64,000 nt of DNA from Larus michahellis (lineage: Eukaryota > Chordata > Aves > Charadriiformes > Laridae). The stretch spans positions 43,493,418 through 43,557,417 of the forward strand of contig NC_133901.1 of NCBI RefSeq assembly GCF_964199755.1, in the 5' to 3' direction. The stretch's first letter is position 1. Every line of letters starts with the position of its first letter. Position numbers and translations under genes: made by a program. The notes beneath the pieces were generated by a model. That model was not told the origin of the DNA and did no database searches. It saw only the letters and a program-made list of their open reading frames with translations. Shown one piece after another: positions 1 to 64,000 of this stretch.

Positions 1-3000
1 AGAAGAAGGCACAGGGTGAGGCAGTAAATAGTGTCTGAAGAACTAGAGCGTAGCTGCAGGGTGTGGGCCAGATCAGAAATGTGGCTATGCGGGCACCACC
101 CAGCCCCTGCCTGCTCCCTTTTGCCCTGCTGGGAGTGCAGGGCACATGTGGATATTAAATATACCCCGGTTTAAAATCACTGCTCATCAATATCTATGGG
201 AATATATATATACAACCTGACAACAGATCTTGTTCTGAAAATACTGCTGGTCCAATTATTCTGCCCTTAAGGTCATTGCTTAGCCTGGAACAGGAAATGT
301 GACGCTCAGCATTAGTAATTTTTTTCTAATTTTATAATAAAAATTATCACTTGTGCCTATCTCATCCAGTTCCGTAAAATACCATTGGAATAGGTTAATA
401 AATGAAATGAAAGATTGGAAACTTCAGAAGACACGGGAAGTATTTCTCCATGGAGAAGGCAGGCAGGCAGGCTTCCCCGCTGCTGCAGGACATTGTGTTA
501 GCCTTGCTGCTTGCATGTAAAAGGCCTGTATAATTTTGTTATCGAGGCTAACCTCCATCATCATGCCCATGCTGAATAGCCCATGGCGCCAGCTGCACCA
601 GTGAGGAGCACAGTGACTTTGCCCACTACTCCTTTCTAATCAAATCTGCCGTTCGGGAGAAGTAATGTTGTAATTTTCACTGAGGTTGGGAAGCAATTTT
701 TTCATCTGCCCTTAACAGCAGCATCATGACAGGCCAGGAGGATTCAGGCCAATTCTGACCTTTCTCAGAGAGGTGAAGGACTGGAGTCGAGGTTCTGCCA
801 TGGGACCAGAGGTGGCTGACTGGTGGGTGGAGAGCATGTGGGGTCCGCACAGGCTGGAGATCCCTATAAGGCAGCAGCCCCGGGAAGGACTGCAAACTCT
901 ACAGTAGCTATTTTGTGTTGTGCTGTCCCTGTTTATTTTAAAGACGGATAATAAAGTAGGTGTGTTAATGAAATTGCCCTTTTACAGGAACTCTGATTCT
1001 ACCTCTGTCTTTTTTCTTATCTTCCAGAGGTTCTTCAGGGAAAAGAATTAGAATTTGAATTGCATTAAAAATCAACTTGGAAAAATTGTTTGGTACATGT
1101 GTTCAAAAATTAGTTATGGGAAAACACAGGTGTACATATTGCAATTTAAATGGCAAGGAAAAAATAAAGAATTACCTACTCCACATTTTAATATGGTGGT
1201 TACGAAAAAATGTATTGATTTTTTAGTAATTGAAAACATTATTTTTTAATAATTACTAATGAAGAATGATTAATAATGACTAATATCTGTCTTTTCTATG
1301 ATTCCTACATAGAAGATACACTTTATCTGCAAAGGCTCAAATATTTCTTTGTAGTACTGACATAACATGACTCTAGAATGACATAGATGAAAATAAAGGA
1401 ATAGTTTCTGATTCAGGGACTAGAAATACGAGTCCAACTTTCTAGTAACTTGTAATTATTCTTAACCTCCCAGTCCAAAGAAGCATTGTAGCCTAAGTTG
1501 GATCTTTCAGAACTGAATCCTATTTAGGTATATGCTCAAATAAGCATGTTAGAGTTGTTACTCATCCAAGGTTTCCACTTCCATTTGTGTTCTACATAGT
1601 GGTTCTTGTAGCTTGGCTTTACACAACTGTAACTTGAAATTCAATCTGGACGAAGCTTATTACACAAGCTGTCAGGTTTGTTTTGTGTTTTACATATTCT
1701 AGCAATTCCTTAAAAGCATTAGTAAACATCAGTAAAATCAGCTGCACTGAAACCTGGCTCTGAATTTTGTTTCTTTTAAACCAAGCTCATGCCAAAAGTA
1801 GCTTTATTGCTTTGGGAATACGATTTTGTAAGTGGTAAGCCCTCCCGATATTCTGAAAAAACAAACTAAATCTTGGGGTTTCTTTTTCTTTTTTTTTTTT
1901 TTTTGGTGTCTCAGCAAGTCCTGTAAGATAGTTAATACCAATTATTTCTCATGGTAGCTTGTGGCAGAAACTTTGCTCTCTTTCCACCCCCATCCTTCCA
2001 CTTCATGGACTACTGCAATATCTTGAAGGTCTCAAAATGCGATGGGCCATGACTGAGGCACTCTAGAGTCACTGCATCCTAGACACACACTGGCACCTTA
2101 TGGATCTTTGCATGCAAGGAAAAGATCCTTGCATTGACAAAATGTGCCCTCAGCTGCTGGGGCAGTGCTGGTGGCATGCTGAAGGCAGCCTGTGGGTGCC
2201 TGCACCGACAGGAGGCAGCTGATCCAGCTGCCTGCATGCTTTTGGCAAAGGGTTGTTGGAAGTCTCACCTTTCCTGCTGTCGCCTTGCACAGAGAAGCAG
2301 GGGAAGCTCTTGCTCCACTGGCTCCCACCACCTCTGGGGTCTTTCAGGGCGCCCAGTCTTTTGGTGCCATGTCTTTCCTCCATCCCCATGTGCTACCAGC
2401 TGGGGTGCATGCAGGCAACAAGTTGTGAGGCTTCCCACTAAATGGCTTTTAAATATTTTCTACGAAGAATGGCTTTAATGAAGATTTCTATGTTTAAATT
2501 TTTAACAGGAAAAGTCCAGCCTATAGGACTCTCTAGGGGAAAACTCCCTGTGCCTTTGGCTGGCAGTGCCCTGCCTCGGTTCCCCCCTGCTGCAGCTGGG
2601 AAGGTCTCTCAATTTCCATTAGCTTGCTTTTTTTTTTTTTTCCTTTATTTTCCCAATCCTTTTGCTTTAACGTTTGTGCCTCTTCTATGAAAAACTGTAA
2701 GAAAAAGTTTATTTTATTTCCTTTTCCATGGGTGTTAGGAAAACTCATTTTCTTATTAGAAGTAGAATAAAAGGACCATGCGATAATGGAGTCTGGCACC
2801 AGGCGTGTCTCGACAACCTGCATTTGGAAAGCTCATCTCTGGGGCTGAGTTCATATGTTCTCTCTTCTCACATTTAAGGAGTCCCATTTTGGACACTAGA
2901 AAAGGAGAGAATGAGAACTTACAAAAGTAATTATTTCCTTCTGGATTTGGCCTTTTGCAAATTGAGAGTAATGGTGAAATAGTCCTAGTGAAATCAGCTG

Positions 3001-5814
3001 CCTGTTGACCCTCCAGGAAACATCGTAAGTAGCTAAAAATGTATGAATGTAAAATTAAAGAAACTTGATATTATTTTAGTTTTAGCCAGAAAAAATACTT
3101 TCAGTACAAGAATAGTGAAAGAATCATGCTTCGTTTGCATGGCAAAAATGCCCTTCTCTGAGAGGTCCAACAGCAAGAGAGCAATTCAGTTGTTTTTCTG
3201 TAGAGCAGGCCATTCCTTTACCTTAAATATCTTTTTTGGCCTGATAAAATTTAATATAATAGCCATGTAGGTCCTAATTCAGTTAAATGTGTGTGTATGG
3301 AGTTCAGCATATGCTTAAGGATATAATTGCTAATTACAGCCCAGTGCTGGCAATTTGGTCCTATTAAGTCCAATCACTCTTATGCTCTGGCTTTCTCACC
3401 CTGAAAAACAAGACAGAAGCACCTCTTTTCCATACAGTGAAATATTAATATAGGGGATTTTAAATGGCTTCTGTAATCACTTTGGAACCAAAAGAGGTCA
3501 CTCTTGAAAACAAAACCCCCCCATCATTTAAAGATTACTAAAATCGTGATATCAAAAGCTTAAATTTTAAGACGTTCTAGATAGAGCATGGAACAATCCT
3601 TTTGATTATGCTGGCCAGTTTTTAGTGACATAATCATAAACTATTTCTCCATCTTTAGTCTTTGGGGACATTTATGGATTTAGATTTTTTGAAGATTTAT
3701 AAATCGGTCAAACATTTAGATCATTTTCACAGACAGAGCGAAAAATACATCTCTGACACAGTGGCTACCTTTCAACTAGATTTCAGGCTGGTGTTCATAA
3801 GGAATTTCTCAAACAAAAGGTCAAGAGGATTTTCTAGGATGGAGGGAAAATGTTTCCTCATTCTTGCAAATGGTTAAGTTATAATAGCTGATACATTCCA
3901 GAACAATAAACATGGCTTGTACCAGACTTCATGGCATACATCACTTAAAACTGGCAAAGTTTGACACAGACAAAAATATCTGAAAGTCTTATAAGGGAAA
4001 ATATGTATCAAGGCGTAAGTAAAAGAGGTGTTGGTACCTACTTCATCTGCAGTGCAAAAAGCACTGAGTCACTGGTGCTCATGAGTAGTCATTTTTTTGT
4101 AGGAATAAGAAAGCTGCACTGTGTAATAGCTTATTTTGTCCATATCATTAGAAAAAGCTCTTTAAAATAACCTAATAAAGGGATTTTTTTACTCCATTAA
4201 TTTTTTGCTACGGTTCTCCATGATCATAAAGCTGTCTTGGCGATTACCTCCTGCTTCAGTGAAAATGCAAGATCTGTACAAACACTGGCATTTTGTCTGG
4301 GAAAACTGATGCAGGTGCAAGGAAGTGTGGCAGGGTGGCTGCAGTAACTGTGAGAGAAGGTAAGGACATGCTCCTAATTTGACAGACCGGACAGCTGCAA
4401 TTGGAGCAAATGGTAGTTTGCTAATCTTTGAATACTGATATAACAACCTAGATTTCCTTGAATGTTAAGGATTAGATAAAACTCGCTGCAATTCTACTTC
4501 TTGAAATTGAATGCTGCTGTGAAATCCCTGATGATTTTGTTCCATCTTTTCTCTCATAATAATGAAAAAGTGCTGACATAAATCACTTCAGACTTTCCAT
4601 TTCCCCCTAATTCTGAAATGCAAGTGTAAAATCTTCTAGATATGTTTCTTTTCTTTTAAAATTATATCTGTATGCCATGGTTATGAAAGGAAAAAATTGA
4701 CCAGAATCCTTCCCCTCTCGATAACCTGCTGATGGCAGCGTGCTACCCTCTCGCCAAAATGAACCATGTGTTACATTGAAATGCCTTCAGCACAGACATC
4801 TCTGCAGTAGGTGGCTGCCTGCTTTCAGATTGCTGAGCCCCCGGGCTGTCCACCGGCTGCCCTCTGCCTGCCTGATCCCAGCTCCAGTGAGACCTCCTAG
4901 GCTGCTACTTCTTTCCTCCCTTGCTAGGTTAGGAACATAATTCAGGATGGTTTCCTCATTTCTATGGCCAGGGAGGGAGAACTAACAATGTCTGCCTTGA
5001 CATAAAATGTCATCCTCTGTCCTGAATGCTCGGCTATTGATAGACAGCTTCCTCAGAGTTTGCCCTTTCCTCCTTCACTGTCAGGCACTAACATTAAACT
5101 GCATCTTTTTTTCGCCTTTTCCCCCTAATGATCAAATTTTGAAATACAATAATCTTCCTATCTTGCTAGTCATTGACATTCAAACCTTTCAGACTCTCAT
5201 GCCTTTTCTCCTCTTATTGCATACTTTTAGACTACAGATTTCTGTAGTTGTCTCCTCCTTGCTGGGAAAGTAGCACCTCATAGGCCCCAAAACCACATTA
5301 GGGGATGAAAAGAGAGTTGCTCAGCATGGTTGCCTGGGAGGAAGAAAGAAAGGGGAGGAAGAAAGAAAGAGGAGGAAGAGTAAAATCTCTTTAAACTCTT
5401 GCTTCTCTCTCACATGTGGTGGTCATACCGTTTTCATCCATATGCCAATCAATAGCAAGCTGTTTTCTCATGCATGACATGTCTAGTTATCAATATGCTT
5501 TAAAGGCTAGTACTTTGTCACTGAGGGTTGCAAAGACTTCCAAATTTAAAAACTTGGTTAATTTTCAGGATATTGGTGAACATATTTGTGTTATTAGCAT
5601 CCAGAATGCCTGAAAAGTCCCATTTTTTCTCATTATCATAGCAATCTCTCACATTCTCATCAGTTCCTTCTTCCTTGGAAATATGGATAGTGGGTAATCA
5701 AATGTCAAGCTGAGGAATGCCACAACAAACACTTTCTCGGAAACTGTTAGGACATAACAAAAATATTGGGGATGATGCAACTGAGTCTGGAAGGAGTACC
5801 AGTTCCCGGGGAAT
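1..5814. other. Non-coding DNA left of the first CR1; possible RGR 3' end not recognised
   Basis: I see no convincing coding exon here. The remaining RGR exons should lie in this direction, but the opsin hallmarks after helix 3 (the LLGWG loop, a CWGPY-type helix 6, the retinal lysine helix, YALGNE) were not found by eye on the minus strand. The stretch holds poly-T runs near 1890-1905 and 2629-2641, a short GGCA repeat near 468-482 and a purine-rich repeat at 5338-5380. The short ORFs have no recognisable family features. Confidence 0.5.
5338..5380 (+). repeat. Purine-only GAAA/GGAGGAA repeat
   Basis: This imperfect microsatellite is made almost entirely of A and G, alternating GAAGAAAGAAAG and GGGGAGGAA blocks. 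It is a typical low-complexity tract with no gene content. Confidence 0.8.
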
Positions 5815-6503
5815 GAATCATAGAATCATAGGGTTGGAAGGGACCTCTGGAGATCATCTAGTCCAACCCCCCTGCCAGAGCAGGGTCACCTAGAGCAGGT
5901 TACACAGCAACGCATCCAGGCGGGTTTTGAATGTCTCCAGAGTTGGAGACTCCACCACCTCTCTGGGCAGCCTGTGCCAGGGCTCTGCCACCCTCAAAGT
6001 AAAGAGATTCCCCCTCATGTTTAGGTGGAACTTCCTATGCTCAAGTTTGTGCCCATTACCTCTTCTCCTGTCGCTGGGCACCACTGAAAAGAGCCTGGCC
6101 CCATCCTCCTGACACCCACCCTTTAAGTATTTATAAGTGTTGATAAGATCCCCCTTCAGCTGTCTTTTTTCCAGATTGAAGAGACCCAAATCCCTCAGTC
6201 TTTCTTCATAAGAGAGGTGTTTGAGTCCCCTAATCATCTTGGTAGCCCTTTGCTGCACCCTCTCCAGCAGTTCCCTGTCCTTCTTGAACCGGGGAGCCCA
6301 GAACTGGACACAGTACTCCAGGTGCGGCCTCACCAAGGCAGAGTAGAGAGGGAGGATCACCTCCCTCGACCTGCTGGCCACACTCTTCTTGATGCACCCC
6401 AGGATGCCATTGGCTTTTTTGGCCACAAGGGCACATTGCTGGCTCATGGTCATCCTGTTGTCCACCAGGACACCTAGGTCTCTTTCAGCTGAGCTGCTCT
6501 CTG
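5815..6503 (-). mobile_element. 5'-truncated CR1 LINE retrotransposon, 3' portion
   Basis: On the minus strand this is the 3' end of a chicken repeat 1 (CR1) non-LTR retrotransposon. The plus strand begins with the complement of the terminal CATAGAATCATAG repeat. The segment from about 6497 down to 5890 encodes an uninterrupted C-terminal part of the CR1 ORF2 reverse transcriptase, including [44 protein letters not shown] and [15 protein letters not shown]. The 5' end, with the reverse-transcriptase catalytic core and the endonuclease, is missing, as in most CR1 copies. No target-site duplication is evident, which is usual for CR1. It sits downstream of, or within, RGR in the same orientation. 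Confidence 0.95.
5890..6497 (-). pseudogene. CR1 ORF2 C-terminal fragment, open but truncated
   Basis: About 200 codons of the CR1 ORF2 C-terminus remain open, without frameshift or stop, ending LDALLCNLL then stop at 5890. The ATG-initiated ORF reaches 6570, but the residues before SESSSAERD do not look like CR1 and are flanking genomic sequence. The fragment lacks the endonuclease and the reverse-transcriptase catalytic part, so it cannot mobilise itself. An open frame suggests a fairly young insertion. Confidence 0.85.
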
Positions 6504-9164
6504 AAGATAAAGGGCTGTTCGCTTTGGTTTTTAGGCAAAGGTATTTTGTACTTTCTGTACAGGCATGCAACTTGCACCAGTGTCAACAGCAGTTTAATGT
6601 ATGGATTGAGAACACAGTATAGCCTGTAGGCTTGATATATCAGATCTATGAAATACGACTTAATCTTCCTGGCAGTCAGCATGTGAAGGATGAAACTAGA
6701 AGTGCCTGGTTTTACTGGAGTAGACCCAGAGCATGAGCTTTTAAAACCTTCTGGGTTTTTGCTTTTGTTTTGTTGTTCAAAATGTTCAGTAATAGCAGCA
6801 ATGTTTGGCTGTCAGTAAGTAACAATTTGAGCAAAGTAAAGACGCTCGTGCCCTTAGGGTCTCTCTGCCTTTGCTCTTAATGTGGTATGCTCTTGACTGG
6901 AGATGTGCATGACAAGAAAGCATTAAAGTCAATGTTGCAGAGAGTAAAAGGTCTTTCCACAGACATGCTTATTTTCAGGCTGTCTCTCTTGTAAAATACA
7001 GATGCTACTCTTCTAGCTCCAAACGCATTTCAGTGTCCAAAGGGTGTTGGAATGGATTTAGCTTACAGCCTGCATTGTTTGGGGCCTTTGTCTGGACATG
7101 AAAAAAAACTCCAACATTTCCTTGCCTGAGCTGAATTCTTGACAAAAGTTGAAGAACAAAACGTTAGCAACCTTTCCACCCTCAACCGGATCATCAGATT
7201 GAACATGTTTGCTGTGGGTTCTGGGGGTGTTTTACCACTTGCTGCTTTAATCATACAGAGGCTGTGCCTGAAAGGCTGTGTGGATGCTAATGGTGGAGGG
7301 GATTGAAGCACTGCAGCTCAGCGGTTTCTTCCCCAGCCAACTTTACACTTTCATTTAGAAAATATTTTGTGAAGTGGTCTGAGCAACCTGTGCTTTAGCA
7401 CAAGAAAAGGAGTGCTGCGTTTATCTGTCAACATTGCCAAAGAAACACAATTTTTTTTGGGAATGGTGCAGTCACGTGGGGTGCTCTGGACTCCTTAGTT
7501 TTCTGGAAAGGGCCTGGCTTTAGCAGGAAACACAAAAGCTACAGATCTGCATGGGAAGACCTCATCCATTTCTCCCAGGTGGCGGAGCTGCAACACAACT
7601 GCCAAAATGGCTAAACAGTGCAGATTAGGGCATTCCTAGCATTACGGAGTGCTAAAATGTCCTTTCAGAGCAAGTTTGTATTTCATATCATGTCTCTTTC
7701 CCTTTTCCTAGTGAGGGCCATGAGATTGTACGCCCTGTGTTCCTCACTGAGTTCATTCCTAATAACTTTTAAAAACGTTAGCTACATAGAAGTAAACTGG
7801 AGAGGGAAATGGGACTGACAGATACTAAATTGCTGTATTTACTATGAAAGTTGGTGTTTGGGGGGAGATTAGGCCCCACGAAAATATCCACGAAAGACAA
7901 AAGCAAATATCATCCCTATGTGCCCTATTCACAAGAAAGCAGGTTTTGCTAGTTCCAGTGCTCACAAGGCTGCTAGTTTGTTTTACAGCAGATGGTAATG
8001 CCCCTTGCTGTGCTTCCTGACTTCTGTGCTAGGAGAATACAGTTATTCCCCTGTTCTCTCATCTGCGGCGGTGGCTGGAGCGCACCTGGAGGCTCAGCAC
8101 ACATCCTAGCAGTCTCCACAGACACCAAATCCAACTCAGCACCCTAATTCAGCAGAAATTTCTACTCATGTTACATAAATGCACAAATCTAGTACCACCA
8201 AAGTTTGGGAAGTAGTTCTGTGATAAAAGACAGAGTGTCTCTGTCTCTATAAATCCATAAATTTGACAATCCTGTCAATCTCTCTTTCTCACCTAAATCA
8301 AAAATATGCTTTCATAAGTCCACAAAAGAGGAAATTTTTTTTTCCTGGGTTGATCTCCCTGTCTAATATTAGATTTCCATTAAATCCAGCTAAGGTGTGA
8401 GATAGTTAAAAACTGAATTGCAAGAAAAAACAAAAAGTGGCCTCAGTAAGAGATGAAAAAGACCATATTACTCCTCTTTTCAGCTTAAAAATAGCTCTGC
8501 TGCTTTTATTGAAACTTCCAGATAATTTGTTTCTTGCTTGGGTACAAATGTATCAAGTTCCAGTCTTCATGAGGGGGCCTGGAACATAGCACAAACCCTG
8601 CGAATGTCTCTTGTGCTCCAAAGTGCCTGTGTGTCACACAGCGCGGCTGCTGAGCTCTGTCTGCCTGATCCTGCGTCTGCAGAAGTGCTTTGCTGTGGGC
8701 TCTGTTCCAGCTGCCGTACCTGCAGAGACAGCTCTCTAGCTACACGAAATTTATCTGTAATTAGTAAACTCTGCATGGGCATGGAGATCTGTTAGGTACA
8801 CAGCAGGGTGTTGGATGGAAGCCCAAGGTGTATAGATTTTTCTTTAACATGAGGAGCTGGATTTTGTTAGGGACACTGAAGTTTACTTATGGAGAAGGTG
8901 AAAGCATGGCAAGAGGGTCAGGCCTTGGATGTGATCTGGAAGAGGAAATACCTCCTGAAGGTGGTTGGTTAGTGCCCCCTGTATGGGAGCAGGTCCTTTG
9001 GAGAGATTGTTTATATTTGCTCTGTCTCTAGTGTGTAAGATAAATAAGCTTACATATGAGATATGCAGATAATAAATATGTGTTTGCTTTGATTCTCTGA
9101 AATCTAAACAAGCTGCTTTATCGCAGGATCTGGGAAAGGTTTCTAGGTAAATTTTAGCCCTTAC
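6504..9164 (-). other. RGR: Sequence downstream of RGR exon 3, probably intron 3
   Basis: The donor at the end of exon 3 means this is intronic. No further RGR exon, repeat or RNA gene was recognised. One place near 7325-7340 encodes VGWG on the minus strand but lacks the rest of the helix-4 exon. Confidence 0.55.
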
Positions 9165-9286
9165 TTGTACAGTAGTGATGATACCGGTCCCAAGCGACCG
9201 CAGCACTGGAACTTATGCTGGCTAGTGCTGTCCAGAAGCCCTGGAATCCATGAATTTGACAGCCATCAGAGCCATAGGGCCAGTAT
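9165..9286 (-). CDS. RGR: RGR coding exon 3 (loop 1 and helix 3)
   Basis: The exon is flanked by the acceptor TTTTTTGTTGACAG and the donor GTAAGG. Its 122 bases encode residues 80-119 plus one base of the next codon. YWPYGSDGC carries the conserved helix-3 disulfide cysteine, GFQGFWTALASISSSAAVAW is helix 3, and DRYHHYC is the E/DRY-type motif. The exon ends in phase 1, so another coding exon must follow to the left. Confidence 0.95.
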
Positions 9287-12200
9287 CTGTCAACAAAAAA
9301 GGAATATGTTAAGAAAATGATAGAAAGAAGTGAAGATATGTTTGGAAATTGCATTAACGTAGAAGGCAAAATGATAGCCTGTGCACATGCTTTCTACGTC
9401 TGAGAAACATTGTGAAAGCTGTGGTTGCCTTTAGGTATTTGCTAGTATTTATCTTGCTGTGGTGTCTGATACAGTACAACAGCTATTTTTACTCTTAATA
9501 TGGAGAAGAAAATATAACCTGCATTTATGTGATGGAAAGTTGTTTTTTTTTATTTGAAATCTATATTTCATCCAATTATTCGTATCTTCAAAATTTGCAC
9601 CCACTGGGACCAGCTAATTTGTCAACATGTGAAAGTAAAAAATGTGTAATAACCTTTTGGAAAATCAGTGTTCACTGTGTAACAGAGTACAAAAGCTTTC
9701 AACAAACAAAAATACTCCTGATAACAAGACCGAGGCCTTAGTCTCAGCAAGACCTTGGTCTTTGCAAGACCAATTCTTTGCAGGCATAGAATGAAAAGAA
9801 CCATGAGATGATCTGATGTAGCAGACATCTGCTGACATGTGCCTTCAATGTCCTGGTGACCCATAGCAAGGAGCCGTGGCTTTTTTTCTCTCTGTATTCA
9901 TCTAACCTGACTCTTACGCTCATAAAGCTGGCTGTGAGGTGGAAATCTTCAGCAATCTCCTTTCTTATGTATTTACAGAACACAAGTTTAATTCCTTAGG
10001 AGACTACCCCTGGAAGTCCCTTTGAACGGCAGATAGCTGACTTCTTGGGAGGCTGGGAAACTTCTGCTCCCATTTAAAGGAAAATGTCCTGCAATTACTA
10101 AAACTAAGCTCATTTTGATGTATTTAGCTTTTCAGCTTCAGTTCAGTTAAGGCATCTTTATTGACTTCAGCGAGACTTAAGTGTCTGAAACAAAAGTGGC
10201 CTATAGAGGAGGTAAAATAGTGTTGAATAAGGCCTCATTGGAGCTTATTATTGACTTGCTAATTTGCAAATATTTTTTTATATCCACTAACAGAGGATAA
10301 AATAGTCACATTCTGGCTTGAAATGTATTTTTCTTCTCTATTAAAGGTATTTCCAGGGTTTAAAATTAGGCTACTTAGGTGGAATTATTCATGTGGTAGT
10401 TGGCTTTTTTTTTGAGTATGGTTTGCTTGTGATTTGTTTGTTGTAATTATGCGCTGAAATGCTCGATATTGTTTCTGTCCTCTGTTCCAATTAAATGATT
10501 GACAAGTGTGAAAACATGGAAAATCAAATGTGTCATAACTGATGTGAACTCCCTGCTAACGGATCTGCATTTCCATTTTTCACAAACTCCTCAAGTAAGT
10601 GCTTTAATGGAAAGGTACATAGCGAAAGACTTGCAGATAAATTTGGGGTCAATCTAGAGGTTTAGTCAAATGAAAACGTACTACTATTTTGATATTCAAG
10701 TAGCTTTTACTATAACCACTGGTAAAGCTGTCCAGTTAAATGTCTTCTATAGTCAGTCTTATAATCTGTCAGTGATTATACGCAGTAAAGTCTGCTTTTT
10801 TACTTGCCTGGTAGAACTATATAGAGTTTCAGTTTGCTGTTTCAGATTGAGAGAATGAGAAGGTTGGTTAGGTGGTGTGCTAGAAAGAGAGTCATTTAAT
10901 TAATTTGACCTCTTAGAATGTAAGCGGCTGGTTTTCATGTGGTTCTTCTGAACATCTTTTAGGAAAAAGAAGATATACCTTAGGAAGCTGGAAAAGGCAG
11001 CGATGAATGCGTTGATGCAGATCCCGCAGTCGGCTAGTGCAATGCTGAGAACCAGCAGATTGCTGGGTGTTCGGATTTCTTTGATTTTTCGGAAAGAAAT
11101 AATTGTCAAGCCATTCAGACAGAAACCAAGCAGGGCTGAAATACAGAATTGTTTGGGGTGATTCAACTGGAAATGGAAAATATCTACAATGATACTGCTG
11201 TGTTTTTTTAATGAGAGAACAATAATTACTGACGAAACATGCACAGGGAATATATCTGACGTGGTCACAGTCTGCACGCAAGTTACAAAAACTTTCAGGA
11301 GAGAAGTCATGGGTGACAGCTGAAGCCAATGCCCCAGACTATATCAGGGATAAGGCCAGTCATGCGGAGCAGAAATGGTTTAATCTTATTTGTAATTCTA
11401 CCTTTTGTTTTGAATAGAGAAACCTGATTGCCAGGCTCCATCCAGGGAAATGTGGGTCAGAGAGAGGGAGATTGAGAGGAGGCAGCTTCAGAGTGGCTGA
11501 CAGTCAGCACATGCTGCTGTTGGACCTGTCTCCAGGCCTGTCTTTGGTAGAGAAATGGGTTGTGTTTAATATCAATTGTAACATTCTTTTGTGTCTAAGC
11601 ATAGAAATCCCTCAGCAGTGTTTCAGTCAGCCTGCCTCCCTTTGGGCTCCTGTCTAAGGTTAACCTAGACAGTGCTTGAATCACACCAGCTCAATCTTAT
11701 TACTGTCCTTCGTCAATGGACTACACATGGAAAGGAATAATCTAATTATAAAAAGCAGTCACTCATAGATTTAAAAAAATAAGTTAATGTTGGTTTTCAA
11801 AGGGGAGCATCTAAGCAACCCCAGCTATTCACGCAGCACAGGGCTGTGCCACCCTGAAACCCATTCTTCACTGGTTTAAACTCAAGTTTTGTCCTTTAAT
11901 GTCCTTTTCAAGATGACCTGAATTATTCTAGCTCTGATGAGGCTCTGACTCAATATCCCACCTGTAAGTCTCAGTTAGATGAGAGGCAGTATGTCTTTTT
12001 CTTTGTGTTCTTCTTGGAAACAGAAATGATGTAGCACAGAAAAAAACCCATATCCCGTAATTCTGTAAAGTAGTGTAGTTACTTATGCTTATTGTCTTAA
12101 TTCTGCAGTTACATAAGATGGATGATTTTGTCTAGTCAGAAATCCTGCTTCTACCTTAATTGCATTAATGGCTGATGGCATAATCATAGTAACAGCTGAT

Positions 12201-14408
12201 GTGCGTCTTTCATTACACAACATATAACAAAATATTTCCAGGAGAAGTATTTGGAGCCATTTGAAATCTGCTGTTCCTATTTCCTCCCTGCCAGCTCACC
12301 TCCCACCCACAGGGTAAAACTGCTGCCAACTCTCCCAAATGTAATCAAGCCTTTAGGAGAGGTATGTTGTGGCCATATTTAGAGTAGAGCTGAGGAGTTA
12401 CTACTGTATCGACTTTTTTCTATCTTTCCCCTGTTTTTGGAAGCTCCAGGCTTCACCCCACTCTGCTTTCTTGAATCATAGAATCAGAATGGTTTGGGTT
12501 GGATCATCTAGTTCAACCCCCCTGCCCTGGGCAGGGACACCTCCCACTAGACCAGGTTGCTCAAAGCCCCATCCAGCCTGGTCTTGAACACTTCCAGGGA
12601 TGGGGCATCCACAGCTTCTCTGGGCAACCTGTGCCAGTGTCTCACCACCCTCACAGTAAAGAATTTCTTGAAGGCCAGCATGAGTGTACAAATAGAGAAT
12701 TTACTAAATTAAAAAAAAATAGCTTTGAGTTTTCATTTTTAGAAGAGCAAATATGTCCAGTTAATAAAGTGAATAAAAGGTTTTCCTCTTCCCCAGCACT
12801 TTTTTGCAAACTGTACTTAGAAGCTGCAGCAAAAAAGGAGGTCTTCATTGCATTTCTCTCAGAGTCTCTGAGAAAGTGAATTAATCTTTGATTATTTAGT
12901 TTGATCTTCTAAGTCAGACAATAAGGTATTATTGCCGATCTGCTGGGCACATTCTGCCTAAAACCCTATAGAAAATACTTGTGTTTAGTAAAACATAAAT
13001 GTGTTAGACCACATTTAGTTTTAAGGGAAGGTTACCAGCACATACTTTGCTTGGGCTTCAGCAATGGCAGGTCCCCACAGGCTACAGCCCCAGGCACAGG
13101 TGGATAGGTGGGAAGGTGGGGGCCGGCAGGGCTGTTGTACCACAACCATCCCTTTTCCAGCAGGACCCCGCTGTCAGGCTCTGCCAACACCTGGCAGTGT
13201 CCCTGTCCTCCTGCGATGTCTCACCCCTCAGTAACGAAGTGCACATTCATGCCAGGACCTGCCCGGCCCTGCAGATGGCTTAATGGCTGTTGGCCAGGTT
13301 TAGCCCTGTTTAGGCAGCAGCTTGCCCCTGGGCCAGTAGCAGAAGCTTTTTCTTCTCTCTCTCTTTCTTCCAAGAAAGTGTTTCTGACACAGGTCTTCCA
13401 GCTTTCATTTGCAGGCAGATACGATGCTGCTTTCCAGCTGAGCTAGCCTTCAAGGAGAGGGCAAGCCTCCTCCTTTCTCCAGTGCTCCACGTTTGCGGGG
13501 TGAGCTGATGAATATTTATATCATTCTGATGGTGCTTACAGCTTCTCCTCTGCTGTTGGGCCCCACGATACCTGCATCCCCAGCTGAGCAGCACTATGTG
13601 GGGATGGGATCCCAGGCCCTGACCGGGTTGTAGCTCAGAAGAGATGCCAGTGACTGACACCAAAATAATCCTAACTACAAGCCTCTCCTTCGCTAGCTGC
13701 CAGGTAGATACAAATTCTTAGTTTTATTGCAGTGTCTCAAACCTTAAGAAAAGCTAAATTAAATGAATACGGTCTCCTACCTTCAGTTTTGCTTCTTAAC
13801 TCTGTGAGAGCTTTTGGATCTCATGCAAGTATATTTCTGTGTATTACTTTTACCCAGCAGCCATTAATTGCGGCGCTACCAATGCAATCTGGATGTATGC
13901 TAAAAGTTAACAGGCTGTTTTGGACCTATCATCTTTGATTATATGACGGCCATCACAGCCTACAAAACGAGCAGCCCAATTTTATTGAGAGATCATAAGT
14001 CATTTCAACGTCCTTCCTCTGACGAAGATAAAATTGCCTTTAAAAGTCAACAACAAAGTCTTACATCCCAAATTCTTGATAAGAAAGCTAAGTAGCAAGT
14101 ACTTCCCTGCCATAGGGCAGCTACATATACGGAACAGATCTTCACTGCAAGTGGCTTGCAGCTCACCCTGACTTACTCACCAGAAGTACTGGTGATGTAG
14201 CCACAGTAACCACCATACGTCTGGGTCAGCGTACCACAAATGCCGTTTGCTTCAGTTTTCCTTCCCCCTCCCACCAGGAATAATAGGGGCAAAAATGTTA
14301 TTGCTGCTGAGGTTCCGCACTGAGCTTACCTTCTACCAGCAGGGCAGTGCCGATGGCAAACACCTCTAATTCAGTGAAGCCTTCAGGGAGCGGGTATGCA
14401 GTGACCAT
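9165..14408 (-). CDS. RGR: RGR, RPE-retinal G protein-coupled receptor opsin (5' three coding exons only)
   Basis: RGR is a seven-helix opsin of retinal pigment epithelium and Mueller glia that binds all-trans-retinal and photoisomerises it to 11-cis. Three coding exons join in frame: 14330-14408, 10979-11135 and 9165-9286, with intron phases 1 and 2 and a donor after 9165. They give about 119 residues out of a family length near 290-295. The product starts MVTAYPLPEGFTELEVFAIG, like known RGR N-termini. It covers helices 1 to 3, including the RTPSNLLVLSIALADCG segment of helix 2, the YWPYGSDGC motif with the helix-3 disulfide cysteine at residue 88, and AWDRYHHYC, where DRY stands for the opsin E/DRY motif. 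The lysine that holds retinal (helix 7) lies in exons I could not find. The gene is divergent from LRIT1, as in mammals. Identity is near certain; completeness is not. Confidence 0.95.
9287..10978 (-). other. RGR: RGR intron 2
   Basis: This 1692-base phase-2 intron lies between the AG|GTATAT donor and the GACAG acceptor. It is AT-rich unique sequence. I see nothing else in it. Confidence 0.85.
10979..11135 (-). CDS. RGR: RGR coding exon 2 (helices 1-2)
   Basis: The exon is preceded on the minus strand by the acceptor ATTCTGTATTTCAG and followed by a GTATATC donor. It has 157 bases (2 + 51 codons + 2), encoding residues 28-78 with split codons at each end. It contains LLGFCLNGLTIISF of helix 1 and the conserved RTPSNLLVLSIALADCGI stretch of helix 2. 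The end AG joins the A that opens exon 3 to make arginine 79, matching the LLRRWPYG junction of human RGR. Confidence 0.95.
11136..14329 (-). other. RGR: RGR intron 1
   Basis: This phase-1 intron of about 3.2 kb carries the CR1 fragment at 12472-12671. The small ORFs around 13.05-13.66 kb, on both strands, have no family features and are judged to be chance. Confidence 0.8.
12472..12671 (-). mobile_element. Short CR1 LINE 3' fragment
   Basis: The plus strand shows the complement of the CR1 tail (GAATCATAGAATCAGAATGG), then the typical TAGTTCAACCCCCCTGCCC, AGGTTGCTCAAAGCCCCATC and CACCCTCACAGTAAAGAATT segments. About 200 bases of the CR1 3' end are present, severely 5'-truncated and coding for no useful protein. 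It lies in RGR intron 1 in the same orientation as the gene. Confidence 0.93.
14330..14408 (-). CDS. RGR: RGR coding exon 1 (start codon exon)
   Basis: The ATG is at 14408-14406 on the minus strand. The 79-base exon encodes 26 residues plus one base of an alanine codon and ends in GAAG followed by a GTAAGC donor (plus-strand gcttac at 14324-14329). The split codon G|CC is completed by exon 2. The residues match the RGR extracellular N-terminus and the start of helix 1. A plus-strand ORF over the same place is antisense and not a gene. Confidence 0.93.
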
Positions 14409-14523
14409 ACTTGCGATAAAAATGCCAACAGATTTAACCTCTGCCCTCTGTTATAGCTGTAGGGCTGCCTTTTCTCTGGATCCCCCTTCTCCCACTAGCT
14501 CAAGGCTTCTTAAAGGAGCAGCT

Positions 14524-14555
14524 CACGTGCAGACACATGCTCATTATTATATAAA
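14524..14555 (-). promoter_or_regulatory. RGR: Candidate RGR core promoter: TATA-like element with CACGTG E-box
   Basis: About 140 bases upstream of the RGR ATG the minus strand reads CTTTTATATAAT (plus 14547-14558), a TATA-like element. A palindromic CACGTG E-box lies at 14524-14529, close to where transcription would begin if the TATA is used. MITF-family factors bind such E-boxes in pigment-epithelium genes. That they act here is inference, and no transcript start is visible in DNA. Confidence 0.4.
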
Positions 14556-17500
14556 AGCTTTGGGGTTTTTACTCCCGTTGCTACAATCCCTGCAAGAATG
14601 TTATTAATGATGGGACTAGCATCAACCCGCACTCCCCCTTTTCCTGCAAATCGTATTTCAGACACCAGCAAAATGAAAGCATTCACTGCAATTACAACAA
14701 GTTCTTTGTAGAGACAAGATTAAGAACCCTGTCCAGTTAATTCTGCAACACTGGAAAAGAATTAAAGGTTGTGGAACGAAGGAAACACGTAATATATAAT
14801 TGGGGAGTGACCTGAAAAACAAAGGGGCACTCATTGAGTTGGTAATTAGGGGAAAAGTATGAACCAATAATTTCTGCAGCATACTCTCACCACTTTCTTA
14901 GTGACTGGCCAGTGTATTTTTCTGGCAAAGACTATTCTGTATATTAATATATTTCCTCTTCATAACTGAGGCTTAAATTAAGGTGCACACTGGCACAGCC
15001 TGATTAAAGGCAAACACTTACAAATTACTGATTTTGGGCCCTGGAAGTACCAGGATGTATGCAAGCTGCCTAGTGGTGAGCGCTCACAGGAATTACCTTA
15101 CTGTCCTTTTGGAGACGTTTGAGGACTGGGGTCTTGCTGTAGTGTGGCTCTGGAGTGTGTGCAACATGTAGCTTGTCCAGCCTCCAGATCCTTAACTGCC
15201 GGCTGACTTCCCACCACATGATGGATTCGAGATGTGCATGAGCCCTTGTTGTTTCCCAGCAGGGTCAACCATTTTCATTACTTGTACTACTAATTAACTA
15301 ACTCTTTGGGAATTTGAATGCCTGGATCCTGCAGAATGGATTAAAAGTAAGCAACTTGGCCATACTACTTAGTTTTTAACCTACATTTAGAGTAGCAGTA
15401 GTTATGATAACTACTAGATAGGCTTGTTTTCTTTTAATGGTGCTTTATTCTGCCTTTTTTAGTGCATTTGTTTCCTTTTTTTTCACTTCTCATTCCATAC
15501 TACTTTTCCACAGACCTATTCATTGCCTTAACAACAAGGTGCCACTAGCGTGACAGTTGCTACTTTGACACATGATTTTCTTCACCCTCTAATCCTACTG
15601 CAAAATGGGAGCAAAAAGGGAGCTGAAGCACAAGGGATATTGTCTTCCCCCAGCTCAGGCCCCACACTGTGCTGACCTGGCTCCTGCTTGTTTGATTCAC
15701 TCCTGCAGAGTGAACTTGCTCCAGACGCAGCCAGATCTTGTTCATGGTTCTCCTGACTACACAGTGCAGGTGCGTTTACAGTCAGGGGTCTTGATGGAAG
15801 ACAGTGGTGGATTTTTTGCAGTTTTCCTGGAATCCGTGCTTACAAGCTGTGATGCCCAGGAGAACTGATCGGAGCTTCAAGGCTGTCATGAAACCATCTT
15901 GCTGTGTTTTGTGATTTCTGGCATTCAGTTTACAGCTGTTTTTGATGTAGGTAATTGCCTTGATGGATATGCTCTTGGATTTTGAAGTAGGATTCAGGAA
16001 GGCATGATATTTGTTAGGCTATATAGATGTTTGGTTTAAGCAGAGCAAAATTACATTGCACCTCATAAATCCATCGTTATGTTCGCCTTTCACTCACCTA
16101 CATGTCTTGATGACAAAGAAGATGACAGCCCTGCCTCTTAGCAGGGTAAATGACTGATCTAAGCCTGTGTTTTAATAGTGATCCATTGTGTGTTCTTGCA
16201 AAAAATTAGTGCTAGATCTTGTAAATGTGCTGTATTTCTTTTTAGTGTGATTGTTTTGAAAATAGATGGCTCGTTGTAATGCTTGTCAACATAAAGCTGC
16301 ACAGCCTTTCTAGACTACGGATAAAAGACATGGATATTGTCTGAACTGCCCTCATGAGGCACTTTTGGTTGCCTGCCACTGTACTTCTCTCTCACTCCCA
16401 AGCAAACCTCCCAAATGTGTTACACAGCTGGTATTTTTTGTGGTGTGCATTAAAGTCTGTGGTGCAGACTTTGCTCATTCCAGAACTATTTTTTCCATGA
16501 AAGTTTACCCCAGCCCCTTTGGATTTAGAAGATCTTTATTAGAATGAATATTGTGAACTTGTTGGTTGCTTTTATTCAAGTGTCTTAAAAAATTCCCATG
16601 TCTAAACCTTATTTACTTTGTCAGTGCTAAGTCTAACAACACAAGTCAGTCACTTTTTAGGGTGGTTTATCGTCTGACTCGAGTGTAATTGGTATCAATA
16701 GAAACTTTATGTACTAGGCTCTTAATATCTATTTTTGATGCTGTGTTAAACTGACTTTCTAATAGTCCATTGGGATAGTATGGGATGATGTGTGTCCAAT
16801 ATGGCTGCTAAATTTAGTTATAAAGGGTTTTCTTCAAGCCAAGAGGAGGTGTAAATGGGGAATAAATTATTGAGTTTGATAGAAACTACTAATGATAGTT
16901 CTTTTCCCAGTTGGTAAAACAAAGCTGCATTCATTTCCTTTCCCTCCTTTTTATGTAAGACGCAACCTCATATTCCTGTGAAGTCAGTGAAAACATGCAA
17001 AGGATAACAAGTTTGCCAAAGATACTTATTAACTCCTGAAATTATGAAGTTTTTAGTGATCCCTTTCTACTTGATGCCCTCTTTTGATAGCTACTTGCTA
17101 TTTCCAAATTCAGGGGAAAAGGTCTTTCAGTCAACCTGACATTATCTTGCAACTTCATATTTTGAATTCCCACTGATCTCCTCTCTGCATCAATAAAACA
17201 TCCATATCATTTTACCCTCTCACTTAAGAATATTTCACTGGTTACTAATTTGTTTGCAAGGAACACACAGAAAAAAGATCTGATATGTTGTTGCCGGCTG
17301 TCCCCATGGATGTCATAAGACTGTATGGATTTGGTGGGAGCATATTAATCTTTGTAAAATGTGCATTGTACATTTGTACAAGCACAACAAAAAAAAGGTG
17401 CAGTGCAAAGATAACAGAGCACTCATGCACTCTAAATTTTCTCCAAGCAATCAATGCAGATTACTGACATACTTTTTTATACTCACAGCAAGAACTTTGC

Positions 17501-18306
17501 TAAATTGACATATTATTATTCCTCTGCCTTCCTAATCCTTTCTTCTGATTCAGGTTTAGTCAAATTATCTTTGACTTTTTATTCAAAAACACCCTTAAAT
17601 GACAAACTGCAGCATTTCAGCAGAAGCGAGCTGGGAATACAGCCACACAGGACTTTGGTTTGTTATCGCAGAGATGAGTAGTAATCTTGGTCCCCATGGG
17701 AAATGCTTCTTATCAAGGAAAGGAAATCAGAAAGTGTATTGTCTGGAGACCTTCTGGTTGCAGTTGTGTAAATTTGTTTTGTTTTGGAAGCAGTGACTGG
17801 GAATATGCCCCAAACTGTAAACAGGTGCCTGGCATTGGCCACAGGAGGGACGATGCAGGGGACAAGCCTGCAGAGCAGCATGTGGACAGACGTCAGCCCT
17901 TTGAACAAGCTGCAGCCCCATAGTAACTGTTCTCCTCAATAGCCTGGCAGTTTCACACACTCCTCAATCAGATGTTCTCTGCAGCTTCCCCCAGACCTAT
18001 TTGGAGGTAGAAGTAGTCGTGAAGCCCCAGGGATGGCCAAGGAGGCTTCGGGGAGGCAGGAGCCAGTGGTCATGCTTTTAGGGGGTGAGCATGGCAGCCC
18101 TGGGGCCAGTGGGGAGGATGTGAGGGTCTCCAGGGCAGGGTTTGTGATCTCCTTGGCCAGGATGGGGACCGGGGGTGGGAGGTGCTGCCTGTGCAGAGGA
18201 AGGGAGAGGAAGGGGCTTGCTTGCAAGTGCAGAGAGCCAAGATCAGGGATATATCCAGGGAAGGCTCCTTGACCATGCTCAGCCAAAGTGAAGGAGCTGC
18301 AAATTC

Positions 18307-18352
18307 AGTAAGAAGAAGTAAGGGGGAGTAAGGGAAGTAAGGGAAGTAAGAA
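18307..18352 (+). repeat. Short tandem repeat, unit about GGGAAGTAA
   Basis: AGTAAGGG-type units repeat four to five times with small variations. This is a minisatellite-like tract in the RGR-LRIT1 intergenic DNA. Confidence 0.75.
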
Positions 18353-21300
18353 AGCAGGAGGGCATCTTCAGAGTCAGAGCCAGAGTGATGCCATGCGAAA
18401 ATCCCTTCAAACAAGGATGCAGCTCCCTCCTCTCCTCCCGAAATGTCATACGTTGACCCTGTTGCTTGTCTACACAAGGATGGAGCACCACCTGGGTGCA
18501 GACAGTCATTCACACCCGTCCTGTGGCCTGGTCTCCACACCGCATGGCTGCTGGGGCTGGCTTCCCTGAACACCACTGCACTTCAGGCACCTAGAGAGAT
18601 GAAACTTGCTGTTGAGTGGAGAAGCATTGCCTTTTCTTCCTATGCTTGAGTTGCCCCTCTAGAGACAGGTAGCTTAATTGATAGTAAATTGAATACATAG
18701 TTGATAAATATATGTATATCCACTCAGGCTAGAAAATTAATAAAGTTACTAGAACATTAATTGCTTCCTAGACTTCTTAGGCTTTGCTGGATATACCAAT
18801 CATGATCGTGATCAAATATATATAGTTGTTGCCTTGATCTGTTACCTGTCTCTCAAAATGGATTTTAGACACCTTTAAATAATACGTTTTGCTTTCGGTT
18901 AGCCTACTGATTTTAGGGTCATATACCTATTCACAATATAATGAAATATGCTATCTCTGCTGAACGGTGGCATATTTCTTTAAAGGAGGAGGCAGTCCTA
19001 CAGAATATAGGATATACCTGACACTGTTTCTTTAGTTTGTCCTGTGGGATTCAAGCCTTCCCACAGCATGCAGAACAATAACTCTTTCAGGAATTACAGT
19101 TCAAAGATCAGTACCCAGTTCTCAAAGCAAACTCTGGTTTCAAGAGGGGCTTTAATTCTATTAAGAGAGGATTTGCACACCAGCTCTCCTTCTGTTTACT
19201 ATTGCTCTTGTAGAGAAGCAATAGGACTCTCTCTGAACCATTCCTCAATGTATCTGTGCTACTGACCACGTATGTAAAGGAACTTCTAGGCCATGTATGA
19301 CCAAAGCACCTAATTTTCCCTGTCACTGTGATATCGTATATTTTGCTCCTCTTAGTAGTCCTCTACCAGTGTCTCTGTAGGGTTTCCCCCCAACTTTCTG
19401 CTGATTCTTCCCTCACAAACGTTACTTAAGGCTGAATTCTGCAGAGCTTTCCTTGACTTCAGTGTAAGATCTGTGTTTACACTGAGAGTGATTCATCACA
19501 TGTAAATTTTTCCATATAGAAACCAAATGTGCTATTTATTTCATCTAAGCTAGACTTTCTCTACTGTTACTGGAGGGAATGGGCAGCTCCTAAGCATCGC
19601 CCATCTTAGGATAGGACAAATTGTGCTCTGGAGACACCTCTTCCTCTTCACTGACTGTTGGGAGAGCCCAGGGGTTACTATGCATTGATGCCTACCTTTC
19701 AGGTGGCTATATTAAGGAGCAGTCCAATCATTTGTACCAGAACATAACAGATTTGGGGCTTTCCACTTTGTCCTGGTTCTTCTGAAGCTTGAGGTTAACT
19801 ACAATCAATGCCCGGTCCTCACTTCTTTAGGCTTCTTTCTTCTCCTGAAGGCTCCTGTGGAAACCCAACCAAATATACACTGTTTACAACAGATGTGTCA
19901 AGGCCTCTTGTGTTATCCAAGTGCACTTTTTAGTGCACATTAGGGTCAATCAACAGAACTATTGATAAACCATACCTGTGAATTAACCAGTGCTTTCCCC
20001 TACATTTCCATAAAGCAACTGTTACTGGTTTTTTAAAGATTGCCTAATTGATTTAGCTTCTGTTATCCAATCCTTTGAGCTCAGTGTAATAAGCAATTTC
20101 TTCAAGCTGAGTTGCCTTTTATAATAGAGTGGAACGACACTTGTAAAAACTACATTATGTTATCTCACAAGACTGAATTAATCATGATGAAGGCAGAGCC
20201 TTCGGTTGTGCTTTTGTTGTCATCTCTAATGTGAGAATGTTGCTGAAATATTGTTTGTTTTGTAGCTAGCTAATGAAGGAGAGGAGTTTTCGTAATGTGC
20301 CATTTCAGAATGATAGTTCCAGGCTTTCTTATTCAGCTTTCCATTACTTTAGTCCTGGTAATTTTTTTCTTTTTACAGAAAAAAATCCAATCAGTTTCTG
20401 TATAGAATATTTGGTAGGCAGAATCTCACCATGAAGTGGAAATCTTGATTAGGAAATTGCTTTTCAGACAAACAAAATATATGAACCGTATGTTACATAG
20501 GTGTTTTACAAGTAATCTACGAAGTTGGAATAAGAGAGAATGCCCAGGAAACAAATGGTTTTGCTTACGCTCCTCCAGCAAAATGAAGTAACCTGCCAAA
20601 CACTTTACATGAGACATTGAAGCAAATATAAATGGTAATTTTAAAACTTTAATGGACACATTTACTCAATAAGGTAGAAATGCCTAGAGTTGTTGAGGGT
20701 AAAATACAGGCACTGATGAGTGAATTGTCAAGAAGACAAAAGAACCTTGGTATTTTTTCCCAATATATTGGTAAAAAAGCTTAATGTCCATCATGATAGA
20801 TGATTAAACTCTCCCCAGATGAGAAGACCTTCCAAGGACCTTGCACAGCCCTTCACTTCTGTGGGAATTCCTTGGGGAATGCCCTCACCAAAGCTTCATC
20901 TCGTTATATGTTTCTTGCAGGCTGCAGCACAAGTGCTACCTCCTGCTATTAACCTTGGAGCATCAGCCTTCCCCATGTTTCCTCTGGTCTGAGTGGGACT
21001 GTAGGACTGCTTTTGCCCTAACAAAGATCCTCTGAAATAAACTGAGTTTCTCTGAAGACTGATCTGGATGGGTTTAATATTACTGTGTCTGCAGGCAGAT
21101 GGGACAGGGAAGTCAGTGCTTAGAGGAAGCTCCTGATCATCATGAGTTTCCCTCATCTTCCCAGGTTTCTTTCTCACTCTTATCTTGGTAAAGATAGGTC
21201 ATCAAAATTAGGCCAGTTATATATCTTCAAGGGTTGAACAAATGACGGATGGCCATGAAGCAAATCAGAGGACCAAAGTGTGGCACTTTTCCTTTTTGCC

Positions 21301-24300
21301 TTTCTGTGGGTCAGTAGGACAGTTGTGGGAGTGAGAGGCTACGTGAGGCGTGCCCTGATTTTCTGCTGTTACCTCCCTGGACTCCCCCCTCTTATTTCAC
21401 AAATAATCATATTTGAAAAAAAATAATTATATAATGAAGCATTTAGTCCAAGAACGATCAGAATAAAAATAATTACACAGGCAATGTAATTCTCCTATTA
21501 TAATCCCACCACATGCATATATATACATACATTGCATCACTGAAGATAATAGATTGAGAAGAGCTCATTACTGTGAGAAAAGTAATGTTAAGAAAATAAA
21601 ATACACCAGGGCAAAATCTTTCCTTTTCCCTTTCTTCCTACCTTTTCTCTCTTCTCCTGTCGTCTTCTTTTTTTCTGTTTTTCTTGGTCCCTGGGTATAA
21701 GACTTGACTTGCACATTCCGAGAGGTTTACTAGGACTGCCAGAAGGGCATGTACTTGGCCTGCAAAGTCTTGAGGCTGCAGGCAGGTACATCAGAATAGG
21801 AAGGCCAGTGATTATCAGAGTGGAAAGAGGGCAGAGGGTTGCTGTGTCAAACATTATGCTCCATCTGCATTCAGGAGCCACACAAACAGTGCCGGAAGTT
21901 TAAATCTTCTTGCATGCCTGAGGAAGCAAAATAAAACAGGCACTGTTTCCTAAGCAGAGGTGACTCTGTGGGGCTTAGACTAATACTATTAAGGTCCAAA
22001 TCAGAAAAGGTTGTTGCAGTCAGCAATATTACTGCATGACCCCCTCTGTCATGCAGCTAAGGATGCTAAGCCCAAAGTTAGCAGATTTTGTTAAACTGTG
22101 GGAACCTTACTGGATTTTAGGGAATGAAGGTACAACAGAGAAGAGGGGCCAGGAATAGAAACCTACAAAAGTTTTACCCATTCAAAATACATATGTCAGA
22201 TACGATTATGGTATGTCCAGTCATCAAAATGGACTCCAGTTGACTGGTATGTGGCTGTGGCATCTCAGAGAAGAGTAGTATTTTTTTCTGCGAGAATGAT
22301 GCTGCTGGACATTACATTTATACTGTTCTAGGTGTATGTTTTGGTAACTGTATGAATGTGTGCATGTATATACAGACAGTACATACTCTCCATACTTCTC
22401 CAGTCTTACTCACTGTGTATTTGATTTCCCTCTTTAGATGACTTATAAAAATTCCCCTTTAATAACTATTCTGATCAGAAATCAGTCAAGAGCTTATGGC
22501 TAGCAGAGCATATATATTATTTTTTCTATTCATGATAACTTAAGCTTTAAATCAAGATGCTTATATATATAGATATTTATATGTACAAGTCAATGATACA
22601 CTGGATTTGTTTATGTGTTTCTTTCTGTAATCTTTGTGTCATGTGTTCTTTGGCTGTGCTCTCTTAGAGATACAGGTGTTGGTCTTTGGTAAAAAATTTT
22701 AGAGTGCCTACGCCTTGCTAGGGGTTCTGAGCATCGTTTCACTATGGATGTGAAATAGTAAGCACTTTGTAAGCCATACATTCCAGCAGTGAGAATTTGC
22801 TGCAATGCTTCTCTTTTCCTTCTTTTCTCCCCTTTAAAGGTCTTTATGCGTGTCTAACAAAACCAGTCAGAAAGATCAGCATCCTTAAAAAGATTCACTC
22901 TGTGCAACTCAGTTGTGGTTTTCCCATTCATGTTATTTTTTTTTTTGGCATTACCTTGGTGGATGGTTTTATGGTAGGTAAAGCATTTACTGACATGGAA
23001 TTATACATATTTTCTGTGCATTTATTGTGGGTGGAAGCATCTTCCAGCTTCCATCTAGTGGGCAAGAAAAGTTCACTCTTTCATTAGTGCTCAAGACTAA
23101 TAGCCTCAAAGACAGCTTTGCAGAGGGCTTTTAGGAAAGAGATAGTTCATCTGCTGTTTTCCCTCTGCAGAGGAGTTTACAGAGAGTTTGTCCCAGAGAA
23201 TTTTCCTCTGGGGTCCTGTATGTCTGACCCCAGTGGCATTTGCATGTCCCTCTGGGCCTTTGGAGAAGAAGAGTGGAAGAGCCATGGCTGTGGTGGCTGG
23301 CTCACTCCTCTCTTAAGGTGAGGCAAGGGTTAGTGTCACCTCCTCCACCCTGGGGCCAAACTCACCTTCGTGGTTAGTGAGGGGATCATTCTCCTGTTGG
23401 ACCTGGAGGTCCTGGGTACAATAGTGTCATGGACACCCAGCACTTTAAATTTGTGTCAGTCATGATGAGACCTGCCTAGGTGCACGAGTCCAGAGGGAGG
23501 AGGGAGAGATGAGGTGGATTGGTGTATGCTTCCATCTTCAGCTAGACTTTGCCTCACAAAGATTGCTGGTTGCAACGTGGCCTTGTGAAGCAGCTTCTGC
23601 TGTGCAGACGGAAATGGGTCAAATGCTGCATTCTTAAAAGAGGTATATGCATTTATCTCCTCCTTGGGTTAGAGGTCTGTACTCGCTTCTGCTGCACCGT
23701 ACTGGCCATAACAACCAGGGTAAATGGATGCACAAAAGAAATACCACTGGTAGACTTTTAATGCTTCATGCCAAAAACTATTTGCTGTTTGGGTTTCTTT
23801 CATTTCTTCAGCACGCCTAGAGGTCTATTAATGACTTCAGTCCTGTAAGTCTGGAGGAGCGGCCTTCATCAGCATTAAGTGCAAGATCCAATTTAGAATG
23901 ACGTAATGCATTAACGTGCTCTCAACTTGCATCAGTGGGAAGGATTTTCCACTTTACAAGATGTGCCCTGCCAGAAGCTTCTTGGAGATGCATTTACCTA
24001 ATGAAATTGATTTAGTGTCTTTTAGCAGGCCTGTGTTGCCTGCTAATAAAACCTTTCAGACAAAATCATGATAATAAGGTATTTTATGGCCTTCATTTAT
24101 GATAAAATATGCTGGGTTATTTGCTTTATGCCATATTTCTCTAAGTATATGGGGAAAATAAATAAAAATGAATTCTGTCCAATGGCCATATTAAAAATGA
24201 GTGACTTAGTGGAGCATACTGAATTTGTCACTCACTTTTGAGCTCGTGAGTAGAATTTGCTGATAAAACATTTCTGGGTTCAAAAAGTCTATATGGGGAA

Positions 24301-27300
24301 AAAATGGAAACTATAATGTCAAGTAACTAACTTAAGCTTATTAAAAACAAAACAAAACATTTTCTCTAAATTATACACTACTTAGGATAGCTAGGAAAGA
24401 TTGCCATGGGCTAAACTTTGCTCCCAGTAGACTTTGACCACATTTGCTTTGTATTTACTTACACCAAAAATACAAAGAGGGAATCCAGCTGTTCTCAGAG
24501 AACACAAAACAAATTCTTACACTTCTGCTGAATGAAGCTTGCTTGCTGCTTCTTTGTATGTTTTTTTCTCCAGCTGATATTTTTAGCTTGATGCAGAGAA
24601 GAAACTCTTTACTTCCTAAGTAAGCAGCAAGGAGCGCTATTTTTGTGATGTAGAATGCAGAATTGTGCCCATGGAAGTGAAGGGCGTAACTCCCACCAGT
24701 TTTATTATTGAACAGAATTGGCTGTCATGAAAAAAATGTTTTTACTCCACAGTGGTACCTTTGGCACCTGTAAAAGGTGATATTGATTTTAAAAAGTCTC
24801 ATATAAATATAACGTGCACCTACAAGAAAATTAGCTAACGAGTGTTCCTTTTATATTAAGTAGCATAATATGGAATAACTATTCAGTAGTTGGGAGGAGA
24901 TACTACACTTAAGCCTTAAAAATACCATGAAGATCCAGAAAGCTGTTGCACTGCAAACAAATGCTTCTGGACAAACCAGAACTGTGTGTAAAAGTGAATA
25001 CATGGTCTGTTGAACACAGTAGCCAGATTTTGCTTCCAGTTTTATCTCTTCCATCTCACTGAATTAGGGAGGGAGCATGAATGTAACCAGAAGCAGCACC
25101 TTCTTGCAGCCCACTCACCGATGCCCCCTCATGCATGCTTGCAGTTCCCGTCATGCAGTCCCTGAAGTACAAGTACTGGCATCTACCCTTATGTTTTTAG
25201 GCATCTCATGTCATTGCCTTTGTTGTACCAATCTCTTCTGTTACATCTATTCCCCTGTGCACCAGAGGAACATATCTGCTCCCTGTGCACCAAGGCCTTC
25301 CTCCTCCTCCTTTTCCTCCTTCGCCAGCTCCTTATGTCCAAAGCCTACCTGAGCTGTTTTCCTCACCTCTTGATGAACCTCTTGTCATGTTTCCTCATGG
25401 TGAGGCCAGTCCCACTCTCTTGGCCATTCAGATCAAGTGTAACATGGGTGTATCTGTGACTTGACGCTTAACCCATCATTTGCATCATTTGGTGGTGATG
25501 TACCACTGAAGAATTATAAGCGAATATAGCCAATGGGGAGGAAAACCTCAAACATATAAGTGCTGATAAAACAGAACTGGGTTATTAGTTGACTGGTCCT
25601 TTTCCCTCCCTTTTCTACATGTCTCTGATACACTTGTGGATACGCTCCAAGGTGAGAAACATGTTTTTATTTATCTTGTTTTATTAATCTCTCAGCCTAC
25701 CACTAGGTGTTTCTCTTTCTTGTTCAGAAGTGAGTCTGTCATGTTAACTAAATAGCAGCTTTCTTGACAAAGTGACTAGCATTAGCAGCTGCTAAGGCAT
25801 GCTTTATCGATTGCTGTTGTTTTTTATTAATTAAGTTTACTTCTACTGCTCCCAGCATTTAGTTGTAACTTAGATGTTTCATTTGTGAGGCAAATTGAGG
25901 TTCATGAAAGCAAATCTTACCATACAGTTACTGTCTGCTTTCTACAGGTTTATTATTCCAGAGCTCCAATGGAGGGAAACCACTTTGTCGGCTGCATTGA
26001 AAAAAATAGAGGCAAGAGGTTAATTATATTGAATTGCTTTTTCAAGTAGAATTTAACTTCAGTGGGGAGAGAGATGTTTCAGTCAATATTGCAAGTATTG
26101 AGCTGAGGCAGAGACTGGTCAGCAAGGCAAGTTGACCAATGAGTGCACTAAAAAACCCAGTGAACTTGGTCTTAGCTTGGAGATCATTAAGGGAACTGAG
26201 AAATCATTAAATCTAGAAATGGGACCTAATGGAAGTCGATGAGAGAACAACTATGGATATTTAATGAGCAGCACTGCATCATGTTCTCATCCCCTCAGAA
26301 ATAAATAATGAGATACTTGAATTTCTCTTTGAACAACAATAAATGTAGAATGTGAAAATAGCATGGGGAAAAAGAATCCTTTGGGCCATCCTCTCAGTAA
26401 GTGATTTCTACGAGCCTTAATTAATTATCGGAGTTACTTGTGAAACAAGCTTGTGTGAAACTATGGCACCATAAAATCTCTGTTTAATAGTTAGCCCCAA
26501 ACCACATCTAGATTACCTTGAAACTCTGAGAGTTCATTACCCAGAATTATTGAAAAATTGCCAGTGTAATTTCATTCTGCTGAAGAACACAGGATGAATT
26601 CTGCATGAAAACAGCTATACACCAGAAATCCTGGTAAGCAATCTTTGTTAGGAGCAATGCCTTATATTGTTGCTGTAACATACTCATTAACCTTCAGGTA
26701 GCGTGTACGTAGGAATAGGTATGTAATTGCTGCACCATAGGGATCCTCCTCGCAGAGGTGGGTCATCAGCCAGGGCAGGACAGTGGGGAAGCAGTGGAGA
26801 CGTAAGGGTAGTTACACCATGTAGCCTTCTGCATCCAGCTTAGCTGGGGAACGGGGCTCCCTCTGTTGCCTACAGGAATAGAGGCCAGCTTCAGCAACAA
26901 GCAACTCAAGTTGCCTGTGTTACCCTTATTTTGGAACATCCTGTCCGTCTTGACGGCTGCCTTGAACGAGTCTTTTGTTAGGGATCTGAGGTGGCTGCAC
27001 AAACATGGAAGAGATTTGGGTTTGAGGAGTAACAGCTACAGCAGCTCTTCAAAACATGTCTGTCTCATAGCTGTCTCAGGTGGAAGCTTTCACAGTGAAT
27101 GGTCTGTGGTGGGGTTTTTTGTTTGTTTATTTTTTTAAATCTTTTCTTCTAACCTCCAAAATGTCTTTTGGGCTAGATTGTTCATATTTCTTCCTTGGCT
27201 TTATGGAAGTTCATATTATTTGATTCTTTTATGCATCTCTGAAGAAGTGCAGCTGTAGATACACCAGGCTTTTTAAAAAGGTGCAGAGCTGTCGTTCTCT

Positions 27301-28910
27301 CCTAGGGAAATCTGAATTTAGCTGGTTATCTAAAAGAGGTGGGTAGAAGAGCTGTGGCATCTTCAAGCACTGACAGAAGAGACTGTGAAAGGCACTTTTT
27401 ATGATCAATATGACTATAATTAAGGTCCAATAAAACCTAATTTTTAAAGAAATCTTTGGGGTTGTAATTCCTTTCCCCTTCTCTGACCTTAAGTAAAGAA
27501 AAGAGAAGCTGGGAAGTGACCGGTACTGAAAGGCCAACAGGATGCCAGGTGTCTTCTGCCTCTATCAGCCACATTTGACCCCACACTCCCATTTCTTTGG
27601 GTGAAGCAGATGGCAGAGTTCCTGTTGAGTTAACAGGGTGCAGGATTTTAGTAGAATTGCTCATGTTTTACACTGGAGTGAGGCATCTGGGACTCTCCCC
27701 TGTAACACTGCTGGGCACTGAAGCTTTCCTGAGTTCCAGAACTGAAAGAGAAATGTTTTCCTAAAGCATCTCTGAAGGAGTAGTGTCTGGTTAGTGCTTT
27801 ATTGCTAGCTGTTCAGCTCTATTCAGTAACTCCTCATTTCTGGTAACTTTTAACTTGTGTTTTCTGTTTTGTGTCTGACACAGGAGTCAATTTTTCTGCC
27901 AAAGCTATAATGCAGTATGGCTGGGAAGTGGGGGAGTAGCAATCTAACCAAGTTGAAAGTAATAATCTATTATTTTCTCCAAAGCTTTTTACTTTTAAGG
28001 GAGCATTGCACATTTGTAGTGTGAGTGATTTATATACCTTCATACTCAACAGAAAATAATAGTCTGTATAAACATGAGATGCCCTTGCTGCTATGAATAG
28101 AATTTTGCTCCTGTCTCAAGTAGCTACTTCTGAACCTTTATATTTGTGCATATTTGGGTGCTACTTTTCTCTCACGTATTGTGTTCTTTGGAGTTGGATG
28201 AAGACTGATGAAAACATGCGTGGTCTCCATCAGCTTTGCAATTATGGCTGCCTTTGCTAATAGATGGGAAACAACTGTCTTCAAGGGGACTGGACAACAA
28301 TAATTTGACATTCACTCCTGAGCTGTCCTTAAGACAGAGATGAGCTTTTCTTTGCATTCCTGAAGCTGTCCCATGGCCCTGCATCAGGTGGCATTCCCAG
28401 AAATGGTCCCTGGCCTGGGCTTTGCTGCATCAGCAAGTCAGAGCACAGCGCTCAGTCCTGCAGGTGTGTACTAGCCTTGATATAAACTGAAATATGTGCA
28501 TATTTACTGGCTTATTCATTGTTAATTAGGCATGTTGCCAACAGTTCAATAATTGCTTGATCAAACTATGAGTTTTTAAAAGAAAAGAAACCTTTTAATA
28601 GTATCACTATATATATTTCAGTATTCTTATATAGGAGTGTATATACTTATGTTCCATTAGCACAAGAAACTGTTTTTAAATATTCCCAGTTCCCTATGAG
28701 GAAGTAAATTATTGCTCATTCCTGGTCAGATTACAGTTATCTTGCCTGTGATGAAGGTCCCCAAAAAGTATGTTTGCTTTTTTCTTGCACGGGTGCCACA
28801 GATTGTACGAGGAAGGTGTTTTGATGGGGCTCCCTGAAGGAAGAAATGCTGTCAGTACGGTTCCAGGAAGCAATAAGCACCTTCATGAAAATAACTCAAG
28901 TCCCCATCCT

Positions 28911-28916
28911 TAATCC
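28911..28916 (+). promoter_or_regulatory. LRIT1: CRX/OTX-type site TAATCC upstream of LRIT1
   Basis: A TAATCC core lies about 170 bases upstream of the LRIT1 ATG. This is the binding core of CRX and OTX2, which drive photoreceptor genes. A single six-base match is weak evidence; location and gene expression class are what make it plausible. Confidence 0.3.
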
Positions 28917-29081
28917 CTGCCTATCCTTTTTTATCTGATGGACTCAGTGAGGGCTGGAAGATCACAGCGCGGCTGAAAACGAAAGGGAGTTAACAAGATG
29001 TGACCGGTCAATGGATAAAACAATAGGCGAAAACCTCCACGTTGCCTAGTGCCCAGGTGTCCTTCCCATGCACAGGTAGCC

Positions 29082-29203
29082 ATGTGGATCCTGGTGAGTT
29101 TGCTCTGCTGCTTAACGGTCGGAGGACTGCCACAGGCGGGTGGCTCGTGCCCATCACAGTGCAGCTGCGCCTTCCACAGCCTCAGCGAAGGGACGAAAGC
29201 CAG
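29082..29203 (+). CDS. LRIT1: LRIT1 coding exon 1 (signal peptide, LRRNT)
   Basis: The exon starts at the ATG in GTAGCCATGTGG and encodes 40 residues plus two bases: a hydrophobic leader MWILVSLLCCLTVGG, then SCPSQCSC. It ends GCCAG before a GTATGC donor. The AG joins G of exon 2 to form arginine 41, giving the conserved GTKARTVLCND junction. Confidence 0.93.
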
Positions 29204-32200
29204 GTATGCCGATACTCTCCCCAGGGGGGTTGCAGCTCTTTCTCTGGATTTTGGGGATTTTATTTCTTCTCCTCTGTAAGGATGCTCAGAGGAGAAATAT
29301 TGCATCCAGACTTCTTGTCCATTATTTTTCCAGTTGCTTTGTGCTCTAGCTTTATTTGCAGAGGATTAGCTTCTGAAAACGCGGTAAGCTGATTTCAGAG
29401 AAAGCGTTTGGGCATCTCCTCTGTGAGAACAGAAGGGACATAATTACCAGTGGTGCAATGGCAAAAAGGGAATAAAATTTAAACATTTTCTTTTTTTTTT
29501 ACCTTTATGCTGAAAATGCTAGTTTTAAAAAGCTTTATTCTCCTCTACTGGTTTATTTCTGAAGTATAACTAGATGTGGTTTATGTTGCGGTACCAAAAA
29601 CTGCAATTCTATTTACTTAAAAAATCCTTCAGTTGGAGAGTTTAGGCAAAGCGATAGACTCCAGGTGGAAATGAACCCCAAAAATAGATAATAATAATAA
29701 TAATAAAAGTAAGATAATTATCAGACCAGAAACTTTCAGTTAAAAATGAAGACAAGATCAGAAGGGCATCCATTTTTAAATGCAATGCCATTGTACAGAC
29801 GTTTCTCTGGAGGACCATAATAAAAAAGTCTTTCTGAAGGGTAATCACAAAGTAATGGTCTGACTTAATGAAATACAAGCTACATTTTTATAAGGTCTGG
29901 TTCACATTAGAGGAGATTTTGTGACAGAGATACAGTATTTGCAAAATCCTTTAGAAGAATTTTTTTCTAGACAAGACCACAGTACTGAAATGAACGGCTG
30001 TCCCCTGTATTTCGGATCCCCATGAAATAGATCTACTTTCTTATCTCTTTTATGGTACTATAGATTTAATACCAGAAACTTTCCCGGTAAGAAGCGTGGT
30101 AGAGACACTAGTCTGCAATTGTTAAGAGGGAGTGCAATAGCGGGAGAGCCAATTATTGCTCCATAAATGTCACAGTTCCCAGGGGAATTTCCTCTCAGTG
30201 ACTGGAAAAAGCTGTAGTGTGTTTTGGTAAGATAAATAATAAAGCAATTATCCATTAGTCCCTTAAGGAGCATAATGTCACCTTTTTTTTCTGCATTATG
30301 ATTCATATTTGTCAGTAGTAGGAGGAGATTATCCCATAGATTAAATGTTTAGTGCTCACTGACATAGTTCAGGGACACTATAAGAAGCACGCTGTTTTAC
30401 TGCCATAGTGTCTCTGTTATTAAACATTTTGTGTCATGCCTACACACACACACACAAATGTTTTCTTGAAAGAGGATTTCTGGATTTTTCTTATTTGATA
30501 GATTTTTCTCTTCCTCAAAGTCTCAACTTTCAGATGAGGGTGTGCAGGAGTTAATACCACAATAAGAGTGCTGGATCAGAGTAATGTACTATGCTTTGAT
30601 TATAAATTAACAATTTAACTGTAGGCTCAAATAATGTGTAACTCCGGGAAACTTGCATGAAGAGTTCAGTGATGTTATTTGTTTTTGTTGATGGTTGAGG
30701 AACAATTGCTTTTGGTCAAAACCAATCTACTTTTGGCAGCTGTGTAATATTCTGTTTATCAGCCAGGCAGTGTGACAAGAAAATGTCACTTGCCTAATCA
30801 CATTACATTTCTTGCGGTATCTTGTTTAGCATGTGGAGTGGGACATGCCTATCTAACCTGTTACCTTTTACAAGGTGGCTTTGCATTTTGTTAAGAACTT
30901 GCCTTTCTCTCCTTGCTGATAGGCAAATTAAAGTCCAGTCTCAGAGACCTATTTTGACTCCCTTCATTCCTCATGGCTATCTACTATCCCATATCTTGGC
31001 AAAGTCAAAGTCATAATTTTTTGTGTGAAGGCTGTGAAAATGCAGCATAGGGTTTTCATGATTTGACCTCTAGAGATTAGAAATTGGAAGGAACGATTAA
31101 GACACATAAATCTGCCTTGCTTTTAGTATAGCATTTTCCAAAGATTTAATTTTCTGCACTTTCACTCTCATAACTCTATGTCCCTGTGGTGCAGTGACTG
31201 CTACCATCTGTACACACCTTCCCAACTATTTCATTGTAAAGCAGAGCTTGCTGTAGTGTATTTCCAGTGAGTTCTTAGCTGACTTTTTTATCCTCATTTC
31301 ATGAATGAAAGATCCTGTGCTGTATTGAGTCTATATTACTTCCTGCCATCCACACGTCAGTAAGGCTTCTTTTCGTATGCCTTTTATTGTTCAATTTATG
31401 GATCCTTTAGTTTTAACATGCACTAGAATCCTCTGTTGTGCATGAATATTGTCACTGCTGTCTATCATAAGCACTCTAAAAAAAACGGAAAGAAAAAAAA
31501 AGCAGGAACACTGTATGGGCCAGACTCAGACTCACACCACTCCAGGAGAGGCACAAGATGCAATCTCTGCAGTCAAAAGATACATATGAGTTACCGCAAA
31601 TTGATGTACTTACTTATGGTGATGATGTAGAGATCAGCAGCAAGTAAGAAACAACAAGAAAGCTTGTGAAAAAAGAAAATCAGATAAAAATCTTGCATTA
31701 AAAGAAAGTTTCAAAACCTTTTCAAAATACAAGAAAGTCACATCTGTGTTTGTGTTTCCCCCCAGGACAGTGCTGTGTAATGACCCGGAGATGACCCTCA
31801 CTCCTGTGAACATTCCTGTAGATACGTCCAAGCTTCGCATAGAAAAGACAGCCATCCGCAGGGTGCCAGGAGAGGCTTTCCATGGCCTCCACAACCTGGA
31901 GTACCTCTGGATGCCCTATAATTCCCTGGCCACCCTCAGTGGGATCACCTTCAAGGGCCTCCGTCGCTTGCAGGAGCTGAGGCTGGATGGGAACGACTTA
32001 ATATCATTCCCCTGGGAAACCTTGGCTGACATGCCACAGCTAAGGCTTCTGGATTTACACAACAACGAACTTACCTCAATCCCTCCAGATGCTGCTCGTT
32101 ATGTCAGGAATATCACATACCTGGACCTGTCTAGCAATAAGCTGATGACTCTTCCTCAGGCTCTTATTGCCACCTGGGCCAACCTCCAGTCTGTCCCTTA

Positions 32201-35200
32201 CTTCCCCAACGATAACTCCAAGATCATCCTAGGTAAGAGAAGCTCCTGTCATTTTTCAGAGGGGACACAAATGTCAAGAGCTCCGCATCTTATTGCAGCA
32301 TTTTCACCCACTGTGGTTATCACAGCAAGTACACTGCTGTGTACAATTTAATACCCCATATAAAATGTGGAAATTTGTTTACATATTAACAAACTCACCT
32401 CAGGCTCCCCACACCCAGCTTATTACACCATAAACTTCATCACGTGCTCGAATCTTTTAACACAAAACCAATCACTCTTTCTCAAGTCCTTTTTATTTAT
32501 TGACACTGCTATTTTTGACAGAAATATAAATATGATTAGAGCTCCACAGCATTCATGTTCTGTTTTCTAATAACAGTTACTATGGAATTGATCCATTTTA
32601 AGCAGCATTAAATGAAAAAGATGGATATTTATTAGGTCCAAATTAAAGAGGAATAAAGTCATCACTGAGCATAAAATCTGGGTCAGGACTGCGAGTTTTT
32701 GTTTTTCCAGAGCCTTGTTTATCTGTTCACCCAGAGTTAAATCCTAGTCTCCCCAAAGTCACCAAGATAGTGCTGCCTTCAAGGGCAGCTATAAGGTTAT
32801 AAGAATCCACATTTTGGTGACAATTCTGGGCTCCTCAGAAGTACGGCTTTTGGGCATTTGTCCATTTTGTTGTCAGAGGGCATATTACAGATGACTGTCT
32901 TGAATCCTCTCAGTTGCAGTATCCCCAGATGAGGTTTCGAGCACATTTACTAGTTCAGGGGATTACTACTCAGCCTTTTAGCCATCGTGCACTGGTTCAA
33001 ATCCACAGCAGGTTGATGATGGTTCAGAGTTGTTGCCATCTGCTGTCTTCACTTGCGATGAGCTGACCCAGCTCCACTGACTGTTTGATCTGTGGGGTTT
33101 TGTGTATCTGCATGTACTGCCTTGACAGCCACGGATGTGAGTTCAGGCACTTGCTGATAATCTCATCAGAGACATTGCAAGTTTTCCCTTGCTCTGGAAA
33201 GTGCCCGCTGCTCTTTGTTCTGCGGATAAATTTAGGGTGGTAAAGTTTTTAAAACTGGATTGCAGTGGAAAAAGACATAAGACTTTAAAAAGATTCAAAT
33301 TACCACCTGCAGAGCTTTTAGTGTCCTTAGCAGATGTTGTTTAAGGTTTCACTAGCATCAGGAGAGGAGCAGGTGTTTTGTCATCTTGTTTTGCCAGATG
33401 TGGTATCAAGTTCTTTAAGCCAAAGCTGGCTGTTTGGGATTGCCCATTTCATTTGCGGCATGAGAAGACACTGCCTAGATCATACTCTTTTCTTCGTTTA
33501 ATTTCTAGGGTCGTTAGATGTAAAAATGTTATTCCATTCAATATAGATTAGGAGAGTATTTTGTCGAGAAGAACAGATCATGCCTTGATGCTTGTAGCCA
33601 ACCTGACTGTTTACGTAGCCAGCTGTGCACAGGTTGCTTGTGCCAGGATCCTAAAAAATTCATGTAGGCAAATGAGTATAATGCTAAGATTAATACAGTA
33701 ATGCATAGGCACTCCAGCTCCTAGGTCCTATCCCGCTGACACCCATAGGGACCAGGTATATGAAACACACGTCCCTCGCAGGAGCAGAATGGGAGAACAC
33801 AGCTGCACATTTCCATTTCACTTTGCCCATGGCTGTTTCTCATGGAGGCATAAAAAAAATCCATGAATAATAAAGAATCAGCCCAGTCCCTTCCTTTGTC
33901 TACAGTGCATCATCACGACTCCTCTTCAGAGCCCTTGCTTGTAGACTACTTCAAGAAGAAGTACTTCCAACAGTAGCTTGCTGGCTGATAATCTGCCAAG
34001 GCTGCAAGCTTTTGCACATGAGGATTGTCCATGTGATCCCACAGGACTGTGCCATGCAGGGCAGAAAAAAGGGCTCACTGGGGCTTTAGGGGTGCTGCAG
34101 CATCACCTAGGGCTGGGGCACCTGCCAGGGAATCTGGAATAAATTCTTATCTAGTGCATGAAATCAGAAGTAATCTGCTAGCAAAAATGCCATAAAACAA
34201 CAAAGCTAAACTCTGAACTTTCATTCTTTATAGTCCCCTTAACTTCCATGCATTAATTTGTAAGAAATGCCCTCCCACCAAGGTTCACCACTTTCAGGCC
34301 CCTTCCAAGCCTGGGTAGGATGGTATGCAATGGTCTCAGCAAAGAGATTTTTCAGCAGCCTTTAAAACAGTTTATTTGAGACCTGAGGGGCTTTTGATTG
34401 AACCCGTGTTTCTGTTGACTTCTGTTGCTCCTGGTCTAGGCTTCAGTGCATGCCTGGAGTTAGGTGGTATAAATATCCCCAGTGCTAATTATGCTGGGTG
34501 AAGTTGTTAGAGACCATGAACTGTCCATAGGACAGGTGATTGTGAATATTTGTAAGTAGGATGACACAGATTTAATCAGAATGCAGTAACTTCTGTTCCT
34601 GCATTGCCCGAGCTCGATTCCGCTTTTTCAGTCCCATCTTCACAGGTCTGTTTTTAATAGAGTAATGTCTCATTTTTTCCGAATTTGAATTCAATAAGCA
34701 CACACTGAGATGACAGAAAAAAGATAGAGAGAAACATTCTGGGACTCTGAAACAGGAGTGTATTCTTCAATATACCCCTTTCTATGTGTATTTTCTTAAT
34801 ATAATTATTGTCTATTTATGTTCTTTTATATACCATGACATGTATATTCTTCAATTTACTCCTTAACACCGTTCTTTCATCTTATCAAGCATAAATTAGC
34901 ATTTCAGGATAAACAACTGATTACTAAAATAATGAAAAAAAACTTAGAATAACAGGGATGGAAGAGAACTCTTACAGTCAAGTAGGATCATCTTCACCTA
35001 TTGCAGGCCTGACAGTTGGCCTGATAATCTGCCTAATATTTTAATAACCTCCAGTGAGAAGAATTTCTTAGCCTGTCTAGGAAAGAGACTGCATAGCCTC
35101 TTCATACCAAAAAAATCCACACCCCAAAACAAAACAACCCTTCCCCATAGCTACTTGTTTTTTCCATCCTGGAACCAAATGTGCTTATAATAACTTCTTG

Positions 35201-38200
35201 TTCTGCTTCTTTACGTGCATAAATAGCAATGTTTTCATAATATGAATAATCCTGCTTTGAATTTAAAGAATATGATTTCAGCTCCAGATTTTGAGATACC
35301 TTAGCAAGCCATGTTTGTTCCCTTCTACTAACTGGCAACTACGGGATCCATCAAGCTCAGCCAACAGCAGCAAGGGTCTGTTGGGAAAACACCACCCCCT
35401 GCGTACCTTGCCCATGCACAGGCAATCCTTGCTGAGCAGATTAGGAGCCTATCACAGTTTGTTCTGCTGAAAAATAGAAACAAAAGTGGCAGAAACAAAA
35501 GGTGCTGTTGGAGTGACTTAGTGCTCTGATTTATTTTGACAGGCTTGCAAGACAATCCCTGGGTATGTGACTGCAGTCTCTATGAAATGGTCCATTTCCT
35601 AAATTTCCAGTCTCCTAACATAGCATTCATTGAGCCCAGGCTGAAATGCTTCACCCCCCGGAGCCTTGCAGGAGTCTTCTTCAGCCAAGTTGAGCTAAGG
35701 AAATGTCAAAGCCCTGTTGTACATACATCCGTAGCCAAAGTAAAGACCATCCTGGGCAGCACTGTGCTACTGCGATGTGGGACAACGGGGGTGCCCATTC
35801 CTGAGCTCAGCTGGAGAAGGGCTGATGGTGCTCAACTGAACGGCACAGGTGGGTTTGGTTTAAGCTTTTCTTGTACACAGGGACTGAATGAGGGAGACCT
35901 GCACCTTTATTTTCTGTGGACTGTACAGCAAATGGAAGCTTCTATGACAATAGATCCTTATCACTGATAAAGGACCCAAAAAAAGAAAGTCGTGCAAAAT
36001 GAGATTCACTGTAATTCACAATAGTATACTGTGTAATTCACTATAGCATTGTGATTTTCTATAAACTATAAAATTGCTTACATGTTGATGTAAATATCGT
36101 CAGATAAATGTATACTATCATGTGTAAAAAGCTGTTTTTTCTTTGTTTCATAACAATTGTGGTGGTAGTGAGACGAGCCAAGGGGTTTTCTGCAAATCTG
36201 TTGGAGCTGAAGAAATTAAATATGTCCAGCTGTAGCAAGAGATTTCTTTAGGTTAGTTATTTAGTTATTCAGTCACTGAAAAGGCTTCCCACTGAATTAT
36301 TTTATGGGTCTTTGAGAGTAATGATAAGGTACTATTAATCAGTTAGTAAACATTTCTGGCAGAGAGATGTCTGACGTGAATTCAACTGGGATTTGAATCT
36401 GCTGTGGCAAGGAAAGAAAAGATTGCAAACATGCAACATTACTGATATATTAAAAGAGAAAAGAGCCACTAAACTGCTGAAGGATAAAATACTTCAGTGA
36501 CAATGCTTCCAAGAAATGGCTCATTTCTGATGGATTGACAAAGTCTCTTGGGAAAATGCTCTGTGAGAGAAACGCTTACCAGGTCCCTCTTCTGTGCTCA
36601 CCCCTCTTGTGGGGGAAGCCTTCAACCAACCATTGTTTTTGTAACGGATCATGTTTTCATTTCCATTCACAAGAATGATTGGACGCCAAATTGCAATGTT
36701 GGTCCTTTAATGTTTGGGGGATTTAGGGAAGAAACCTTTGCTGCACTCAAGGCAGTCATGCTTAGTTTTTTGCCCTCGAGGTTTTAGATCAGGACCTGAA
36801 CTTTCATCCCTCCAACCTCCCCTGAACGCTACTGTCTCCCAGGCCTGGCCCTGACTTTCACAGAGGGTCTAAATTCAGCAGATAAATTGCTAAGTGTGGA
36901 GTCTGATCTTCCAAGGGTTACTGCGCTCCTCAGTGCACAGAAACAGGAGAGCATTTTTCTGTCACAGCAGTAGAACCACTTGTAATAAATATCCTTTTCT
37001 GGGATCTGTACAAGTCATTGCTCTGTTGTGCGTGATGTGCAGGATGTAGCAGAGCTGCTCCTCATAATTATAATGTCTACCCGTTGTGCTGCAAATGTCC
37101 CTCCTACACTTGAAAGAGAACCAAAACAAAAAATAGAAGAGAGAATGCTTTCTTGAAAGCATATGTTGCATTTACTTTGAGCTACAACTGAGAATGATTA
37201 AATTTTTGCCCCATTAAATCAGACTTTCGCACCTTTCAATAAAAAGCTGGCTGAAAATATACATTATTTCTCAGCAATGGCACCTTCTGTGCCAATACGA
37301 CTGTTTGAAATGTTGGCGTTCTGAATTGAAAGGAGTGAGAAACAGCCCACAGTCTGTATGTATGGGGAAGTGCCATAGGAAGACTGGTAGCTTTATGTTT
37401 TCTAATATACCCATTCAGTAAATAATTAAACTGAAAAAGTAACTTCTGCTGCCATTGTATTTCATTGCCTTTGGAACACGCCCTGGTTGCCAAGGCTGGA
37501 TCCTGACCCCACGAGGGCTTGGGAGAAGTTTGCATCCTGTCTTACCTTTGCCTTTCAGACCTTTAAAATGGGAGAGGGCAGAGATAGTACGTCCTCATCC
37601 TAAGGAGGCTGGTTAAACAATGAAGAAGGTGCTTTACCCTTCGGCATGATCTCAGCTCTTTTTTTCTGCACAAATAGAAAATAGCCCCAAAAAAGAGCTA
37701 CTTTTAGCCTCCTGGTAAACCAAGTGAGAAAATCAACACTCAGCTGTGTCCATACCATTCAGTGGTAAGTGATCAGACTTCCCTGTGTTTGGCTCAATAT
37801 GAAAACCTGCACTAATTTAGCAGTAAAAGGGAGGTTATTTTTCAGCTATTTTTCTTCATATCCTCTATACTAGTCCATAAGTGGTTTTTAGAAGAAAATC
37901 TCCAGTTTGTATTTTCTGTTGCTCAGAGGACTGTGTCTAATGTTCAACTAGGTCATGTTACTGCCTCCTCCTTCCACTCTTTTAAGTATTGTACCTACAT
38001 GAGAGCTTTTAAGCCTTTTTTTTTTAATGGAAGAAACTTTCCTATTTTGTTTTCAAACTGTTCATCACTTGGGAGGAAATAGCATCAAATGCTTCACATA
38101 TATTTGGTCTGAAGCAGTGTAAATCCCGACATAACTTAATTTTAGAGTTAATGTCCTTTTCTTGGATTTACTTTGATTTTGTGGCAAAAAGAAATGATTC

Positions 38201-39291
38201 TACTGTATCAAGCAGACATTTGGTTGATTGAATCTTAATATTTTACAAAACATGTTCTTAATTCTATTGATTATTGCCTATTTATTTTACATTTTTCCTT
38301 CTTTGCAGTTCACCAAGAGATTTCCAGTGATGGGATGAGCTGGTCTATTCTGGGTCTGCCTGTAGTCTCTTATCTTGACTCTGGAGAGTACATCTGCAAA
38401 GCAAAGAATTTTCTGGGGGCAACAGAGGCGTTCATATCTCTCATCATCACGGACTCAGAAAGCACGGATGACCCCAACTCTAATGCCAAAGGTGCATGGA
38501 GCGGGAAGGCAAGCGGGATGGAGGCAGCTGCCTACAATGACAAGCTAGTGGCAAGGTACATTATCACCACCTCCACTGTGCCTACCCTGGGGGCTGGAGT
38601 GGGCACCGGAGAGGGCCTTCTCCCAGATGTGGCACAAGATAGCAACCCCAGAAACCTGCTGGTGAGCCCGCCTACTGGCCAGCAGGAGCCAGAGCGAATT
38701 GTGAGGTCCGTCAGGGTGATAGGAGACACAGATCAGAGTATCACCCTGGCCTGGAAGGCGCCTCTGGCAAAGAACACAACAGTGTTCAGTGTCCTCTATG
38801 CCATCTTTGGAGAGAGAGACATGCGTCGGATCAATGTGGAGCCAGGGAAGACAAAGGTCACCATTTATGGTCTGCTGCCAAAGACCAAATACATCGTGTG
38901 TGTCTGTGTGAAAGGGCTGATCCCCAGGAAGGAGCAATGCATCATATTTTCCACTGACGAAGTTGTCAGTGCAGGAGGGACCCAGAAGCTCATCAATGTG
39001 GTTGTCATCAGCGTGGCCTGTGTCATTGCTGTTCCTCTGACGCTGGTGGTCTGCTGCGGAGCACTGAAAAGGCGCTGCAAAAAATGCTTTGTGCGGAAAC
39101 CCAAGGAAATTCAGGAGTCCTATGTCACCTTTGAAAGCCTGTCTCCTGGGGCCAAGGCAAAAGGCGTGGAAGGAGAATACTTGACTAGACATACTCCTGA
39201 TGAGTCGAACAGGCTGCTGTCTGCCCGATCCAGCGTGGACTCAGAAGCAATACCAAAGATAGAGGGGCAACCTAATGAATACTTTTGCTGA
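29082..39291 (+). CDS. LRIT1: LRIT1, leucine-rich repeat, Ig-like and transmembrane domains 1 (complete)
   Basis: LRIT1 is a single-pass membrane protein of photoreceptors, found at their synapses, where it tunes signalling to bipolar cells. Four coding exons (29082-29203, 31766-32232, 35543-35848, 38309-39291) join in frame with phases 2, 1, 1 to give 625 residues; human LRIT1 has 623. In order there are a signal peptide (about 1-22), LRRNT with CPSQCSC, LRRs (about 60-185), LRRCT from DNPWVCDC (201-251), an Ig domain with C275, W287 and C328, an FN3 domain (about 431-514), a helix LINVVVISVACVIAVPLTLV (526-548) and a tail with RLLSARSSVDSE ending NEYFC, as in human. The start has good Kozak context (GCC before ATG). 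Order relative to RGR and LRIT2 supports LRIT1 rather than LRIT2 or LRIT3. Confidence 0.97.
29688..29706 (+). repeat. (AAT)n microsatellite
   Basis: About six uninterrupted ATA/AAT units. Confidence 0.9.
30442..30457 (+). repeat. (AC)8 microsatellite
   Basis: An uninterrupted AC dinucleotide run of about eight units in LRIT1 intron 1. Confidence 0.9.
31766..32232 (+). CDS. LRIT1: LRIT1 coding exon 2 (leucine-rich repeats)
   Basis: The acceptor is TTTCCCCCCAG and the donor is CTAG|GTAAGA. The exon codes residues 42-196 with tandem LRRs such as LEYLWMPYNSL, LQELRLDGNDL, LRLLDLHNNEL and [11 protein letters not shown]. It ends in phase 1 inside glycine 197. Confidence 0.97.
32233..35542 (+). 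other. LRIT1: LRIT1 intron 2
   Basis: This 3310-base phase-1 intron splits the LRRs from the LRRCT. LRIT2 has no intron at this place. Nothing else is recognised apart from a very weak CR1-like stretch near 34945-35095. Confidence 0.85.
35543..35848 (+). CDS. LRIT1: LRIT1 coding exon 3 (LRRCT, first half of Ig)
   Basis: The acceptor is TTATTTTGACAG and the donor is ACAG|GTGGGT. The exon encodes LQDNPWVCDC, the LRR C-terminal cap with cysteines 205, 207, 232 and 251, then the start of the Ig domain, VLLRCGTTGVPIPELSWRR. It ends in phase 1 after the sequon NGT. Confidence 0.96.
35849..38308 (+). other. LRIT1: LRIT1 intron 3
   Basis: This 2460-base phase-1 intron interrupts the Ig domain, as the last intron of LRIT2 does. 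No other content is recognised. Confidence 0.85.
38309..39291 (+). CDS. LRIT1: LRIT1 coding exon 4 (Ig end, FN3, transmembrane, tail)
   Basis: The acceptor is CTTCTTTGCAG; the split codon G|TT gives valine 299 and then HQEISSDG. The exon contains the second Ig cysteine (SGEYICKAKN), a low-complexity linker, FN3, the membrane helix and the cytoplasmic tail. It ends at a TGA at 39289-39291. Confidence 0.97.
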
Positions 39292-39717
39292 TAGTAAATA
39301 GGCTGATTGTCAGCTCGCTAGGTGGAAAGCATATGGTGGAAAGTATGGTGGAAAGAATGACTGTGCTCTAGCACTGCAGGCCACCCTGTCAATGTGTCCA
39401 TCTCCAACATGTTCTGGAGAAGGATGCAAGAGGGTAGATGGTGCCCAGGCTTTACAGAAATGTGTTGCTTATCCCACCTGGGGTTTGCTGTTTTTTACCC
39501 AGTCAAAAGCTTCTATAATAATTGCCTCATTTTCCTGGACCACTTTTATTTTCGTAAAATGAAGCGTGCACACTGAGTGTGAGGACATTAAACAAAATTT
39601 CTGAGCATGCTCTGCTCAGTGTTGTTTAGTACCTGCTCTGCAATATGCTAAGTATTTTATTCTCAGGTCTTTTGATGTTCTTTTGGTTGACAAATGGGGG
39701 AGTGTTTAGTAATTTTA

Positions 39718-39723
39718 AATAAA
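39718..39723 (+). terminator. LRIT1: Candidate LRIT1 polyadenylation signal AATAAA
   Basis: This is the first canonical AATAAA after the LRIT1 stop, about 430 bases downstream. A weaker ATTAAA lies at 39587-39592. Which one is used cannot be told from sequence. Confidence 0.5.
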
Positions 39724-42700
39724 TATCTATGAAGGTGAAGATTGAGTCTCACCTCTTACATCCCCCATGTTTGTGTGAAACATGCGGCTTGATGCTTAAT
39801 AGATCACTAGGCGCAGATGTACAGCAACCGTTTCTACTATGTCCAACATAATAACAGCTCTGTGCTCTGAATTCAGAGAAACGTGCAAAGGAGAGAGAAA
39901 TCAAGAGACAAAACCCAATCCACTCCTAAGAATGCATAATAGAGAGTGTTTTGTGATTGCACTTTGGCCCTAAACACTATTCTTAAGATTTTCTTGAACA
40001 ACAGTACCACTCAGGTCTTTCAGTATCAGGCCTAGCTGGCAATTTTTAGCTGTATTGTAATTAGTAGAGTATGTTTTATATCAGCTGTGCTAGTTAAAAA
40101 TCATACAATATCCTACTCTGCAAATGGTATGTGGCATTGTAGTGCTTTGTAATCATACTGAAAAACCTACATTAGACAGTTCTGCAAAAATCTCTCAGAC
40201 CAGCCCTGCGGTTGCTGCCAGCTCTCCTGACAAAACTGGTGGTGAAGACCAGAAGGCTCAGCCACGCACATGTGGTTTGGTTGTGAAAATGCCTTGCTCC
40301 ACGCAGAGCAGGGGGATGTGGTGTGGTGGCAGACCCCTGGCCAGACACACATCAGCCGTACTTTCACCATGCCATCAGTGGCGGCAGAGGCTCAGTGCGG
40401 ACTTTCGGGTTTCAAACATTTTACAGGTTCAAGAACCCTGAAAAGAACTGTCTAATATTCATCTAAATGTACTTTCGTATCCAGCATGAGCTAATCAGTT
40501 ATTTAAGTCCTGCTGCTCCACTGGAATTTGGATCTGAGTGCTTATCACAAAGCAATTCCCAACTGTGTAATTTTCTACTCCAGTCCCTCGTGTAGTAATA
40601 CTGTATATAATGTTTTTCTCTTTGTAATAAATATTCTTCATGAAGAAAATTATATATGTTCTGCCAAATGTTGAATGGGAGGGATCCAGCCAAGTTGAAA
40701 CGATAACTGATAAAGTTTGCTGAATTGTTTTGAAATGTGTATTTGTAAATGCATTGGAAGGATCTCTACTCACATTCTGCACGGGTACATACAGTGTGGG
40801 TTAGCAAAATTTGCTTTTGGAGCAAAATTCAGTTGGAATGGAGCCCCGTATGGATTTTGCAAGTCTTCCTTGTACGGAAGGTTTCAGTTATGTCAGATTA
40901 CTTGGCCTGATGGAAAAAGCAAGTAATTTGATCTCAACATAAATACTAGCAACAGGGTATACATTACAATAGTTTCTGATAGGACTCCCTCTATTCCTTA
41001 CATTGGTGATAAAGAGTATTGGGAGAATTTGTCAATGCCTGTATAAAAGAAGGCATGCTACTTCTATCACTGAACTGCATAGATTTTTAGGTTTACAAAT
41101 AACATTTTGCAAAATTATGTATTTTAATACAACAAGTTAATTGATGAAGTATGTAGTATGTTATAGATCTATTACTTATTTATACAGTTGCATTTCCCAG
41201 GATGATTTTTAGAGTCTCTTTCCAAGGTAGAACAAAAATATTCTTCCAGTAGCAGTTTTTGGGATGAGTTACAAGGATTGCTGTATTGTTGAGCCTGATT
41301 CCTGCCCACATCTGCAGCAGTATCACTGCACCGTGCAGAAATCAGCCTGACATGGCCCTGGATGGATAAGCTATCCCTGAAGAATCAAGGCTGTCCTAAA
41401 GCTCTCCCGTGGTGAACGGAGTGGACCTACTGCCCAAGGACTTTCCCGTAAGTCAGGTTTGCAGGAGCTAACTGGGAAGGAGAGAGAGGTATTTTACCCT
41501 TCAGCTGCGTGAAGGCACGAGCTGGGTAATTTGCCACATGCAGCCCTGTCGAGGAGCAGCCCTCGCCTGCTCCGTGGGTGCATGCTTCGACACATGGTCT
41601 GTGAGTTGGCAATGGAAAAGGCAGCGGCTGGGCCAGCGCTGTCGCTCTGTGCTTGTGGGGAGGGGAGGATGGAGAGGTCATCCTGTGACATTCACTGTGG
41701 ATATGTTAAGTTTTACAGACTCTACTGGATATTTTTTTGCACTTTGAATAGATAGTGATCCCAAGTAGAACAAACATGATTTTTCTTTTCTATTTCCTAT
41801 GGCTGTTTCTCACTGTCTCATAGGTGAGGCATCACAGTTTACCATCTCCAGTGCTGCTGCTCCAAAACAAGCCCCTCTCTCTCCTGCAGTGGTGATTCAC
41901 ACAAGATAGGCAATAGATGGAAACAAGTAAACTGATTTTCTGCTGAATGTGACTTTCAAGGCTCTGGGTCAGATTTTCAGTGGTATGAGGCATATAAAGA
42001 AGCAGATAAATACCTCACTGGATTTTTTTGTTGTTGCTATTTTAACCGAAGGGGTGTTAGGCACCTAGTTGCAGCAGGATTAGCTCAGGCAAGCTTCCCT
42101 CTCTGGTCATAAGACATGTGAATGGAGCTGGCTCAGAGATCAGGCAAGGAGAATATTCATCCCTGGAAGCCATTTCTTACTTGGTTAAAGTCAGACCTTG
42201 GACAAACATGTGCTGTAAGAACCAAAATCAACACCTGAATATCTTTTGTAATTACTGCATTAATAGAGTTTTAAATATTTTTTTGGACACTTTTTTGTGC
42301 TTGGTTTTCTTTTCCCCTGGAAAACGTTTCCACTGCTACTAATCTGTTTGTGTCAGTTTTTGACCAATTTGTTGCTTTTTGGGGTCTATTTCAAATGTTT
42401 TGGCACTGTCAAACAATATATTTTGGAATCCCTTGGAGTACAGCGTTCCCTACTTTAGTATTAAACCATTTTAAAGTTCATTCTCAGCTGAGTGTTGGAT
42501 CACTTCACTAATACTTAGCAATAAAATAATTGTTCACTTGCATTAGGCCGGAGGTTGCGCTGGCTGCCTGGGCTGAGTGCTTGGGAGAGCGGTATGAGCC
42601 ACTCCTCGATGGGCTCGTCATGTGATATATAACAAAGTCAAACTTCTCCTTCCACAGCAGCTTTTTATACTTATTTTGGAAATCAGATAAGCGTAAAATT

Positions 42701-45700
42701 GAAAAATTAAGGATAAGGTTTCAAAAAGAAGGTAATAGTGTTTTAAAAATCAATCCAAATACTGCCCTGAAAAATTGTTATTATTTCTTTTTCTTAAAAG
42801 GATCTGCTGAAAAGCAGCTATCAAAATGAAGGAAGTGAGCGGAATATAAATGAAATAATGTGCCCCAAGTGATTAAAAAGGAGTACTGCAAGTAGTTGAA
42901 GTGCAAGAAGAAATGTAAAAAACATGTTGAAGCTTTGAAACGTGTTTTTCCAAACGTCTTAAAAAGTGTACTGCTCTGGTGAGTAGATCCAGACAAAGGC
43001 TAATGCTGGCTCTGAAATATTTTTAAGGCCACATTTGTATAAAAATTCCACAAATGAAAAATAATGTTCAGGCTGACAAACACCTTATTTCCACAGTGTG
43101 ATTTAAACATGTTGGAAGGCTATAATTGCGCTAAGTGTAACTTTCAGATTTGTTTCTGTGTGCTCAGAAAGAATAAACAAAAATGTCTTTAAATGGTTAA
43201 AAAATGTAGGACACGAAAATGTGCACGTGCATATATATGAATTTGTGAAAAAAAGAAGGAAAAAAGAAGAACCCCAAAATGTCAAGAAGGACAGTAAAAG
43301 ATTTTTCAAGATATTTTCAAAAATGAATGGATATTGAAGAATGACTTTGAAAGCATTCCAATGGTAAAATAAAATCTAAAGGTTAAAAAGCTCCTGAAGA
43401 AGCTGGCATCAAAGTCCCGCAATGTCGGAGTGTTCTGGGAATGTCTGAAAAGTTTCAGGATGTATTTAATCAACACTCAGTGCTACAGTACTGTGGCTGA
43501 GTGGGAGTTTTGCCAGCTTTAAAGTCCATGAATAGAAGAGGCAAATTGTTGCCCAAAACAGAGCAAAAGAATTAACCCCCATTTTACTTTCCTGTTAATC
43601 CAAATTAAAAAGAAATAATTTAGCAATTGCCAGTAAAGGTTCAAGCTGATGAGAAATAAGTGTGTGCACCCCAGAGAGCAGGACCAGGAGTTTCTTGGAG
43701 GTGGCAGCGAGCCTTGGAGCAGTGCCCGTGTTTCCTGAGGGCTGGGGCTGCTGGCGGTGACGTGGGGCTGCTGCAGTCACACCTCACTGGAGCGTGTTAG
43801 CCCTTGGCCCCTGGTTTCGGCGTGGGAGACAGACTCTGCTCCTGCCCTGAAGTGCCCTGAGCAAGAGACGAAGCCTTTCCTTTCCTTGGAAGGGTGAAAG
43901 AGGGCAGGTGGTGCCCCTTTGCCAACTCTCTGTGGGACTTGCTGTGGTGGAGCTGGAGCTGCCATGCCCCAGGGGACCCTGCCAGTGGCATTGGGGTACT
44001 CAAAAAAATTGAGGAAAGACCTGCAAGTTTGTACAGCTGCTGTTGTTGTTGAAAGCTTGTGAAGGCAAAGTCTTAATCACCTCTTTTCATGTCACCCTCC
44101 TCTTCGTTCAAAGCTGTTTTTTCAAGCCCGTACCATTTGGTGTTACATGCACCATATCTGAAATACCCAACTGCAGCCTTCACCTCGTATGTCCTCCCCA
44201 GCAGGGATTTCTAATGCCGATAGCCCTGGCAGAGGGACTGTAATTGGAAAGCATCAGCCTGGACTTGATTTCTTACAGACCTGTGTGTGCCTGTCCGTTT
44301 CAAGATGGAGTTTGACTCCCTCGCCGTTGCTGGAAACATGCAGTGGGTGTCCTTTCGGCGTTTGCTTTGGCAATAAGCACAGTCTCTTAAACTCCACTTC
44401 CCATAGATTAGCAGACAATGCCTCTACAGAGATTTATTTTGACAGCTTGGGTTTTAGACAGCTTGTTCTGCATTTTGGCTTTGGCCAGGATGCCACATGA
44501 CATTAAAGAGCAGCTGAACTGAGTGGACATCTGCTGTCACAAAAGTGACCATTAAATTTACAGGCAGGCATAAACTAGGCTGAATTAAAAAGGCAACAAA
44601 ATCCCACTCCAGTAGGAAACATAAACATAATGGCTGCAGCTAACACTGTTTGGGGTATTTTTTTTTTCCTTATTTTCCTTTCTTTTCTTCCCTCCCACCG
44701 CACCCGAGAAAGTGGGTAAACTCTCTGCCTACTAATTCATCTGACTTTTGATAAGTAATTCACCGCTAGTTTCTCAGGTTGATACAGGATCTTCTGAGTA
44801 CAGTTGGGGTTTGGGAATATTTAGAGAAATGGCCTCTCAAACAGCAAATAAATATCCGCCTGAAAACAGACGGAGCATTGGCCCATGGTACTGACTGACA
44901 CCGCTCTTTAAAAGGCCATTTTCTGGTCCGGTAGAAGATAGGCAGGACTGGGAGGAGACCTCACATGAGAGAAAGAAAACAACTGCAATTCTTTTTTTTT
45001 TTTCTGTTAATCAACCAACAAATTTATTTAAATTAATGTATTTCTTTCTAATAGAGAAGCTTAGATGAAATTTTACTTGCTGCATCCCAGGACATTGGGC
45101 ATTATTAGGCACCTGTACTGTGCCCAAAGATGTACATGGGGGAACCACCAAGAGTTTTCACTCTATATAGAAACTTGTTAATAAATGATGCTTTTCATGA
45201 AAGACTTTTGAAGACATAGTTGCCGTGTACTTTAAAACCTACCCTGCAGGCCACGGAAGAGGGATGTGAAGGTGGTAAAGGAGGTTTTTGTAAGGTTGGG
45301 CTTGGTGAATCTCTCCTGCTGACCCCCCCCCAGTGCTGGAGACAACTGAGCTGCCCCTGAACTAGCAGCCTCGCTGGTGGCATGTGTGCAGCTCATAAAG
45401 TGGGCAGTTTTTGGGTGGATTTCCCTTGTGAACCCCATGCACTGATGGGCATCTCCATCACCTCATGAATACTTGGCCAGTATGACTGGACAAGCCAATG
45501 ACCTGGGTGGACCTCAACCATTTCTCCCATCATGGGAAGGTGCCCCATCACTTCTAATGCTCAACACCACGATCAGGTGGGGGTTCTATAGCTGCTGCAT
45601 CTGCTGTGCTACAGACCAGCAGCCTTTCTCCTTCACTCACGGCTTACCGACACATTAAAATGTAGGGCAGCTGTTGAAATATCAAGTACTGCACCATGGA

Positions 45701-46747
45701 CAAATAAGGTACATTTCAGTTTAAAAAAATAATAACCTCATACAGTCGTGGTTAGATGCTGGGCATAGAGAGCAACAGCAGCCCAGCAGGCCCACTACTC
45801 ATGGCCTGCTGCTTGTCCACGGCAGGCCATCAGGAAGTGCTGCAACAGTCCCCAGTGGTTTCCCCACCAGTTCATTTTGCCAATTCCCCTTGAAATCAAA
45901 GCAGATGATGATTTAAAAGATGCAGAATCAATCCTAAATCTTCTGTAGGCTTACAATGGCTATGCTATTGCACACGCCCCCGCACCCATGTATAGCTCTA
46001 AGCCGTCACACTATAAATATTTTTCTATCCTGGTCCCATAGGTTAGAGGTTAAGTAGGTTGAGGCTAATCTTGATTTGTGACCCAGCTTCACATGTACTG
46101 GCGGTAAGGTTAAGCCCTTTTCTAGCGGCATGCTGCCTTCTGTGGGCTGTAATGAAGCCCATATACACTAGATGGCCCCAGGAGAACGCAGCACTGCTTG
46201 GAAATCATAACCGAAAACTGCTATATTGGATTTAAAAAAAAATAAATTAAAATCTGGTTATTCCAAATTCCTTCTCATGGAATTATTTAGGCTGAATTTT
46301 TCAAGCTGACTGAAAGGCAATCAGCCCATGTCTTCCAGAGTAAGACAGAGAATTTAAAATATTGAAATTGCACTGACATTTTATATTTATACAATAGAGA
46401 TTAACTCGAAAGGTATTCTTTTCTCAGAGCAGCCCACAGACTGGCTACAGCTATGTTGCTGTTTTCATTACTAGCACATAAGAATGGAGATGGGGCTGGG
46501 GGGGTGGGGGGAAGTTGTTTCAGAGGAAAAAAACCACCATACTTACATTTCTGTGAGAGAGTAACTAAGTTTGGGGAGTAGGTTTCTCGCTCAGCATGTG
46601 CAATTGTACACCCTGCACAGAGCTGTGGGCACGTTTTGGGCCTGCAAGATGCACTGCCAGATTATGGCTGTGAAATCTGGCCCTTACTGTGGTTTTCCGC
46701 CTTGATAAATGTCATTAAAATGCAGGAGATTAAGACCGATCCCCTTG

Positions 46748-46752
<5 letters not shown>

Positions 46753-46782
<30 letters not shown>
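46753..46782 (+). repeat. Poly(A) tract of 30 bases
   Basis: Thirty uninterrupted A residues lie about 320 bases upstream of the LRIT2 start. The flanks do not look like a processed pseudogene or a known repeat, so it is best read as a simple repeat. Confidence 0.9.
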
Positions 46783-46785
<3 letters not shown>

Positions 46786-47014
46786 TAACCAAGCCTGGTT
46801 AACTACTTGCAAGGACTTGGGAACAGAAGTACTTTTGGCTCCATCTTCATGTTGCCAACCAAACAAATGTGTCTGTCAAAATCCCTGCAGATACAGAATA
46901 AATGCCAAGAGTGGTCCCAGGGGTGATTTTTAGCACTTTGACACAGACTCTGAACCATACTACATGTCTTCTTTAGGGTCGGGTCCCCAGCAGGATTTAT
47001 TTCTGCGTCAAGGA

Positions 47015-47020
47015 AGATTA
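47015..47020 (-). promoter_or_regulatory. LRIT2: OTX/CRX-like AGATTA site upstream of LRIT2
   Basis: AGATTA (minus strand TAATCT) lies about 80 bases upstream of the LRIT2 ATG and fits the degenerate K50-homeodomain core TAATCY. A single short match is weak evidence. Confidence 0.22.
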
Positions 47021-47098
47021 CAGCTAATAGGATTTGCTTCTTGGAGGCTGTTGGCATGTTTGGTGCACACCCTGCACAGTGCTTTCTTAAAGGAGAAT

Positions 47099-47208
47099 AT
47101 GGACCCTATTTGTCATATTTTTCTTCTTCTTCTAGCCTTCCACAAGATAAACCCATCTGTTTCATCTTGTGTCACAGGATGCTCTTGTTCTCAAGACAGC
47201 TTTGGAAG
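47099..47208 (+). CDS. LRIT2: LRIT2 coding exon 1 (signal peptide, LRRNT start)
   Basis: The exon encodes 36 residues plus two bases: leader, then [14 protein letters not shown], corresponding to human FCLPGCTCSEESFGR. It ends GGAAG before a GTAAGA donor. An upstream in-frame ATG at 46964 would remove the N-terminal position of the leader, so 47099 is chosen. Confidence 0.9.
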
Positions 47209-50200
47209 GTAAGAATGCTAGTTACACTAGTTGTAGCACCAGCGAAGCAGTTCGGAGATTCCCAATATATATTTGCTGATGTTGCGAGCACCAAAACCAA
47301 ACAGATGGCTGCATGGTATGCCTCTTCTAAGTCTTGAATAGTAATAGCTTGAGCACAGAATGAGATTTCTCTTATTTCTCTGAGATATGTAGTTGCATAT
47401 GTAGCAAGTTTTATGACTTAATTGTAGCCTTTTGGGAAAACGGGTGTAAATCCAAACTGAAGGATAGATCTATGGCTTATGCATGCACTATATATAATGC
47501 CTTATAATTATTCAAGTGCTTGTAGACACGAATAGGGACCGGGTTCGTTAATTACGAATGTGGTGTGTGACCTGGAGAATTTTCTGGTTTCCTCCTTAGG
47601 AGTTTGCTCTGCATGTCTGCACTGCTGAGGCAGATCCCTGCAAACATCCCTCAGGACATGCGGAAAATTAGAATAGAAAATTCTCACCTAACAGAATTGC
47701 CTCGCGGGTCTTTTGAGAACGTTAGTGCCTTGGAGTATCTCTGGCTCAATTTTAACAACATCACGGTGATGCACATCAAGAGCCTGGAATATCTGCCGGC
47801 ACTGAAGGAGCTGCGCTTGCAAGGGAACAAATTAAGTTCGGTGCCATGGACAGCATTTCAAGACACTCCAGCTCTGAAAATCCTGGATCTGAAGCACAAC
47901 CGGTTGGATGTCCTTCCAGAACATGCACTCCGCTATCTGCCCAACCTGACCTATTTAGATCTATCCTCAAATCAGCTTACTGTCATATCCAGGGATGTCT
48001 TCTATAGCTGGCCCGTCTATCAGAGAAGCCAGAGGGCGGAGGGACAGATAGAAGCTATTTCCAACGCCGTCTTGGCCCTTCATGACAACCCCTGGATTTG
48101 CGACTGTCGCCTGCGGGGATTTGTCCAGTTTATCAAGTCGGTTGGCCCACCTATTATTCTGATGAATTCCTATTTAACTTGCTCAAGCCCGAAATTCAGG
48201 GCAGGGAAGTTTTTTCATGAAGTGGAGCTCAACAGCTGCATGAAGCCCCTGACTTCGGCCCTTGACACCAACCTGACAGTCCCAGTAGGGCTAAATGTCA
48301 CCCTGACCTGCTTTGTGCAAGCCAGTCCTTCCCCGGCTGTCTGGTGGACCTATGCACTCAAACTTCTAAGGCCGTTTAATGGTAAGCAGAGATTTTTCTT
48401 CTTTTTTTTTTTTTTTTATTAAAAAAAATTACATTCTGTTATTCTGCTAATGTAGGTCTTCAGGCCAAAACAGTCACTACAACAGCTCTCAGCCCCTTTA
48501 GATCATCACAGTTATTGTGGTGGCAATAATCCAAATAATCTTAATCATCCTATGTGTCTAAGCACGTCTGAATGGCATGAGAAGAGCTGCTTCATGCAGG
48601 ATATCAGTCAAAGATGAAAGGAGCACGGCCTCATTTTTACACAATTATTTTATGTGTGGCTTTTTAGTAGTAGCTCTTTCATCATGACACATGATATAAG
48701 AACCATTAATAATACATCAGCCATACATATATAATAAACACGTACTTATCTAGACATGCATATATATTTACAATATATATTATATGCTATATGTATGTAT
48801 GTGTATATATATGTGCACACTATATTTGTATGTACATGTGTTTGTAGGAGCGTGCACACGCACACACACACTTGTATGTTTCTACACTAGTCCCATATAT
48901 TTTTCTTAAGAAATACCCCCACACACCACAGAACCCTGCAGCCCTCTTGTCTCTCGGTGTCCATTCATGTTCTGCAACCATGCCCTCCATAAGCCTTGCT
49001 TATTTTTATTCTTTATTGAGAGTCCCATAATATGAGGGCTTTTCCTCTTCCTCCCCATCCAGCTCAGCTCTTACACGCCCTCCATTACATTTATTTTTAC
49101 TAAGAGCCTTCAATAAAACAAGTTGCTATTTTCATCAGGTAAGCTAATAACGCACACGGGCACCACACAGGTTATGTGTGTTCCTAATAAGCCAGCTAGC
49201 CAAATAAGATAGCATTAGCCCTTAATCCTGGACTGATATTTGCTTTAATTGCAGCATTGTAGCAGCACTTGTGCATCTTCCCACAAACACATGCTGAATT
49301 AATTACGTACAAGCTTTTCCTGACCACAGCTATGCACCCCTATTTGGGCAGGCAACAGGGTGCTTCGTACTGTTCTTAAAGCTGCAGCTTGTGTCCAGCC
49401 CAATGCTCCCTGCCTCCACACGCCTCTTTTTGGCCCCAGCCTCTTGAGACTGAAGTTTTCCATACTCAGTCCTAATGGGGGATGAAGCGTGGGTCCAAAT
49501 TGCAGCTATGCCTCCTGCATCTCAGTGGCTTGCCCTGACCTGAGCATGCTGGTGGCAGATAGCACATGGGTCGCTTGGCCTCTGCCTGCAGCAGCCTCCC
49601 TATGACTGGATGTACTCCCTGTCCTGTGCTTGGGTGTCCCGGTGCTTCTATTGCCTTTTGTCCCAGAGAACCCTTTGCTGATGAGCTCTATGGGATTCGG
49701 CACGCTCCTGTGCCCCTCTTCCTCTTTCCCTGGGCAAGGCAGGACCTGCCTGGCCCCCATTCCACACCGAAGTGGTCTTGGGGCTACACCAAAGACTCCT
49801 TGCCTGCTTGCCCCCCCCCAACCTGCTCACACAACTCCCCTCTGCCCACAGTGTCCACGGAGCCCATCAGCGAGGAGACCGTCCGCTCAGAGCTGCTGAT
49901 CCCAGCAGCGCGGCCAGTGGACGCTGGCAACTACACCTGCACGGCCGCCAACTTCTTGGGCAACACCTCGGTGGCCATCACCCTCTGGGTGGGGGCCCCC
50001 TGGGCATCCACCCCTGACCCAGGCTGGGCCCCCATTGGGCCTGCTGAGCCGGGTGCCCACGTAGAAGTGCGCATTGCCAAGCAGACGGTCTACGGCATCA
50101 CCCTAGAGTGGTTTGCGGCGGCGGCAGCGGAGCCAGGTGAGATCTGGTACACACTCCTGGTGGGACGCTATGATGCTGCCCAGAAGGATGCCATCTACAT

Positions 50201-50657
50201 CGGCCCTGGTGTCAACACCTACTCGGTGACTGACCTCTTGCCTGCCACCAAGTACGAGGTCTGCGTGGCCGTGCGCAACCAGGCACCCCGCAAGGGCCAG
50301 TGCGTCGTCTTTGTCACGGGCAGTGACGTCAGCCAGCTGGAGCAGCGTGAGAAGCTCATCCACATCATCGTCATCGTCTGCGCCATGGTGCTGGCCGTGC
50401 CTGCCGGCATGTACGCCTGCACAGCTGAAGCTCGCCCTGGTTGCCTGGCCCGCTGCCCTGGCGCCTGTCCCCGCCGCCGCCGTGGGGGCCAGGCACAGGC
50501 CGCCGGCAGTAAGGAGAGCACACTGGACAGCCTGCCTGCCGGCAGCGAGGACGGGCTCTGCCGACCCGAGGGCGGCCGCGGTGGTCGGCGGCCCCCGGCC
50601 CGTGAGGACCCAGGCAAAACCCGGCCACCCCACAGGAACAGCGCTGACCTCTACTAG
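47099..50657 (+). CDS. LRIT2: LRIT2, leucine-rich repeat, Ig-like and transmembrane domains 2 (complete)
   Basis: LRIT2 is the paralogue of LRIT1, a retina-expressed single-pass membrane protein whose exact role is less known. Three coding exons (47099-47208, 47600-48381, 49852-50657) join with phases 2 and 1 to give 565 residues; human LRIT2 has 550. Visible parts are a leader ([20 protein letters not shown]), LRRNT cysteines 24, 28, 30 and 41, LRRs (about 60-190) with [11 protein letters not shown] as in human LRIT2, LRRCT from [14 protein letters not shown] (198-249), Ig with C274 and C327 (GNYTC), FN3 (about 367-453), a helix [20 protein letters not shown] (466-485) and an arginine-, glycine- and proline-rich tail. 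The start gives A at -3 and G at +4. The protein resembles human LRIT2 more than LRIT1 throughout the LRRs. Confidence 0.96.
47209..47599 (+). other. LRIT2: LRIT2 intron 1
   Basis: This 391-base phase-2 intron is at the same protein position and phase as LRIT1 intron 1. Nothing else is in it. Confidence 0.9.
47600..48381 (+). CDS. LRIT2: LRIT2 coding exon 2 (LRRs, LRRCT, Ig start)
   Basis: The acceptor is TTTCCTCCTTAG and the donor is AATG|GTAAGC. The 782-base exon carries all LRRs ([33 protein letters not shown]), the LRRCT and the first Ig strand region [18 protein letters not shown]. It ends in phase 1. Confidence 0.97.
48382..49851 (+). other. LRIT2: LRIT2 intron 2
   Basis: This 1470-base phase-1 intron has a poly-T run near 48402-48417, a TA/CA microsatellite at 48721-48876 and a C-rich tract at 49811-49819 close to its acceptor. 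Confidence 0.88.
48721..48876 (+). repeat. Compound TA / TATG / CA microsatellite
   Basis: Alternating purine-pyrimidine sequence with TATATA, ATGTATGT and CACACACA blocks in LRIT2 intron 2. It is imperfect, so old or interrupted. Confidence 0.85.
49852..50657 (+). CDS. LRIT2: LRIT2 coding exon 3 (Ig end, FN3, transmembrane, tail)
   Basis: The acceptor is CTCTGCCCACAG; the split codon G|TG gives valine 298. The exon encodes the second Ig cysteine, FN3, the membrane helix and the tail, ending at TAG 50655-50657. It is strikingly GC-rich compared with exons 1 and 2. It has a five-alanine run at the start of the FN3 region and an arginine run just after the helix. Long ORFs on the other frames here are GC artefacts. 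Confidence 0.95.
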
Positions 50658-52332
50658 CCCGGTGCCGGCTGCCTCCCGCAGCGGCACCTTTTGCAGATGA
50701 CCTTGAACCACGGCACATGCTGGTTGTCTAGAAGGACCATGAGCAAGGAAGCGGTGGGGTGCCTGACCGGGATCCACAGCAGGCTCGGGGAGCCCTGGGA
50801 ATGGGGGTGCCCCGGGGCAGGCGGCCGCTCACGCACCCCCGGGCTGCCTCCGCAGCGCTGCCACGCAGCAACGCACACAGACACACCACAAGCATTATCC
50901 AAAAAAATACCAACCCAAAACCAACAGCAATGCATGTAGCAAAAGGCCAAAGGTCTCCCCAGTGCTCACTTTCACCTAAAAGTCTTTATGTCTTTATTTA
51001 TTGTACCCAGCCCAGGGCGGGTGGGGAGGCTCCTCTGCAGCTCTGCCCTGTGCCGGCTTTGCCTGCGGGCTGCCCCATGGAGGCAAAACAGGGATCCAGG
51101 GCAGGGTTGGGGGCATAACCAGCAACAAAAAGTCAGGAAGGATGGGGTCAACGTAATGGAGCTATTTTTATTCACTTGGAAGAAAACTATATTTTTCTGA
51201 TTTTTTTTTTTTTTTTTTAGCTGTTGGTTTTGGGAATAGAGTTTTTTGTTTGCTTGGTTTGTTTTGTTTGTCAGTTTTTTCCTTACTCCACTTTAAGGTT
51301 TACACAGCCCTAAGAGGTTCACAGCCTCAGTTGTACCGCACAGAGGAAGAGTGTGAGTGCTTACTGACCACCAGTGTAATATAGCCATAATGTAGCCATA
51401 GCACAGGGTTTTGGGGGTTTTGAGTTGTTTTGTTTTTTGATTTTTCTTTTTATACTAGGGAGAAGGGGAGGGCCTTTTACTTGTGTCCAAAAATATGTAC
51501 TGTAGGACCTTATTAGTTCACGCTTACACACACACCTAACACATTGCTACACAACTGTTGTGTCAATATATTCTTTTCAAAATTAAGAGCAAGAGCTGGT
51601 GAAAAATGAAGTTTGTCTTTTGCAGGCAAACACTCAACTGCTGTTCCCCTTCCACCCTCCCCACCATGCCTCTCCATTTTCCCAGGATGGCGCTGTGGCT
51701 GTAGGGTGATGTGGGGGGTGATGGGGATGCTTGGCCTGAACCGGGGTGGTGGGACAAGTGGCTGGGGGGTGGTGGACCTGGGATATGGGAGCCAAAGGTA
51801 CGAGCCAGGCACCTTCCTCAAATGCAGACGGGCCACCTGCCCATCTTACTGCTTTGAAACCAAGGCTTGCCTCCTTTCTAGAGGCAAAAAGCCCCAAATA
51901 TGCAGGTAAAAGCAACCAGCCCCTGCTTGCGGAGCAGCTCACGCAGCATTTGTCAGGGGTCTGAGGACACGTGACATTTTTTTTCTTTTTTGGCCTCGTG
52001 CTTCCTGGCACAACCAAAGCACGTGACCAATAGACCCCCAGCCCTTGTCGTATGTGTTGTTATAGACCACCTCAAAAAGAAAACTAGAGTAGAAACCTCA
52101 GCTGTAGGCAGAGCTAAATCCTAATGTGAGCTTCACTAGGTGGCAGTTTGGTTTTCTAGTTGTATTTCGGTTTTTGCTGTGTTTTCTGTGCTGTGTCTCC
52201 TCAGGCCCTACTTTTCCTCCTCCTGCTGTAACTCGCTGCACAGTTTGAACAGAGACCTGTGTTGTCAACCCTGACTCTCCCTCTAATACTTCAAGGGACT
52301 TCCTCATCTTGTCAGTCTTCTAGTGTCAAAGT

Positions 52333-52338
52333 AATAAA
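52333..52338 (+). terminator. LRIT2: Possible LRIT2 polyadenylation signal AATAAA
   Basis: This is the first plus-strand AATAAA I find after the LRIT2 stop, which would give a 3' UTR of about 1.7 kb. A non-canonical signal nearer the stop is possible. Confidence 0.3.
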
Positions 52339-54177
52339 CACGATGGATTTTCAGAACACGCAGATGTCCTAGGCTTCATTTCTATTCTTTTACAGTTACA
52401 GATTGCAAAGAAACCTGAATGCCACAGAGCGCCAGGGCACTGGAGGGACAGGGCAGGCCAGGCAGCTGCAGCGTGTGTGACGGGAGGTCTGGAGCGGTGA
52501 GGATGGGGCAGAAGCAGCCGGGAGACAACCCTGTCCTGGAGAAGCCCCTGGGGAGATGGTGCATATGGAGAAAGGCAGGAACTCATGCTGGTTGAGGACC
52601 AGCACTGGGCTGTGTGCCAGGGAAAGGGAAAAACAAACCAGTAACGACTGGCCTTCTCCCACCCCAGCCATCATGGGGGAACGGTGGCGAACTGCAGAGA
52701 CTGTAGAGAGAGCTGGTGAATTACAGTGAGGAAACAGCCAGGGAAAGGCAAAACATCCCATCACCACTTGTAGAAAGCCCGTGCGGTCACGTAACAAGCA
52801 ATGAAAAGGCATCGTTGCCAGCAGCACTCCACACACAGAAGCACCTTTTGCAGTTTTTTTTTTATTTATATAAAAAAAAAGCCACCCTGAATTTGAAATA
52901 CAGAGTAACTGGAAAAAAGTGTCACAACATAGTAATAAAACATCTTTTATTCCCTCTTAAATATAATCTCTAAGACTATAAGCCTATAATTCCTGTTAAA
53001 TCTCACTTAATTGAAAGGTCTTTATAGGCTTTCCTCATTGGAGAATGAAAATTGAATACTGGCTTCAACACAACATCGGGAAAACAGTAGTAACGGGGAA
53101 TAAATCACAAACTTGGTACCTCGGGAAAGGTTGCAGAACCTGTTGGAGACAAAACCTGCTTGCACAGGGCACCAGGAGCGGGGCCGGAGGCTGCACATCC
53201 CCTCCCTCCCACTAGAGGACTTGCGGCTGGAGGACAAGGATGAGGTGACGGCACACAACACGAGAGCCTGGGCCTCACCACGCAGCCCCGGGAGGATGGA
53301 TGAGCAAGAAAACGGTGTGGGAAAGGAGAGACATGTCAGGAGAGGCTCTGGGAACAGCGCTGCTGCCACCACCCCCAGCCTGGACCCTGCTGCAGCTCTC
53401 GGCTACGGCTCCTGGCTCAGCTGCGGGTGACACGAGCCGTGGTCACCCTCTGGCTTCTAGCTGGATTGAAGTTAAAAAAGACAAGATTTTTTTCCCATAA
53501 ATGGGCAACTTCTCATTCAAACAGCTATTCCCCCCTCTAAGCTGATGGAGTCCTGCTGCAAACAAAGGGAATCAGAATGGGGTGAGGAAAGAAGAGCCCC
53601 TGAGGGCCAGGTCTGCTGCTCCAGCTGAAATGACAGCTGGAGAAGAGTCTCACAACCCCCTTGAACTAACAGTGTCCCGGCCTGTAGGGTTTGCTCCCCA
53701 TCTTGATGTTCGTGGTGCCAATCCAGCACAGCACAGCTGCCTTGCAGGGCCAGGGCTCAGGCGCTGCTCCCCAGCCAGCCCGGCACACACTGCCTTCGTC
53801 CCAAGGGATGGGAAACAGCCAGGCCCAGCTGAAAAACATCTCCTCAGAAACAAACGTGAGGGAGAAACTGTGGGGTAGATCCAGTGAAAAATGTGCTCTG
53901 CCTTTGGTGCCTTTCTACTGTCACGTAACAGGAAAAAAAGTGTCAGCTGCCCCCCAACCCTACACCCCCATTAACTGTTGCATAATTCACTCAAAAATAC
54001 TGACAGGACAAGCCAGAATATTTTATGGAAACCTCCTTTTGCACTCAGCAGTCCTTGGAGCAAGCCAGGAGAGGTGGTGAAATACATTCCCTGACACCTC
54101 CTGCTAGCAGTGTACAAAACCAAATGATCTTTCCAGACACCTTCCTGACCGACACATGCGACTTCCCAGCACTTGTC

Positions 54178-54183
54178 TTTATT
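54178..54183 (-). terminator. CDHR1: Possible CDHR1 polyadenylation signal (AATAAA, minus strand)
   Basis: Plus-strand TTTATT lies about 1.0 kb past the CDHR1 stop, with an ATTAAA complement at 54231-54236 just before it. This is a plausible 3' end for the long isoform, not proven. Confidence 0.3.
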
Positions 54184-55188
54184 TTTCACTTATCGTTTTT
54201 CTCTCAGTTTTACCTTGTCTCCCCTGCTGCTTTAATCATGGCCTTCTCCTGCTGGCCTCCCCCTCATTAGGGGACGCGGTGTCAGAGGGAGGCAGTATTG
54301 AGCGAGCGCTGCTATTGAACTTCTGTGCTTGAGCCTTGCCCCAGCTAGTCTAGGGAAGGTGGAGGTGGCCCTCCTGTCCCCTGATGAGCAGGCAAGTCCA
54401 GGGCAGAGAAGCGAAGTGCAGCATCATCTCAATGTACTCTGGCAAAACCCACCACAAGCTGCAGGAAAATTAAGAACTTCTCCAAGCCTGCCTGCTTACC
54501 TTTTGGGAACGGAGCTACTCAGGCCACGAGCACATCACTCCACCAGCTGTTGCAAAGCGTGTCACGCCCTGAAGACGACAGATACCACCTAGGGCAGCAG
54601 GTACCACCTCGGAGAGCAAGGTATCAGCTACACGCTACCCCCTTGCAGCGTGCAGTGTCACTGCTGTAGGAGACCTGCACATCAACTCAGTGCTGGTGCC
54701 ACAGCCAGGCCAACGTCTTCAAAAGCGGGTCTAGGATTTGACGCAATGGGTTTTTGGACACCTCAAACCCACCTGCCAGACTGGGTCAGAAGTGGCATCC
54801 TCCAGTGCCTTGGCTGCAGAGTGCCTTGTTTGAAAACCAGGACTGTGGGTAGGGACCTCCGAAATGGGGGCAATCTGAATCCCCATTCGCTTGGGGAGAC
54901 TGTGGCTGGCGCGAGGGTACTCAGCACCCTGTCAGATGGCTGCAGGGAGAGACCAGCCTGGGGACGTGAGCCAAAGGAACTGCAGTCGAAACTGGACACG
55001 GACTGCAGCGTTTGCTATGGGTGGGGTGACTCCGTAGCACGTAACACTTGCAGAAGGTGAGGGGTGGCTATCAGAGCGAGAAGCTGCTCTCAGCTCGCAG
55101 GGTGCTGACAGACACGGGGAAGACCACAGCACATAAATATATCCACGCACAGCCACAGTCCGCAGTCTCTGGGCACTGCCAAGAGTGC

Positions 55189-55740
55189 CTAGATGTGGGG
55201 CTCACCGATAGCTGCGTTCCTCTTCTCAAACTTCAGTTTAAGCTCTGACACGAGGGCATTGTGGGCGCTGCCATGACCTCTCTTCTTCAGCTGCTTGTTT
55301 ATAAACTTGGGAGTGAGGGAGCCGGACACGGTTGGCACCCGCCACCCCGGGGCGTCCCCCCTGGGAGCCAGGGCGGGGGGCGGTGGGGGCACAGGGGCCG
55401 TCGGTGGCATGGGGGCAACATGGATGTTGTTGTTGCTGTTCTCGTTGTGTAGGCTCTTGGAGTCGTCCTCAACGACAAACTTCTCCGCAGCATTGCTGGG
55501 CCTCTTGAACTTCAGCCACTCCATCCTGACTGCCCGGGGCTGCGGGGTCTGTCTCTTTTTTATGATCCTTCTCACCGGCGTGATTTTGTTGGACCGCTTA
55601 TTGCGCCAGAACATGGCAGTAGAGATCATGATAGTTATCAGCACCATTATGCCCATGACACCAGCTAGCACTCCTAAGGCTTTCATGGGGTTATCTTTAG
55701 TTTGCATCAAAAAGGCGGCCATAGGCCCTTTGTGAAGAGT
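55189..55740 (-). CDS. CDHR1: CDHR1 terminal coding exon (transmembrane helix and long cytoplasmic tail)
   Basis: The acceptor is ACTCTTTTACAG, phase 0, followed by ACT CTT CAC. The exon has 183 codons and then TAG at 55189-55191. Residues 1-19 ([19 protein letters not shown]) are juxtamembrane; about 20-45 form the helix [20 protein letters not shown]; a basic stop-transfer [18 protein letters not shown] follows. Then come a conserved IEWLK-like RMEWLKFK, a proline-rich stretch ([10 protein letters not shown]), [12 protein letters not shown] and a C-terminal [12 protein letters not shown] as in mammalian CDHR1. Confidence 0.96.
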   Translation of the reverse strand, partial: TLHKGPMAAFLMQTKDNPMKALGVLAGVMGIMVLITIMISTAMFWRNKRSNKITPVRRIIKKRQTPQPRAVRMEWLKFKRPSNAAEKFVVEDDSKSLHNENSNNNIHVAPMPPTAPVPPPPPALAPRGDAPGWRVPTVSGSLTPKFINKQLKKRGHGSAHNALVSELKLKFEKRNAAIGEPHI

Positions 55741-58700
55741 CTGTAAAAGAGTACAAAGAAAACACATGACTTACTCTATGGGACAGACAGTGACCCAGGA
55801 ATTTCATTTGTCCAAAATATGTAACAAGCAGGGCTGACTAATGGAAGTTGTTTCTAAAAAAAATGAGAGTCAAAGAGCCAGTCCAGGTCTGGAGAATTTG
55901 GGTGGAGCGGGAGACTGGGCAAGCATGACAACATCGTGAGATGGACGACTGCCGAACACAAAAGCTTACAGGAGTATTACCGCCAAATTAGGACGGATTC
56001 CTGTGTGTCACGATAGCCTTTGTTTAATTTGCAAGAACTGAGCAAGAAAATAATTGTCTCCAGGCTCTGCAGCTGTATTGTTGTACTACATTTCAGAGTT
56101 ATTCAGAAATGTACTACATTTCAGAGTTCCTAGGAATAATAGTGTTGAACCCAAACAGAAGTTTATGAGTAGAACATCATCTTTCAAAACCAGTTGCAGG
56201 TGATATGGTGAGGCAGTTTACAGGACTATTACTGAGCATGGCATTCAAAGGATTATGAGAAAACTTCACTTCATAAAATTACACTGTACGAATGAGCAGT
56301 TAGCAGGTACGTTCTGTTTTCAAGTACTCTTTTACAGACATGACAAAACTCTTTGAGGTAGGGGACATGAGTAGAGGTAAAGAGCTTTGTTTTAGAAACG
56401 AAAGAAATCAGCAATAATGTAAGCTACATATGGCATATTAAGGACAAATGAATGGCCAGTTCACTTTGCAGCTTAGCACACTGTGCGTCTCGGAGGTCCC
56501 CGTATTATTTTGCGGATTTTGCCCTGCGGGTGGAGCTTGGATCTTTTCACACTTTTCCAGTACATGATGGTGGAGATCACCATTGTTACAGAAATGGTAG
56601 AAAGGACGCCACTCATGCAAATTCCAAATATTGTCCATGGACGCTTCTTGAGGCCTAAAATATAGGATTTTACCCTGGACTTGATCTGGAAATATCAAAA
56701 ATAAGAGAAATGGTCAACCCTCACATAGTTATATTTGAAAGAGGCCAGTATTTATTATAAATACAACTAGGGAACTAGGGTGAAATGTGTACAGGATGGA
56801 GAGCATGTAAAATAAAGGGAGCTAAGTGTTGAACTAGGCACAGGAGAAGAGACAGTTGCAATGACCTGGAACTGAATCCAGAAACACTAAAAGAAGTTGG
56901 GAGACATGTATAAACACCTGGTTGGTCAGGGAATAAAGGGTATCAGCGCAGCACAGCTTGTTCATGGCACGGTAGTCCACCCTTGGACTACATTTCCAGG
57001 AGAAGTTCATCATGAATACAAGCTCCTGCAAGGGTATCTGGACAGCAAGTAGTGTTGTGCAAGGCCAGGAGATCCTTCAGAAATGGCATGGTCACGAGCA
57101 GGTTTGTTTACCAAGAGCTGGTCATAAAGCTACGCATGGCTGTGGAGAGACAGGGCTACCCACCGTGCCCCGCTCCTCTGGCCTCAGCTCCAGGAGGGAA
57201 TCACCACCCAAACTTTGCGTGTCTAGTAACAGGTTATCTGCATTTTAGTCAGAGGTCTGACTGCATTTTATCTGCATTTCATACCAGCTTTTAGTCAATG
57301 GTGAGAAAAGGACACCTCCAAAGTAGTAGTCACCGCATGCTAAAATAGGTATCAAAGAGAGTGCGTATAAGGAGAGCCTTGTGACTAGCTTGGACTTGAA
57401 CCTTTGAATTTTAGACATTTAAAGTGAGATCAGATGGATTTCCTTCCAAACTAGGATGCTCATCTCTTTACCCTCTCCAGTCTGTGGCGGGACATGACTA
57501 AGAGTATTCCCAAAGGATGCTTCAGAGTGCCTCGTCATGTATTACACAAAAACACTATTTTTAAATCACATCCCTAAAGTTAGGGAACATAAATTTATTA
57601 ATACACACCCCACTGTCTTCACTTCTGCATTTTCACAACCTACCTCAAACACGTTATCCAAGACCTCTCTTCCCTGTCCTGAATGTTTCCTATTGCCAAA
57701 GAGAAATGGGCGAAGAAATGGTATTGAAACTCATGGACTACATTACCTTACAGGTAATGACCAATTTTCATAATTTTGCTGTACAAAGACTTTTCCCATT
57801 ATTTAACTAGGAATGGACTTAAGTTAGAAACCAAAAGCAGAGCAGCCCACGACTCTGGTGGAGCTTGGATTCACATCAGCTTTGCTGTTCTACATTACAT
57901 GGATTTTGCGTACTTAAATCCCATCAGATAACAGAAATTCTACCCCGCCTTACTTCACTTCATGTGAAAGTCTGATGAATTGTCAGATAAATCCTGCTAA
58001 GTAGTACATGTCCTGAAATGAGTCCACTTATTATGAGTGTTGTCAAGATCTATTTTGTAGTGAGGTACTGATGGCTCAACACAAGAAGAAAGATGACATA
58101 TACGTAAGAAGATGCTGTATCTTGGCAATAATTATTTGACTAACTATTTGAAAACCTTGAATAAATGGGATTAGACAGACGTACATGTCTGTGTTGCCAG
58201 AATACAAGTTTCAGGGGTAAGAACTGATGGAAATCATATGGGGAGTTTCAGAACTCAGCTTTGTTCAACTCCCCCTTGTCTCACCAAGTTTGGCACCTGT
58301 TCAGAGCTTCCAGTTATGAGGAGGTAATTAATACCAAGACTAAACCTATTAATAGCTAGCTGGCTCAGCCTATATTGTAGTTACCGGGGCTGTACTATAC
58401 AAAGCTTTGCCTAGAATCAGCCTTGGCTAACAACTCTTCTGCAATATCCGCATAAAAACATAAGGCATTTTGCAAGCATACAGTAGGAGAATTTCTGTTT
58501 GTCATGGCCATGACTCTCATAGGATGAATACAAGAATAACTCACAAAACAAGCCTGGAACAGCACCATCCTAGCCAGCCTGCAGAGCAGCTTATGTAAGT
58601 GCATTTGTCACCAAAAAAGCTTTGCAATCTTGCCTGTGTCACCACTGTGGCCCAGTCGGTGAACGCACAGACCAGGTCTGAGAGAGGTCCGAGCACCCTC

Positions 58701-61700
58701 TGACAGTGAAAGCCTGGGAGCACTTGGACACCTTCGTGTAAGCGCTTTTGAGCACTACCCTGTGCATTGAAAACACCTCAAGTCATTGTATCGATTACCA
58801 ACAGTGCCTCAGAACTGGGTCAACAAATAGTGCCCCCCTGTAATTTATTTAGCGGTTGTTTTTTTCCTAAGAGACACTCTGCGTTTCGAAGAGTACTGAT
58901 TTTTCTTGTCTACATAAAACAAAAGCAGGTATGCAATGAAATGAAAGCTGCTATGGGAAGCACTGTCATATTTCTGTGGGCCAAAACCTGGAAGAAACAC
59001 TCTCTTTCTTAATAGCCATCAAAAGAGTTAAAATACCACTGCTCAAAAGAGATGATGCTCTGCTGTTTTTTTTGCTGTGACTTCACAGTTCTAATGAGCA
59101 CTGGCCCAGAGAAGGGTTGAGGACAATTAGAGGGTTACAGAACTGTGGCAGAAGTTTGGAAGTAGCTAAGCTGTTTGTATTACCGTCGAGAAAGAAGTCC
59201 AATCCTACGACAAGAATACAATTAAAAAGATAAAAGCAACTATTTGGATTAAAAGATGCCATCACCTATTTTTTGTTTAACAGGCAGGTATGGTCCCCTG
59301 CAGGGAAGCTCCTCAGCCCAAGTCCCGCAGGGTGCTGAAGTGTCCAGCAGTCACTGGGACTCACCAGCTTTAGAGAGACATTGACACATGCCACTGAAGG
59401 TGGTTTCACAAGACCCAGCGCTGTGCAGTTTAAGTGTAGATAGATGTTTTCAGGCTGCACACCTGAAGGGCAGGCTGCGGAAAACACCCCTCTGCAGCAT
59501 GCAGGGCTTGCTCTTGCCATCCTTCCTCCATAGTGGCTTCCTACCCAAAAATCTGAGTTTACCAAAGAGAATGTCCACTAGCCTTTGCTACTGAAATGGT
59601 GACTTATTTCCTTTGGTAGGTTGTAATGTGCAGACATCCACACCTCCTGGCAGCTTCTCAAGAGCCTTTCATAATGCATGGGTTGCAGTGAGCAGAACAA
59701 GCGGGCGAGGTATCCAGAAGTTGGACCCAACAGGAACATGTGGTTGAGCTCTTCAACCACGAGACCAGCTAAGGCTCACCAGCTATATTTAGAAGCCTAA
59801 GTAAGAAGGCAAAGCTGTTAAGAGCCCAAGCTATTGCAGATTACAGGCAACTCGGGCTGTGTCGACTTGAGCAAGCGGATCTGTACAACGAACCAGCTGG
59901 TTCTGCGCAGCCCACTTCCACATATTCAGCATTGCTGGGGTTTTGCTTCAGATTGCCCTAGCCTGATTGCAGAGACGGACTGCCTGCTGGTGCCAAAGCA
60001 CACTAGGTGTGCCCCCCAAGCACGTTTTTGTCTGAAAGAAGTCCACCTGGTGTTTTTGGAGCTATCTGAGACATAAGCCATACCACAGTATGCAGGGATG
60101 ATAAGGAGATTTGCTTCAGAAGTAACTCCTGATCTGAGGTAGAACACAAGCTGCCCCCTCCAGTGCTTATCCCAAAGAGCAGTGCCGTCATCCTATATGA
60201 AGGCTGCATTTACAGCACTTTGCAATACAGACCTGAGCATGGGGCCAGACTTCTCAAATCAAACCGGCCTTCTCTGAACAATTTTTTTCAAGATCCATGC
60301 AACTGTTGGAGGAAGAGGCTAACTGCTTTGCAAATGTGGCAAAGGATGTTTAGCGACACATGTTTAGAACCACAGTTCCCATGGTTGCAGAGTTATATGA
60401 GAGGGGAGGAGATACCCACGTTAGTTCACAGAAGGTATTTGTTGAACCTTTCAATCAGGGGAATCTAAAACTGAGACTCATCAGCTATATTTAGAAGTCT
60501 AAATGAGTGGCCAAAGCTATTAAGAACCACAGATTATGCCATCTAAATATGGACTTAAGCCTCAGTCCATGAAGAGAACGTCAGTGGAGTCATGAAGAGG
60601 CAGAGGAATCCCCCAGTCGGACCAACCCTCAGGATCAGGAGTGGGAATGAGCTTTCCGTGAAAATCTTGGGCAGCAGGAATAGATTTTTGAGTGAAACAT
60701 AAGGGTGAAAAAAGAGCGGCTTTTTCAGCATATGTTTCTTATTCTGTTGAGAAGGGATAAGAGATTAACAGATGCCACTCAATACCAATTTTCATAAAAC
60801 CAGACTCAGTGAAATTAAAAGGCCTCTGGAATTTTTATCACTGTATTATTCCAAGAGCAAAAGGTCCTTTTGATGTGCAATACTGCTGAACTTAGCCACA
60901 AGGCATCTATCTCAAAGGGCACAGCCTTGCGCTAATTGCAATGGTAAATGTTAATCAGAAAATATGCCTGTTTAATTACTTGGTGTGATTAACACTGCAG
61001 GAAACCTCTAGAGGATGCATTCAAAAATATCCTCCTTATCCGAAATCAGTAATACATAAATGCCCAGAAAACAGCTAACTAAAAGAGACTTTGTACAGCT
61101 GGAGCAGAGAGGGATGAAACGTACGTTTGCAACAGCCTGTGAGAGGCCGAGCGTACGCAGCGTACGCAATGTCCCGGTACCAAGGCACTGCATCCTTCAC
61201 AGTGTCAGCAGTGACCATGCTGTCTCTGGGACGTAGGGAGCGACCAAGGGCTTTGTATGCCGACACGGCACCTCACTCACACGCAAGCTGAAATTTGAGA
61301 GCGGTTTTTGCAAGGAGATGTGATGCTCTTGAAAAAAAAATCCAACCCAAATAATTGCAAGCAAAGGAAGAAGTAACGGAGAAATGTACAGAAGCGTACG
61401 GAGGATGTGACGCCAGATTAGTGGTGCAGATCCTGCTGAAGAGACCTACTCATGCGAAGAAAGAAGATGCTGTTGCCACCTTGGGGTCTGTGTTGGGACT
61501 TGGCATGCAGGAGAGCATGGGAAGAAGGGAATAGCTGTGTGAGGGGAATCCATGTCACAGCCCTCTCTGTTTCCCTTTATACTTTATCAGGAGGGATGCT
61601 CCCTCACTCTGTGCCAAATCCGTACCCCTGGGAGGGGGTGGAAAGGAAGCAGAGAGGGGACTTAGTAGGAGACACCTTCTTTCATCAGGTGCTGATGTTG

Positions 61701-63697
61701 CTTCATGCACTAGAAGAAAATCCAGGAAAATTTTTATCCCAAAGCATCAGATGCTCATTTTCCTTCCAGACATCCTTTATCAGCTGGTTCAGGGATCTTT
61801 CCCCTAGCAGAGGAGGTGTGGGGCACCCTCCCGCCCCTTGACGCACCCTCAGCCCTGTGCCTTAGACGCCACAGGCTAACAGAGAGGTCACCGGCTCATC
61901 TGGGAGGGGAGGGAAGCTGGAGGCTGGATGCTGGGGCTCAACAGCGGGGACAGGGCCTGAGGCCACCTGGTGCCATGCACTCCTGAAACATGTGCCCTGT
62001 GAGAAGCCTGGAAGCAAGGCAGGGAGGGCGGGCGCTCCCACTGTTGGCTGCGGGTAGCTATTCTTATGTGTTGTATAAAACCCACCAAAAATTATGGTTT
62101 CCGTGGGAAATCAAAGTGATAAGCAGTTTATTTCCTTCGTATCAGTAAGAATGGCTAAATCTCCAGACTCGCCACGGAGACGCAGCCCACACAGTCCCCC
62201 AGCTCCACCTGGCAGAGCCTTGAAGCTGCCTGCCCTGCCTGTGGCGGCGTTCGTGGAGCCTGCAGCAGGGCTGGCCGCCCCAGCAGGCAGCCCCACGCCA
62301 GGCACCCCCTCTGCTAGGGCAGACCCGGGTCCTGCAGCAGCCCTGGTGGGGCAGGGCAGACAACGGAGACCAGAAGCTACTCCTGTGCTGCTGGTGGCTG
62401 TTTGCCTGGCACAAGTGTTCTCTGCAGACAATTTTACCTTCCAGTGGAGCATGAACTGTATACAAGAAGTATCATATAAATGCACCTGGTAAGGAGTATC
62501 GGTGGAATAAGAGGAGACGGGAAAAACAGAGAAGGACTGTAATAGATAAGGAGCAGTGGGTGCATTTTGACCAAAGAGAAGGCCAGCTGCTGTCTGTAGG
62601 AAGAGATTTGCATCTTTGCCCAGTATGTGTGTGGTCCAGAGACCATCAGGGTAATGATGCGTTTCTCATCTACTTTAAAGCCCATTTCCTCCCTGCTGGT
62701 ACCTACTTAAAAGGCATGGCAAGGCAACTACAATAAATAAGAATCACACAAGCATCCACTGCTCATCATAAATCGCTGCTTGTTCTATGGTTGATGTAAA
62801 AGTTGGACTAACAGGAAACTCTGAACCTACATGTGCTATCTTTTAGGGTTGTCTTGTTCCGTCTGCTAATAATACTGCAAGTATTAAACTCACATCCAAA
62901 ATTCTACTTTAAAGCATTTCTATAAAGTTTTCTCACTTTTCCTATGTCACTTATGTTGACTTGCAAAACTGGTCTGATATACTTCACTCTGGCCCCACTA
63001 CTTTCCACTCACATTTTGTAGGGGAAAAAGATTGTTTTCTTCTTTTGAATGAAAAGAAAAAATCAGAAATTTAGAAGTCAGGATTTACCTTTACTCTCAG
63101 GAGTCTATAGTCCTTAATTTGCATATGTCTCTAACAATCAGATGCAAGAAACTCATCTCCCACCCACATTATCCTCCTACCTTTGTACCTTTGCTATTTC
63201 TCTGATCGAAATGTCTTTTACATTTGTGGCTGTAGAATCCAGCTTCACCACAAGGCTCTACAAACACTCTACAAACCAGAGCCAGCAAGAAAGGAGGAGC
63301 AATGGCTGGCAACTTTCTGGCTGTTGATTTCAACTCCTGAAGCATTGTTAAAGTAGTCCCAGAAAAGGAGCAGGCAGAGACTACCCTTCATTGCCTCTCA
63401 AGGATCATCTCACATAAGGATTTTTCTGAAATGTTTTCTTACCTCCTCTGTGATATCAATCTTCAGAACTGCCGTGGTGCTAAAGGACGGGGAGCCTCGG
63501 TCTTTGGCCTGCACCACCAATGACCATATGCAGTCTTTGTTCTTTGTGATGTTGTGGATGATGTCCAGGGAACGGATATAGGATTTCAGCTTGATTTCCC
63601 CAGTGCTTTGGTCTATATCAAAGACATTGGCTGGATCTGCTTGCATGATGGAATAATCCACAATGTTGTTGGGTTCTTCTGCATCTTGATCTATAGC
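55189..63697 (-). CDS. CDHR1: CDHR1, cadherin-related family member 1 / photoreceptor cadherin (3' part)
   Basis: CDHR1 (PCDH21, prCAD) is a cadherin of photoreceptors at the base of growing outer-segment discs; loss causes cone-rod dystrophy. Two exons of the 3' end are clear: 63443-63697, the end of a cadherin repeat ([11 protein letters not shown] and [20 protein letters not shown]), and the terminal exon 55189-55740 with the membrane helix and tail. They join in phase 0 as [20 protein letters not shown], matching the human [21 protein letters not shown] order. The upstream exons (most of about 860 residues) lie beyond the right edge. A second possible terminal exon at 56473-56685 lies in the intron. 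The gene is convergent with LRIT2, as in mammals. Confidence 0.95.
56023..56028 (-). terminator. CDHR1: Possible polyadenylation signal ATTAAA for the alternative CDHR1 exon
   Basis: Plus-strand TTTAAT lies about 445 bases past the TAA of the candidate alternative terminal exon and before the regular last exon. It would allow the alternative exon to end its own transcript. Chance occurrence is quite possible. Confidence 0.25.
56082..56128 (+). repeat. Two-copy direct repeat, period 28
   Basis: TGTACTACATTTCAGAGTT occurs at 56082-56100 and again at 56110-56128, a small tandem duplication. No function is evident. Confidence 0.9.
56473..56685 (-). CDS. CDHR1: Candidate alternative CDHR1 terminal exon (second transmembrane helix, short tail)
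   Basis: On the minus strand a pyrimidine-rich acceptor (TTTTTGATATTTCCAG) precedes 70 codons and a TAA at 56473-56475, in the phase-0 frame needed to follow exon 63443-63697. The product begins [17 protein letters not shown], has a helix of about residues 18-42 ([20 protein letters not shown]) and then a basic tail [19 protein letters not shown] ending RRTVC. It resembles the regular terminal exon around the membrane: VISTIMYW against MISTAMFW, and a following basic run with RKIIR against RRIIK. I infer a duplicated, mutually exclusive last exon giving an isoform with a tail of about 27 residues instead of nearly 140. Alternatives are a decayed exon copy that is no longer used, though it has no stop or frameshift. 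Confidence 0.75.
   Translation of the reverse strand: MKSRVKSYILGLKKRPWTIFGICMSGVLSTISVTMVISTIMYWKSVKRSKLHPQGKIRKIIRGPPRRTVC
59735..59845 (+). repeat. Copy 1 of a diverged duplicated segment
   Basis: It contains AGCTATATTTAGAAGCCTAA and AAAGCTGTTAAGAGCC and shares order and spacing with the segment at 60428-60537. Similarity extends left to GTTGAGCTCTTCAA against GTTGAACCTTTCAA. It may be an old tandem duplication or two copies of an unnamed interspersed repeat. Confidence 0.65.
60428..60537 (+). repeat. Copy 2 of a diverged duplicated segment
   Basis: It contains AGCTATATTTAGAAGTCTAA and AAAGCTATTAAGAACC, the counterpart of 59735-59845 about 700 bases away in the same orientation. Confidence 0.65.
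63443..63697 (-). CDS. CDHR1: CDHR1 penultimate coding exon (last cadherin repeat)
   Basis: The acceptor on the minus strand is ACTTCCCCTACCAG and the donor GAG|GTAAG. The 255 bases give exactly 85 codons, phase 0 at both ends. Cadherin features are [11 protein letters not shown] (calcium-binding DxD-type motif), [12 protein letters not shown] and [19 protein letters not shown]. The product is extracellular, directly before the juxtamembrane segment. Confidence 0.96.
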
Positions 63698-64000
63698 CTG
63701 GTAGGGGAAGTGTAAAGAACAAAGAGGTTATTGTTTCTATGTTTGCCTGAAGACAAAACTCTAAAAGTTTCTGAGCATTCGCTTCCGATAATATCCATGC
63801 TGTGAGATGACTGGGCTGTTTTTGTTTCATCTTGGAAACAATTTCCTCTTTTCTGGTATCAGCTGTGCTACATTTTCTAGTGAAAAACAGCAGGACTAGA
63901 GTTCTTTTTGTATAAGCGATTTCTATTTGAGATTAAATAAAATCAGAGGAAAAACTGAACCGTAACCTATCTGTAGAATGCAAATGGTCCACTACTGGGG
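63698..64000 (-). other. CDHR1: CDHR1 intron upstream of the last cadherin exon, to the window edge
   Basis: This is intronic sequence after the acceptor of exon 63443-63697. No further exon appears before the edge. Confidence 0.75.

Follow-up and report, generated by a model that had tools for sequence, protein, structure and literature searches.

The window analysed here, a stretch of 64,000 nucleotides from Larus michahellis, carries the 3' part of a gene that fits CDHR1, because its joined upstream exons match the Pfam Cadherin family (E = 1.6e-17 and 6e-17) and genes with leucine-rich repeats and fn3 parts lie alongside. The latter are two adjoining genes on the plus strand (31626-39291 and 47571-50657) in which leucine-rich repeats are combined with fn3 or Ig-like parts; in single exons, Pfam detects LRR_8 at 47571-48422 (E = 2.1e-29) and fn3 at 38239-39291 (E = 2.1e-07). 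We take these genes to be LRIT1/LRIT2-like, and we presume that the human gene order is the same. Elsewhere in the window, a 230-codon open frame at 5890-6582 on the minus strand has no match in Pfam and resembles the end of the reverse transcriptase of a CR1-type non-LTR retrotransposon.

All features of the CDHR1 gene described below lie on the minus strand. An upstream exon of 255 bp (63443-63697), the equivalent of human exon 16, encodes the end of the last cadherin repeat and would be shared by all products considered here. It ends in phase 0 at the donor GAG/GTAAGA, which reaches 10.0 bits in our scoring scheme, in which the donor and acceptor matrices are approximate. Beyond the last intron (55741-63442, 7.7 kb) lies the regular terminal exon (55189-55740), in which 183 codons and a stop codon specify a stalk, a transmembrane helix and a long tail; the helix, taken as the most hydrophobic 21 residues (55609-55671), has a Kyte-Doolittle mean of 2.34. 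One form of the Siah motif is PxAxVxP, and a pattern test finds a stretch of this Siah-like kind, PTAPVPP, in the regular tail (55384-55404). The form of the motif printed in the available part of PMC7719784 is found by the same kind of test neither in this tail nor in the alternative tail described below. Overall, the exon layout agrees with that of human CDHR1, with 85 codons ending in phase 0 followed by 183 codons, compared with 86 amino acids, a boundary at c.2040 and 859 minus 680 residues in the human gene, as given in the available portions of PMC5539332 and PMC6201214.

Within the last intron we find a putative alternative terminal coding exon (56473-56685) of 70 codons followed by a TAA stop. 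Its AG acceptor (56686-56687) reads TTTTGATATTTCCAG immediately before the first exon bases ATC and scores 9.65 bits, which ranks it sixth among the 523 AGs between 63442 and 55700. With 10.0 bits, the regular acceptor at 55740 ranks second in the same region; it is one of the five AGs that outscore the alternative acceptor, and the other four belong to no known exon. Each terminal exon starts in phase 0 and thus matches the phase-0 donor upstream, so that translation, acceptor score and phase together bear out the open frame with stop and phase-correct acceptor described in the initial annotation. Residues 18-43 of the exon form a predicted transmembrane helix (56557-56634), which is followed by a basic stop-transfer run; the best 21-residue window (residues 20-40) has a Kyte-Doolittle mean of 1.78, less hydrophobic than the 2.34 of the regular helix, and the 30 residues past it contain ten lysines or arginines and no aspartate or glutamate. 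These values support the transmembrane anchor that had been proposed, and the exon's own stop after 70 codons supports the further proposal that its product would lack the long proline-rich tail and the VSELK end of the regular form. The PxAxVxP stretch is likewise not found in the alternative tail by the pattern test. Among the 41 intron open reading frames of at least 60 amino acids, five reach a 21-residue Kyte-Doolittle mean of 1.6, the alternative exon included, and one is more hydrophobic than it. Open frames with a hydrophobic helix are thus not rare in themselves, and it is the similarity to the regular exon that carries the case.

This similarity extends over 67 aligned residues, of which 19 are identical and 40 positive, with a BLOSUM62 local score of 84 and an alignment that begins near the first residue of both exons. 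The score was reached in none of 5,000 full shuffles (maximum 58) and in none of 20,000 shuffles carried out within the stalk, helix and tail separately (maximum 69), and the runner-up among 165 intron open reading frames (at least 30 amino acids, both strands) scores 37. The duplicated transmembrane exon of the initial annotation is thereby supported by 25,000 shuffles without a single equal score. When the segments are taken one by one with their ends anchored, the segment score is equalled in 22 of 20,000 shuffles for the stalk and in 7 of 20,000 for the helix, compared with 3,884 of 20,000 for the cytoplasmic part; with local alignment the corresponding counts are 267, 23 and, for the tail, 7,377 of 20,000. 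Homology as read from these alignments is therefore well supported for the membrane anchor, that is for the stalk and the transmembrane helix, while the basic tails are alike in composition and not demonstrably in sequence. The likeness to the regular last exon claimed earlier thus holds for the stalk and helix and does not extend to the "following basic block".

Searched against the window's own 1.4-Gb genome, the regular exon gives four matches at E <= 1, itself among them. Next in rank are a stretch interrupted by stops (E = 0.033), the alternative exon (E = 0.43) and a second such stretch (E = 0.62); the two interrupted stretches lie on other contigs and match the tail of the regular exon. 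On the genome-wide scale, the match between the two terminal exons lacks significance (E = 0.43), and the case for their homology rests on the local tests. No third copy of the exon was found in this genome, either in the regular-exon search at E <= 1 or with the alternative exon as query, which matches itself alone at E <= 0.001. Pattern searches gave 14 and 5 matches in viral_contigs and 145 in genome_contigs, none of which tblastn confirmed at E <= 1e-3, as is expected for a vertebrate exon. Relatives of solved structure were limited to one weak match each to CD4 (E = 0.23) and CD28 (E = 0.18), which we do not regard as meaningful. A repeat origin of the exon was also considered and rejected: in a blastn search of 56760-55950 against the window (E <= 0.1), no match other than the self-match covers the coding part. 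The three side matches are short: one is a palindrome of 37 bases around 56100, another an inverted match of 26 bases to the regular splice site, and the third spans 21 bases around 42520.

The human gene offers a close parallel. Human CDHR1 isoform 1 has 859 amino acids and isoform 2 (NP_001165442.1) has 745, with the first 680 identical (PMC6201214, as far as available), and a donor variant of exon 16 is described at c.2040+5, where skipping of exon 16 removes 86 amino acids (PMC5539332, likewise in part). Because 2040 = 3 x 680, the last residue common to both human isoforms is encoded by the final codon of exon 16. The window's equivalent of this exon encodes 85 residues, compared with the 86 amino acids of the human exon, and ends in the same phase. 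Human isoform 2 therefore resembles the form predicted here in diverging at the same exon-16 junction, in phase 0, and in carrying a short ending in place of the long tail; from the lengths given in PMC6201214, its own residues number 65, compared with the 70 codons of the alternative exon. From the shared junction and these similar lengths it follows that orthology is likely, and the alternative exon most probably corresponds to the exon specific to human isoform 2. The intron itself differs in size. Positions reported for GRCh37 in the accessible text of PMC8182786 (c.1592 at 85971973 and c.2203 at 85974000) give by arithmetic a human intron 16 of at most about 1.4 kb, if c.2041-2203 is taken as one exon, compared with 7.7 kb here. 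The statement in the initial annotation that mammals have a CDHR1 isoform with a different C-terminus was thus right, the isoform being the 745-residue isoform 2 of PMC6201214, and the alternative ending is correspondingly less novel than first proposed; it is probably an old and real alternative ending of CDHR1.

Nucleotide differences between the two exons amount to 109 of 201 aligned sites (54%) and are distributed over the three codon positions as 36, 32 and 41 of 67 each. With pS at 0.65 and pN at 0.51, the pair is near saturation and gives no clear signal of selection; these values cannot prove that selection has acted. We simulated neutral decay of the regular exon, with 2,000 runs at each setting and an assumed 0.1 indels per substitution, 80% of them frame-shifting. 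With 0.3 substitutions per site, 0.15% of runs retained an open and unshifted frame; with 0.5, 0.75, 1.0 or 1.5, no run did. When indels were left out, 27% to 6% of runs were free of stops. To judge from the sequence, the exon pair is an old tandem duplication in which the frame of the alternative copy is still open. Because the frame, acceptor, helix and stop-transfer run have all stayed intact after so much change, we infer that long coding use best explains the exon.

The same data bear on the reading of the exon as a decaying relic, a duplicate that was once used and is now silent or spliced as noise with intronic polyadenylation, so that no functional protein results. Such decay would agree with the low identity to the regular exon and with a cytoplasmic part that lacks significant similarity. 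However, the exon still has an intact frame, acceptor, helix and stop-transfer run although 54% of the nucleotides differ, an outcome almost never expected from neutral drift at the assumed indel rate, and a human isoform arises at the same junction (PMC6201214, PMC5539332, each as far as available); we therefore consider a relic unlikely.

The sequence downstream of the alternative exon suggests how its transcript would end. A candidate poly(A) signal, ATTAAA, lies 445 nt past the stop (56023-56028); it is a match to consensus alone, ATTAAA being a variant hexamer, and a T/G-rich stretch follows about 60 nt beyond it. The best donor downstream of the exon, AGAGTAAGT at 55775, lies 35 nt before the regular exon and scores 6.9 bits, and a second, CCTGTAAGC at 55970, scores 5.6 bits. 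Since these fall short of the 10.0 bits of the exon 16 donor and the ATTAAA follows, we read the alternative exon as terminal, with a separate 3' end. In the presumed 3'UTR we also note a 37-base imperfect palindrome (56082-56118, 81% self-match), situated about 50 nt before the ATTAAA. The two weak donors are what could make the exon a cassette or poison exon, spliced onward to 55740 so that its stop triggers nonsense-mediated decay and thereby regulates the level of CDHR1. We regard this as very improbable, as neither donor comes near the strength of that of exon 16, a poison exon has no need to retain stalk and helix homology, and human isoform 2 is catalogued as a protein of 745 amino acids (PMC6201214, in its available part). 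That an open frame with a hydrophobic stretch arose by chance behind an equally fortuitous acceptor is scarcely credible: hydrophobicity of about this degree in five of 41 intron frames (the alternative exon included) and five better-scoring AGs out of 523 (one being the regular acceptor) show that each element alone is not rare, but the similarity score was not equalled in any of 25,000 shuffles, the aligned part starts close to the beginning of the exon, and the frame has the right strand and phase.

We therefore think it likely that the exon is an old tandem duplicate of the CDHR1 membrane anchor, kept as a mutually exclusive terminal exon whose use is predicted from the sequence. In the proposed scheme, exon 16 would be spliced from 63443 to 56685, and cleavage and polyadenylation near 56000 would then yield a short-tail CDHR1 with the same cadherin repeats, a different stalk of 17 residues, a different helix and a basic tail of 27 residues, whereas splicing past the alternative exon to 55740 would yield the regular long-tail protein. 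The most likely effect is that the short form would keep adhesion but lose its coupling to the factors that bind or degrade the long tail. In zebrafish, Siah1 degrades Cdhr1a via a motif that is said to be conserved among vertebrates (PMC7719784, as far as available), and CDHR1 is reportedly shed by proteolysis (PMC13090022, in the part available, citing Rattner 2004); on these grounds we predict that the short form differs from the long form in both stability and shedding.

How the choice between the two endings might be made is hinted at by a stretch of 16 nt (56324-56339) in what we presume to be the 3'UTR of the alternative exon. Its sequence is complementary at every position to the regular 3' splice site (55739-55754), from the last bases of the pyrimidine tract across the AG to the second base of the exon. 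We noticed this complement after the fact, through the 26-base inverted match of the blastn search. Of the 863 acceptor-like sites that the two strands of the window contain, no other has a 16-nt complement within the 700 nt upstream, the next best reaching 12, and random 45-nt pieces attain 16 nt in 2 of 3,000 cases within 700 nt upstream and in 5 of 1,500 within 7 kb to either side. The duplex between the regular splice-site region and the complementary stretch is, at -35.3 kcal/mol, the most stable of 1,387 windows over about 14 kb, and the next separate site reaches -32.1 kcal/mol. When a stretch of 781 nt is folded as a whole, the 16-nt helix is present in neither the minimum-energy nor the centroid structure; forcing it costs 1.1 kcal/mol, and its pair probability is 0.19. 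The modelled pairing is thus plausible as a structure and not dominant. If real, it would make the regular splice site inaccessible, to the advantage of the alternative exon, and in this way the complement hints at an exon choice controlled by RNA structure. A more far-reaching proposal, which we put forward as speculative and, taken as a whole, rather doubtful, is that amniote CDHR1 possesses an ancient duplicate anchor whose use would be decided by RNA structure through masking by the 16 nt, giving either the long-tail form or a short form that has another stalk, lacks the Siah-like region and may be shed differently. Photoreceptors could thereby set the lifetime and release of the links between discs and calyceal processes, for example differently in cones and rods.

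Mutations in CDHR1 cause cone-rod dystrophy, and two human frameshifts fall in the region encoded by the regular last exon, namely c.2522_2528del (p.Ile841fs), reported in three patients (PMC9140808) and also listed in PMC8182786, and c.2410_2485del (p.Thr804fs), classed as likely pathogenic (PMC9368980), each according to the available portions of these sources. Evidently, the isoform with the other ending does not replace the regular one in the retinas of those patients, provided that isoform 2 skips the regular last exon. The open-access literature that we surveyed yielded no study of the function of the short isoform. Should the short form prove to be conserved between birds and humans, it probably serves a distinct function, one that would be missed with cDNAs of the long form only and with variant interpretation based on it. 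The short form also offers a way to examine the hypothesis, put forward in PMC13090022 (in its accessible text), that cleavage of CDHR1 is specific to rods. Overall, we conclude that the alternative exon is probably real and functional.

The distinctive point of the CDHR1 case is the nature of what was duplicated, namely the membrane anchor of a photoreceptor cadherin. PCDH15, another member of the cadherin family, has alternative C-terminal exons in which the helix is common to the different forms and the tail alone changes, whereas in CDHR1 the helix itself is duplicated. On a broader scale, mutually exclusive homologous exons are described for 157 human genes in a test set, with the identified events dated to more than 460 million years ago (PMC4465641, as far as available). 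Like the exons of that study, the CDHR1 pair is arranged in tandem and is old, and low identity is compatible with such substitution, given that the MASP1 pair shares less than 33%; unlike them, the CDHR1 pair is terminal and carries a membrane anchor, and its alternative use in transcripts is a prediction. Similar to the predicted choice in CDHR1, the Drosophila genes pip and PGRP-LC have duplicated terminal exons or 3' regions that are chosen one at a time, and the 16-nt complement in CDHR1 is reminiscent of PGRP-LC, where a splice site is masked by RNA structures that compete with one another (PMC9013439, in the portion available). The two systems differ in that pip and PGRP-LC are insect genes, while the gene described here belongs to the cadherin family, bears its membrane anchor within the alternative exon and has an RNA structure that is a prediction.
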